In this document: positions 1-39,799 of the stretch, in pieces
How the letters are laid out: each line of letters begins with the position of its first letter
Position numbering within the stretch: the first letter of the stretch is position 1
Assembly (NCBI GenBank): GCA_020845895.1
Contig: JADLEX010000031.1
Span: forward strand, 1-39,799
DNA from: Deltaproteobacteria bacterium
GTDB taxonomy: Bacteria > Lernaellota > Lernaellaia > JACKCT01
Length of the DNA: 39,799 nt
Direction: 5' to 3'
The notes under the pieces: model-generated
The model's input: the letters and a program-made list of their open reading frames with translations, nothing else
Databases searched by the model: none
What the model was told of the DNA's origin: nothing
Program-made: the position numbers and the translations under genes

Positions 1-410
1 ACCGGGCACTGCGCTCGCTCGGCGACGCGCGCCCTCCACGCGCGCTGGATACGCGTATACCCACGATCACACACGATCATCGCCGCGCGTCTTCCCCAAT
101 CGATGGCGACATCGACCGGCGAACCCGCGGCGAGCGCCATCGCGATGCCGCGCCCGCGCAGCGCCTCGCGCGTTTCGACGAGACCGCGCACCATGAAGTC
201 GTAATGCCGCAAATTCGCGCCGGGATAGTCGGCGGTCAGCCCGAACGCCACGACGAGCGGAAGGGCGAAGTCATCGGCCTGCTCAACGGCAAATTGGAGT
301 GCGTGATTCCCGTATGCCCGCTGCGACTGCTGCATCCAGTAGAGGACGTAGTCGCCTCGCCCATCTCCGTCGCGCAGCACACGCACGCGGTCGGGGTGAA
401 TGCGGCTCAC
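1..410 (-). CDS. Class II deoxyribodipyrimidine photolyase, N-terminal part (cut by window edge)
   Basis: Class II photolyases repair UV-induced cyclobutane pyrimidine dimers with light, using FAD and an antenna chromophore. About 136 N-terminal codons are visible; the rest lies beyond base 1. Reading the minus strand from the GTG at 410 gives VSRIHPDRVRVL, then YVLYWMQQSQRAYGNHAL, then a stretch with LRHYDFMVRGLVE and a run ending DRGYTRIQRAWR. The YWMQ..QR and RHYDFM elements are typical of the Rossmann-like antenna domain of class II enzymes. The GTG overlaps the stop of the upstream ABC permease gene (GTGA), which fixes the start and implies translational coupling. The FAD-binding C-terminal half cannot be judged. 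The family call rests on remembered motifs. Confidence 0.82.
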   Translation of the reverse strand, partial: MSRIHPDRVRVLRDGDGRGDYVLYWMQQSQRAYGNHALQFAVEQADDFALPLVVAFGLTADYPGANLRHYDFMVRGLVETREALRGRGIAMALAAGSPVDVAIDWGRRAAMIVCDRGYTRIQRAWRARVAERAQCP

Positions 411-1246
411 GCGGATTGCTTTCGACCGCCGAGCATCATGGCGACGAGATAGGCGACACCCGCGATCATGATGATCGTCGCACCGGACGGCAGATCGGCG
501 TCGTAGCTCACCGCGAGGCCGAGGACGGTAAAGGCGATCGTGAGCGCGACCGACACGACCATGACGTGCGAGACGCGATGCACCAGACGTTCCGCGATGG
601 CGATGGGCAGCGTAAGCATGGCGATCACCATGACGATACCGACCACCGTGACGAGCAGCACGACGGTGAGCGCGGTGAGAACGAGCAACATCAGGTAATA
701 AAACTCGACGTTGAGACCACGCAGCCGCGCGAATTCCTCGTCGAAGCACACGGCCAGCAACTGATGGTAAAATGCGCCGGCGACCATCACCACGACTCCG
801 TCGAGCACCGCGATCATCCACAGGTCACGCTCGGTCACCAGCAGAATGTTGCCGAACAGATAGCTCATCAAATCCTGATTGTACCCGGGGGTGCGCGCGA
901 GAAAGAGCACGCCGATCGCCATGCCGATCGCCCAGATCGCGCCGATCACCGTGTCTTCGCGCTCGCGGGCGCGCAAATTGAGCACGCCGATCAGCAGCGC
1001 CGACCCGACCGCGACAACCCCCGCCCCGTAAAGCGGATGCATCCACGTCCAGGAGAGCGCCTTTTGCGCGAAGACCGCCGCGCCGAGACCGCCGAGTACG
1101 CTGTGCGAGATCGCGCCCGCAATCGACGTCACGCGGCGGGTCACGACGTACGTTCCCACCACGCCGGACGCGACCGCCGCGAGTACGCCGGTGATCAGTG
1201 CGAACTGCAAGAACGCGTATTTCGGCAAATCGGCGAAGAACTGCAC
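407..1246 (-). CDS. ABC-3 family metal transporter permease (ZnuB/MntB type)
   Basis: This 279-residue polytopic inner-membrane protein is the permease of a zinc or manganese importer. It has about eight hydrophobic helices, beginning right after a short amphipathic N-terminus (FLQFALITGVLAAVASG). It shows the family's conserved SIAGAISHSVLGGLG segment, where the His-Ser pair sits in the metal path region, and a second conserved stretch around VVGIVMVIAMLTLPIAIA. Length is normal for the family. It starts 10 bases after the ATPase stop and ends inside the photolyase start codon, so it is the fourth gene of an operon with regulator, binding protein and ATPase. The metal (Zn versus Mn) cannot be decided from the sequence. 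Confidence 0.93.
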   Translation of the reverse strand: MQFFADLPKYAFLQFALITGVLAAVASGVVGTYVVTRRVTSIAGAISHSVLGGLGAAVFAQKALSWTWMHPLYGAGVVAVGSALLIGVLNLRAREREDTVIGAIWAIGMAIGVLFLARTPGYNQDLMSYLFGNILLVTERDLWMIAVLDGVVVMVAGAFYHQLLAVCFDEEFARLRGLNVEFYYLMLLVLTALTVVLLVTVVGIVMVIAMLTLPIAIAERLVHRVSHVMVVSVALTIAFTVLGLAVSYDADLPSGATIIMIAGVAYLVAMMLGGRKQSA

Positions 1247-1256
1247 GCGCGACCCT

Positions 1257-2003
1257 TCACATCTTCTCGTCGTGAACGACGATCTTCATGCGACCGCCGT
1301 AAATGTCGCTCATCATCTCGGGCGAGATCGCCCGCGTGGGGTGCGTATGCACGTCGCGATTCACGCACACCACCGATTGCACGTAGGTCGAGACGAAACT
1401 CAGGTCGTGTGACACGATCACGATCGTCAGCCGCTCGTTGAGTTTGCGGAGCAATTCGTAGAACTCGCGCTCCACACGAATATCGAGATTGGCGGTTGGT
1501 TCATCGAGCACGAGCATGCGCGGCTGCGACGCGAGCGCCCGCGCGATCAGCGTTCGCTGTCGTTGGCCGCCCGACAACGACGAGAACGATCGGGCGGCCA
1601 GATCCTCGATCTCCACGGACGCGAGCGCATTGCGCGCCGCCTCGCGATCCTCGCGGCGAAATCCGCCGATTCTCCGGTCGCGGGAGAGTCGTCCCATCAT
1701 GACCACGTCCATCACGTTCACGGGGAACTGCATGTCGAGCTGCACGTGTTGCGGCATGTAACCGACGTGCGCTCGTGTGGTTTTGGGACCGGCACCCAGG
1801 AGATCGATCGCACCGCGCCGCGGCTCCAACAGCCCCAGCATCAGTTTGACGAAGGTGGTCTTGCCGCCGCCGTTGGGCCCGACGATCGACACGAAATCGC
1901 GCTCGCGGATTTCCAGGGAAACGCCGTCGAAAATGGACTGCCCATCGGGATAGGAATAGCTCACGTCCCGAAAGCAAACGACGACGTCGGCTTGGTCGGT
2001 CAT
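1257..2003 (-). CDS. ABC transporter ATP-binding protein for metal uptake (ZnuC type)
   Basis: This cytoplasmic ATPase of 248 residues powers the neighbouring permease. Walker A is at about residues 42-50 (GPNGGGKTT), the signature motif LSGGQRQR at 143-150 and Walker B LVLDEPT at 164-170. The switch His is in VIVSHDLSF. The sequence after Walker A (FVKLMLGLLEP..G.I) and GYMPQ fits the Zn/Mn importer subgroup. Its ATG overlaps the stop of the binding-protein gene (ATGA at 2000-2003), indicating coupling. A C-terminal extension after the core contains two His residues (MKIVVHDEKM and DVHTHP). ZnuC-like ATPases often have such tails, but I assign no role to this one. Confidence 0.94.
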   Translation of the reverse strand: MTDQADVVVCFRDVSYSYPDGQSIFDGVSLEIRERDFVSIVGPNGGGKTTFVKLMLGLLEPRRGAIDLLGAGPKTTRAHVGYMPQHVQLDMQFPVNVMDVVMMGRLSRDRRIGGFRREDREAARNALASVEIEDLAARSFSSLSGGQRQRTLIARALASQPRMLVLDEPTANLDIRVEREFYELLRKLNERLTIVIVSHDLSFVSTYVQSVVCVNRDVHTHPTRAISPEMMSDIYGGRMKIVVHDEKM

Positions 2004-2863
2004 GACGACTGCTCCGCGAGCGCCAAAGCGATCGCATCGGCAATGTGCTTCATGTTCGCGGGATAGTCCGCTCCCAACGGGTCGAGCGACACGATCTTTG
2101 CACCGACAGCGGCCGCGAGGGCCCGCGCGGACTTCTCCGAAGACTGCGGCTCGGAAAACACGGTAGTGACGCCGTCGGCCTTCGCCTGATCCACGAGTCG
2201 GGCAAGTCGGCGCGGACTCGGCTCCTTGCCGTCTTCTTCCAATGCGACCTGTCTGAGTCCGTACGCATCGCAGAAGTAGGCGTACGCGGCATGGAAGACG
2301 TAAATCCGCTTTCCCGCGTGCGGTGCGAGCCTTGCGCGGATCGCCGCGTCGAGTTCGTCGAGTTCGCGATGAAGGGCGTCGAGACCGGCCGCGTAAACGG
2401 TCGATCCTGCCGGGTCCGCGCTACGCATCGCTGCCGCCATGTTGGCCGCGACGACCTTCATCCGGCGGGGGTCCATCCAGATGTGCGCATCGTGCGTTTC
2501 GTCGAGAAGCGCGACCGACTTCGCACTGTCCACCATGCGCGTTTTCGACTCCGAGGGAATCTTGCCGGCGAGCGTCGCCTCGAACGACGTTCCGATCCGA
2601 AAGAAGAGACCGGACTCCGCCAGCATTTTCGCCGTGCGGGGCGTCGGTTCGAAGGTGTGCGGTGACTGCCCCGGCGGCAATACGACTGAAACCCGCACGC
2701 GATCGCCGCCGATTTTTTTTGCGACGTATGCCTGCGGCGCGATGCTGACCGCGACGCAAAGCGGGGTCGCCGTGTCGCCTCGCGCGGGGATGCCGAGCAT
2801 CAGGCAGATCAGGATAAGCGCAACGAAGGCCGTCCTAGGTGATGGATCTATCGACGTTCGCAT
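2000..2863 (-). CDS. Periplasmic metal-binding protein of ABC importer (cluster A-I, ZnuA/TroA type)
   Basis: This 287-residue substrate-binding protein captures Zn or Mn in the periplasm for the ABC importer encoded next to it. An N-terminal signal segment (FVALILICLMLGIPARG) precedes the mature domain. The expected ligands are visible: H69 in SPHTFEP, H127 in DAHIWMDP, H191 in VFHAAYAYF and D261 in SLDPLG, which is the classical His3-Asp/Glu set of the TroA/ZnuA fold. The long His/Asp-rich loop of many zinc-specific ZnuA proteins is absent; only a short ETHDAH remains. I chose ATG 2863 because it lies one base after the stop of the regulator gene. An in-frame ATG at 2917 would sit inside that gene. 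Specificity for Zn versus Mn is open. Confidence 0.92.
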   Translation of the reverse strand: MRTSIDPSPRTAFVALILICLMLGIPARGDTATPLCVAVSIAPQAYVAKKIGGDRVRVSVVLPPGQSPHTFEPTPRTAKMLAESGLFFRIGTSFEATLAGKIPSESKTRMVDSAKSVALLDETHDAHIWMDPRRMKVVAANMAAAMRSADPAGSTVYAAGLDALHRELDELDAAIRARLAPHAGKRIYVFHAAYAYFCDAYGLRQVALEEDGKEPSPRRLARLVDQAKADGVTTVFSEPQSSEKSARALAAAVGAKIVSLDPLGADYPANMKHIADAIALALAEQSS

Positions 2864-2864
2864 C

Positions 2865-3149
2865 TCAGTGTCGATGTCGGCTTTTGGGATCTTTATCGCA
2901 GACCAGGAAATTCTCATGGCACTTGTCGCAGGTCTGCACGCGATGGCCTCGCATGAATCGACGCCAGTGTTCCGTCTGATCGGCGGAGACCGTTCCCGCG
3001 CCGTTGCACAGGGGGCACGTGTTTTCCAGCGCGGCGAGCACCGCCGTTCGAATGAACGCCGATTTGTTGGGGACCGCGGCGAGCCGTTGCAGCAAGGCCT
3101 CTTCGGCCTTGAAAGTCACGACTCCGCTCTTCGGCTTTTTCGCGCTCAT
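2865..3149 (-). CDS. Small ribbon-helix-helix protein with C-terminal Cys-pair zinc-finger-like domain, probable operon regulator
   Basis: This 94-residue protein begins MSAKKPKSGVVTFKAEEALL, followed by LLQRLAAVPNKSAFIRTAVLAAL. That is a short β-strand followed by two helices, as in Arc/MetJ/CopG DNA-binding proteins. The C-terminal half has two Cys pairs, CPLC and CDKC, about 30 residues apart, with nearby His residues, so it probably binds zinc. It is the first gene of the metal-importer operon, one base upstream of the binding-protein gene, which suggests a metal-responsive autoregulator. Start ATG 3149 is preceded by GGGGGC and by a promoter at 3171-3200. An upstream in-frame ATG (3224) would place the promoter inside the gene and is rejected. 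DNA binding and metal sensing are inferred from fold and position. Confidence 0.75.
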   Translation of the reverse strand: MSAKKPKSGVVTFKAEEALLQRLAAVPNKSAFIRTAVLAALENTCPLCNGAGTVSADQTEHWRRFMRGHRVQTCDKCHENFLVCDKDPKSRHRH

Positions 3150-3168
3150 TCGGGCCCCCGACGAAGTC

Positions 3169-3188
3169 GTTGTATATGACTTTGTATT
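3169..3188. promoter_or_regulatory. Direct repeat overlapping the promoter, candidate operator for the RHH regulator
   Basis: The hexamer TTGTAT occurs at 3170-3175 and again at 3182-3187, a 12-base period. One copy covers the -10 element and the other lies in the spacer. RHH repressors commonly bind short repeated half-sites about one helical turn apart, so this is a plausible autoregulatory operator. No binding evidence exists in the sequence itself. Confidence 0.4.
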
Positions 3189-3200
3189 ACCGGCCGTCAA
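3171..3200 (-). promoter_or_regulatory. Probable sigma70 promoter of the metal-importer operon
   Basis: On the minus strand TTGACG (3200-3195), an 18-base spacer and TATACA (3176-3171) form a sigma70-like promoter about 20 bases upstream of the regulator ATG at 3149. It lies just downstream of the cytochrome c terminator. Confidence 0.55.
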
Positions 3201-3218
3201 GCCCGGTCGCCCAGACCT

Positions 3219-3250
3219 GAACAAACGAACGGCGCGCCGAAGCGCGCCGT
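3219..3250 (-). terminator. Rho-independent terminator with UUCG loop after the cytochrome c gene
   Basis: ACGGCGCGC at 3229-3237 and GCGCGCCGT at 3242-3250 are perfect complements separated by CGAA. On the minus strand this is a 9-bp stem closed by a TTCG tetraloop and followed by the T-rich TCGTTTGTT. It sits 26 bases after the cytochrome stop and separates that gene from the metal operon. Confidence 0.8.
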
Positions 3251-3276
3251 CGCGGGGAACTCCGCTTCATTTCGGC

Positions 3277-3666
3277 CTATTTGGCGAGCGAACGAACGTA
3301 CGCGGCGACGTCCTTGATCTCTTCCGGCTTCAGGACGGCCTTCCAGGCGACCATCAGCGGCGACTTGCCGACGGCCTGTCCGCCTTCCGTAATGACTTTG
3401 ACGATGTAGTCGTCAGTCAGTGTCGCCATGAACGCCTTGTCCGTGAAGTTGCGCGGTTTGGGATTCAGCGCCGCTGCGGCCGGTCCCGCGCCGTCGCCCT
3501 TCTCGCCGTGACATGACATGCAGTAGGTCTTGTACGGGGCCGCGCCTTTTGCCGCGTCACCGAGCACACCCGCGGCCGGCGCGGAATTCACCGCGAACAG
3601 CGCCGCGGCGACGGTCACGATCACGAACAGGACGCCGAAACGAATCAGGGAACGATTTGCGCGCAT
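3277..3666 (-). CDS. Small exported c-type cytochrome (class I-like, single heme)
   Basis: This 129-residue periplasmic electron carrier has a signal segment (IRFGVLFVIVTVAAALFAV), then a single covalent heme site, CMSCH at residues 49-53. M105 in SPLMVAWK is a likely sixth ligand. KPEEIKDVAAYVRSLAK at the end is the usual C-terminal helix of cytochrome c/CccA-like domains. I chose ATG 3666 over the in-frame ATG six codons earlier because AAGGAG stands about seven bases before it. The gene appears monocistronic, with its own terminator downstream and a possible promoter upstream. Its redox partner is not evident from the neighbours. Confidence 0.9.
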   Translation of the reverse strand: MRANRSLIRFGVLFVIVTVAAALFAVNSAPAAGVLGDAAKGAAPYKTYCMSCHGEKGDGAGPAAAALNPKPRNFTDKAFMATLTDDYIVKVITEGGQAVGKSPLMVAWKAVLKPEEIKDVAAYVRSLAK

Positions 3667-3704
3667 GGGCAATCTCCTTCTCATCCGCGGATCGCGGCGG
3701 CTAT

Positions 3705-3733
3705 TTCTTACGCCCGTCGCGGTCGCGTTTCAA
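3705..3733 (-). promoter_or_regulatory. Possible promoter of the cytochrome c gene
   Basis: TTGAAA (3733-3728), a 17-base spacer and TAAGAA (3710-3705) on the minus strand, about 40 bases upstream of the ATG at 3666. The -35 is good and the -10 weak. Confidence 0.35.
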
Positions 3734-3772
3734 GGATGAACGGGAGATGGAAATCGATTTTTGTGATCGCGC

Positions 3773-4843
3773 CTAGAAACCGCAGGCGCCGGTGCCCGAT
3801 CCGTCGTCGCGATGGCGCTCATCCTCGGAACTCGTTTCCCCATCCGAAGCTGGGTCGCCCGAATCGTCGTCTTCGCCGAAGTCATCGTCCGCGTCGTCAT
3901 CGACATCGCCATTGCCGATGTCGTCATCGCCGTCATCGTCCGCATCGTCATCGGTATCGTCGTCCGCATCGTCGTCATCGTCCGAATCGTCGTCGGTATC
4001 GTCGTCCGCATCGTCGTCATCGGTGTCGTCGTCGGGAGACTGCGTCGTACTGGTCGTTGACGTCGTCGTGGTGGTGGTCGTCGTCACGTCCGGGTTGAGC
4101 GGACCGAAAAACTCGTCATAGATGTGCGACATCAATACGCGGTAACCGCCGACGGACGGATGAACGCAGTCGTCGTACACAAAATAGTGCGCCGGCGACG
4201 GCAGGAGAAAATTCGGCGCGCCGGGGACTCCGTCCGCGGCCTGCATCGAACCGAGCAGGTTCGCGGCATGCACCTGGGCGTAGTCGCCGGCGACACTCTG
4301 CGCCGTCGCCGTGAGCTGCGCGACCACGAGATTCTGATTGTACGTCAACGACGGACCGAAAATCTCCTGCCCGAGGAGGATGCACAGCGGCGACTGCTCG
4401 AAATTCAGAAAGTCGTATCCATTCACCCAGATCTTGAGCGACGGGCGCGCGACGACCAGCGTGTTCACGATTTGGCGCACATCGGTTTCGATTATTCCGA
4501 AAAGCGCCATTCCGTAGCCGCCCCCAAGGTTGTATTCGGCGAGCATATCGTTGCCGCCGAGGCTGATGACGATCCACTCGATCTCCGGATGGGAATTGAG
4601 ATAGACCACGACATCCGCGAGAAGAAGCGATCCGGCATCGGCCCACAGATGGGCGGTCGAACCGTAAATCCCCTTGTTGTGGGCCACCACGGTGTCGCCT
4701 CGACTTTCGATCTCCGCGACCATGTCGCCGACCCACTGGTTCGACCAACTGTCGCCCATCGAAAGCACGTGGATCGTCGGCCGGAATCCGGCGAACGACA
4801 TAATCCACAGCAACGCGACAAAGATGACGCCCGCTCGTTTCAC
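3773..4843 (-). CDS. Secreted SGNH/GDSL-type hydrolase with Thr-rich linker and Asp-rich C-terminal tail
   Basis: A 356-residue exported esterase-like protein. After a signal segment (VIFVALLWIMSFAGF) it shows SGNH block I MGDSW (nucleophile S32), a block II-like GIYGSTAHLW, block III GGND (96-99) and block V DCVHPS with D225 and H228. The putative Ser-Asp-His triad is therefore complete. The catalytic part ends near residue 250. A Thr-rich linker, a tail of about 65 residues dominated by DDDxDDD units and a short end GACGF follow. I chose GTG 4843 because GGAGG lies six bases upstream; an ATG at 4915 would run over the divergent kinase promoter. The substrate (acyl ester, polysaccharide acetyl group or lipid) is unknown. 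The Asp tract could bind calcium or act as a surface spacer. Confidence 0.78.
   Translation of the reverse strand: MKRAGVIFVALLWIMSFAGFRPTIHVLSMGDSWSNQWVGDMVAEIESRGDTVVAHNKGIYGSTAHLWADAGSLLLADVVVYLNSHPEIEWIVISLGGNDMLAEYNLGGGYGMALFGIIETDVRQIVNTLVVARPSLKIWVNGYDFLNFEQSPLCILLGQEIFGPSLTYNQNLVVAQLTATAQSVAGDYAQVHAANLLGSMQAADGVPGAPNFLLPSPAHYFVYDDCVHPSVGGYRVLMSHIYDEFFGPLNPDVTTTTTTTTSTTSTTQSPDDDTDDDDADDDTDDDSDDDDDADDDTDDDADDDGDDDIGNGDVDDDADDDFGEDDDSGDPASDGETSSEDERHRDDGSGTGACGF
3838..4035 (-). repeat. Low-complexity Asp-codon repeat (DDDxDDD tract)
   Basis: About 200 bases of imperfect GAC/GAT triplets interrupted by single ACC, GCG or AGC codons encode the Asp-rich tail of the SGNH hydrolase. It is a coding microsatellite, likely to vary in length, not an intergenic repeat. 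Confidence 0.85.
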
Positions 4844-4908
4844 GACACGCCTCCGCGAGTTGTCGCGATCATACCGCGATCGCGCCCCGGAAAAAACCCG
4901 CGTTTTGC

Positions 4909-4937
4909 TTGACACGCTTTGGAGCGGTCCCTACGAT
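4909..4937 (+). promoter_or_regulatory. Sigma70-like promoter for the Ser/Thr kinase gene
   Basis: TTGACA at 4909-4914, a 17-base spacer and TACGAT at 4932-4937. The -35 is a perfect match and the -10 matches four of six. It lies about 55 bases upstream of the chosen GTG start, in the gap between the divergent hydrolase and kinase genes. Confidence 0.65.
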
Positions 4938-4991
4938 CGCGGCGCAGGCAAACGGTGGCATTTCGACATTTCGGGCGAGAAAGGATCGCGC

Positions 4992-6911
4992 GTGGCCGCG
5001 ACCGAAGGCTACAAAACCTGCCCGTTTTGTTACGAGCAGATCCGCGTCGAAGCGATCAAATGCCGCTATTGCGGTTCCGATCTGCGCGCCGGTGTCTCCA
5101 GTGCGTCCGCGTCGGAACCCAGCCGAGTCCCCCTGACCTCGAATCTCGCCGGCACGCTCGAACCCGGAACGGTGCTCGCGGGCAAATACGAAATCCTCGA
5201 CATCATCGGCCGCGGCGGCATGGGGTGCGTGTATCAGGCGCGCGAGGTCGACTTCAATGTCGATCGCACCGTGGCGATCAAGGTGCTCCCGATGGACATG
5301 ATCCAGGAGGAACGCATCGCGCGACGTTTCGAGGAGGAGATCAAGATCGCCGCGCGCATGGACCACCCGAACATCGTTCCGATCTACACGATCGGACGCG
5401 AAGGACCGGTTCTTTTTTTCGTCATGAAGTTCATGCACGGGCGCACGCTCAAGCAGATGGTGCGCGCTTCGGGGTGGCTCGGCGAGCGCGAAATGCGCGC
5501 GATCGGGCGACAGATCTGCGACGCCATTGCCTACCTGCACAAGAATGGCATCATCCACCGCGACATCAAGTCCAACAACATCATGGTCGAGGACAACGGC
5601 CACGCGATGCTGATGGATTTCGGCATCGCCAAGGCGCACGGCGGCAGTCAGCTCACGACGAGCGGCGAGATCCTCGGGACCGCGCCCTACATGAGCCCGG
5701 AACAGTGGGATGGCCAGATCGACCACCGCTCCGATGTCTATAGCTGGGGCGTTGTGCTCTACGAGATGGCGACCGGCGAGCTGCCGTTTCGCAGCGAAAG
5801 CACCACCGAACTCATGAAGATGGTGCTGCAGAGCCCCGCGCCGTCGCCGCGCGTCAAGCGGCCCGATCTGTCGGAGGATCTGTGCGCCCTGATCGCGCGA
5901 TGTCTGGAAAAGCCGGCCGATCGGCGATACCAGACGATGGGCGATCTTCGCGACGCGATCGACGGCGCCCGCATCCGCGATTCGGCGCCTCCCGTCTTCA
6001 CCGACGACGTCAAGACCGTGACGATGGGAACGCCGTCGCCTGTCGCGAAGCTTCACGGCGCGGACGCCGAAGCGACCATGCGTGAAGCCCGGATGCTGGC
6101 GGACGCCGGCGATCTGTCGGGTGCGGTGGAGATGCTCGGCGAGTCGGCTTCGCCCGAGGAAGGTCGAAGCGAGTATCACGAGTTGCGCGAGCGCCTTTTG
6201 AAAATCAAGGAGGAAGAAGACGCCATTCTTCTGCGCGCGCATGAGCACATGAAGGTCTCCGAGTACGAAGCCGCCGCCGCCGCGCTGGCCGAATTCCTGG
6301 AACAGTATCCTTCGATCAAGGCGCGCGACATGTTGGAGCAACTCCGCAAGGTCAGCGTCGAAATCAGCGAACTGCTGTCGATGGCGGAGTCGAACCGGAA
6401 AAGGAAGAAATTCACCAAAGCGCGCGCTCAGTACGACAAGGTCCTGCGTCTCGATCCCAACAACGAGACGGCAAGGCAAGGTGCAAACGCGCTCGTCGGG
6501 ACGAAGACGGCGCTCTGGAAGTCACCTGCGCTCATCATTTCGTCGGCGTCGGCGATCGGTCTCGTCGTGATTCTCGTCGTAATGCGTTTCGCCGCGCCCG
6601 GCCTGTTTTCGGGTTTTCTCGAAGCCGGAGGCGATCTTGCGCACGCGGCGGGTTGCTATATTTCGCCGCCGCTCTTCAACGCGACCAGCCTGTACCGGGA
6701 CGCGCGGGATCTGCGCGGAAAAGACCCCGTGCTTGACGCGAAGCTGACAAAACTTTTTGAGTACTTTCGCAATTGGGGCCTTGAGCACGAACGTAAAGGA
6801 AATTTCAAGAAAGCGGCGTCCGCGTTTCAGGCCGCCTGGCGCGTCGACCCCACGAATCAAGCCGTTGCGCGCGAATACCACTCGGCGAAGAAAAAGGCCG
6901 ACGGCGGTTGA
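4992..6911 (+). CDS. Membrane-anchored Ser/Thr protein kinase with N-terminal zinc ribbon and TPR-like C-terminal region
   Basis: A 639-residue eukaryotic-like kinase. The N-terminus carries a zinc ribbon, CPFC at 10-13 and CRYC at 24-27. The kinase domain spans about 63-330, with the glycine loop GRGGMG, the AIKVLP lysine, [12 protein letters not shown] (catalytic Asp about 191), [18 protein letters not shown] and [10 protein letters not shown]. Helical TPR-like repeats follow ([18 protein letters not shown]). A single membrane helix lies near 512-535, and a periplasmic region of about 100 residues ends with another TPR-like unit. I chose GTG 4992 because AAAGGAT precedes it and the promoter lies just upstream; the longer frame upstream is antisense to the hydrolase. 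Substrates are unknown. The Nudix gene starts at its stop codon. Confidence 0.9.
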
Positions 6912-6925
6912 TCGCGGCGAATCGC

Positions 6926-7330
6926 ATGAGTTGGAAACCGGAAACTCCAGCCTTGACCGTGGACATCCTGATTCGTTTGCGCGGCGGTGGGGTCGTTCTG
7001 ATTGAACGACGAAACCCGCCGCATGGCTACGCGCTGCCCGGCGGCTTCGTGGATGTGGGCGAATCGGTCGAGGCGGCGGCCATTCGCGAAGCGAAAGAGG
7101 AAACCGGTCTCGACGTGAACCTCGCGCGACAGTTTCACGTCTATTCCGATCCGACGCGGGACATGCGGCTGCACACCGTCTCGGTCGTCTTCATCGCCGA
7201 TGCCGACGGCGTACCTGTCGCGCAGTCCGACGCGAAGGGTGTTCTCGTCATCGACCCGGCAAATCCGCCCGCGTCGATGTGCTTCGACCACGCGACGATC
7301 CTGCGAGATTACGTCGAAGGCCGCCACTGA
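6926..7330 (+). CDS. Nudix hydrolase (ADP-ribose pyrophosphatase-like)
   Basis: A 134-residue cytosolic Nudix enzyme hydrolysing a nucleoside diphosphate linked to another moiety. The Nudix box begins at G40 and reads G-x5-E-x7-REAKEETGL, with all catalytic Glu residues present. Before it stands [20 protein letters not shown], and the segment [13 protein letters not shown] is typical of the ADP-ribose/NADH pyrophosphatase branch. The start is uncertain. ATG 6926 gives a normal family N-terminus. A TTG at 6908 overlaps the kinase stop (TTGA) and would add six residues. It is co-directional with the kinase and almost certainly on the same transcript. The true substrate cannot be told from the box alone. 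Confidence 0.9.
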
Positions 7331-7351
7331 GATCGATCCGACTTTGCGGAC

Positions 7352-8398
7352 CTACGAGACTTTCAGTTCCTTGCGGCGGTGACGCCCCTTGAGCTTCGCC
7401 AGTTCCTTCATGTTCGTGTAACGATCGAACTCGTCCACGATCTGCTGTCCGAGCATCGCCTCGAGCACATCCTCAAGGGTCACGATCCCCTCGACGCCGC
7501 CGTGCTCGTCCACCACCATGAACAAGTGCTGGCGCTCGTCGATGAACTCCTGCAGCACGATGTGACCGCGCATGGACTCGGGCACGAAATGCGCGGGACG
7601 CATCAGGTCTGCAATCGTCTTCTCCCACTCGCCGCGCACGATCGCTTCCATGACGTGGCGACGCATGACGACGCCCACGGTACGGTCGAGGTCGTTCGCC
7701 TCGGTCACCGGAATTCGGCTGTACGCCCAGCTCACCGCGTCGTTCTTCACGTCCGACATCTTCAGATCGGACCTCACGGAAAACACCACGCTGCGCGGTG
7801 TCATGAGCGTCTTGCAGTTCGTGTCGTTGATCTTCAGGATGTTTGCGACCCACAGGAGTTCTTCCGGGATGATCGACCCGGAACGCAGTCCGAGTCGCGC
7901 AACCGAGAGAATGTCCTCCTCACTGTGGTTCATGTCCGGTCCTCTCGGCTTGAGGAAGCGAATCGTCAACTCCGAAGCCCACACAAACGGCCACAGAATC
8001 CAGACCATGACCTGCATCGGTCCGGCCAGCAGGGGCGCGAACGTGTTCGCGTAGTAAACGCCGATCGTTTTCGGGATGATCTCCGTGATCCAGAGGAGCA
8101 CGAAAGAGAACGCTGCCGTGAAAATCCCAAGCGCCGTATTGCCGTATGCGTTGCCGACCAGCGCACCGGCTACCGACGCGCCGGTGGTGTGCGACAGCGT
8201 ATTGAGAATCAGAATCGCCGCGATCGGCCTCTCGATATTGTCACGAAGTTTCGCAAGTGCCCGCCCGCTGGCCCGTCCGGAATTGCGCAGGCTCTCGATC
8301 CGGCTGACGGGAATCGAATAGAGCGCGGCCTCCGCCAGCGAGCAGAAGAAGGAAACGACCAAGGCGATCGAGACGATGACAGCGACCTGGACGATCAT
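7352..8398 (-). CDS. DUF21/CNNM-type membrane protein with CBS pair (CorC/HlyC family, no C-terminal CorC domain)
   Basis: A 348-residue inner-membrane protein. Three to four helices of the DUF21 (CNNM) domain occupy roughly residues 1-150, with the conserved FSLAEAAL-like SFFCSLAEAAL at the start and an EIIPKTIGVYYA motif. A CBS pair covers about residues 180-315 (TLMTPRSVVF, YSRIPV, HLFMVVDEHGGVEGIVTLEDVLE). The family is linked to Mg or Co efflux and to ion homeostasis. The C-terminal CorC_HlyC transporter-associated domain of longer relatives is missing; the protein ends after a short basic tail. I chose ATG 8398 because it begins directly at the first helix; an in-frame ATG at 8452 would add 18 polar residues. 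It converges with the Nudix gene. Confidence 0.87.
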   Translation of the reverse strand: MIVQVAVIVSIALVVSFFCSLAEAALYSIPVSRIESLRNSGRASGRALAKLRDNIERPIAAILILNTLSHTTGASVAGALVGNAYGNTALGIFTAAFSFVLLWITEIIPKTIGVYYANTFAPLLAGPMQVMVWILWPFVWASELTIRFLKPRGPDMNHSEEDILSVARLGLRSGSIIPEELLWVANILKINDTNCKTLMTPRSVVFSVRSDLKMSDVKNDAVSWAYSRIPVTEANDLDRTVGVVMRRHVMEAIVRGEWEKTIADLMRPAHFVPESMRGHIVLQEFIDERQHLFMVVDEHGGVEGIVTLEDVLEAMLGQQIVDEFDRYTNMKELAKLKGRHRRKELKVS

Positions 8399-8535
8399 GG
8401 GTAAATCGTCCCGTGCGCAGTCGAAAAACGAAAGGGCTTCATATGTCCCCAAGAAATCTGTTCAACCCGCGCGTATATTGAGGGCAAACGAACGGGCCGG
8501 GCAAGCGTTCGGAACAGAAAGGACGAGCGGGGCTC

Positions 8536-9732
8536 ATGTCGAAAGTGATCGCCCACGTCGATATGGACGCGTTTTTCGCCGCCATCGAGCAGCGGGATCG
8601 TTCGGATTTGCGCGGCAAGCCGGTCGTCGTCGGTGCGCAGCCGGGCGAGCGCGGCGTCGTTTCGACGTGTTCCTACGAGGCGCGCAAATTCGGAATTCAT
8701 TCCGCCATGCCCATCGCGCGCGCGGTCAAGCTGTGTCCGCATGCGGTCTTCCTGCGACCGGATTTTTCGCGGTACTCCGAAGCATCGAAAAAGCTGCGAG
8801 CCATACTTCAGGACTTTTCTCCCCTCGTCGAAATGACCTCGATTGACGAGGCATACCTGGATCTCAGCGGCACGCAGTTTCTATTCGGCTCTCCGACGCA
8901 GGTCGCCAAACGCCTGAAGGCGTCGATTCGCGAAACACTGGATCTGACCGCGAGCGTCGGCATCGGTCCGAACCGACTCATCGCGAAAATCGCCTCGGAC
9001 TTTCGCAAGCCGGATGGTCTCACCGTCGTGTCACCCGAGCACGTCGAGGAATTTCTGGCGCCGCTCGACGTCGGAAAGATTCCGGGGATCGGACGCCGGA
9101 CGGTCGACCGGCTTTCGAAGATGAACATCCGATTCGTGCGCGACCTGCGCAAATGGAACGAGGACGCGCTCACGCGGAGGTCCGGCGCAAGCATGGGCGC
9201 GATGCTCGCGCGCAAGGCCGCCGGACGGGGCTCGGATGTCATCGGCCTGCGCGAGGAACGCAAATCCGTCTCCAAGGAACGCACGTTTCAACAGGACGTC
9301 ACGGAACCGGCCGAGCTCCGCCGTGTGTTGCTGCGGCTTTCGTGCGACGTCGGGCGCACACTTCGCCGCGAGGGCGTCGCCGGTCGCACGGTGCACCTGA
9401 AAATTCGCCTCGAAGACTTCGAGACGCACACCGTCAGTCACACGGCCCTCAGCCCGGTCTGGGACGATCAGCGACTCTTGCATCTGGCATGGGATCTCTA
9501 CGCGGGCAGCGCCTACTTCGGGCGACCGGTTCGTCTGATCGGCGTCGGCGTCAGCGAACTCGGCGATCGATCGGGCACGCAGATGAACCTGCTCGACGCG
9601 AAAGCCGAGCGGCGCGACGAGCAGGTTTACGACGCGATCGACCGCATCCGCGACAAATTCGGCAAGAACGCGATCGCTCCGGCCGATGTCTATCGATCCG
9701 GATCGAAGGACTCGGGTTCAGGCAAGCCCTGA
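8536..9732 (+). CDS. dinB: DNA polymerase IV (Y-family translesion polymerase)
   Basis: A 398-residue error-prone polymerase that bypasses lesions and extends mismatched ends. The metal-binding carboxylates are present: D9 in VDMDAFFA and D104/E105 in SIDEAYLD. The SYEARKFGIHSAMP steric-gate region, the VGIGPNRLIAKIASDF palm motif, the helix-hairpin-helix GIGRRTVDRL and the little finger (SVSKERTF) all follow in order. Near the C-terminus QMNLLD resembles a β-clamp-binding peptide. The length is somewhat above the E. coli protein. I see no convincing LexA box upstream. Its 3' end overlaps the convergent crotonase gene by 43 bases. Confidence 0.96.
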   Translation: MSKVIAHVDMDAFFAAIEQRDRSDLRGKPVVVGAQPGERGVVSTCSYEARKFGIHSAMPIARAVKLCPHAVFLRPDFSRYSEASKKLRAILQDFSPLVEMTSIDEAYLDLSGTQFLFGSPTQVAKRLKASIRETLDLTASVGIGPNRLIAKIASDFRKPDGLTVVSPEHVEEFLAPLDVGKIPGIGRRTVDRLSKMNIRFVRDLRKWNEDALTRRSGASMGAMLARKAAGRGSDVIGLREERKSVSKERTFQQDVTEPAELRRVLLRLSCDVGRTLRREGVAGRTVHLKIRLEDFETHTVSHTALSPVWDDQRLLHLAWDLYAGSAYFGRPVRLIGVGVSELGDRSGTQMNLLDAKAERRDEQVYDAIDRIRDKFGKNAIAPADVYRSGSKDSGSGKP

Positions 9733-10517
9733 TTGAATTTGGGAGAGCGCTTTTCGAGGAACGACGCCACGCCCTCCTGAAAATCCTCGGACCCGAGCGT
9801 GAGCGCGAACTGGTCGGTGTCCATGTGAACGACAGGCTTCGCCGCCGCGCCGATTGCGTTGACCGTCTGCTTTGTCATCATCACGGCCGCGAGCGGCATT
9901 TCGCAAAGCGCCCGCGCGCGATCGATGGCGAATCGCTCCGCTTCGCCGCGCGGGCACGTCCACTGAGCAAAGCCGGAACGCAGAGCTTCGGATGCGTCGA
10001 TCGATTCGGCGAACATCACCCATTTCTTCGCGCATGCCGGCCCGACGAGCGAGACGATCCGCGGCAGCGACCCCCAACTGAAGTTCATGCCGCGTTCGAT
10101 CTCGGGAATCCGGATCGTCGCGCCGTCGGCCACGATGCGAAAGTCGCACGCCATCGCGAGCGCCGCGCCGCCGCCCACGCACCACCCTTCGACCGCCGCA
10201 AACGTCGGCTGCGGCAGCTCTTCCCACACTCGGCACAAGCGCGGTCCGGCATCGAGCACCCGTCTTTTCGACGCGAGGGGAAGTCCGAAGACGGCCGCGA
10301 GTTCCGGATCCCGCAGATCCACGCCGCCGCTGAAAACCTCCGCGGAACCGGTCACCACGACCGCGCCGATCGACAGGTCGGCGCCGATCCGCTCGCCGAC
10401 CGCGATCAATTCGCGCATCATTGCGACGGACATCGCGTTTTTCGCCCCCGGCCGATGCAGCCGCACGACGGCAACCCGTCCGGATTGTTCCATCAGGAGC
10501 GTCTCGTACTCGGTCAT
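9690..10517 (-). CDS. Enoyl-CoA hydratase/isomerase (crotonase) family protein
   Basis: A 275-residue cytosolic CoA-thioester enzyme. The oxyanion-hole segments are recognisable: FSGGVDL early on and AVEGWCVGGGAALAMACDFRI. The Glu equivalent to E144 of rat enoyl-CoA hydratase is kept in IPEIERGMNF. The position of the second catalytic Glu (E164) aligns with Lys in GPACAKKWVMF, so classic hydratase chemistry is doubtful; isomerase or another crotonase reaction is more likely. I chose ATG 10517 with GGGG about nine bases upstream. It lies 16 bases after the transglycosylase stop, so it is probably the last gene of that run. It overlaps the end of dinB tail to tail. Confidence 0.87.
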   Translation of the reverse strand: MTEYETLLMEQSGRVAVVRLHRPGAKNAMSVAMMRELIAVGERIGADLSIGAVVVTGSAEVFSGGVDLRDPELAAVFGLPLASKRRVLDAGPRLCRVWEELPQPTFAAVEGWCVGGGAALAMACDFRIVADGATIRIPEIERGMNFSWGSLPRIVSLVGPACAKKWVMFAESIDASEALRSGFAQWTCPRGEAERFAIDRARALCEMPLAAVMMTKQTVNAIGAAAKPVVHMDTDQFALTLGSEDFQEGVASFLEKRSPKFNQGLPEPESFDPDR

Positions 10518-10533
10518 TCGGAAACCCCAGGCT

Positions 10534-11991
10534 TCACGGCGCTTTGGGCGCGTTGCGTTCGAGGTACGTTCGCCACCACGCGATATTCTGCTCCGACGCC
10601 TGCGCCGCACGCTGATTCCGCATTGTGGTGGGAATTTGCAGCATGATGCCCGGCTTCAGGCGATCCTCGGAATCCAGGTTGTTGTGGACCGCGATGCGCG
10701 CCGGGCTCACGCCGTAGTCTTCCGCCACCGCGCGAAATGTCTCGTAGTTCGTCACCCGATGGCGATAGACGTACGACACGCGGTAGTTGCGCGTACCGCG
10801 CAGGATGTCGACGTACTGCTCGACCGGCGCCGCAGGCAGGCGCACCAAAACGCGCTGATCGGCGTCGGCGCGGCGATCGACAAACGATGAATTCATGAGC
10901 GCGAGCTTTTCGGGATCGAGATTCAGGTCAGCCGCGAGCCGGTCGAGATCCAGCGAACCCACCATCTCGAGCATCACAAAGGGATCGTCGTCCGCGGCGG
11001 GCTGATCGAATCCGTACCGTTCGAGATTCTGATAGATGATCCCCACCGCGAAAAACCGCGCGACGTAGTCGTAGGTTTCCTTCGGAATCGTCATCGCCCG
11101 ACCGTCGCCGCGCCCGTGCGGTTGCAGCGACCAGAATCCCCCCGGCCCGGCCGACGCCAGCGCGTTGGCGACGAAGGACTCGCCACAGTTGTATCCGGCG
11201 AGTGCGGGTTCGACCTCGCCGCCGAACATATCGAGCAGATCGCGAAAGTACGCGGCGGCTGCGTAAGTTTCGAGCATCGGGTCGAAACGCTGATCGACGC
11301 CACGCCCGACGACGAGTTTGTACCGCCGCGCGGTCTCGGGAATGAACTGCCAGAGCCCCGCCGCGCCGGCGGGCGAAACGCGCTTGGGGTCTCCCGCGGA
11401 TTCGATCATGGCCACGCACAGCAGTTCCTGCGGAACTCCGTAGGCTCCGAAAACGCGCTCGACGTGGTTACGGTACTTGGCCATGCGCCGCAGGTAGATC
11501 CGGTATTGATCGCGCCCGGAGTCGAGAAAATGCGCGATCATTCTCTCGACCTCGGCTCGGCGATGCGGCGGCGCGGATTGCAGTCGCTCGGCGAGCGATC
11601 CGAACCGAAAAACGGTCTCGGGAGCGCCCATGGTTTCGGGGTCGTACCCTCGGTAGAGCACGACGCGCACCATGTCGCGCACCTGCCGCTTGGTGTCCAC
11701 CACGCGCGCGGCGCGCTCCATGAGACGCGGATGGTAGACCTCGACGGTCTTTCGCGCGTACGGAATGTCCTTCAGGAAACGCAGGCGCGCCCGCGCTCGG
11801 TCATACGCGGCGTCGGCCTCGTCCACGTCGAGATCCGCGAGCGCGTCGTCGATGGCGCGAACGTATTCGTCGAGTTGCCGGTCGCGATGTTCGCCGAGGT
11901 CGTCGTCCGGGCCGATTCCGGCGCAGGCCGCGACGAGAAACACGATCGCCCCCAGAACTGCTGCGATCAGGGGGCGATGAAACCGATTCAT
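10534..11991 (-). CDS. Lytic transglycosylase lipoprotein with LysM (MltD-like)
   Basis: A 485-residue outer-membrane lipoprotein predicted to cleave peptidoglycan glycan strands. The signal peptide ends in a lipobox-like FLVAAC. The SLT domain shows PQELLCVAMIESAGDP with catalytic E197, then SPAGAAGLWQFIPETARRY, YAAAAYFRDLLDMFGG and LAGYNCGE, the standard family-1D motifs. Helical sequence precedes it. Near the C-terminus one LysM-like module (TNYETFRAVAEDYGVSPARI through LKPGIMLQIP) binds glycan. It starts ten bases after the RND exporter stop, so it belongs to the envelope block. A wall-cutting enzyme there could make room for a trans-envelope assembly, which is inference. Confidence 0.9.
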   Translation of the reverse strand: MNRFHRPLIAAVLGAIVFLVAACAGIGPDDDLGEHRDRQLDEYVRAIDDALADLDVDEADAAYDRARARLRFLKDIPYARKTVEVYHPRLMERAARVVDTKRQVRDMVRVVLYRGYDPETMGAPETVFRFGSLAERLQSAPPHRRAEVERMIAHFLDSGRDQYRIYLRRMAKYRNHVERVFGAYGVPQELLCVAMIESAGDPKRVSPAGAAGLWQFIPETARRYKLVVGRGVDQRFDPMLETYAAAAYFRDLLDMFGGEVEPALAGYNCGESFVANALASAGPGGFWSLQPHGRGDGRAMTIPKETYDYVARFFAVGIIYQNLERYGFDQPAADDDPFVMLEMVGSLDLDRLAADLNLDPEKLALMNSSFVDRRADADQRVLVRLPAAPVEQYVDILRGTRNYRVSYVYRHRVTNYETFRAVAEDYGVSPARIAVHNNLDSEDRLKPGIMLQIPTTMRNQRAAQASEQNIAWWRTYLERNAPKAP

Positions 11992-12001
11992 TTCACTCGA
12001 A

Positions 12002-14500
12002 CTACGAACGGGCCGGGCCCCGGTGAGTCACGAATTTCGGCTTGAACGTCACGATCAACGTCGGGAGCAGGATCAAGCCGCCCAGCATGCTGATGACCAT
12101 CCAAAAGGCGAGGAGCGTGCCCATCTCCGCCTGGAAACGCAGGAACGAAAACGCCCAGAAGATGATGCCCAGCACCATGGTCGTCGCGGTGAAAAAGACC
12201 GCTCGTCCCGCCGTCATCATCGCGTAGGCGGTCGATTCCACGATGTCGCCCGTTCGAGCGTACGCTTCCTCGATACGGCCCACCACGTAGAGACCGTAGT
12301 CGACGCCGAGGCCGACGCCGAGAGCAACGACCGGCAGCGAGTTGACGTCGAGTCCGATACCGAGCACGCCCATCAGCGCGTACGTGAGGTAGTTGGAAAT
12401 CGAGATGGGAATCAGGAAGTACACGCCCGCCCAGAACGACTTGTACGCAATCACGCAGCACAGGAACACGAACGCAAACGCGAGGATCGTGACCTTGAGC
12501 TCGCTGCGAACGATCGACTCGTTCACGGCGGCGAGCAGGCCGCCCATGTTGCCGGCAAGCCGAAACTGCGCGTTTTCGACCGGATTCTCCGCGATGAACT
12601 GCTTGGCCTGGGCGATGACCGCGCGCAGCGTCTCGCCCTTGTGATCGCTCAAATAGACGCTGATGTTCGCGTTTTGCATTTTGCGGTCGATGAACCGGTC
12701 AAGGTCGCCCGGCTCGGCGCCCGAGAAGATCATGCCGAGGTAGAAACCCGAATCGAAGAGGTTTTCCGGAATCAGTCCCCACTTGGGGTGCGAGCCGTGC
12801 ATGATGCGCACGATGTCCGGCACGAGATCCGCGATCGACGCGGTGTACGACACCTCGTCCATGGCCTCGAGTTCGCGCTGGAATTTTTCCATCGTGAGCA
12901 GGATCTGCGGGCTCTTGATCTGATCGCGCTCCGCTCCCTCGACGACGATCGTGAGAATCTCCGTCTTGCCGAATCGTTCGCCGATCGCCGCCGTATCGAT
13001 ATTGTATTGCGAATCGGGCCAGAGCATGGGCGTGCCGGGGTGTACGTCGCCGATCTTGAGCCCGCGTGCAAACCACAATCCGATCGCGAACACGACGATG
13101 GTCACGACGAGAATCGTCTTCTGATGTCGCTGCGTGCTCGCGTGCGTCATCCATGTGAGCACGTGGTTGAGCAGCGATTTGCCCTCGCCGACGGCCTTGC
13201 GCTTCGGCGGCGGAATGATGGTGAGCAGAACGGGATTCAGGATCATGTCCGTGACGATGATCGACATGATCCAGAAACCGCACGTGAGTGCGAGCTTTTG
13301 CATCAGCGGAATGGGCGTAATGGCGACGATGAACACGCCGGCCGCGTCGGTCACGATGGAGACGATGCCGGGTTTGGACAGGCCGTGAAAAGTGAAGACG
13401 GCGGCGTCCTGCCGGTGTCCGGTGCGTTCGAGCTCTTCCATGTAGCGCTCGATGAGCTGCACCGAATGCGACAGCGCGCGGGCGCTGATGATGAATGGAA
13501 CGACGATGACCAGCGGATTGAAGTGGTAGTCGCCGAGCTTGAACAGATCGATGCCCCGGGCCTGCAAAAACGCCAAGAGGCCCAGGAATCCCAGTCCCCA
13601 AATCGCGGACGCGACCGCCGTCATGGTGGGAATGAGCACGCCCACGAATGCGCGGAAGTATAGAAAGAGGCAAATGATGATCGCCGCAACCGTCGCGAAG
13701 AAGATCTTGACGAGCGACGGGAACTCGCGATTGATCCAGCCCAGCATGATCGGGCGACCGATCATCCGCATCTGGTGGTTCTCGTCTTCCACCGATCGGC
13801 AGAGCTTGTCGATCGCGTCGAACAGCGTGTCGTTGGGCTTCCAAATTTCCGTTTCGGAAACGCGCTTCAGCGTCGCGACGGCTTCCTCGGCGTCGCGTCC
13901 TTCGGCCGCGGCCATGCGGCGGACGATTTCTTCGAGCGAATCACCCGCGCTTTGCAGACCGCGCTCGAAAAATCCCGCCACGATCATGAGCGACTTGTCG
14001 TCGCTGGAAACAAGATTTCCGTGGTAACGGCCGCTCGCGTAAATCTTCGTCCGCAGGGCGTCGAGCTCCTCCTGCGTCTGCGGCACGCCCGGCCACATGA
14101 CGGGGTCGGACCGGAATCCCTGAACCTCGTCGACCGTGGTGATCTTGATCTTGCGCTGCGACAGCGAGAGCACCGAGTAGTTGTTGACGGCCGGCAGGAG
14201 TTCCAGCGACTTCGTGACTTTCTGGAGCTTTTCGAGAGTCTGCGTGTTGTAGATCGAGCCGTCCTTGACCTCGAGGGTCAGGACGATGACGTTCGCGCCG
14301 CCGAAGGTGTCTTCGTATTGGGCATAGGTCTGAACGTACGGATGGCTCTTGGGAAACAGGTCGATCGTCGGCGTCTTGAGCGTCACGTATTGCATGAAAT
14401 ACGCGAACGTCAGCGTGACGAGCACCGAAATCGCGAGCACCGGCCACCGATGGCGGATGATGAACGCGCCGAAACCGCTCTGCGTCGTGGGACTGGACAT
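12002..14500 (-). CDS. RND superfamily exporter (MMPL/HpnN-like)
   Basis: An 832-residue inner-membrane transporter with the duplicated RND plan: one helix (PVLAISVLVTLTFAYFM), a large periplasmic loop, five helices, then the same pattern again from VVTIVVFAIGLWFARGL. The mark of the short, single-subunit RND/MMPL class is clear in PVVALGVGLGVDYGLYVVG. Members move lipids, hopanoids or other hydrophobic molecules between membranes. It starts 15 bases after the Ycf48-like gene and ends ten bases before the transglycosylase gene. DUF1302, DUF1329, Ycf48-like and RND genes are known to cluster in Pseudomonas and other proteobacteria. The cargo is unknown. Confidence 0.92.
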   Translation of the reverse strand: MSSPTTQSGFGAFIIRHRWPVLAISVLVTLTFAYFMQYVTLKTPTIDLFPKSHPYVQTYAQYEDTFGGANVIVLTLEVKDGSIYNTQTLEKLQKVTKSLELLPAVNNYSVLSLSQRKIKITTVDEVQGFRSDPVMWPGVPQTQEELDALRTKIYASGRYHGNLVSSDDKSLMIVAGFFERGLQSAGDSLEEIVRRMAAAEGRDAEEAVATLKRVSETEIWKPNDTLFDAIDKLCRSVEDENHQMRMIGRPIMLGWINREFPSLVKIFFATVAAIIICLFLYFRAFVGVLIPTMTAVASAIWGLGFLGLLAFLQARGIDLFKLGDYHFNPLVIVVPFIISARALSHSVQLIERYMEELERTGHRQDAAVFTFHGLSKPGIVSIVTDAAGVFIVAITPIPLMQKLALTCGFWIMSIIVTDMILNPVLLTIIPPPKRKAVGEGKSLLNHVLTWMTHASTQRHQKTILVVTIVVFAIGLWFARGLKIGDVHPGTPMLWPDSQYNIDTAAIGERFGKTEILTIVVEGAERDQIKSPQILLTMEKFQRELEAMDEVSYTASIADLVPDIVRIMHGSHPKWGLIPENLFDSGFYLGMIFSGAEPGDLDRFIDRKMQNANISVYLSDHKGETLRAVIAQAKQFIAENPVENAQFRLAGNMGGLLAAVNESIVRSELKVTILAFAFVFLCCVIAYKSFWAGVYFLIPISISNYLTYALMGVLGIGLDVNSLPVVALGVGLGVDYGLYVVGRIEEAYARTGDIVESTAYAMMTAGRAVFFTATTMVLGIIFWAFSFLRFQAEMGTLLAFWMVISMLGGLILLPTLIVTFKPKFVTHRGPARS

Positions 14501-14515
14501 GATGAGCCGTACCCG

Positions 14516-15562
14516 TCAGGGCGTGTCGTTCGCGAGCCGGGTCCAGGACTTTCCGCCGTCCGCGGACAGCATCACCAGACCGTGATCGCCGACCGCGATC
14601 CCCTGCCCCTTTGCGTTGAAAGCATTCGCCACAATCGAAAAATATTCACCGGTGGTCACGACGCTCGCGGCGCCGTTTTCGGCGCGGACCGCGAGTCCCG
14701 CGTTGCCGACCGCGGCCACGGCGCCTCCCGGTTGCGCGAAGACATCGAGCAGGTGGAACTCGGAATTCGTCGGGATCGTCGTCCAGTTCGCGCCGCCGTC
14801 CGCCGTTTGAAGCAGCAGTCCCTTCGAGCCGGACACGTATCCGTCATTCGCGCTCATGAAGGTCATGCCGAACAAATGCGAGGTCGTCGGCATCGGAAGG
14901 CGGGTCCACGTCGCGCCGCCATCGGTCGTCCGAAAGAACGAACTGAGCGTGTCCGCGGAAACCGTCTCGTCGAGCTGCGCTTCCCACGTCGGGTACTCGC
15001 CGCACATGACGGCCGTATTCTCATCGAACATATGAACTCGGTAGATGGTACCCGAAGACATGGCCTCGAGTTGCTGGTACGTCCACGTCGCGCCGCCATC
15101 GGTTGTCCGGAAGACCGCGCCGAAATTTCCGACGGCCAGACCCACGCGGTCGTTCGCGAAATGCAGATCGAAGATGTGTTCTTCCTTGTCGGCCTTCTGC
15201 TTCGCCCAGGTCTTGCCGGCATCGTCGGTCTTGAAGACCAGACCCTTGCGCCCGCCGATCCAGCCGACCCGATCATTCAGGAAAAACACGGAAAAGAGCG
15301 GCTCCGTGGTGTCGATCGGCACGAGCGTCCAGGTTTTTCCGGCATCTTCTGAGCGAAAAACCTTGCCCGGATAGCCGACGACAACAGCCACGGAATCCGA
15401 CACGTAGGCCACATCATACAGTCGGTCGCGAAAAGCAAACGGCGCGGGAGGACCGAAGGACTTGGCCGCGGCGGGCGCTGCCGCCGCGACAACCAACGTC
15501 ATCAGTCCAAAGAGCGCGAGAGCCTTTGCGACGTTCCACGGGGCACCCGTCGCGGGAGGCAT
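14516..15562 (-). CDS. Exported Ycf48-like/BNR-repeat β-propeller protein
   Basis: A 348-residue secreted protein. After a signal peptide (LFGLMTLVVAAAAPAAA) come about six to seven repeats of the form G..G.VF.T.DGG.TW, for example GKVFRSEDAGKTW, GLVFKTDDAGKTW, GAVFRTTDGGATW and GLVMLSADGGKSW. This is the Asp-box/BNR pattern shared with the photosystem II assembly factor Ycf48 and sialidase-like propellers. No photosynthesis genes are nearby; in this context the family travels with DUF1329, DUF1302 and RND genes. ATG 15562 lies two bases after the DUF1329 stop, so the genes are coupled. It may be a scaffold in the periplasm, but no enzymatic residues are evident. Confidence 0.86.
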   Translation of the reverse strand: MPPATGAPWNVAKALALFGLMTLVVAAAAPAAAKSFGPPAPFAFRDRLYDVAYVSDSVAVVVGYPGKVFRSEDAGKTWTLVPIDTTEPLFSVFFLNDRVGWIGGRKGLVFKTDDAGKTWAKQKADKEEHIFDLHFANDRVGLAVGNFGAVFRTTDGGATWTYQQLEAMSSGTIYRVHMFDENTAVMCGEYPTWEAQLDETVSADTLSSFFRTTDGGATWTRLPMPTTSHLFGMTFMSANDGYVSGSKGLLLQTADGGANWTTIPTNSEFHLLDVFAQPGGAVAAVGNAGLAVRAENGAASVVTTGEYFSIVANAFNAKGQGIAVGDHGLVMLSADGGKSWTRLANDTP

Positions 15563-15564
15563 GG

Positions 15565-16842
15565 TCAGTTCTCGATCTTGCGCAGGCGGCCGAGCGTGAA
15601 CTCCTCGGGTTTCATCCCGGTGTTCGCGCGCGACTTCTGCCACCCGAAGGCCGTGGCGTGCTCGGACTGCAGGTCCACGACGAGCGAGGTGCCGATCGCC
15701 GCAGGCGTCGTCTTCGGATTCGGAGACGCGTTCCACGCGTTCACAAGCACTTTCCAGAGCTGGCCCTTCTTGTCGAAGGCGTCTTTGACCGCGATGAACG
15801 AGCTTTCGGCGTCCACATAGAACACCATCTTGCTGTACGGATAGTCGGGGAACTTGGCCTTGACCTCAAGCACGTACACGGGCCGCGGTTCCCACTTCGC
15901 CTTGAAATTCCAGTGCGGCGCGTTGTCGAAGTCGTAGACCTGCTTCACGGCCTCCTTGCCGTGAGGAACCTGCGAATTCATCGGCAGGAGCATGGTCTTC
16001 TTTTCCTTGAGGGTCCAATTCATCCACTCGGGGTAGCCGAGGTAGCCGCGCACGTCCTCGTAGAGCAGGTCGGTGTTGTTCCACGCGTCGCCGCGCGTAC
16101 CGAACGCAAAACGCGTCGATTTGCGCTGCGCGGGGACGTAGATGTAGCCCTGCTGGTCCTGCGGCTCGATCATGCGCGTGTAGAGCGCCGAGAAGCCCTT
16201 CTTGTCGGGCGGCGAAAGGGCGGTCGTCAGTGAATAGTACTGAACGCCTTCCTTTTTCGACTCCTCGAACCCCGGGATCGGCGCGATGTCCGTGCGGTTC
16301 ACGGCGCGGTTGATGTAGGTCCAGATCCAATCCTCGGTGCGCTCGACGCCGCCCTTGGCGCTGATCCAGTAGACCGCGAAGTAGTTCTCGGAATCGTCGC
16401 CGCCGTAAGCGTAGGTGTAGTTCCACGCGATTTCGAGCCCGTTCTTCGGCTGTGGGAACGGCAGGCCCGCCTGATACCCCTCGAGGCCAAGCTTACGGTA
16501 CTGCGTGCCGGTGTCGACGATCTTCGCCGTACCGCGGTACTTGTTCGTCACGTCGATGTAGGTGTCCGCGGGGACGATGGGCTGGTAGTCCTTCGTGTAG
16601 ATCTTGAATCCGTACTTGGTCATGAGAACCTGGACGCCATCCGGGATCCACGCCTTCCACTTGGCCAGATCACCCGACGTGATCGTCTGTCCCGCCGGTG
16701 GCGCGCCGCTCAGATCAGGGGCGAATCCCACCTCGCTGATCCAGTTTTCCCGCGTGAGCTTGCTCTGTCCGATCGCCGTCGCCGCGAGCACGATCGACAA
16801 TGCGAATGCTGCCACCACGATCCAAGCGGTCCTCGATTTCAT
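15565..16842 (-). CDS. DUF1329 periplasmic protein (LolA/LolB-like fold family)
   Basis: A 425-residue exported protein with a signal peptide (IVVAAFALSIVLAATAIG). Family hallmarks include an N-terminal ISEVGFAPDLSGAPPAGQ-type segment, SGDLAKWKAWIPDGVQVLM, AWNYTYAYGGDD, RKSTRFAFGTRGDAWNNTD, YLGYPEWMNWTLKEKK and a W..RPVYVLEVK strand. DUF1329 proteins are related in fold to the lipoprotein carriers LolA and LolB, with a hydrophobic cavity, which fits a periplasmic carrier for an RND-exported hydrophobic molecule. I chose ATG 16842 with GAGGA about five bases upstream. The 52-base gap to the DUF1302 gene holds a small perfect hairpin (16856-16868). The cargo is unknown. Confidence 0.88.
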   Translation of the reverse strand: MKSRTAWIVVAAFALSIVLAATAIGQSKLTRENWISEVGFAPDLSGAPPAGQTITSGDLAKWKAWIPDGVQVLMTKYGFKIYTKDYQPIVPADTYIDVTNKYRGTAKIVDTGTQYRKLGLEGYQAGLPFPQPKNGLEIAWNYTYAYGGDDSENYFAVYWISAKGGVERTEDWIWTYINRAVNRTDIAPIPGFEESKKEGVQYYSLTTALSPPDKKGFSALYTRMIEPQDQQGYIYVPAQRKSTRFAFGTRGDAWNNTDLLYEDVRGYLGYPEWMNWTLKEKKTMLLPMNSQVPHGKEAVKQVYDFDNAPHWNFKAKWEPRPVYVLEVKAKFPDYPYSKMVFYVDAESSFIAVKDAFDKKGQLWKVLVNAWNASPNPKTTPAAIGTSLVVDLQSEHATAFGWQKSRANTGMKPEEFTLGRLRKIEN

Positions 16843-16855
16843 GACGTCCTCTCTT

Positions 16856-16868
16856 GCCCCGAGGGGGC
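16856..16868 (-). other. Small intercistronic hairpin between DUF1302 and DUF1329 genes
   Basis: GCCCC and GGGGC flank a three-base loop, directly upstream of the DUF1329 ribosome-binding site. No T tract follows, so it is not a terminator. It could stabilise or separate the two messages, or be chance in GC-rich DNA. Confidence 0.35.
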
Positions 16869-16894
16869 CGCGGGTGTGCCTGCGGCAAGTGGAA

Positions 16895-18697
16895 TCAGAA
16901 CTGGTAGCGGATCTTTCCGTACACCTCGTCGCGGTCTCGGAAAAGACCGACGTCGTTGTACGGATCGTCGCCGAAGAGGTAGTTGTAGCCGGTCTCGAGA
17001 CGCCAGTGGTTGCCCGGCGCGAACTTGAACGACGCGCTGACAAAACCGGAGCCCTTTTCGAACGCTTCTGAGTCGAACAGATCGTCCGAGCCCTCGATGA
17101 CCTCTGCGTAACGCGGCACGTAGACCGCCGTGACGCCCGGCGTGAACAGGCCGTGCCAGTAGGTCGTGAATGCCGCAAAGACGAGCGTCGTCATCATCGG
17201 TGTCGGCACCGTCGTGTCATAGCCCGGCGCATAAACGATGTGCCACTTCTCGTTCACCTTCTCGCTGCCGTCCGCGAAAACCTCGCGGACGTACGGATCG
17301 CCAAGCTTGAACTCGCTGTCGTTGATGTCTTCGGGGTTGAAATAGAAACTCTGCATGACACGGAAGACCGTCACGGTCGACGACGTACGGTTCAGAAACC
17401 GCCACTGGTTCGCGCGGAAGAGTTCGAGCGCGTAGTCGAGTGAATGGCGCTCCTCGGAATGCAGTTCCGCGATCTGCTGAGAGTCGCCGGCGGCGACGTC
17501 GCGATCGAGCGCACGCCAGGTGCCGCCCCCCGCCATCACGCGGTTGTCGGGCGAATAGCCCGCCGAAAGCAGCGAGTTCACCGCGTAATTCACGCGCGGG
17601 GTCACCGCCGCTTCGAGCTTGAGCACCGCGCCGATCGGAGACTCGAATGCGTAGTCCAGTGAGAATCCGTAGGTGTCGATGCGCGGAATGCGCAGGAAGA
17701 CCTTGGCCCGCGTGTACCCATCGGAGTCCGCGATCGGATTCTTGATGACGTGATCCGGAATCGGCGGCGAGAGCTGGTGGCCGTGATACGCAACCAGCGT
17801 GTAGGTCATCTTGCCGAGCACACCCTTCCACCGCGCGCCGAGTCGCATGTCGGACAGGTCGTTCTTGGGATACATGACGACCTTGTCCTCGATCTTGAGA
17901 TCGGACACGTAGTCGTTCTTCGGAGCGAGCGGAAGTCCCCACGCGCCGACAAACGTGAGCGGTGTATTGATGGTGTCTTCGGGATCGTCGACGAGGGGGA
18001 CGAAGACGCCCTCCAGCGAACCCGACAGCGCGGGCACGTCGACGAGCGCCTTCACCATGTAAAGCGGTTTGCGAATGTCCTCGAAGCTCTCGAACGGCGC
18101 GAGATGCCAGGACGAATCGACGGGGTTGATGACGTCCAGCAACCGAATGTTGCCCATGTCGCCCCAGCTCACCTGCTGTCGACCGATGCGGAAGTTCAGC
18201 CAGTCTGCGGCATCGAGGTCCAGGTAGATCTCGCGGAACTCGTTCTCGGTGTAGTAGCGCTCGCGAACCGTCTGCATCTTCTCGGCCTGAACGTCGACGT
18301 CGTCGTTGTACTTGGTGTCGGCGATCATGTCGGGAACCTGTGCGTATCGGTCTTCCTTGAGCGCGCCCGAACGAACCCCGCGGAACGCCGCGTAGAAGCG
18401 GATGTAGTCCGTGGGCTTATAGTCGGCTTCCAGCATCAGCGTGTGGCGAAGCATGGACGGCGCACCGGCCCGGTCGCCGTGCTCGATCGGAAAGCCTTGG
18501 GGATCTTTCTTGTTGTGGAATTTCGTGTCGGTGAAAAGACCGTACTGAGCCTGAAAATAGCCGCTGAGTTCGAACTTCGGCGCGTCATCGCCACCGCCGC
18601 CGCCACCCCAGTCGTCGCCCTCCTCGGCGCGCGCCTGGCCCGACAGGCAGATCAAGAGAATCGTCGCGGTCATGACGGCTGCGAACGCGTGACGCAT
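16895..18697 (-). CDS. DUF1302 outer-membrane β-barrel protein
   Basis: A 600-residue exported protein with a cleavable signal (FAAVMTATILLICLSGQARA) and a short Gly/Asp-rich segment. A barrel follows, rich in alternating strands and ending in a typical C-terminal aromatic residue (GKIRYQF). Family features include FELSGYFQAQYGLF, LMLEADYKPTDYIRFYAAFRGV, DLDAADWLNFRIGRQQVSWGD and LDVINPVDSSWHLAPFESFEDIR; the GRQ..WG..NP.D pattern is the DUF1302 signature. It is presumed to sit in the outer membrane as the outer end of the RND/DUF1329 pathway. ATG 18697 is preceded by a strong GGGAGGAGAGG. It is followed on the same strand by DUF1329. Confidence 0.9.
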   Translation of the reverse strand: MRHAFAAVMTATILLICLSGQARAEEGDDWGGGGGGDDAPKFELSGYFQAQYGLFTDTKFHNKKDPQGFPIEHGDRAGAPSMLRHTLMLEADYKPTDYIRFYAAFRGVRSGALKEDRYAQVPDMIADTKYNDDVDVQAEKMQTVRERYYTENEFREIYLDLDAADWLNFRIGRQQVSWGDMGNIRLLDVINPVDSSWHLAPFESFEDIRKPLYMVKALVDVPALSGSLEGVFVPLVDDPEDTINTPLTFVGAWGLPLAPKNDYVSDLKIEDKVVMYPKNDLSDMRLGARWKGVLGKMTYTLVAYHGHQLSPPIPDHVIKNPIADSDGYTRAKVFLRIPRIDTYGFSLDYAFESPIGAVLKLEAAVTPRVNYAVNSLLSAGYSPDNRVMAGGGTWRALDRDVAAGDSQQIAELHSEERHSLDYALELFRANQWRFLNRTSSTVTVFRVMQSFYFNPEDINDSEFKLGDPYVREVFADGSEKVNEKWHIVYAPGYDTTVPTPMMTTLVFAAFTTYWHGLFTPGVTAVYVPRYAEVIEGSDDLFDSEAFEKGSGFVSASFKFAPGNHWRLETGYNYLFGDDPYNDVGLFRDRDEVYGKIRYQF

Positions 18698-18784
18698 ACC
18701 CTCTCCTCCCAAGCGAACGGAAAAAATCAAATCGAGGAACGGAAATTCGCCGGTCGACCCGCGCGCCCACGTGTTCGCGGATCG

Positions 18785-18812
18785 TCGGGCGGCGGCCGAA
18801 GCCGCCGCCCGA
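18785..18812 (-). terminator. 12-bp stem, UUCG-loop hairpin after the Asp-rich lipoprotein gene
   Basis: TCGGGCGGCGGC (18785-18796) and GCCGCCGCCCGA (18801-18812) pair perfectly around CGAA. On the transcribed minus strand the loop is TTCG. It stands 15 bases after the lipoprotein stop and about 90 bases before the DUF1302 start. There is no T tract, so it may attenuate transcription or protect the upstream mRNA rather than fully terminate. Confidence 0.5.
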
Positions 18813-18827
18813 TTAGAACTTACAGGA

Positions 18828-19775
18828 TCAGTTCGTGCAGAACGCCGCGTTCGGATCGGAGTCGTACACCACGGTCGTGATCGCCACGCAGTCGGCGCAC
18901 AGATACGGGATCGTATCGGTGGCTTCCACGTCGTCGATATTGGCCGTGACCGTGTACGAACCCGGATCGGCGTTGACGCCGACGAAGAAGCTCATCTTGC
19001 CGCCGTCGCCGTCGAGCACGCCGTTGGTGCCCTTGCCGTTTTCGTCGCCGATGCCGTCGCCGTCGGTGTCGCGTTCATCGGTCGGGAGCACGCCGAGCAC
19101 GCTCTCCTTGAAGTAGTGAACCTCGGAAACGCCCGGATCGAATGTCACTTCGGCGCAACCGACGGGATACTCCTCCGTGCCGTCAGACCAGTAGACGCCG
19201 CCGGAGGCGAAGCCCTTTGTGGGATCGGGGGTGATGCCGAGCAGGCCGGAAACGAGCGTCACGACGGTATTCGAAACCGCCAGGAACTCCTCGTTCGCGG
19301 TCCCTGTCTCGAAATGGAACTGATAGGTGTCCTTATAGCCGTTGTACGTGACTTTGATGGCCACGGCGCCCTTGGCGTCGTCGGGAATCCCAGTCAGGGT
19401 CACGAAACCGTTCTCATCCGCGGTCTCAATGATCGGCGGATCGAATGAGGAACCGTCCTCGTCGTTCACGGCTTCGACGGTCGCTTCCGGAAGCGGTGTG
19501 CCTTCCTTGAAGTCGGTCGCCGTTCCGCTGATCGAGCTGCCGTCCACCGTGTCGTCGTCGCCGGTGTCGTCGTCGGCGTCGTCATCGGCGTCGTCGTCCG
19601 TCGCGTCGTCGTCGGTGTCGTCGTCGGTGTCGTCATCGGTCGCGTCGTCGTCGCCGCTCGACGAATCGTCATCGTCGTCGTCGCCGCCGCACGCGGCCAC
19701 GAACGCCAGCGAGCCCATGGTCAGCACCGCGACGAGCGCGACCAGCATGCGCCAGAAAGAATCCTTCGCTTTCAT
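18828..19775 (-). CDS. Asp-rich lipoprotein with a carboxypeptidase-regulatory-like domain (paralogue of the next gene)
   Basis: A 315-residue lipoprotein of unknown function. The signal peptide ends SLAFVAAC, followed by an Asp/Thr stretch of about 45 residues. The globular part opens with SISGTATDFKEGTPLPEATV, which resembles the β-sandwich carboxypeptidase-regulatory (CarboxypepD_reg) fold, and continues through GFVTLTGIP. Then come QFHFETGTANEEFLAVSNT and GGVYWSDGTEEYPVGCAEV, and a calcium-binding-like DTDGDGIGDENG. The C-terminal part has two Cys (YLCADC) and a final FCTN. It shares this plan with the upstream neighbour. ATG 19775 has GGAGG about ten bases upstream. It precedes the DUF1302 gene on the same strand. 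Confidence 0.75.
   Translation of the reverse strand: MKAKDSFWRMLVALVAVLTMGSLAFVAACGGDDDDDDSSSGDDDATDDDTDDDTDDDATDDDADDDADDDTGDDDTVDGSSISGTATDFKEGTPLPEATVEAVNDEDGSSFDPPIIETADENGFVTLTGIPDDAKGAVAIKVTYNGYKDTYQFHFETGTANEEFLAVSNTVVTLVSGLLGITPDPTKGFASGGVYWSDGTEEYPVGCAEVTFDPGVSEVHYFKESVLGVLPTDERDTDGDGIGDENGKGTNGVLDGDGGKMSFFVGVNADPGSYTVTANIDDVEATDTIPYLCADCVAITTVVYDSDPNAAFCTN
19551..19690 (-). repeat. Low-complexity Asp-codon repeat in the lipoprotein N-terminus
   Basis: Imperfect GAC/GAT triplets with single ACC and GCG codons encode the Asp/Thr-rich spacer just after the lipid-modified Cys. It resembles the tract in the SGNH hydrolase at 3838-4035, though there the spacer is C-terminal. Confidence 0.8.
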
Positions 19776-19918
19776 GTCGTGTTCCTCCAATAGAGTCTTC
19801 AGTCGTTACGAAACCCTTGGCAGGCGTCGCCACATGGCGGCGCCGTCAAACGCAAGTCCCGATCAAACCGTGTCTCGACCGGGCAAATCTCGCGGCCGGG
19901 ATCCGACCGCGCCCCACA

Positions 19919-20830
19919 CTATTGAGAGCACCAGGACGGAGTCGGGTCCTCCGTGAAATCGCCCTTGGAAAAATAGACGTTCTGAATTGTCGCCGTACCC
20001 GGATAGACGCGCGGCATGACGTTCGCCGAGCTCTGCGACGCATCCAGCGATCCGCTGCCTTCCGCCTCGAATGTACGTCCCATGATGAGCAGGGGATATG
20101 CGATCTCCTTGTTCAGCGACACGTAATAGCTGATCGCCTGGCCCTTGCCGTCGCGGCCCGGGTTCGTCCCCTGTCCATTGGCGGGGGTATCGCCGGTGAT
20201 GTTCCTCGCCGCATTCGGCAGCGCGTCGTTCCCGAAGTAAAAAACGCCTTGGCCATCGTCGGGCTGGAACGAAATGACGCCGCATCCGATCGGATTTTCG
20301 TCGATCGGGTCGCCCCAGTACATGCCGCCCGCGGTCACGGCCTTCGTCAGGTCGAGGCACGGAGCGTCGTCGGTCACCTCGGCGCAATCCGGCTGCAAGC
20401 CGAGACCGAGCGCCACCAGGTCGCGCGTCGCGTTGCTGATGAGCAGGAATTCCTCGCCCTCGAGGCCTTCGAGAAAGTCGAATTGCACCGTGTCGGTTGC
20501 GCCCTCTTTTTTCACGAGAACGCCGACTTTCGTGATGCCCTCGGGAAGATCGAAGGAAACCTCGCCGTTCGCCGGCGACGTGGCCGTGACCGGCGGGTCG
20601 AACGGCTCGCCCGTGACATTGTTCACGAGTTCGACCAACGCGCCCTGGACTTCGGTCTTCGTCTGGAAATCGCGAACGAATCCGTTGAGCGTCCCCGCCT
20701 CACCGGTCGCGGATGCTCCGGACCCGCTCACCTCGACGATGTATTCCCCGCCTTCGCACGCCACGAACAGCGAAATCAGGCAGAGAACGCAGACGACACC
20801 CATGCCCACCGCAAAATGCAGCCGTTTCAT
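19919..20830 (-). CDS. Lipoprotein with a carboxypeptidase-regulatory-like domain (paralogue of the 18828-19775 product)
   Basis: A 303-residue exported lipoprotein of unknown function. Its lipobox is ISLFVAC followed by EGGEYIVEV. The body aligns along its length with the downstream neighbour: GTLNGFVRDFQTKTEVQGA, FDPPVTATSPANGEVSFDLP, DTVQFDFLEGLEGEEFLLIS, then GGMYWGDPIDENPIGCGVI and a final SWCSQ. It lacks the Asp-rich spacer. ATG 20830 is preceded by AAGGAGAAG, and a plausible promoter stands upstream, so it is probably the first gene of the long minus-strand block leading to the RND exporter. A link to that pathway is positional only. Confidence 0.73.
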   Translation of the reverse strand: MKRLHFAVGMGVVCVLCLISLFVACEGGEYIVEVSGSGASATGEAGTLNGFVRDFQTKTEVQGALVELVNNVTGEPFDPPVTATSPANGEVSFDLPEGITKVGVLVKKEGATDTVQFDFLEGLEGEEFLLISNATRDLVALGLGLQPDCAEVTDDAPCLDLTKAVTAGGMYWGDPIDENPIGCGVISFQPDDGQGVFYFGNDALPNAARNITGDTPANGQGTNPGRDGKGQAISYYVSLNKEIAYPLLIMGRTFEAEGSGSLDASQSSANVMPRVYPGTATIQNVYFSKGDFTEDPTPSWCSQ

Positions 20831-20895
20831 TACTGGACTTCTCCTTCGAGCGCTCGAAGCGGCAAGATTCCGGCCCATGCATACAGTACGGTGAG

Positions 20896-20925
20896 TTTTT
20901 AGCAGAACTCCCCGTTTTGCGTCAA
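20896..20925 (-). promoter_or_regulatory. Possible promoter for the lipoprotein/DUF1302/RND block
   Basis: TTGACG (20925-20920), an 18-base spacer and TAAAAA (20901-20896) on the minus strand, 66 bases upstream of the ATG at 20830. The rest of the 20831-21036 gap holds AT-rich sequence near 21000-21030 and no gene I can support. Confidence 0.4.
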
Positions 20926-21036
20926 GCACAAAGCGGAAAGTCCGCGAAATTCCGGGGATTCCCAGCGGGTTTTCGAAGGGCGCGGAAACGCGACGGATTT
21001 AGTCTATATGGTTATCGAGATAATTTAAATATCGGT

Positions 21037-21555
21037 TCAGGCGGGAATGGCGTGAACGAATCTCTGGAAGATCCGTGTGTGTTCCTCGCTGGGTGCTTCG
21101 AGGTCGATCCCGAAATGCAGTGTCACGACGCCCGGATGGATGTGCCACGGCCAGACAGCCGCGTAAAGCCGTACTCCGCCGGAAAACTGCCGGATGTAGA
21201 CCGTTTGCTCCAGATATGCGCCGCCGAGGCGACGTATGATCGGGTCTCCGGACAGCCGAGGAGCGAGGTGCCGACCCGGCGCTTTGGCCGGTGGACCGAA
21301 GAAATCGGCGAATTTGTCCAGATGTCGGTCTTCGAACCCGTTCAGGCATTCGATTTCGAGAGGGCTTCGTGTTCCGTTCATATTACGGACGATGGTCCCA
21401 GCGTGATCTGAAAAGTACTTGATGAGCCGGCAGAACTCGGGCAGCGTCTCCCGAGCGTCCGCGCTGAAGTCTTCCCAGAGCGCTCCGCCATCGTCGCTCA
21501 GGCCCGCGAGCCATTCCTTGCCCCGGCGAATCTCCTCGATGGGTACCACCGACAT
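21037..21555 (-). CDS. Protein of unknown function (172 aa)
   Basis: I do not recognise this family. The 172-residue product is predicted to be soluble, with no signal peptide or membrane helix. It starts MSVVPIEEIRRGKEWLAGL, and its middle contains NMNGTRSPLEIECLNGFEDR and a DKFADFFGPP segment. The C-terminal half looks β-rich (YIRQFSGGVRLYAAVWPWHI, VVTLHFGIDLEAPSEEH). The start is well supported by AAGGAGGCGGGG just upstream. The gene stands alone between the lipoprotein block and the divergent glyQ. Its flanks, and to some extent the gene, look less GC-rich than neighbours, which might reflect recent acquisition, though this is only an impression. Confidence 0.7.
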   Translation of the reverse strand: MSVVPIEEIRRGKEWLAGLSDDGGALWEDFSADARETLPEFCRLIKYFSDHAGTIVRNMNGTRSPLEIECLNGFEDRHLDKFADFFGPPAKAPGRHLAPRLSGDPIIRRLGGAYLEQTVYIRQFSGGVRLYAAVWPWHIHPGVVTLHFGIDLEAPSEEHTRIFQRFVHAIPA

Positions 21556-21803
21556 CGCCCCGCCTCCTTCGATTGCCGCACAATCGTCACAATGTCGAAT
21601 TTCAAGGGACCACTTGGGTCCAATTCAAATGATCGGCGAAATTCGGCCCGAACTTGAGGAAATTCGCCTGAGATTTCCGGCCTCTTCATCGATCACGGCT
21701 TCCCGAAGACACAACCGGCTGTAGGGTCTCGCGCCTTGACAACCAGATGTGGTGGAGTTAGAAGCGAAGGCGTTCCCCGGAACCCGAAACCACGCGGAAT
21801 GCC
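21556..21803. other. Intergenic region between the unknown gene and glyQ
   Basis: This 248-base gap holds no gene I can support. It contains a short inverted repeat, GGACC and GGTCC around ACTTG near 21610-21624, that could be an operator. The glyQ promoter lies at its right end. No T-box leader is seen. Confidence 0.5.
21736..21764 (+). promoter_or_regulatory. Sigma70-like promoter of glyQ-glyS
   Basis: TTGACA at 21736-21741, a 17-base spacer and TAGAAG at 21759-21764, with about 40 bases to the glyQ ATG. The -35 is perfect; the -10 matches four of six. Confidence 0.5.
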
Positions 21804-22685
21804 ATGAATTTTCAGCAGGTCATTCTGAAGCTGCAAAACTACTGGGCTGAACGAGGCTGCCTCGTCATCCAGCCCTACGATCTGGAAGTCGGCGCCGGGA
21901 CATTCAATCCGAGCACCTTCCTGCGCGCGCTGGGCCCCGAACCTTGGAACGCGGCCTATGTCGAGCCGTCCCGCCGGCCCACCGACGGGCGATACGGCGA
22001 AAATCCGAACCGGCTCCAGCACTATTATCAGTTTCAGGTCATCATGAAGCCCAGCCCCAAGAATATTCAGGAGCTGTACCTGGGCAGCCTCCGGGAATTG
22101 GGGATCGATCCCCTCGCCCACGACATCCGATTCGTCGAGGACGACTGGGAGAGCCCGACTCTGGGCGCGTGGGGCCTCGGTTGGGAGGTCTGGCTCGACG
22201 GCATGGAGATCACGCAATTCACCTATTTCCAGCAGTGCGGCGGCTTCGACCTCGATCCGATTTCGGTGGAAATCACGTACGGGCTCGAGCGCATCGCGAT
22301 GTACCTGCAGGGCGTTGGCCGCGTGTACGACGTGGAGTGGGTCAACGGCGTGACCTACGGGCACGTCTATCACCGCAACGAGGTCGAGTTCTCAACCTAC
22401 AACTTCGAACTCGCCGACACGGCCCGCATTTTCGGGTGGTTCAACGATTACGAGCGCGAGGCGCTGCGTGTTCTCGACGCGGGTTTCTCGCTGCCCGCCT
22501 ACGACTACTGCCTCAAGTGCTCGCACGCGTTCAATCTTCTCGACGCGCGCGGCGCGATCAGCGTCACGGAACGCGTGGCCTATATCGGCCGCGTCCGAAA
22601 TCTCGCGCGTCGTTGCGCCGAGGCGTATCTCAAGACCCGGGAGTCGCTGGGCTATCCGCTCTGTTCCGTGGGAGCCCGATCATGA
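21804..22685 (+). CDS. glyQ: Glycine--tRNA ligase alpha subunit
   Basis: The 293-residue catalytic subunit of the bacterial (αβ)2 glycyl-tRNA synthetase activates glycine and transfers it to tRNA-Gly. The sequence is a strong match to the family from the first residues: [91 protein letters not shown] and [17 protein letters not shown]. These are class II synthetase motifs of this subgroup. Length is normal. Its stop overlaps the ATG of glyS (ATGA). A promoter stands about 40 bases upstream. No ribosome-binding site stronger than GCGGAA is visible. Confidence 0.98.
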
Positions 22686-24742
22686 AAAACGAACTGTTTT
22701 TCGAGATCGGCACCGAGGAAATCCCGTCGCGATTTCTCAAGCCCGCCATCGACGACATCGGGCGTCTGCTCGAGGAAAAACTCACGGAGTCGCGGATCGG
22801 GCACGGAGAAATCGTCACGACGGCCACCCCACGGCGGCTCGTGGGGTGCGTTCGTGAGGTCGCCGATCGCCAGAGTGATCTGACGATCGAAAAAGCCGGG
22901 CCGCCCTGGGCGAGCGCTTTCGACGAATCCGGAAAGCCGACCAAGGTGGCCGAGGGTTTTGCGAAGAGCATGGACGTCGACATATCCGAGCTTCGCCGCG
23001 TTTCCACCGACAAAGGCGATCGCGTCGGCGTGGTAAAAACCGTCGCCGGGCAACCGACCTCGAGCGTGCTTCCGGATCTGCTGCGCGGTCTTTTCGCGTC
23101 CATTCCGTGGCAGAAGTCCATGCGTTGGGGTTCGGAACCGCAGCGTTTCGTGCGACCCGTCCAGTGGCTCGTGGCGCGTTATGACGGAAAACCCATTCCC
23201 CTGGAATTCGCCGGCGTGGCCGCGTCGGATGTGACTTACGGTCACCGCTTTCACGCTCCGAAGCAGATTCGGGTCAAGGGATTCGACGACTACGTGGCGA
23301 AGCTGCGGGACAGATACGTCCTGGTCATGCGCGAAGAGCGCCGCCGGGCGATCGCGGAGCAACTGAAAAAAGCGGCGCGGTCGGCCAAGGGACGCGTTAT
23401 CGAAGACGAGAAACTTCTCGACGAGGTGACGGGGCTTGTGGAGTGGCCGGTCGTCCATGTCGGCCACGTGCCGGATGAATACATGGAATTGCCGCGCGAG
23501 GTGCTTCTGACCCCGATGCGCGAGCACCAGCGGTACTTTGGCTTCGAGGCGAAGGATGGAGAGCTTCTGGGGCGTTTCGCCGCGGTCGGCAACGTCGAAG
23601 CGAGCGATCCCAAGGTCGTGAAAGCGGGCTATGAGCGAGTCCTGAACGCGCGGCTCGCCGATGCCCGATTCTTCTATCGATCCGATCTGGCGCAGCCGCT
23701 GGACGACCTCGCGCAGAAACTCGATCAGGTCGTCTTCCATCGCCGGCTCGGGACGTACAAGGAAAAGGTCCTGCGTGCCCAGGCGATCTGTCGACATCTC
23801 GCCGATCGAGTCGCTCCCGCGTCGCGCGACACCGCGTTGCACGCGTTGTGGCTCGCCAAGGCCGACCTGCTCTCCAAGACGGTGTTCGAGTTCCCGGAGC
23901 TCCAGGGCGTGATGGGGCGCATCTACGCGCGGCATCAAGGAGAGAAGCCCGAGGTCTGCGAAGCGATTTTCGAACACTATCTGCCGCGCTTCGCCGGTGA
24001 CGTTCTTCCTTCGTCGGATGTCGGCGCCTTGTGTTCCGTCTCCGACAAGATGGATTCCGTGGTCGCCTGTCTCGGTGTGGGATTGGCGCCGACCGGCGCC
24101 GGCGATCCCTACGCGCTCCGCCGTCAGGCGCAGGGCATCGTCCAGATCGTTCTCGATCGCAAGTGGTCGGTCTCATTGCCCGAGCTGATTCGGGCCGCGG
24201 CCGAGGCAAGTCGCGAGAAAACGGGAACGGACACGGAGACTCTCGTCGGGCAAACCTTGGAATTTTTCCGCGCGCGTCTGGCGGGATGGCTTAAGCAGGG
24301 CGGCATGCCGGCGGATGTCGTCGATGCGGTGCTCGCGGTTCGATTTGACGATCCCGTCGAGGTCGCCGCGCGATGCGAAGCAGTCGTCGAATTCTCTCGC
24401 TCGGACGATTACGCAGCGTTTGCGACGGCTTTCAAGCGCGTTGCGAATATCGTCGGCGATTACACGGACACGCGAGTCGATCCCGCCGCGTTCACCGACG
24501 ACGCGGAGCGCCGTCTGCATGACGCGGTGATCGAAGCCGAAAACGCCGTATCTGACGCAATGCGACAAAGCGACGTCGCGAAGGCCCTGCTCGGCCTCGC
24601 GGCGATTCGACCGACGGTCGATAGGTTTTTCGATTCGGTCATGGTCATGGATGAGAACGAAGAGAGGCGACGCAACCGGTTGTCGCTTTTGACCGCTCTG
24701 GCACGTCTCTTTGGCGGCATTGCGGACTTCAGGCGATTGTAA
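22682..24742 (+). CDS. glyS: Glycine--tRNA ligase beta subunit
   Basis: The 686-residue β subunit carries tRNA recognition for the αβ enzyme. It starts [19 protein letters not shown], the usual family N-terminus, and contains [87 protein letters not shown] and [14 protein letters not shown]. The C-terminal anticodon-binding DALR-like segment ends [23 protein letters not shown] 22682 overlaps the glyQ stop by four bases, so the pair is translationally coupled; the reading frame upstream of it is antigenic noise inside glyQ in another frame. Confidence 0.98.
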
Positions 24743-24825
24743 GCGGATCTAACTGTCAGGGAATTCACTGACCGGCGGTCACTCGACATGACCATGGGTC
24801 AGAGCAGACCGAAAAAACGAACGGC

Positions 24826-24847
24826 GCGGCGGAATCGGCCGCTTTTC
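24826..24847 (+). terminator. Possible rho-independent terminator after glyS
   Basis: GCGGC (24826-24830) and GCCGC (24838-24842) pair around a seven-base loop and are followed by TTTT. The stem is short, so termination may be partial. It separates glyQS from the polysaccharide locus. Confidence 0.45.
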
Positions 24848-24936
24848 GCTTGCGCCGATCGGTCGAAATGGGATATTGACAAGCGACCCAACTTCCGGCG
24901 GCCGGGTTTTTGCGTTTTGTGCGCGAAGGGATTGGT

Positions 24937-25113
24937 GTGGAATCCCAAAATTGCCTGATTACCATGGCTTTGGTCGTCGTGGTCACCATCGTGGTGGTCA
25001 CGCTTCTGATCCTTCTCCGGGACATCGTGCGCTTCTTTCTGAAGAAGACGCAGGTTCGCGCCTCGTCGCAACGCCCTCTTCCTCGCCCTGACGTCAAGGA
25101 CGGTGTCCGATGA
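24937..25113 (+). CDS. Very small single-helix membrane protein at the head of the polysaccharide locus
   Basis: A 58-residue product beginning at GTG 24937. One strong membrane helix (MALVVVVTIVVVTLLILLRD) is followed by a basic, cytoplasm-facing tail (FFLKKTQVRASSQRP) and a polar end. AAGGG lies six bases before the GTG. A later ATG at 24964 would start right at the helix. Its stop overlaps the ATG of the degenerate GGDEF gene (ATGA at 25110-25113), which is good evidence that it is translated. Its position recalls small partner proteins of GT2 synthases such as PgaD, although PgaD is larger with two helices. Its role is unknown. Confidence 0.6.
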   Translation: MESQNCLITMALVVVVTIVVVTLLILLRDIVRFFLKKTQVRASSQRPLPRPDVKDGVR

Positions 25114-25964
25114 AAGCGAACAACGACAACGCGAAATCGTCCGAGATCCTCGACCTCGTGGTTCTCGGCGCGCTCGGCGCGGCGTTTGGCTTCCTGTTCA
25201 TCTACTACTTCAAGATCCGCCAATACGAGGCGCTCACGGTTGTCGTCACGATGCCGGTGGCGTTTCTCGCGATCACGCGGGGTCTGAAGTTCGGCGCGAT
25301 GGGTTCGATCTTCGGCGCCGCCATTTACGGCAGCCTCGTTCTGTTCAAGATTGTCCAGGGAACGGCCCAAGCCGGATTCATCCGCGAGAGCATCGTCAAC
25401 ATCGGGATCATCGTGGTGATCGGGTTCGTATTGGGCACGATCTCGGAGACGATGAATTTTCGCCGGGCCGGAGTCTTCCGCGAGGTCACGACCGTCGAGA
25501 CGTTCGTGCCGGATGAAGAAACGGGGCTTTACAATTTCAAGAGCTTCCGCTGGATGCTCTCGGGAGAAATGAAGCGCGTCAAGCGCTACAACACGCCCCT
25601 GTCGCTGGTCTTCGTCCGCATCAACAACCTCGGCGAGTTCCAGAAACGCTACGACTACGAGCAGGAAGTCGCGCTCTTCCGCGATATCGGCCGTTTTCTT
25701 CGCAGCATGCTGCGCGACGCCGACTACGTCGGAAAATACGCCGACTCGGAACTCGGAGTCATCCTACCCGAGACGAATGCGAACGGCGTGAATATCGTCG
25801 TCACGCGTTTTCTGGAGCGACGCCAGACGCTGCTCGCGCAGGTCGGCAAGACGTGGGACGAGGTCGTTCCCGAGCTGTCGCTCAGCTCGGCGAATTTCCC
25901 CAAGGATGCGACAAATCTCGAAGAGCTGATCGACGTGATCGACAGCCGATATCAACCCCTCTAA
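25110..25964 (+). CDS. Membrane protein with degenerate GGDEF domain and intact I-site; probable c-di-GMP receptor
   Basis: A 284-residue inner-membrane protein. About four helices fill residues 13-115 (DLVVLGALGAAFGFLFIYYF, VVVTMPVAFLAI, SIVNIGIIVVIGFVLGTI). A GGDEF-type domain follows from about 135 (DEETGLYNFKSFRWML). The catalytic GGDEF is replaced by ADSEL (211-215), so it should not make c-di-GMP. The inhibitory I-site RxxD (R202-D205) is kept at the exact family spacing. This is the arrangement of c-di-GMP receptors such as PelD and Listeria PssE. There is no GAF domain as in PelD. It is coupled to the tiny upstream membrane protein and followed 27 bases later by the DUF2334 gene, so it probably switches polymer synthesis on. 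Confidence 0.82.
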   Translation: MKANNDNAKSSEILDLVVLGALGAAFGFLFIYYFKIRQYEALTVVVTMPVAFLAITRGLKFGAMGSIFGAAIYGSLVLFKIVQGTAQAGFIRESIVNIGIIVVIGFVLGTISETMNFRRAGVFREVTTVETFVPDEETGLYNFKSFRWMLSGEMKRVKRYNTPLSLVFVRINNLGEFQKRYDYEQEVALFRDIGRFLRSMLRDADYVGKYADSELGVILPETNANGVNIVVTRFLERRQTLLAQVGKTWDEVVPELSLSSANFPKDATNLEELIDVIDSRYQPL

Positions 25965-25991
25965 GGAGACGCGGCCCATCATCGCGCGCCC

Positions 25992-28118
25992 ATGCGAACG
26001 ACCCTGATCGCCATATTCGCGCTCGGTTTGATCATCGGCGTACTGTTCGTCACGATGAATCAATTCGAGGAAAAAGCGCCGGACTTCGGACCGAGAGGCG
26101 ATCTCGTGCTCGTCATTCACGACGTCGTGTCGCCGGGTGCCCCCGCCGCCGATCAACTCGTCAGCGCGCACTCCATCGTGCAGTTGTTGGGGCACTTCCC
26201 CGTCAGCACGCGCCTCGTTTCGACGGGCGATTACGAAAAGGGCATGCTCTCCGAGGCGGCCTACGGAATCTATGTCGGCACCAAGACCGATCAACCGTTG
26301 CCGACCTACCTCCTCGACGACATCTTCCAGTCGACGCGTCCGTTTCTGTGGATCGGAGCGAACCTCGAGCGCCTGCAAGCGCGCCACAATCTCGACAACT
26401 TCGGGATTCGAGCTGTCGAGGGCGGCGACGCATTCGCGACCAACGTCGTTTATTACAAGAATCAGCCGCTCGCGAAGATCGACCTTCGGACCTTCAAGGT
26501 CGACGTCACGCGCTCGCAGGCGGCGCAGGTGCTCGCCGAGGCGAAGTACGTGTCCGATCCGCCCAAGCCCGCGCAGGCCGGACTCGATATCGAACCCGGC
26601 ACACCGGCGCGGCTGCCGTCCATGGTCGCGGACGAGGTTCTGCCCGTCGGTTTGCCGCCGCTGCCCTCCGTCGACGTTCCGCCGATGCCGGCTCCTCGAA
26701 CCGCCGGCGAAACGGCAATGGACATCGAATCGAAGACGATCGCCGGAGTCTCGCCTCCTGCGGTATCCGCGGTGACGGGCGACGGCCTGCCCGTGCCGCC
26801 TTCCGCGACGCCTCCCGCTGTCTCGCTGCCGTGGATCGTGCGCGCGCAGAACTTCTGGTTTGTGGCGAGCGACCCCATTGCGTACCATATCGAGGGCGGC
26901 GCGTATCTCGCCTTCGCGGACGTTCTCTACGACTTCTTCGGCGAGAAATCCGGCGAAGAGCACTTCGCCTTCGTGCGCATCGAGGATGTCCACCCGAAAC
27001 GCGAACTGGACACGTTGCGCAAGGCCGCGGACCTGCTCGCCGAGCGGGATGTGCCGTTCGCCTTCACGCTCGTGCCGGTTTACAAGAACGGTGAGAACGG
27101 CGAGCCGATCTATCTCTCCGAAGCGCCGGAGTTTCTCAAAACGGTCCGCTACCTCATCAGCAAGGGCGGCGTGCCGATCCTGCATGGATTCACGCACCAG
27201 CACACGGCGGAATCCGCGGTCGATTTCGAATTCTGGGAAGGCGAAACGGGCGGACATCCGATCGCGCAGGACAAGACCTTCGCGTCCCAGCGGATCGAGC
27301 AGGCGCTCAACGAGTGCTTCGTCAATGAAATCTATCCGCTCGCGTGGACCACGCCTCATTACGCGGCCGGCCATGCCGACTACGACGCCTTCGCGGACTA
27401 TTTCACGACGGTCGTTGAACGGCGAATGCCCGTCGAAGCGTACGGCTCGGATCAGTTCTTCCCTTATCTGATCCAGTCCGACATGCACAAACAGATCATC
27501 ATCCCGGAGTCGCTCGGCTACGTGAATCCCGGCGTGGGCCGCGATGCCGCCGCGCTCCTGCGCGACGCGGACGCGATGAAGGTCGTACGCGACGGCTGGG
27601 CGAGCTTTTTCTTCCACACCTTCCTCGATCTCAACCTGCTCACGCAGATCGTCGACGGACTCAAGGAGCGCGACTTCCGTTTCGTGTCGCTCACCGAATT
27701 CAACAACAAGGTCACAACGCGCGACCGCGTGGTCGTCTCCGGAGTGAGCGAGGTGCAACTCACGCTCGACTCCCAGTACCGCAACGAGCGGACCTATAAC
27801 GATCGAGGCGAGTTGCTCGACGAGAACTTCTCCTTCGGCACCGTCAAGGGCAACGTCACCAGTCTCGTCACACTGCGACCCGACGAATTCCAGGTGATTC
27901 AGGGCGTCTATCGGCGGCCGCCGGTCACCGTGACGACGCTCAACCTCTTCCGGCCGACCATCTCGGGCATCTCCAATCCCGTCGCGATCGTGCTGCTCTT
28001 CATCGGCATGATCACGCTGGTGCTGTTTCTCGGGATCTGGATCTTTCTGGTCACCCGGCGAACGGTCGCCGGCGCGAAAAGAATGGCGGCAGTCCGCCGT
28101 CACACGGAAGAATTCTGA
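25992..28118 (+). CDS. Membrane-anchored DUF2334 polysaccharide deacetylase-like protein
   Basis: A 708-residue envelope protein. An N-terminal helix (LIAIFALGLIIGVLFVTM) anchors it, and a soluble domain to about residue 190 and a Pro-rich linker (about 195-285) follow. The DUF2334 catalytic part has RIEDVHP with D332, HGFTHQH with H398 and H402, TTPHY, and FFFHTFLD. These metal-site motifs match the polysaccharide deacetylase superfamily. A second helix lies near the C-terminus (PVAIVLLFIGMITLVLFLGI). By analogy with PgaB it may N-deacetylate the growing polymer in the periplasm. ATG 25992 has AAGGAG about 20 bases upstream. Its stop overlaps the GT2 start (TGATG). Confidence 0.82.
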   Translation: MRTTLIAIFALGLIIGVLFVTMNQFEEKAPDFGPRGDLVLVIHDVVSPGAPAADQLVSAHSIVQLLGHFPVSTRLVSTGDYEKGMLSEAAYGIYVGTKTDQPLPTYLLDDIFQSTRPFLWIGANLERLQARHNLDNFGIRAVEGGDAFATNVVYYKNQPLAKIDLRTFKVDVTRSQAAQVLAEAKYVSDPPKPAQAGLDIEPGTPARLPSMVADEVLPVGLPPLPSVDVPPMPAPRTAGETAMDIESKTIAGVSPPAVSAVTGDGLPVPPSATPPAVSLPWIVRAQNFWFVASDPIAYHIEGGAYLAFADVLYDFFGEKSGEEHFAFVRIEDVHPKRELDTLRKAADLLAERDVPFAFTLVPVYKNGENGEPIYLSEAPEFLKTVRYLISKGGVPILHGFTHQHTAESAVDFEFWEGETGGHPIAQDKTFASQRIEQALNECFVNEIYPLAWTTPHYAAGHADYDAFADYFTTVVERRMPVEAYGSDQFFPYLIQSDMHKQIIIPESLGYVNPGVGRDAAALLRDADAMKVVRDGWASFFFHTFLDLNLLTQIVDGLKERDFRFVSLTEFNNKVTTRDRVVVSGVSEVQLTLDSQYRNERTYNDRGELLDENFSFGTVKGNVTSLVTLRPDEFQVIQGVYRRPPVTVTTLNLFRPTISGISNPVAIVLLFIGMITLVLFLGIWIFLVTRRTVAGAKRMAAVRRHTEEF

Positions 28119-29398
28119 TGCCGTACGCGAACGTCTATATCGATCTTTGCTTCCTGTCCGCGGCGATCGGCATCTGGCTCTTCCTGCTGTTCAACGTGCT
28201 GCTCACATTCTTCGCGTTCCTCAACGGCCTGTCGTCCGAGAAAGAGCGCGCGCGCCTGTTTTCGGAGTCCTTCCCCTTCCCGTTCGTCTCCATTCTGATT
28301 CCCGCGCACAATGAAGAGCTCGTCATCGAGCGCACGGTGCAGGCGATGCTCGCGCTCAATTATCCCAAGGAGCGTTTGGAGATCATCGTCGTCAACGACG
28401 GGAGCAAGGACCGAACCGGCGACGTGGTCGCCGAAATCGCCGCGCGGCACCGCGAGGTCAAACTTGTCACCGTGCCCGAGGGCGAAGGCGGCAAGGGCAA
28501 GAGCCGCACGCTCAACGTGGGCCTCGAACACGCGATGGGCGACGTCATCGCCGTGTACGACGCGGACAATCGCCCCGAGCCCGACGCGCTTCGTTACCTC
28601 GTCGCCAACCTCGTCGAGGACCCGAAACTCGGCGCGGTCCTCGGCAAGGTGCGCACGATCAACCGCGACCGCAACTCCCTGACGCGGTTCATCAACCTCG
28701 AATTCATTTCGTTTCAGTGGCTCATGCAGGGCGGGCGCTACAAGCTGTTCAACCTCGCGACGCTGCCCGGCACGAACTACGTGATCTGGCGCAAGGTGCT
28801 CGACAAGGCCGGTCGCTTCGACGAGGAGGCGATCGCCGAAGACGCCGAGCTGTCGATCCGCCTGTACGAGATGGGCTACCGCATCAAGTTCATTCCCTAC
28901 TCCGTCACGTGGGAACAGGAGCCGGAGGACGTCAAGACCTTCGTCCGCCAGCGAACGCGATGGGTCCAGGGGATGACCTACATCGTCCGCAAGTTCCTCA
29001 AGGTCGCGTTCCAGATGAAGAACCGGCGAATCATGTTCGACCTGTTCTACATGTTCAGTCTCTACTACGTCTTTTTCTTCGCGCTCATTCTGTCGGACGT
29101 GATCGCCGTCCTCGGGCTGCTCGGCTTCATCAAGCTCGGGCTCGTCGGACCCTTCACCTTCATCTGGTTCCTCGCGATGATGCTGTTTTTCATGCAGTCG
29201 CTCATCGCCATGAGCCTGGAGGAGGAAGAGTCATTCCTGAACATCCTGCTCTCGCTCATCATGTACGTCACCTACTGTCAGGTTTGGATTGTCATCGTCT
29301 TCCGCGCGTTCTGGATCGACGTGATCCGACGACGAAAAGGAACGGTCTGGGAAAAAACGATCCGGTACAAGATGCGCGAGAAGCAGGCGGATGGATGA
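28118..29398 (+). CDS. Processive GT2 glycosyltransferase (exopolysaccharide synthase, PgaC/HAS-like)
   Basis: A 426-residue inner-membrane synthase. One helix (about 10-36) precedes the cytosolic GT-A domain; several helices follow from about 300. The processive GT2 motifs are complete: NDGS with D94, DADN at 148-151, PGTNYVIWR, ED at 241-242 and QRTRW at 278-282. It should polymerise a nucleotide-sugar and extrude the chain through its own membrane channel. It lacks a PilZ domain, so c-di-GMP control would have to come through the degenerate GGDEF neighbour. It overlaps the DUF2334 stop by one base and the next gene by eight, indicating tight coupling. The sugar used is unknown; PgaC (GlcNAc) and cellulose/hyaluronan synthases share these motifs. 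Confidence 0.93.
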   Translation: MPYANVYIDLCFLSAAIGIWLFLLFNVLLTFFAFLNGLSSEKERARLFSESFPFPFVSILIPAHNEELVIERTVQAMLALNYPKERLEIIVVNDGSKDRTGDVVAEIAARHREVKLVTVPEGEGGKGKSRTLNVGLEHAMGDVIAVYDADNRPEPDALRYLVANLVEDPKLGAVLGKVRTINRDRNSLTRFINLEFISFQWLMQGGRYKLFNLATLPGTNYVIWRKVLDKAGRFDEEAIAEDAELSIRLYEMGYRIKFIPYSVTWEQEPEDVKTFVRQRTRWVQGMTYIVRKFLKVAFQMKNRRIMFDLFYMFSLYYVFFFALILSDVIAVLGLLGFIKLGLVGPFTFIWFLAMMLFFMQSLIAMSLEEEESFLNILLSLIMYVTYCQVWIVIVFRAFWIDVIRRRKGTVWEKTIRYKMREKQADG

Positions 29399-30590
29399 CG
29401 CGGCTTTCGGCGTCGGGGTGAAGCGGATGCGGATGTGGACCGCTTGCGTGACGGGGGCGGTCTTGATGACGGCGGCAGGGTGCGTGTCCTCCAACGGACA
29501 CGCCGAAGCGCCGATGGATGCGGGAGCGGCGGAACGGGCCTGCAGGGCCTTTTTGGAAACGAGGATGATGACGGCGCAAGGCGGCATTTACACGTTCTCC
29601 CCGATCACGAAGACCTCGTGGTTCGGGCACCCTTCCGTGCGCGTCGAGGACCTGCGCGCGTCGGGGCTGCTGTCGGAGAGCAACGGCATGCTCATGCGCT
29701 ACGCCGTGGACGCGGATGACCGCGCGCTGTTCGATCGTCAGTTCCGTTTCGTCAAAAAGTGGATGACCGGGCATCTTGGTCTGTTTTTCTGGAAGATTTC
29801 GCACGACGCCGAGCTCACGGCGGACTCCACCGCGATCATCGACGACCTTCGAATCGTCGATGCCGCCCTCGCCGCCGGCGAGAAATGGTCGGTCGAGGAG
29901 TACACGCGCTTTGGGTCGGAGATCGCGTACAACATTCTCGAGCTCGAATCGAAGGACGGCTTGCTGCGCGACTTCGTCAGTTGGCGCGACTGGGGCGAGA
30001 ACACCCTCTCGCCGCAAATTCAGCTCTCCTATCTTCATCTCGACGCGATCCGGCGCATCGCCGCCGCGCGCGAGGACTGGAAGGACCTGTACGCGAAGAA
30101 CGCGGCGCTGCTGGCGGACGGTCAGCTCGAGACCGGTCTCTTCTACGAGAAGTTCAACTTCGAAACGCGACGCTACGAGGGCACGCGCCAGAACACGATC
30201 AATCAACTCTACTGCGCGCTTTTTCTCGCGGGACACGATCCGAAAAACCGCCGCGCCCTCGACTTCTTCGCGGCGCGGTGGCGCGAGGACGGCGCGATTT
30301 ACGCCGAGTATGAAGCGCGGAACGAATCGGCGACGAAGGACTACGAGTCGTCGAGCGTGTACGCGCTGCTGGTCAGATACGCGATGCGGATGAACGATCC
30401 CGCGCTCGCGGCCGCATGGCTCAAGAGGCTCCTGGCGTTTCAGGTGTCCGACGAGCACAGCCCCCTGCGCGGATCGTTCAGTGATGACGAGGTTTACAGT
30501 TTCGACAATCTGGAAGCGCTGCTGGCGCTTCGCGAGTATCGTGACGCGAACCGAGACGCGGTCGGACGCGCCGTCCCGAAGGCTCACTGA
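29391..30590 (+). CDS. GH8-like secreted glycoside hydrolase lipoprotein
   Basis: A 399-residue exported lipoprotein with lipobox VLMTAAGC and a helical (α/α)6-type body. LLSESNGMLMRYAV holds the likely general acid E96. ALFDRQFRFVKKWM, GLFFWKI and TAIIDDLRIVDAAL (D151/D152) follow in the order expected for glycoside hydrolase family 8 and its relatives. In cellulose systems the GH8 enzyme BcsZ trims the polymer during export. The start is uncertain: ATG 29391 overlaps the GT2 gene by eight bases, while GTG 29418 gives a more typical short signal peptide. The residues fit, but a GH8-related noncatalytic role cannot be ruled out. It is followed by the porin gene after 37 bases. Confidence 0.7.
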   Translation: MDDAAFGVGVKRMRMWTACVTGAVLMTAAGCVSSNGHAEAPMDAGAAERACRAFLETRMMTAQGGIYTFSPITKTSWFGHPSVRVEDLRASGLLSESNGMLMRYAVDADDRALFDRQFRFVKKWMTGHLGLFFWKISHDAELTADSTAIIDDLRIVDAALAAGEKWSVEEYTRFGSEIAYNILELESKDGLLRDFVSWRDWGENTLSPQIQLSYLHLDAIRRIAAAREDWKDLYAKNAALLADGQLETGLFYEKFNFETRRYEGTRQNTINQLYCALFLAGHDPKNRRALDFFAARWREDGAIYAEYEARNESATKDYESSSVYALLVRYAMRMNDPALAAAWLKRLLAFQVSDEHSPLRGSFSDDEVYSFDNLEALLALREYRDANRDAVGRAVPKAH

Positions 30591-30592
30591 GG

Positions 30593-30610
30593 GACGTCGC
30601 GAACGACGTC
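30593..30610 (+). other. Intercistronic hairpin/direct repeat before the TPR porin gene
   Basis: GACGTCGCG occurs at 30593-30601 and 30605-30613. Since GACGTC is self-complementary, the two copies can also form a 6-bp stem. It lies between the GH8 stop and the porin ribosome-binding site and could tune the level of the giant porin; chance is possible. Confidence 0.35.
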
Positions 30611-30627
30611 GCGGGAAGGACCGAGCG

Positions 30628-33600
30628 ATGAAACGCATCACCGTATTCCTGCTGGCACTGGCGTTGCCCGCGCTTTGGGCGACGTCGGCGTTCGCGGGTC
30701 TGTACGAGGATGGCCTGTCGTATTACGGCTCCGGCCAGTACGGCAAGGCCGTTGCCGCGTTCCAGGCGGCCCTCGAGGCAGATCCGCAAAACCTCGAGGC
30801 GAAGAAGAAGCTGGGCGACAGCTACTACGCGCTCGGGAAAAACGCCGAGGCGGCGAAGGTCTATGAAGAGGTCCTCGCGCAGGATCCCAACGACGGCGTG
30901 GTGCGTCTGCATCTCGCGCAGGTTCGTCAGTGGCAAAACGACGCCGCGCAGGCGATCGAAACGTATACCAATCTGTTGGAGAAAGAGCCCGAGAACCTGA
31001 CGGCGATGCGCGAGCTCGCCGAGGTGTATTCCTGGAACAAGGAGACGTATCCGAAGGGCGTCGAGATCTGTGACCGGATCCTCAAGATCGAACCGAAGGA
31101 TCAGAAGGCGCTGCTCATCAAGGCGCGCCTCACCTCCTGGCAGGGCGAACACGGCAAGGCCGCCGAGGTGTACGAGGGCCTTCTCAAGCTCGATCCCGAC
31201 AACGACACCGCGCGCCTCGAATACGCGAACACGCTTTCTTACGCGAAGCGCTACGACGACGCCATCAACCAATTCAATCTGCTCGTGCTCAAACCGAAGA
31301 TGCGCTCGCAGGCATTGATCGGCCTCGCCGACGCGTACAACTACGGCCAGCGCTACGCCGACGCGGTGCTGACCTATCAGATGGTCCTCGAAAAGGACAA
31401 GAACAACGTGCAGGCGCTGCGTGGATTGGGCAACGCCTATGCGGCGCAGAAGCGCACCCGAGAGGCGGTCGAGACCTACGAAAAACTCGCGACGCTCGAA
31501 CCCGGGAATCAGGAAAACACCCTGGTCCTGGCGAATCTCTACAGCTGGGATGAATCGACCTATCCGCAGGCGATCAAGACCCTCGAGCAGTTGATCGCGA
31601 AAGACCCCAACAACGCCGACGCCAGACGGCTGCTGTCGCGCATCTACACGTTCTCGAACAACCACACCGAGGCGCAGAACCAGTACAAGGCGCTGCTCGA
31701 CGCCGATCCCGACAACGCCGATCTTCGACTCGAATACGCCCGAGCCCTGCGCGAATCGGGGGATTTCGGTCCCGCCATCGAGCAGGTGGATGTCGTGCTC
31801 GGCAAAACGCCGGATGACGTGGACGCCAAGATCGCCAAGGCGCAGATCCTGACGGAATTCGGTCGTCCCGACGAGGCGATCGCGCACTACGAGCAGATCC
31901 TGGCCACCAAGGGACAGGAAAAAAACCTCGACGCGCAGGTCGGCATCGGCCTCGCGTATCACAAGAAAGCGCTCGTCGCGAAAAAGCGCATGGACGAACT
32001 CGAGGCGTCGATCCAGCAGCAATGGCTGGGTGTCTTCGACCGCGTGCGCGCCGTCTTCGCGAAGTGGGATCACGACAGCGCCCGCACCGCCTCGCTCGAC
32101 CATCTCGAACAGGCGGCGAAGGATCACCCCACGTCCTCCCTGCCCTACATCAAACTCGCCGAGGTCCAGATGGACTACGGCGCGAATGAGGACGCGATTG
32201 CCGCCTATCAGAAGGCGGCGCAGGCCGATCCGCAGGATGTCGCGCCGTGGCTGGGCATGTCGGTCGTGTACGGCAAGATGGGCAATCCGGACAAGAGCCT
32301 CGACGCCATCCGTCGCGCGGCGATGATCGCGCCGGACAACATGGAGGTCGTCGGCGGTTTGTCCGACGTCTACACCTATCAGCGCGATACGCAGAACGCG
32401 ATCAAGACCCTCGAACAGGCCCTCTCGACGCACACATCCGATCTCGACCTGCGCCGAAAGCTCGCCATCGTCTATTCGCAGAACAGCCTCTACTACGACC
32501 AGGCGATCGAGCAGGCGAACTACGTGCTCCAGCAGGAGCCGGAGGATTTCCAGACCCGTCTGCTGCTCGCGCGCCTGTATTCGTGGACCGAGAAGTGGAA
32601 CGAGGCCGACCGCGAGTTCCAGGTGCTGCTCTCGAAGATGCCCGAAGATGAGCCCGTGAAGTCCGAGGAAGGCGCGAACGTTCACCTCGCGGAACGCAAC
32701 AAGGAAAAGGCGCTCACCAAGGAAGACCTCTACCTCGAGATGATGCGGGTTCGCTGCTACGGCGGACGCGCGCCCGAGGTCATCGTCGAGCTGACCGACA
32801 AGGTGCAGCAGCAGCCGGACAAGGCGACCTATCGTCTCGCGCTCGCGCACGCGTACGAAATCAACAAGGAATACGAAAAGTCCGAGACCCTCTACACGCA
32901 GGTCAAGGACACCGATCCGCGCAACTCGAACGCCTACATCGGTCTCGGGACCGTCTATCGCGAGACCGCGCAGTACGACAAGGCGGTGCTGGCCTATCGC
33001 GACGCGCTCGCCATCGACAGCGAATCGACCGAAGCCTACTACGGCCTCGGCGTGATCGACCGCAAGAGCGGCAACTACGAACGCGCCATCGCGATGCAGC
33101 GCAAGGTGCTGGAGTACGACCCGACGAACGTCAACGGCTTCACCGAAATGTCGTACAACCACTACCTGCTCTCCCGCCGCTACGTGGCGGTGACCGGCGA
33201 ATACCAGCGCGCATGGTGGCTGCTTCAGAATTCGTGGGGCGATCTCTACGGCATCTACGGCGACTACCCCGCGAACATCGAGCAGATGCGGCGCATCCTC
33301 GAAGACGACCCCGCGAACGTTCAGGTGCGTTACCTGCTCGCGCAGGAACTCGCCGCGCACAATCGCTACAAGGAAGCGGCCCGCGAGTATCAGAAGGTGC
33401 TGGAGTATGACCCGGGGCATGTCGGCGCGCGCCTCGCCCTCGCCGAAATCTTCAGCTACGACCGTGACACTTACGGCTACGCGATCGCGCAGTGCATCGA
33501 GGTCCTGAAAAAGGACCCGGAGAACTTCGACGTGCGGCTGCGCCTCGCGCGGCTGTATTCGTGGTCGGGCCAATTCGAAGCCGCCAGTCAGCAGTATATC

Positions 33601-35997
33601 TGGCTGCTCAATCGGCGGCCCGGCAACCTCGACCTGCGGGCCGAGTACGCGCAGAACCTTTCGTACGCCAAGCGTTACGACGACGCCATCGAGCAATTCT
33701 CCATCGTCCTCTCGCAGGATCCCGGCCGCGAGGACGCGCGCATGGAATTGGCGAAGCTCTTTGCCTACAACAACCGCATTGACGACGCGATGAAGGAATA
33801 CGAGGTCATCCTCAAGCGCAGCCCGAACAACTACGAGGCGGGCTTCGCGCTGGCGAACCTCTACTCGTGGGACCGGCGCTATTATGGCCGCGCGATCGAC
33901 CTGTATCGCCGGCTTTACAACACGTACCCCAAGAACACCGAAGCGCGTCTGGAAATGGGCCGCCTGATGCTGGAACGCGGCGAGTTCGAGGACGCCGAGG
34001 CCGCGTATCGCGACGCCATCGCGCTCGAGCCCGACAACGTGGACGCCCATATCGCGCTGGGCAAGGTCTACATCGGCATGAAGAAGAACGGCGACGCCGA
34101 GAACGAGTTTGCGACCGCGCTCAAGTACGACCCGGACAACGTCGAGGCGCACTTCTATATGGCGAGCGTGCTCTCGATGAATCCCGATCGGTACGAGGAC
34201 GCGATTCCGCACGCCGAATTCGTCGTGAACAAGGAGCCGGAGAACACCGACGTGCGGATTCTTCTCGCGCGGCTTTATTCCTACGAAACGCAGTACGCCA
34301 AGGCCGCGGAGCACCTGCAGTACGTCGTCGATAAGGGCGAAGACGACCGCGAGGTGCTGCTCGAACTTGCGCGAGCCTACAACTACGGCGAGGACTACGA
34401 CTCGGCGCTGAACGTTTACAAGACGATGGTCGAAAAGGACCCGAACGACAACACGGTGCGGCTCGAAATGGGCCTGTGCTTCCTCGCGGTCGGCCAGTAT
34501 CAGGATGCGATCGTCAACCTGGAATATGTCGCCGAGCAGGATCCGTGGAACGTCGAGGGTCGCAAGGGGCTCGCCCGCTCGTACAAGCAGTCGGGCCAGG
34601 TGGATCAGGCCATCGACCAGTACAAGCGCATCATGATCATCAATCCGAAGGACGACGAGGCGGCGCAGTACCTGAAGCTGTACTCGATCGAATACGTGGA
34701 CGGTGCGTTCGTGGACAGCTATTTCATGCTGCCTGGGCCGGGAGGTCCCGGCGGAATCAAACCGGGCAAGGCCTCGCTCTACATGAGCGAGGCGGAGCAG
34801 AAGTATCGCGTCCAACTCGCGAACGAGCTGTACAACCGCCAGAACCTGAAACGGGCGCGCTACGAGTTCGAGAAACTCGTCAAGGCGAATCCGCAAAACG
34901 CCTATTACCATCTGGCGCTGGCGAACATTTATCGGCAGTCGGGCATGTGGCGCTCCGCGATCCACGAATACAAGGTCGCCCAGACGCTGGAGCCCGACAA
35001 TCAGGAAGTGAAGGAAGGACTCGCCCGAGTGGCCTACGAAAGCGCCCCCACGCTGGACGTTTTCGCAGGGTACTCGGAGGCGATCCGTTTCGCCGATCGC
35101 GTCGGCTACTTCGTCGGCGGCGCCGAATTCACCTACCGCTTCCTCGACAACTGGGCCGTCTGGGCGCGGTACGAAGCCGGCCGCTTCGACCAGCAGCGCC
35201 AGGACGTCATCTTCACGCAGTCCCCCGCGGTCGGTCTGCAGCTCGGCCTCGGCGGCGAGGTCGCGATCTCGGGCGAGTACATCTTCAACATCTACGATCA
35301 GAACATCGACCCGACGCACAACTGGGGCGCGCGGGCGAGCTACGACCTGCTCGGCGTCGCCCTCTTCGACCTCGCGTACTCGCGCAAGGACAAGCGCGAG
35401 ACCTTCACGTCGGTCGCGGAGAACATCTATATGGATTCGATCGGACTGACGCTGACGCTGCGCAATTTGATCGGTACGGATTGGGACCACTTCAGCGTGC
35501 TGGGCGAATACGCGTATCGCATCAACAGCGAATCGAAAGGCGACATCGTGGCGCTCGATTCGCAGACGTCCAATCAGGCGCGCGGCGGGCTCGGTTACAC
35601 CTTCTTCGATCCGTTCCAGGTCGCCGACACGTCGATCCTGCTGTCGTACCTGTTCACGTACATCGACAACGAAACGCGCGATCCCTACAACGCCGAGGTC
35701 TACTGGTCACCGCTCGACTTCTACAGCCACTCGCTGCCGATCGGATGGAATCAGGCCGTCACCGAGGACGTGTTCTACAGCCTCGGTGTGTCGCCCACGT
35801 ATTCGTTCGAGGAGGGCGAGGACGGTTGGGGCGTCGGCCTATTCGGCGGCGTCGATTGGCGCATCAACTACAATCACGCCCTATCGCTCGACGCCGACTG
35901 GTCCTATGGCGGTGTGCAGGACGCTTCGTTCTACGCGTGGAGCGTGTTCCTCAACTGGCGAATCTCCTTCGGCGATCACTCCGCGCTGGAGAAGTAG
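30628..35997 (+). CDS. Giant TPR-β-barrel outer-membrane polysaccharide export porin (BcsC/PgaA/PelB type)
   Basis: A 1789-residue protein. A signal peptide (residues 1-23, ending ATSAFA) precedes a periplasmic superhelix of roughly 40 TPR units (about 24-1470). A Gly/Pro loop (GPGGPGGIKPG) near 1370-1380 precedes the last units. A C-terminal domain of about 318 residues has alternating aromatic β-strands and the segment VYWSPLDFYSHSLPIGWNQ, characteristic of 16-stranded export barrels such as BcsC and PgaA. It would conduct the polymer across the outer membrane while the TPRs span the periplasm. Known BcsC, PelB and PgaA proteins are about 800-1200 residues, so this one is much larger. ATG 30628 has GGAAGGA upstream. 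It is the last gene of the locus and converges with the CDF genes. Confidence 0.9.
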   Translation: MKRITVFLLALALPALWATSAFAGLYEDGLSYYGSGQYGKAVAAFQAALEADPQNLEAKKKLGDSYYALGKNAEAAKVYEEVLAQDPNDGVVRLHLAQVRQWQNDAAQAIETYTNLLEKEPENLTAMRELAEVYSWNKETYPKGVEICDRILKIEPKDQKALLIKARLTSWQGEHGKAAEVYEGLLKLDPDNDTARLEYANTLSYAKRYDDAINQFNLLVLKPKMRSQALIGLADAYNYGQRYADAVLTYQMVLEKDKNNVQALRGLGNAYAAQKRTREAVETYEKLATLEPGNQENTLVLANLYSWDESTYPQAIKTLEQLIAKDPNNADARRLLSRIYTFSNNHTEAQNQYKALLDADPDNADLRLEYARALRESGDFGPAIEQVDVVLGKTPDDVDAKIAKAQILTEFGRPDEAIAHYEQILATKGQEKNLDAQVGIGLAYHKKALVAKKRMDELEASIQQQWLGVFDRVRAVFAKWDHDSARTASLDHLEQAAKDHPTSSLPYIKLAEVQMDYGANEDAIAAYQKAAQADPQDVAPWLGMSVVYGKMGNPDKSLDAIRRAAMIAPDNMEVVGGLSDVYTYQRDTQNAIKTLEQALSTHTSDLDLRRKLAIVYSQNSLYYDQAIEQANYVLQQEPEDFQTRLLLARLYSWTEKWNEADREFQVLLSKMPEDEPVKSEEGANVHLAERNKEKALTKEDLYLEMMRVRCYGGRAPEVIVELTDKVQQQPDKATYRLALAHAYEINKEYEKSETLYTQVKDTDPRNSNAYIGLGTVYRETAQYDKAVLAYRDALAIDSESTEAYYGLGVIDRKSGNYERAIAMQRKVLEYDPTNVNGFTEMSYNHYLLSRRYVAVTGEYQRAWWLLQNSWGDLYGIYGDYPANIEQMRRILEDDPANVQVRYLLAQELAAHNRYKEAAREYQKVLEYDPGHVGARLALAEIFSYDRDTYGYAIAQCIEVLKKDPENFDVRLRLARLYSWSGQFEAASQQYIWLLNRRPGNLDLRAEYAQNLSYAKRYDDAIEQFSIVLSQDPGREDARMELAKLFAYNNRIDDAMKEYEVILKRSPNNYEAGFALANLYSWDRRYYGRAIDLYRRLYNTYPKNTEARLEMGRLMLERGEFEDAEAAYRDAIALEPDNVDAHIALGKVYIGMKKNGDAENEFATALKYDPDNVEAHFYMASVLSMNPDRYEDAIPHAEFVVNKEPENTDVRILLARLYSYETQYAKAAEHLQYVVDKGEDDREVLLELARAYNYGEDYDSALNVYKTMVEKDPNDNTVRLEMGLCFLAVGQYQDAIVNLEYVAEQDPWNVEGRKGLARSYKQSGQVDQAIDQYKRIMIINPKDDEAAQYLKLYSIEYVDGAFVDSYFMLPGPGGPGGIKPGKASLYMSEAEQKYRVQLANELYNRQNLKRARYEFEKLVKANPQNAYYHLALANIYRQSGMWRSAIHEYKVAQTLEPDNQEVKEGLARVAYESAPTLDVFAGYSEAIRFADRVGYFVGGAEFTYRFLDNWAVWARYEAGRFDQQRQDVIFTQSPAVGLQLGLGGEVAISGEYIFNIYDQNIDPTHNWGARASYDLLGVALFDLAYSRKDKRETFTSVAENIYMDSIGLTLTLRNLIGTDWDHFSVLGEYAYRINSESKGDIVALDSQTSNQARGGLGYTFFDPFQVADTSILLSYLFTYIDNETRDPYNAEVYWSPLDFYSHSLPIGWNQAVTEDVFYSLGVSPTYSFEEGEDGWGVGLFGGVDWRINYNHALSLDADWSYGGVQDASFYAWSVFLNWRISFGDHSALEK

Positions 35998-36008
35998 CGC
36001 CGATCCCC

Positions 36009-36905
36009 CTATTCCTTGCGCTGCTCCGGGACGTCCGGCTCGACATGCACGAGCAGGTTCACCGGCGCGTCGACGTGCGTCTCGACCATTTTTTCCAGGT
36101 CCGTCGCGACCTGATGCCCGTCGAGCACGCTCATGTCCGCGTCCACGAGAATATGAACATCGACAAATATCTCGCGACCGACATGACGCGTGCGAAGCTC
36201 GTGGTGCGCGCGGACCTGAGGGTGCGACGCGATCAGCCGCGCCACCTGGTCGCGGACCTGCGGCTCGACCGCCCCGTCGGTCAATTCGCTGAGGCAGTCG
36301 AACCCGACCCGCGCGCCGACGATGACGATCATGATGGCCACGACCAGACCGGCGAAGGCGTCGCCGTGATCCCAGCCGAGCGTGCCGCCGATCGTACCCA
36401 CGATGACCACGACGGAGGAAAACGCGTCGGAGCGATGATGCCACGCGTTGGCGAGTACCGCCGGGCTGTTCGTCCGTTTCGCCACGCTCCGCGTGACCCA
36501 ATACAACCATTCCTTGGATACGACGGAAATGCCCGCGAGCACGAGCACCCAGGTTCCCGGCGGGCGCGTCGCCACGTCGGCAATGAGCAGGTGCAGGGCG
36601 CTCCACGCCATCCAGCCACCGACGCCGATCAGAACGAGCGCCACGAAAATGGCCGCGATCGTCTCGAATTTGCCGTGCCCGTATGGGTGCGTATCGTCCA
36701 CCGGGCGCTCGGCGGCCTTGGCGCCTGCGAGAACGGCGATGTCCGTGAGCAGATCGGACATGGAATGCAGGCCGTCGGCCACGAGAGCGATCGATCCGAC
36801 GAGTTCGCCGACGACGATTTTGCCGATCATGAGCGCGATGTTGATGACCGCGCCGACCAGCGTCACGTTTCGGATCGCTCGGGAATCGTCGGCCTGTCCG
36901 CTCAA
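36009..36905 (-). CDS. Cation diffusion facilitator (CDF) metal exporter, HxxxD type
   Basis: A 298-residue inner-membrane antiporter that expels divalent metal ions. Six helices are followed by a cytosolic ferredoxin-like domain (VRAHHELRTRHVGREIFVDV). Transport site A is HSMSD in helix 2 and HHRSD in helix 5, i.e. HxxxD in both places, which fits Zn-type CDF proteins. ERPVDDTHPYGHGKFETI between helices 2 and 3 is the family loop. It lies 19 bases downstream of a paralogous CDF gene and is probably co-transcribed with it. ATG 36905 gives a full-length N-terminus. Only 11 bases separate its stop from the porin gene stop. Confidence 0.93.
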   Translation of the reverse strand: MSGQADDSRAIRNVTLVGAVINIALMIGKIVVGELVGSIALVADGLHSMSDLLTDIAVLAGAKAAERPVDDTHPYGHGKFETIAAIFVALVLIGVGGWMAWSALHLLIADVATRPPGTWVLVLAGISVVSKEWLYWVTRSVAKRTNSPAVLANAWHHRSDAFSSVVVIVGTIGGTLGWDHGDAFAGLVVAIMIVIVGARVGFDCLSELTDGAVEPQVRDQVARLIASHPQVRAHHELRTRHVGREIFVDVHILVDADMSVLDGHQVATDLEKMVETHVDAPVNLLVHVEPDVPEQRKE

Positions 36906-36924
36906 CTCCGCTCCGATCGGCGCT

Positions 36925-37857
36925 TCACAGATGCGCCGTGGGAAGGTATTCGCCGCCGGTCCGCTGACCCGGAATGTCCGGCTCGATGTGCACGAGCAGG
37001 TTGACGGTCTTTGTCACCCGCGCATTGACCAGTTCCTTGAGTTCCTTCGTCACCTGATGACTTTCGTACACATTCATCGTCGGGTCCACCAGAACGTGCA
37101 CATCGACGAAAAATTCCCGGCCGACACGCCTTGAACGCAATTTGTGGTGCGCCCGCACTGACGGATGGGAGTAGATGACCCTCTGCAACTGATCCCGGAT
37201 TTCCGGCTCGGCCGACGCGTCGGTAAGTTCCGTCAGGCCGTCCGCGGCGACGCGCGCACCGGCCGCGAAGATCATCGCGGCGACGAAAATTCCCGCCACC
37301 GCATCGGCGTAATCCCAGCCCGCCAACATCCCCGCGCCGCCGAGAAGCACCACGAGCGCCGAGAGTGCGTCGGATCGGTGATTCCATGCGTTGGCCATCA
37401 ATGTCGCGCTGTGCACGCGGCGCGATACGCCGCGCGTGAGACGGTAGAGCCATTCCTTCGCGACGAGCGTGAAGACCGCGACGGCGATGACCGGAACGCC
37501 GGGAACCGGTCCCGGCCCTAGCCGGAAGACGCGATAGGATCGCCAGGCGAACCCCGTGCCGACGGCCATGATCACGACCGCGATCGCAATGGCGGTCAGC
37601 GTTTCATACTTGCCGTGACCGTACGCGTGATCGTGATCGACGGGCCGGCGGCTGACGCGCGCCGCGACGAGGATAGACGCGTCGATGCCGATGTCGGAGA
37701 TGGAGTTCGCGGCGTCCGCGAGCAGCGCCACGGATCCTGTCCATAATCCCGTTGACAGTTTGACGATGGACAGGACGATGTTCGTCGCGAGCGCCGTCAG
37801 CGTGACATTGCGCAGATCGCGATCGCCGTTGCCCGTGTTGACCCAGTGAAATGCCAT
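36925..37857 (-). CDS. Cation diffusion facilitator paralogue with substituted metal site (NxxxD)
   Basis: A 310-residue CDF protein clearly paralogous to its downstream neighbour. It has the loop RRPVDHDHAYGHGKYETL, six helices and the same cytosolic domain (VRAHHKLRSRRVGREFFVDV). In site A both His are replaced by Asn: NSISD in helix 2 and NHRSD in helix 5. Asn at these positions is known in Mn-type and magnetosome CDFs, so a different metal or heterodimer formation with the HxxxD partner is possible. It starts 55 bases downstream of the dehydrogenase gene. The short His-containing tail TAHL is unremarkable. Metal specificity is inference from two residues. Confidence 0.92.
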   Translation of the reverse strand: MAFHWVNTGNGDRDLRNVTLTALATNIVLSIVKLSTGLWTGSVALLADAANSISDIGIDASILVAARVSRRPVDHDHAYGHGKYETLTAIAIAVVIMAVGTGFAWRSYRVFRLGPGPVPGVPVIAVAVFTLVAKEWLYRLTRGVSRRVHSATLMANAWNHRSDALSALVVLLGGAGMLAGWDYADAVAGIFVAAMIFAAGARVAADGLTELTDASAEPEIRDQLQRVIYSHPSVRAHHKLRSRRVGREFFVDVHVLVDPTMNVYESHQVTKELKELVNARVTKTVNLLVHIEPDIPGQRTGGEYLPTAHL

Positions 37858-37912
37858 CTCGCCAAAGCCGCCGCGAACACGCGGACATCGCGCAGGGAGT
37901 GGACCGCCGGAA

Positions 37913-38962
37913 TCACTCCTGCGGACGCACGATCACCTTGATCGAATCTTCGCCGCGAACGACGAGGCCGAACGCCTCCTGCGTGCGCGACAGGGGGAGA
38001 CGGTGCGTCACCATGTCGCCGACGGGCACGCGGCGCGCGCGGATCATGTCGAGTGCGGTGAAGTGATCCGCGGGGCTGCCCGCGTAAGTCGTCGTCACGG
38101 TGACGTCGTTCTTCCAAAATACGTCATTGATCGACAGGGGAAACGTGACGCCCTGATCGGTCGGAGCGAACAGCAGGATCGTTCCGCCGCGTTCGACGGA
38201 CGCGAACGCCTGCTGCAACGCCGGAATCGCGCCGGTGGTTGCGATGACGACATCCGCGAGGTCGCCGCCGGTGGCCGCACGAAACGCGTCGGGCGTGAAG
38301 TCCCGTGCGTGAACGGCGAGCGCCGCGCCGAATCGTTTCGCGGACTCCAGCCGAAACGTCTGAACGTCCGTCGCGACGATGACGCCCGCGCCGAGCGCGG
38401 CCGCCGTGGCGATGTGGAGCAGCCCGGAAATGCCCGAGCCGATGACGAGGACGTTTTTTCCCGGCCCCACGCCCGCGATCCGCTGTCCGCGAAGCACGCA
38501 CGCCAGCGGTTCCGTGAAACTCGCCTCGTCGTCGCTGACGCCGTCGGGGATGGAATAGACGCCCAGCCGGACATTGATCGCCGGCAAGCGAACGTACTCG
38601 CAAAAACCCCCGGGGTCGAAATTCGTCTTGCGCAACGTGTCGCAGACCGTCTCGTGGCCCGACCGGCAATAGCGGCACGTCATGCACGGCACGTGATGCG
38701 AGACGACCACCCGGTCGCCCGGCTTCACGTACGTCACGCCCTCGCCCACCTCCACGATTTCGCCCGCCACCTCGTGCCCGAGAATCAGCGGCGCTTTATG
38801 GATGCGGTACCATTCCATCACGTCCGAGCCGCACACGCCGCTCGAACGGATGCGCATGAGCGCCTCGCCCGGACCAATCGCGGGGACGGGCACATCCTGA
38901 ACTCGGATATCGGAATTCCGGTAATAGACGGCCGCGCGCATCGTGGGCGTGATTGCGCTCAT
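37913..38962 (-). CDS. Zinc-dependent medium-chain alcohol/polyol dehydrogenase
   Basis: A 349-residue MDR-family enzyme oxidising an alcohol or polyol with NAD(P). The catalytic zinc ligands are in GVCGSDV and GHEVAGE. The structural zinc lobe has the four Cys set in CMTCRYCRSGHETVC. The Rossmann nucleotide-binding segment is VLVIGSGISGLLHIATAAAL, where GSGISG replaces the usual GxGxxG with conserved spacing. This fits the sorbitol, threonine or galactitol-1-phosphate dehydrogenase branch; the substrate is unknown. I chose ATG 38962, 11 bases after the aldolase stop, over the in-frame ATG at 38941. Its place after the LsrF-like gene suggests a joint carbohydrate pathway. Confidence 0.9.
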   Translation of the reverse strand: MSAITPTMRAAVYYRNSDIRVQDVPVPAIGPGEALMRIRSSGVCGSDVMEWYRIHKAPLILGHEVAGEIVEVGEGVTYVKPGDRVVVSHHVPCMTCRYCRSGHETVCDTLRKTNFDPGGFCEYVRLPAINVRLGVYSIPDGVSDDEASFTEPLACVLRGQRIAGVGPGKNVLVIGSGISGLLHIATAAALGAGVIVATDVQTFRLESAKRFGAALAVHARDFTPDAFRAATGGDLADVVIATTGAIPALQQAFASVERGGTILLFAPTDQGVTFPLSINDVFWKNDVTVTTTYAGSPADHFTALDMIRARRVPVGDMVTHRLPLSRTQEAFGLVVRGEDSIKVIVRPQE

Positions 38963-38972
38963 CTCGGAAGGG

Positions 38973-39799
38973 CTACGCCGATTTCCGAGACTTGGCTGAT
39001 CTCGTCTTGGCGAGACCGAGCTTTTCTTTTTGGTAGATCTTGTAACCGGCTTCGACCGATGCCCCCTCATGCACGATGGCGCGAACGGCTTTGATCATTC
39101 CGACGGGGCAATCCGACTGGAAGATGTTGCGGCCCATGTCCACGCCCTTGGCGCCGGCCGCGATGGCGTTTTTCGTCATGACGAGTGCGTCGCGTTCGGC
39201 GAGTTTCTTGCCGCCCGCGATCACCGTGGGCACCGGCACGCAACTCGACACCGCGTCGAAACCATCACAGTAGTACGTCTTCACGATCGCCGCGCCGAGC
39301 TCCGCGCTGATGCGCGACGCGAGGGCGAGATAGCGCGAGTCGCGGGCCATTTCCTTACCGACCGCCGTCACGGCCAGAACCGGGATGCCGAAGCGCTGCG
39401 CTTCGTTAACGAGGTTGGAAAGCGACACCAGCGTCTGCCGTTCGTTCGGCGAACCGACGAAGACCGACATGGCCACCGCGGCAACGTTGAGCCGCACGGC
39501 CTCTTCGATGCTGACGGTGATCTCCTCGTCGGAGAGGTCGTCCTTGAGCACGCTCGTGCCGCCCGAAACGCGAAGAATGATCGGCACGCTGGTTCCGACT
39601 GGAACCTGCGTGCGCAGGATGCCGCGCGTGAGCATGAGCGCATCGGCGTAGGGCAGCAGCGGTCGGATCGTTTCGCCGGGATTTTTCAGCCCCGTCGTGG
39701 GCCCCTGAAAATATCCGTGATCGACCGCGAGCATCACAGTCCGTCCCGTATCGGGCCGGAAGATCTTCGCCATGCGGTTCGCCATTCCCCAATCCATTG
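38973..39799 (-). CDS. lsrF: LsrF-like class I aldolase/thiolase (3-hydroxy-5-phosphonooxypentane-2,4-dione thiolase family), N-terminus beyond the window
   Basis: About 275 residues are visible; the N-terminal part lies past the edge. The sequence follows E. coli LsrF closely: DWGMANRMAKIF, TVMLAVDHGYFQGPTTGL, ADALMLTRGILR, LAVTAVGKEM, GAAIVKTYYCDGF (Schiff-base Lys), PTVIAGGKK and GAKGVDMGRNIFQSD. LsrF degrades phosphorylated autoinducer-2 in enteric bacteria. Here no other lsr genes are visible, so the substrate may be another ketose or aldol. The visible ATG at 39797 aligns inside the LsrF chain (where E. coli has Leu before Asp-Trp-Gly), so it is probably internal, not the start. The dehydrogenase gene follows. 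Confidence 0.88.
   Translation of the reverse strand, partial: MDWGMANRMAKIFRPDTGRTVMLAVDHGYFQGPTTGLKNPGETIRPLLPYADALMLTRGILRTQVPVGTSVPIILRVSGGTSVLKDDLSDEEITVSIEEAVRLNVAAVAMSVFVGSPNERQTLVSLSNLVNEAQRFGIPVLAVTAVGKEMARDSRYLALASRISAELGAAIVKTYYCDGFDAVSSCVPVPTVIAGGKKLAERDALVMTKNAIAAGAKGVDMGRNIFQSDCPVGMIKAVRAIVHEGASVEAGYKIYQKEKLGLAKTRSAKSRKSA

Follow-up and report, generated by a model that had tools for sequence, protein, structure and literature searches.

The closest described systems to the locus analysed here are Yda of Bacillus subtilis and Pss of Listeria monocytogenes. The Yda genes stand in the order ydaJKLMN (PMC5422440, PMC13274460), with the gene of a putative hydrolase first and that of the BcsB-like YdaN last. 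In the receptor YdaK, the RxxD motif R202-D205 lies five residues before SDERI, and either of the substitutions R202A and D205A abolishes the polysaccharide (PMC5422440). In Listeria, the hydrolase PssZ, encoded outside pssA-E, degrades a ManNAc/Gal polymer (PMC7479077). This polymer is a beta-1,4-ManNAc chain with alpha-1,6-Gal, and the receptor PssE, which binds c-di-GMP with a Kd of 0.8 uM, is essential for it. The pssA-E genes end with the receptor and include the BcsB orthologue PssD.

Another c-di-GMP-controlled system, nfrBA-ybcH of Escherichia coli, combines a GT2 synthase with a TPR/barrel porin and takes UDP-ManNAc from WecB. It is WecB-dependent, c-di-GMP is sensed by an MshEN region fused to the GT2, and the NGR glycan is proposed to be a ManNAc-based polymer. 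The Bcs, Pga and Pel systems are also under c-di-GMP control and share secretins of the PelB/BcsC/PgaA fold and periplasmic modifying enzymes. Their cores are different from the one described below, as Bcs uses PilZ, Pga uses PgaC-PgaD, and Pel uses PelD with a GAF domain and a GT4 synthase. Neither DUF2334 nor GH126 is known to occur in any of the three.

Here, we analyse a six-gene block in a stretch of 39,799 nucleotides, referred to as the window. We consider it highly probable, judging from the sequences, that the block encodes a diderm version of the Yda/Pss-type machinery for c-di-GMP-controlled exopolysaccharide synthesis and export. It is classified as a variant of Yda/Pss in which one defining part, BcsB, is absent, since a BcsB-like subunit is missing from the whole class to which the host belongs. 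The comparison with Listeria and B. subtilis is based on published motifs, on control genomes (PF10096 and PF03170 in B. subtilis) and on other Firmicutes loci.

The six-gene block and its conservation

The window contig (C31) is part of a 4.98-Mb genome that is 99.5% complete. In GTDB the phylum is FEN-1099, and Candidatus Lernaellota and Podoxiota are other names for it (PMC11382960). An exact-peptide scan of GTDB genomes finds the MAGs named "Deltaproteobacteria bacterium fen_1099" as named relatives. The genome encodes two Omp85 proteins, and therefore the host has an outer membrane.

The block consists of six plus-strand ORFs between positions 24937 and 35997, see Table 1. Overlaps of 4, 1 and 8 bases and two gaps of 27 and 37 bases separate them, where the 37-base gap assumes that the porin starts at 30628, an ATG that gives the product a signal peptide. 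The original prediction had described this tightly packed arrangement, and all ORFs are present where it placed them. The Rfam scan gave no riboswitch or other RNA reaching the gathering threshold, and the promoter scan gave no sigma-70-like site.

Table 1. Genes of the block, with positions in the window.
Feature	Position	Strand	Evidence
58-aa protein, one predicted TM helix (residues 7-25)	24937..25113	+	four-genus alignment, hydropathy
284-aa putative YdaK/PssE-type receptor, four predicted TM helices and degenerate GGDEF	25110..25964	+	PF00990 2e-14, motif columns, TM scan
708-aa DUF2334 protein, predicted TM 4-22 and 664-682 (both ends anchored)	25992..28118	+	PF10096 4e-45, TM scan
426-aa processive GT2 synthase, four predicted TM helices	28118..29398	+	PF13641 4e-36, alignment, TM scan, tree
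399-aa GH126 glycoside hydrolase, probable lipoprotein	29391..30590	+	PDB profile search, family residues
1,789-aa outer-membrane porin, signal peptide	30628..35997	+	TPR families, AF2 model, Foldseek

A survey for the same gene order, as the original prediction had suggested, finds the block in five of the seven Lernaellota-class genomes examined, covering two families and several genera. Apart from the window, the copies are in G001 (L022), G005 (L024) and G006 (L025), and G002 (L023) has one that contains frame errors. Among them, the GT2 is 76-82% identical, while the GGDEF, DUF2334 and hydrolase proteins are 44-64% identical. In family f1 the block is found 3' of glyQS but in family f3 it is not, so it is not merely part of a frozen neighbourhood. 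In separate surveys, the GT2 core, the Yda-type DUF2334 and the barrel are found in exactly the same five genomes and are jointly missing from the other two. Coverage of other diderms comes from one sample of 386 genomes, in which the barrel was not found in any genome outside the class, and from the exact-peptide scan of GTDB genomes.

The small membrane protein comes first in the block in all four genera aligned and has 11 invariant residues across them; therefore, the 58-aa ORF is a real gene, as had been proposed. Its GTG start at 24937 matches that of the L022 orthologue, and the protein is presumably a subunit of the inner-membrane complex.

Some further observations concern the surroundings of the block. 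In L023 (G002:C23) the GGDEF, DUF2334, GT2 and GH126 genes are broken by frame breaks and the porin is intact; many other nearby genes are broken too, which makes assembly error likelier than decay. In the block-less class member G004 (L140:8880-12413), wecB adjoins alcohol dehydrogenase and aldolase genes, which in the window are located downstream of the block; a block that was lost may have left this arrangement as its scar. After the block, on the minus strand (36009-37857), the window has two similar genes in tandem, whose products of about 300 aa resemble cation-diffusion-facilitator transporters. An open frame of 1,670 aa runs antisense to the porin gene (30478-35490, minus strand); it is not scored as a gene, because such frames are expected in high-GC coding DNA.

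A probable Yda/Pss-type core: putative receptor, synthase and hydrolase

In Firmicutes loci, the recurrent order is GH126 - degenerate GGDEF - DUF2334 - GT2 - BcsB, as in ydaJKLMN, while in one genome (L170) the receptor comes last, as in Listeria pssA-E. The window retains GGDEF - DUF2334 - GT2 in the ydaKLM order, with PF10096 and the GT2 adjacent. It also shares with ydaJKLMN the N-terminal TM region of the receptor, the spacing of RxxD and the putative hydrolase in the operon. However, the hydrolase gene follows the GT2 instead of coming first, no BcsB-like subunit is encoded, and the small TM protein and the outer-membrane TPR porin are added, in a diderm host. A GT2, an I-site receptor with degenerate GGDEF and a GH126 hydrolase are shared with Listeria, where in contrast to the window a BcsB orthologue is present, the receptor gene is last, PssZ is encoded elsewhere and there is no outer membrane. 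Listeria Pss had been named among the possible relatives and was the right lead, but the idea of a hybrid of Bcs, Pga and Pel does not hold, as the core is that of the known Yda/Pss system in a known gene order.

Yda-type clusters also occur in Clostridioides difficile (L060, L061, L080). L061 has the order GGDEF - DUF2334 - GT2 - BcsB with wecB about 3 kb further on, and the gene content of the C. difficile cluster differs from that of the published ccsZABHI cellulose cluster.

The receptor has ADSEL in place of GGDEF, and its relatives have SDNEI at this position. The I-site R202-x-x-D205 is kept, five residues ahead of ADSEL. Among GGDEF proteins adjoining a Yda-type GT2, RxxD is found in 23 of 23 and GG(D/E)EF in none. 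We infer from these motifs that the protein is a c-di-GMP receptor of the YdaK/PssE kind. The degenerate GGDEF membrane protein of the original prediction is thus confirmed, with the four predicted TM helices and the intact I-site, and its c-di-GMP-linked synthesis and secretion locus is supported at the sequence level, with the receptor, the GT2, a probable deacetylase and the porin. Pel was tried as an identity and rejected: the sole GGDEF is in the 284-aa protein, the synthase is a GT2 and not a GT4, and there is no PelD with a GAF domain.

The GT2 has the motifs of a processive synthase (D94, D148-A-D150, E241-D242 and QRTRW 278-282), as had been expected, and a domain search finds no PilZ in it. 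In the tree, the class GT2s and the Yda-type GT2s from Firmicutes and Elusimicrobia form one compact group, and PgaC, BcsA and an NfrB relative are distant from it. Path lengths are about 1.5-1.7 within the group, compared with end branches of 4.5-10 for these three. This grouping is likely rather than certain, because support is moderate (89/87) at the node where the class meets the other Yda-type GT2s; the branches of the references are long, and YdaM and PssC themselves are outside the tree.

For the hydrolase, a PDB profile search gives 3REN (3e-55) and 6R2M, which is PssZ (9e-32). The residues that define GH126, in CPF_2247 numbering, are E84, D136, R139, Y194 and Y307 (PMC7479077). All five are found in the window (E96, D151, R154, Y214 and Y324), and across 23 homologues they vary little or not at all. 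The GH8-like lipoprotein proposed originally is therefore a GH126 enzyme; the lipoprotein part is probable for the window copy, where the signal is visible, while no cysteine is seen at that place in the f3 relatives. The specificity of GH126 is debated, and CPF_2247 has been reported as an amylase (PMC7479077).

Could the block instead be a divergent cellulose locus, in which c-di-GMP control has shifted from PilZ to the GGDEF protein? The GT2 does match CelA, the hydrolase fold is related to that of BcsZ, and the barrel described below resembles BcsC. The CelA match, however, reaches 107 bits against a cut-off of 699, and PilZ is absent. BcsB (PF03170) is absent from all seven class genomes, while a control search finds PF03170 in E. 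coli and B. subtilis. In addition, the hydrolase is GH126 and not GH8, E. coli BcsZ scoring 18 bits against the profile of the window family. A Bcs origin is thus very improbable.

The DUF2334 protein and the outer-membrane porin

The DUF2334 protein contains a candidate NodB-like active site, formed by E331-D332, H398-x3-H402 and H456. The pattern of E/D-D, H-x3-H and a further His is conserved among 50 GT2-linked DUF2334 homologues, of which 48 also have the C-terminal TM helix. Such residues would suit a metal-dependent deacetylase, and a probable deacetylase agrees with the possibly deacetylated polymer proposed originally. No report of an enzyme activity of DUF2334 was found in a literature search, and a PDB sequence search gave no match. 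The AF2 model of the full protein, made with four sequences, is poor (pLDDT 48), and tblastn against a plasmid collection gave three partial matches only.

DUF2334 is also found in other settings. In Elusimicrobia (L050:9983-13975, L051:9740-13858 and L053-L055), the proteins are about 1,320-1,370 aa with a long extra C-terminal part. Their gene directly precedes a Yda-type GT2 and, in three of the five loci, comes right after wecB; no GGDEF or porin was found near them. A Halopseudomonas locus (L103:9341-17992) has the order DUF2334 - wecB - NfrB-like GT2 - NfrA_C porin, and in Variovorax (L111) DUF2334 adjoins Nfr-type genes. These two loci tie DUF2334 to a second ManNAc-type system.

The TPR region of the porin covers about residues 22-1460, with room for about 42 repeats, and the C-terminal beta-barrel about residues 1475-1789. 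With 1,789 aa it is longer than E. coli BcsC (1,157 aa) and PgaA (807 aa). The AF2 model of the C-terminal 410 aa (pLDDT 82.8) predicts a barrel of about 16 strands with a TPR tail, which fits the solved secretin fold of PelB, BcsC and PgaA. The top Foldseek matches of the barrel are PelB (9h80) and BcsC (9b8h/6tzk), with PgaA (4y25) ranked 7. Together with the TPR families, the model bears out the TPR/β-barrel porin that had been proposed.

The set of a deacetylase, a GT2 and a TPR-barrel, the latter PgaA-like among others, brings to mind a diverged form of the Pga locus for the synthesis of poly-beta-1,6-GlcNAc, in which the GT2 would be PgaC, the DUF2334 protein a PgaB-like deacetylase and the porin PgaA. 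PgaC_IcaA (TIGR03937) is indeed the best NCBIfam match of the GT2, but with 173 bits against a cut-off of 422, and the porin scores 168 bits against 367 for the PgaA family (TIGR03939), mostly from the TPRs. E. coli PgaB has no match to the DUF2334 profile, the two-helix PgaD is absent, the GT2 groups with Yda-type enzymes, and GH126 and a degenerate GGDEF are foreign to Pga. We therefore regard this alternative as unlikely, if slightly less so than the Bcs one.

The polymer sugar and the proposed machine

Of 80 related loci, 32 have the gene wecB, encoding the epimerase that forms UDP-ManNAc, in the flanks of DUF2334 that were covered (at most 10 kb). In 26 of the 80 it overlaps a cluster gene or is no more than 400 bp away from one, 25 times on the same strand, and several Firmicutes have it in the operon itself, with GT2 and GH126 on either side. 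Because of this proximity in 26 loci, ManNAc is the best guess for the polymer sugar, and genome context leads us to lean towards it. The sugar, left blank in the original prediction, can thus be given a candidate. Loci with and without a Yda-type GT2 do not differ in wecB (Fisher test, p = 0.5), so wecB tracks DUF2334 loci generally and not the Yda type alone. Six class genomes have one copy and G003 has two; the class genomes without the block also carry it, and therefore wecB serves other uses as well. In G005 and G006 the sole copy adjoins the block in divergent orientation, and in the family of the window it is located away from the block.

A further alternative is a ManNAc system of the Nfr kind (NfrB synthase and NfrA porin) that acquired a separate receptor. 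It would likewise combine c-di-GMP control and WecB with a GT2 and a TPR/barrel porin, and DUF2334 is present in some Nfr-like loci, as in Halopseudomonas and Variovorax above. However, the 426-aa GT2 lacks the C-terminal MshEN region of NfrB and is of a different lineage from the E. coli GT2. E. coli NfrB gave no match to the class GT2 profile, by which this reading is mostly refuted, and the receptor, the hydrolase and the gene order of the window are Yda-type, while E. coli Nfr has neither a degenerate GGDEF receptor nor GH126. We give it as little chance as the cellulose reading. A shared polymer alone would not prove common descent of the Nfr and Yda-type machines.

For the Yda/Pss-type machine, we suggest the following model. 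The GGDEF protein would bind c-di-GMP at the I-site and turn on the PilZ-less GT2. The host has ten GGDEF domains, one of them the window's own and one a weak match; the eight others have intact GG(D/E)EF, which counts in favour of the model. The GT2 would polymerise the sugar, most likely ManNAc from WecB-made UDP-ManNAc, and thread the chain across the inner membrane. In the periplasm, the double-anchored DUF2334 protein would work on the chain, probably as a metal-dependent deacetylase, and it may, at a guess, take the place of BcsB. GH126 would trim or clear the polymer, and the TPR porin would lead it through the periplasm and the outer membrane.

It could further be speculated that this is a separate class of diderm exopolysaccharide machine, in which a stand-alone degenerate GGDEF reads c-di-GMP, a double-anchored DUF2334 deacetylase takes the role of BcsB, and a possibly partly deacetylated poly-ManNAc leaves via an unusually long TPR porin. 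We hold this stronger claim as tentative, and somewhat less than probable. Searches of the open-access literature found neither the six-gene order nor a Yda/Pss system of diderms described, which is weak evidence of absence, and the main text of a systematic operon survey does not mention Pss, yda or DUF2334 (PMC7112194).

The locus is unusual in that the host of this Yda/Pss machine is a diderm, that an outer-membrane porin belongs to the set and that BcsB is missing. Studies of the machine have so far been confined to Gram-positives, in which the polymer crosses one membrane. In this candidate phylum the core and an outer-membrane secretin are fixed as a unit, which shows how a synthase system can be adapted to a second membrane. 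The links to wecB and GH126 make ManNAc a testable prediction, here and for the Yda polymer of B. subtilis, and they point to a possible role for the widespread DUF2334 family.

Follow-up and report, generated by a model that had tools for sequence, protein, structure and literature searches.

The window, by which we mean the whole stretch of DNA analysed (39,799 nucleotides), carries at 25110..25964 on the plus strand a gene that starts 367 bp past glyS and encodes a YdaK/PssE-like protein of 284 residues, with four membrane helices followed by a degenerate GGDEF domain. This description draws on the translation, Pfam, an AlphaFold2 model and orthologues. Four further plus-strand genes complete an operon. 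The first (25992..28118) encodes a 708-residue YdaL/PssB-like DUF2334 protein with N- and C-terminal membrane helices, identified by a match to PF10096 (E=4.4e-45) and by alignment to family loci. Overlapping it by one base is a gene (28118..29398) for a YdaM/PssC-like GT2 synthase, assigned from Pfam, motifs and homologues, which carries DxD-type and QRTRW motifs as in processive synthases and in which Pfam detected no PilZ domain. The third gene (29391..30590) overlaps the GT2 gene by 8 bases and encodes a YdaJ/PssZ-like GH8 glycosidase (PF01270, E=2.3e-08) with a lipobox-like TAAGC. A minus-strand open reading frame at 25764-28103 that overlaps the receptor gene looks like a GC-rich shadow frame and is without supporting evidence.

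The last gene of the operon (30628..35997, plus strand) encodes a secreted protein of 1789 residues with a Sec-type signal, a long and clear array of TPR matches and a strand-rich, barrel-like region in its last 300 residues, resembling exporters of the PgaA/BcsC kind. The model of this C-terminal region has a mean pLDDT of 47, which is too poor for a claim of fold, and its weak matches include the barrels of PgaA (4y25), PelB (9h80) and BcsC (9b8h). It is likely, from model and matches together, that the protein ends in a beta-barrel. The genome encodes Omp85 proteins and the cell therefore very probably has an outer membrane. A BcsB-like subunit (YdaN; PF03170) is absent from the operon and was not detected in the whole genome by a search that does detect BcsB in B. 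subtilis and E. coli.

The GGDEF domain of the receptor spans residues 135-280 (25512..25949) with a PF00990 match that exceeds the Pfam cut-off (E=2.2e-14). The four N-terminal helices, at residues 6-34, 38-56, 60-82 and 88-119 (25125..25466), are predicted by hydropathy and by AlphaFold2 (pLDDT 52-71), and the GGDEF fold is modelled at block pLDDT values of 85-91 across approximately residues 141-240, from a thin input alignment of six sequences. The fourth helix ends at residue 119 and the GGDEF domain starts at 135, so that the two are joined directly, and neither Pfam nor the model revealed a GAF or any further domain beyond GGDEF. Superposition of the domain on the c-di-GMP-bound structures 3ign, 5euh and PleD (2wb4) gave Z values of 17-18 and an rmsd of 2.4-2.7 A over approximately 150 residues (VIA-align). 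The structure prediction that the initial annotation had proposed thus confirms the GGDEF fold, and its description of four helices running directly into that fold agrees with both model and Pfam. PelD was absent among the 50 entries listed in the fold comparison, which is no argument against similarity.

Translation of 25110-25964 also bears out the central reading of that annotation, an I-site motif placed five residues ahead of a dead active site. The primary I-site, R202-D-A-D205 (25713..25724), is followed by the spacer YVGKY and then by A211-D-S-E-L215 (25740..25754) at the position of GG(D/E)EF; the three other intact orthologues have SDNEI in place of ADSEL. In the model the RxxD motif sits in the turn joining the helix at 183-200 to the strand at 206-211, and it is in this same helix-strand turn that the I-site of GGDEF domains is located. 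Alignments identify two further elements of a binding site. R156-V-K-R159 (25575..25586) is the counterpart of the putative secondary RxxR of YdaK (PMC5422440), and R233 (25806..25808) is the counterpart of a third binding arginine, R402 of PelD, which PelD requires besides its RxxD (PMC8461298).

The receptor and its orthologues were aligned with 22 intact cyclase domains. For reference to PleD, we take its residues D327, N335, D344, R359, D362 and R390 to map on the receptor positions by a constant offset of 157. In this alignment the metal-binding Asp pair is replaced by R170 and N172 and the substrate residues by Q178 and V187, and GG(D/E)EF is also gone. An active diguanylate cyclase is ruled out by the loss of GG(D/E)EF and of the metal-binding pair. 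R156, R159, R202, D205 and R233 are kept in the receptor and in all orthologues, while every catalytic and substrate residue is lost; R202 and D205 are invariant in the four intact orthologues, which share 51-65% identity. The same pattern holds in the wider family, where 14 of 14 representatives have R202, D205 and R159, whereas D170 and D172 are each found in one of the 14 and N178 and the active-site GG in none. Indeed, none of the columns that are invariant in cyclases (G211, G212, N178 and D179) is kept in any of these representatives. R202 and D205 belong to six fully conserved columns of the YdaK-like family, and E176 is invariant across the family but not in cyclases. The invariance of R202 and D205 alongside the loss of D170/D172, N178 and GG argues that the I-site of the receptor is no chance match.

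The operon recurs with its gene order unchanged in four other genomes of this class (L009, genome G006; L077, G001; L078, G005; L010, G002). The genome of the window falls within their class, and its GC content of 62% fits. In L010 (JAOSJX010000023.1) the GGDEF, DUF2334, GT2 and GH8 frames are broken by frameshifts and the TPR gene is intact; the broken frames are probably assembly indels arising from long-read errors. A search of genome contigs returned only two relatives, both from Deltaproteobacteria MAGs (fen_1099 / FR-FEN-1099), which ties the lineage to the GTDB phylum FEN-1099; this phylum corresponds to Ca. Lernaellota (PMC11382960). No relative of the receptor was found among viral contigs, and plasmid records gave only three weak matches to DUF2334 together with GGDEF matches spanning the GGDEF domain alone.

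The closest counterpart of the receptor is YdaK of B. subtilis. This protein has four helices and an RxxD at R202-D205, followed after five residues by SDERI, and mutation of either residue (R202A, D205A) abolished exopolysaccharide (PMC5422440). Binding of c-di-GMP has been shown to alter the conformation of the entire YdaK GGDEF domain (PMC7064775). YdaK therefore matches the receptor in its four helices directly joined to a dead GGDEF domain, in an RxxD placed five residues ahead of the dead motif and in the RxxR, and differs in having SDERI where the receptor and its orthologues have ADSEL or SDNEI; the shared R202/D205 numbering is a coincidence. Within the ydaJKLMN operon, production or secretion of the polymer falls to ydaLMN, and ydaJ encodes a glycosyl hydrolase (PMC13274460). 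Both this operon and that of the window have DUF2334-like, GT2 and GH8 genes beside the receptor, but in the latter the BcsB-like YdaN is lacking, GH8 lies downstream rather than upstream, a TPR protein with a likely barrel is added, and the host very probably possesses an outer membrane. PssE of Listeria monocytogenes has an RxxD five residues before DKDDA, binds two c-di-GMP per protein with a Kd of 0.79 uM and is essential for the Listeria polymer (PMC4125290). It resembles the receptor in length (approximately 285 residues), in its dead motif and in the placing of its RxxD, although pssABCDE belongs to a Firmicute host, has another gene order, encodes its GH8 protein (PssZ) apart and lacks an outer-membrane exporter. 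These comparisons rest on features stated in the papers and on family loci. A single paper in the literature searched names the two proteins together. The initial annotation had named PssE in passing as a comparable receptor and had missed YdaK.

Family loci in other phyla were gathered by a search with the GT2 protein and a reading of the gene surroundings. A trio of adjacent TM-GGDEF, DUF2334-like and GT2 genes was found in 13 loci outside the class (L074, L094, L095, L101-L107, L109, L111 and L112), with a BcsB-like (YdaN) gene in 12 of them, confirmed by PF03170 in L094 and L095, and a GH8-like gene in 11; in a further locus, L108, the contig stops short of the position of the receptor gene. 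The trio together with the BcsB-like and GH8-like genes is the ydaJKLMN set, and from gene content our guess is that the hosts of the 13 loci are Bacillota. The dead motif is DKDEA in L094 and DKEEA in L107, both similar to DKDDA in PssE. The trio's DUF2334 protein in L074 (9059-12013) bears a glycosyl-hydrolase-like (GHL10) domain fused at its N terminus, and a GH113 gene lies nearby.

PelD of Pseudomonas aeruginosa and Bacillus cereus likewise has four helices and a dead GGDEF domain and serves a PilZ-less synthase. It binds dimeric c-di-GMP via R367, D370 and R402, for which the counterparts in the receptor are R202, D205 and R233. PelD differs in its GAF domain, which separates the helices from GGDEF, and in its other pel genes, none of which was found here, and membership of the receptor in the PelD family was rejected on the absence of the GAF domain. 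The contrast with PelD drawn in the initial annotation holds as regards GAF but does not make the layout new, as the four-helix-to-GGDEF arrangement is already known from YdaK and PssE and every operon neighbour but the last gene has a counterpart there. The PgaABCD and BcsABCZ systems share with the operon of the window a GT2 synthase, in the case of Bcs also GH8, and, if the last gene does encode the likely barrel, a TPR and beta-barrel outer-membrane protein, but they sense c-di-GMP by other means (PgaD and a PilZ domain, respectively), and both systems lack DUF2334 as well as a YdaK-like receptor.

Elsewhere in the genome there are eight apparently intact GG(D/E)EF proteins and 12 PilZ matches, indicating that c-di-GMP is probably both made and sensed. 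No EAL domain was detected in the genome, and breakdown of c-di-GMP would therefore need another family such as HD-GYP. None of the 12 PilZ matches lies within the window, in agreement with the earlier statement that the synthase is without PilZ. A second degenerate GGDEF protein of 332 residues (C11:40110-40574, minus strand; L080 7051-8046) has R-V-Y-D, five residues and then SPGEF, and is possibly another I-site receptor; a protein with two PilZ domains (C11:45027-45656) is encoded approximately 5 kb away.

The protein encoded at 25110-25964 is thus very probably no enzyme but a c-di-GMP receptor of the YdaK/PssE type that switches on the adjacent PilZ-less GT2 synthase. A sensor role had been proposed from the dead cyclase motif and the kept I-site, and it is now the best-supported reading, with R202/D205 in all 14 family representatives and GG in none. 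Against it stand the missing BcsB-like partner and a tree support of only 86/71. By analogy with YdaK, PssE and PelD, c-di-GMP made by the eight apparently intact GG(D/E)EF proteins would occupy the I-site of the degenerate GGDEF domain as an intercalated dimer, held by R202, D205 and R233 and by R156 from a neighbouring domain. The ligand would change the conformation of the GGDEF domain and, through the four membrane helices, switch on the GT2 synthase (28118-29398), which the receptor is presumed to contact. The polymer would then travel through the envelope past DUF2334 and GH8 and exit via the TPR/beta-barrel protein.

Whether the likeness to YdaK and PssE reflects common descent bears on this assignment. 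A GGDEF domain that degenerated independently and was recruited beside a synthase would work in the same manner without being an orthologue. In a tree of GGDEF domains one branch, with support of only 86/71, parts 18 YdaK-like from 22 cyclase domains, and the four class members stand on a long branch (1.39); overall identity of the receptor to other family members is also low at 23-28%, and each of these findings would suit convergence. The gene neighbours, however, are the same and in the same K-L-M order, the proteins have the same length and four-helix plan, and E176, lacking in cyclases, is invariant in the family. The membrane regions of class and other family members were also compared by hhalign, giving E=3e-4, a probability of 41% and a score of 28.1, above all controls (maximum 18.3 in 60 block-shuffled and 12.5 in reversed profiles); a smaller profile set gave E=0.014. 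This profile match is suggestive, not strong, for homology of the helices. Taken together, the sequence comparisons make common descent likely and convergence unlikely.

The domain might alternatively have ceased to need a ligand and now hold the synthase complex together, with RxxD as a relic. Two distant relatives show that the site can change: the TM proteins at L096 10604-11395 and L110 8986-9522, which adjoin a related GT2 and have no DUF2334 neighbour, have a more eroded GGDEF remnant with RxxxD and may be receptors with lost or changed ligand binding. A relic would be expected to decay as the active site did, yet R202 and D205 are two of the six columns conserved throughout the family, where cyclase columns of equal conservation have disappeared, and such a scaffold is improbable. 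GGDEF I-sites can bind related dinucleotides, and a Geobacter GGDEF protein (6d9m) is among the close structural relatives, but it is very improbable that the receptor senses 3',3'-cGAMP or another such molecule through the same site, since each of the genome's eight intact GGDEF domains carries Asp at the equivalent of PleD D344 (column 187), a position at which Hypr cGAMP synthases have Ser.

With a YdaK/PssE-type receptor as the preferred reading, the operon appears to be a diderm form of the Yda/Pss system, a Yda/Pss core with Pga/Bcs-like export. That it constitutes a distinct diderm machine for synthase-dependent exopolysaccharide, combining a Yda/Pss-type receptor, DUF2334 and GT2 with a giant TPR/beta-barrel export protein and no BcsB-like subunit, is a proposal to which we give even chances. 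The literature searched held no link of DUF2334 to c-di-GMP or polysaccharide, and unpublished or paywalled accounts of diderm versions are possible. The switching of PilZ-less synthases by YdaK/PssE receptors, described in this literature from Bacillus and Listeria, would extend to an uncultured outer-membrane lineage, and the operon suggests that the receptor-synthase core can dispense with a BcsB-like subunit. The residue comparison across the family, in which I-site residues are kept and every catalytic residue is gone, provides targets for mutation.

Three other groups of genes in the window, all on the minus strand, may be mentioned. At 12002-18730 an MMPL/RND protein, a YCF48-like BNR-repeat protein and DUF1329 and DUF1302 outer-membrane-type proteins are encoded in a row, which we take to resemble a lipid-transport-like cluster known in Proteobacteria. 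Two adjoining genes for cation-efflux (CDF) zinc transporters (36009-36905 and 36925-37857) are likely a duplication. A tandem pair at 18828-19790 and 19919-20929 encodes lipoprotein-like proteins of similar build, one of which combines a CarboxypepD_reg match with a long stretch of low complexity that is rich in Asp and Thr (DDDDT).
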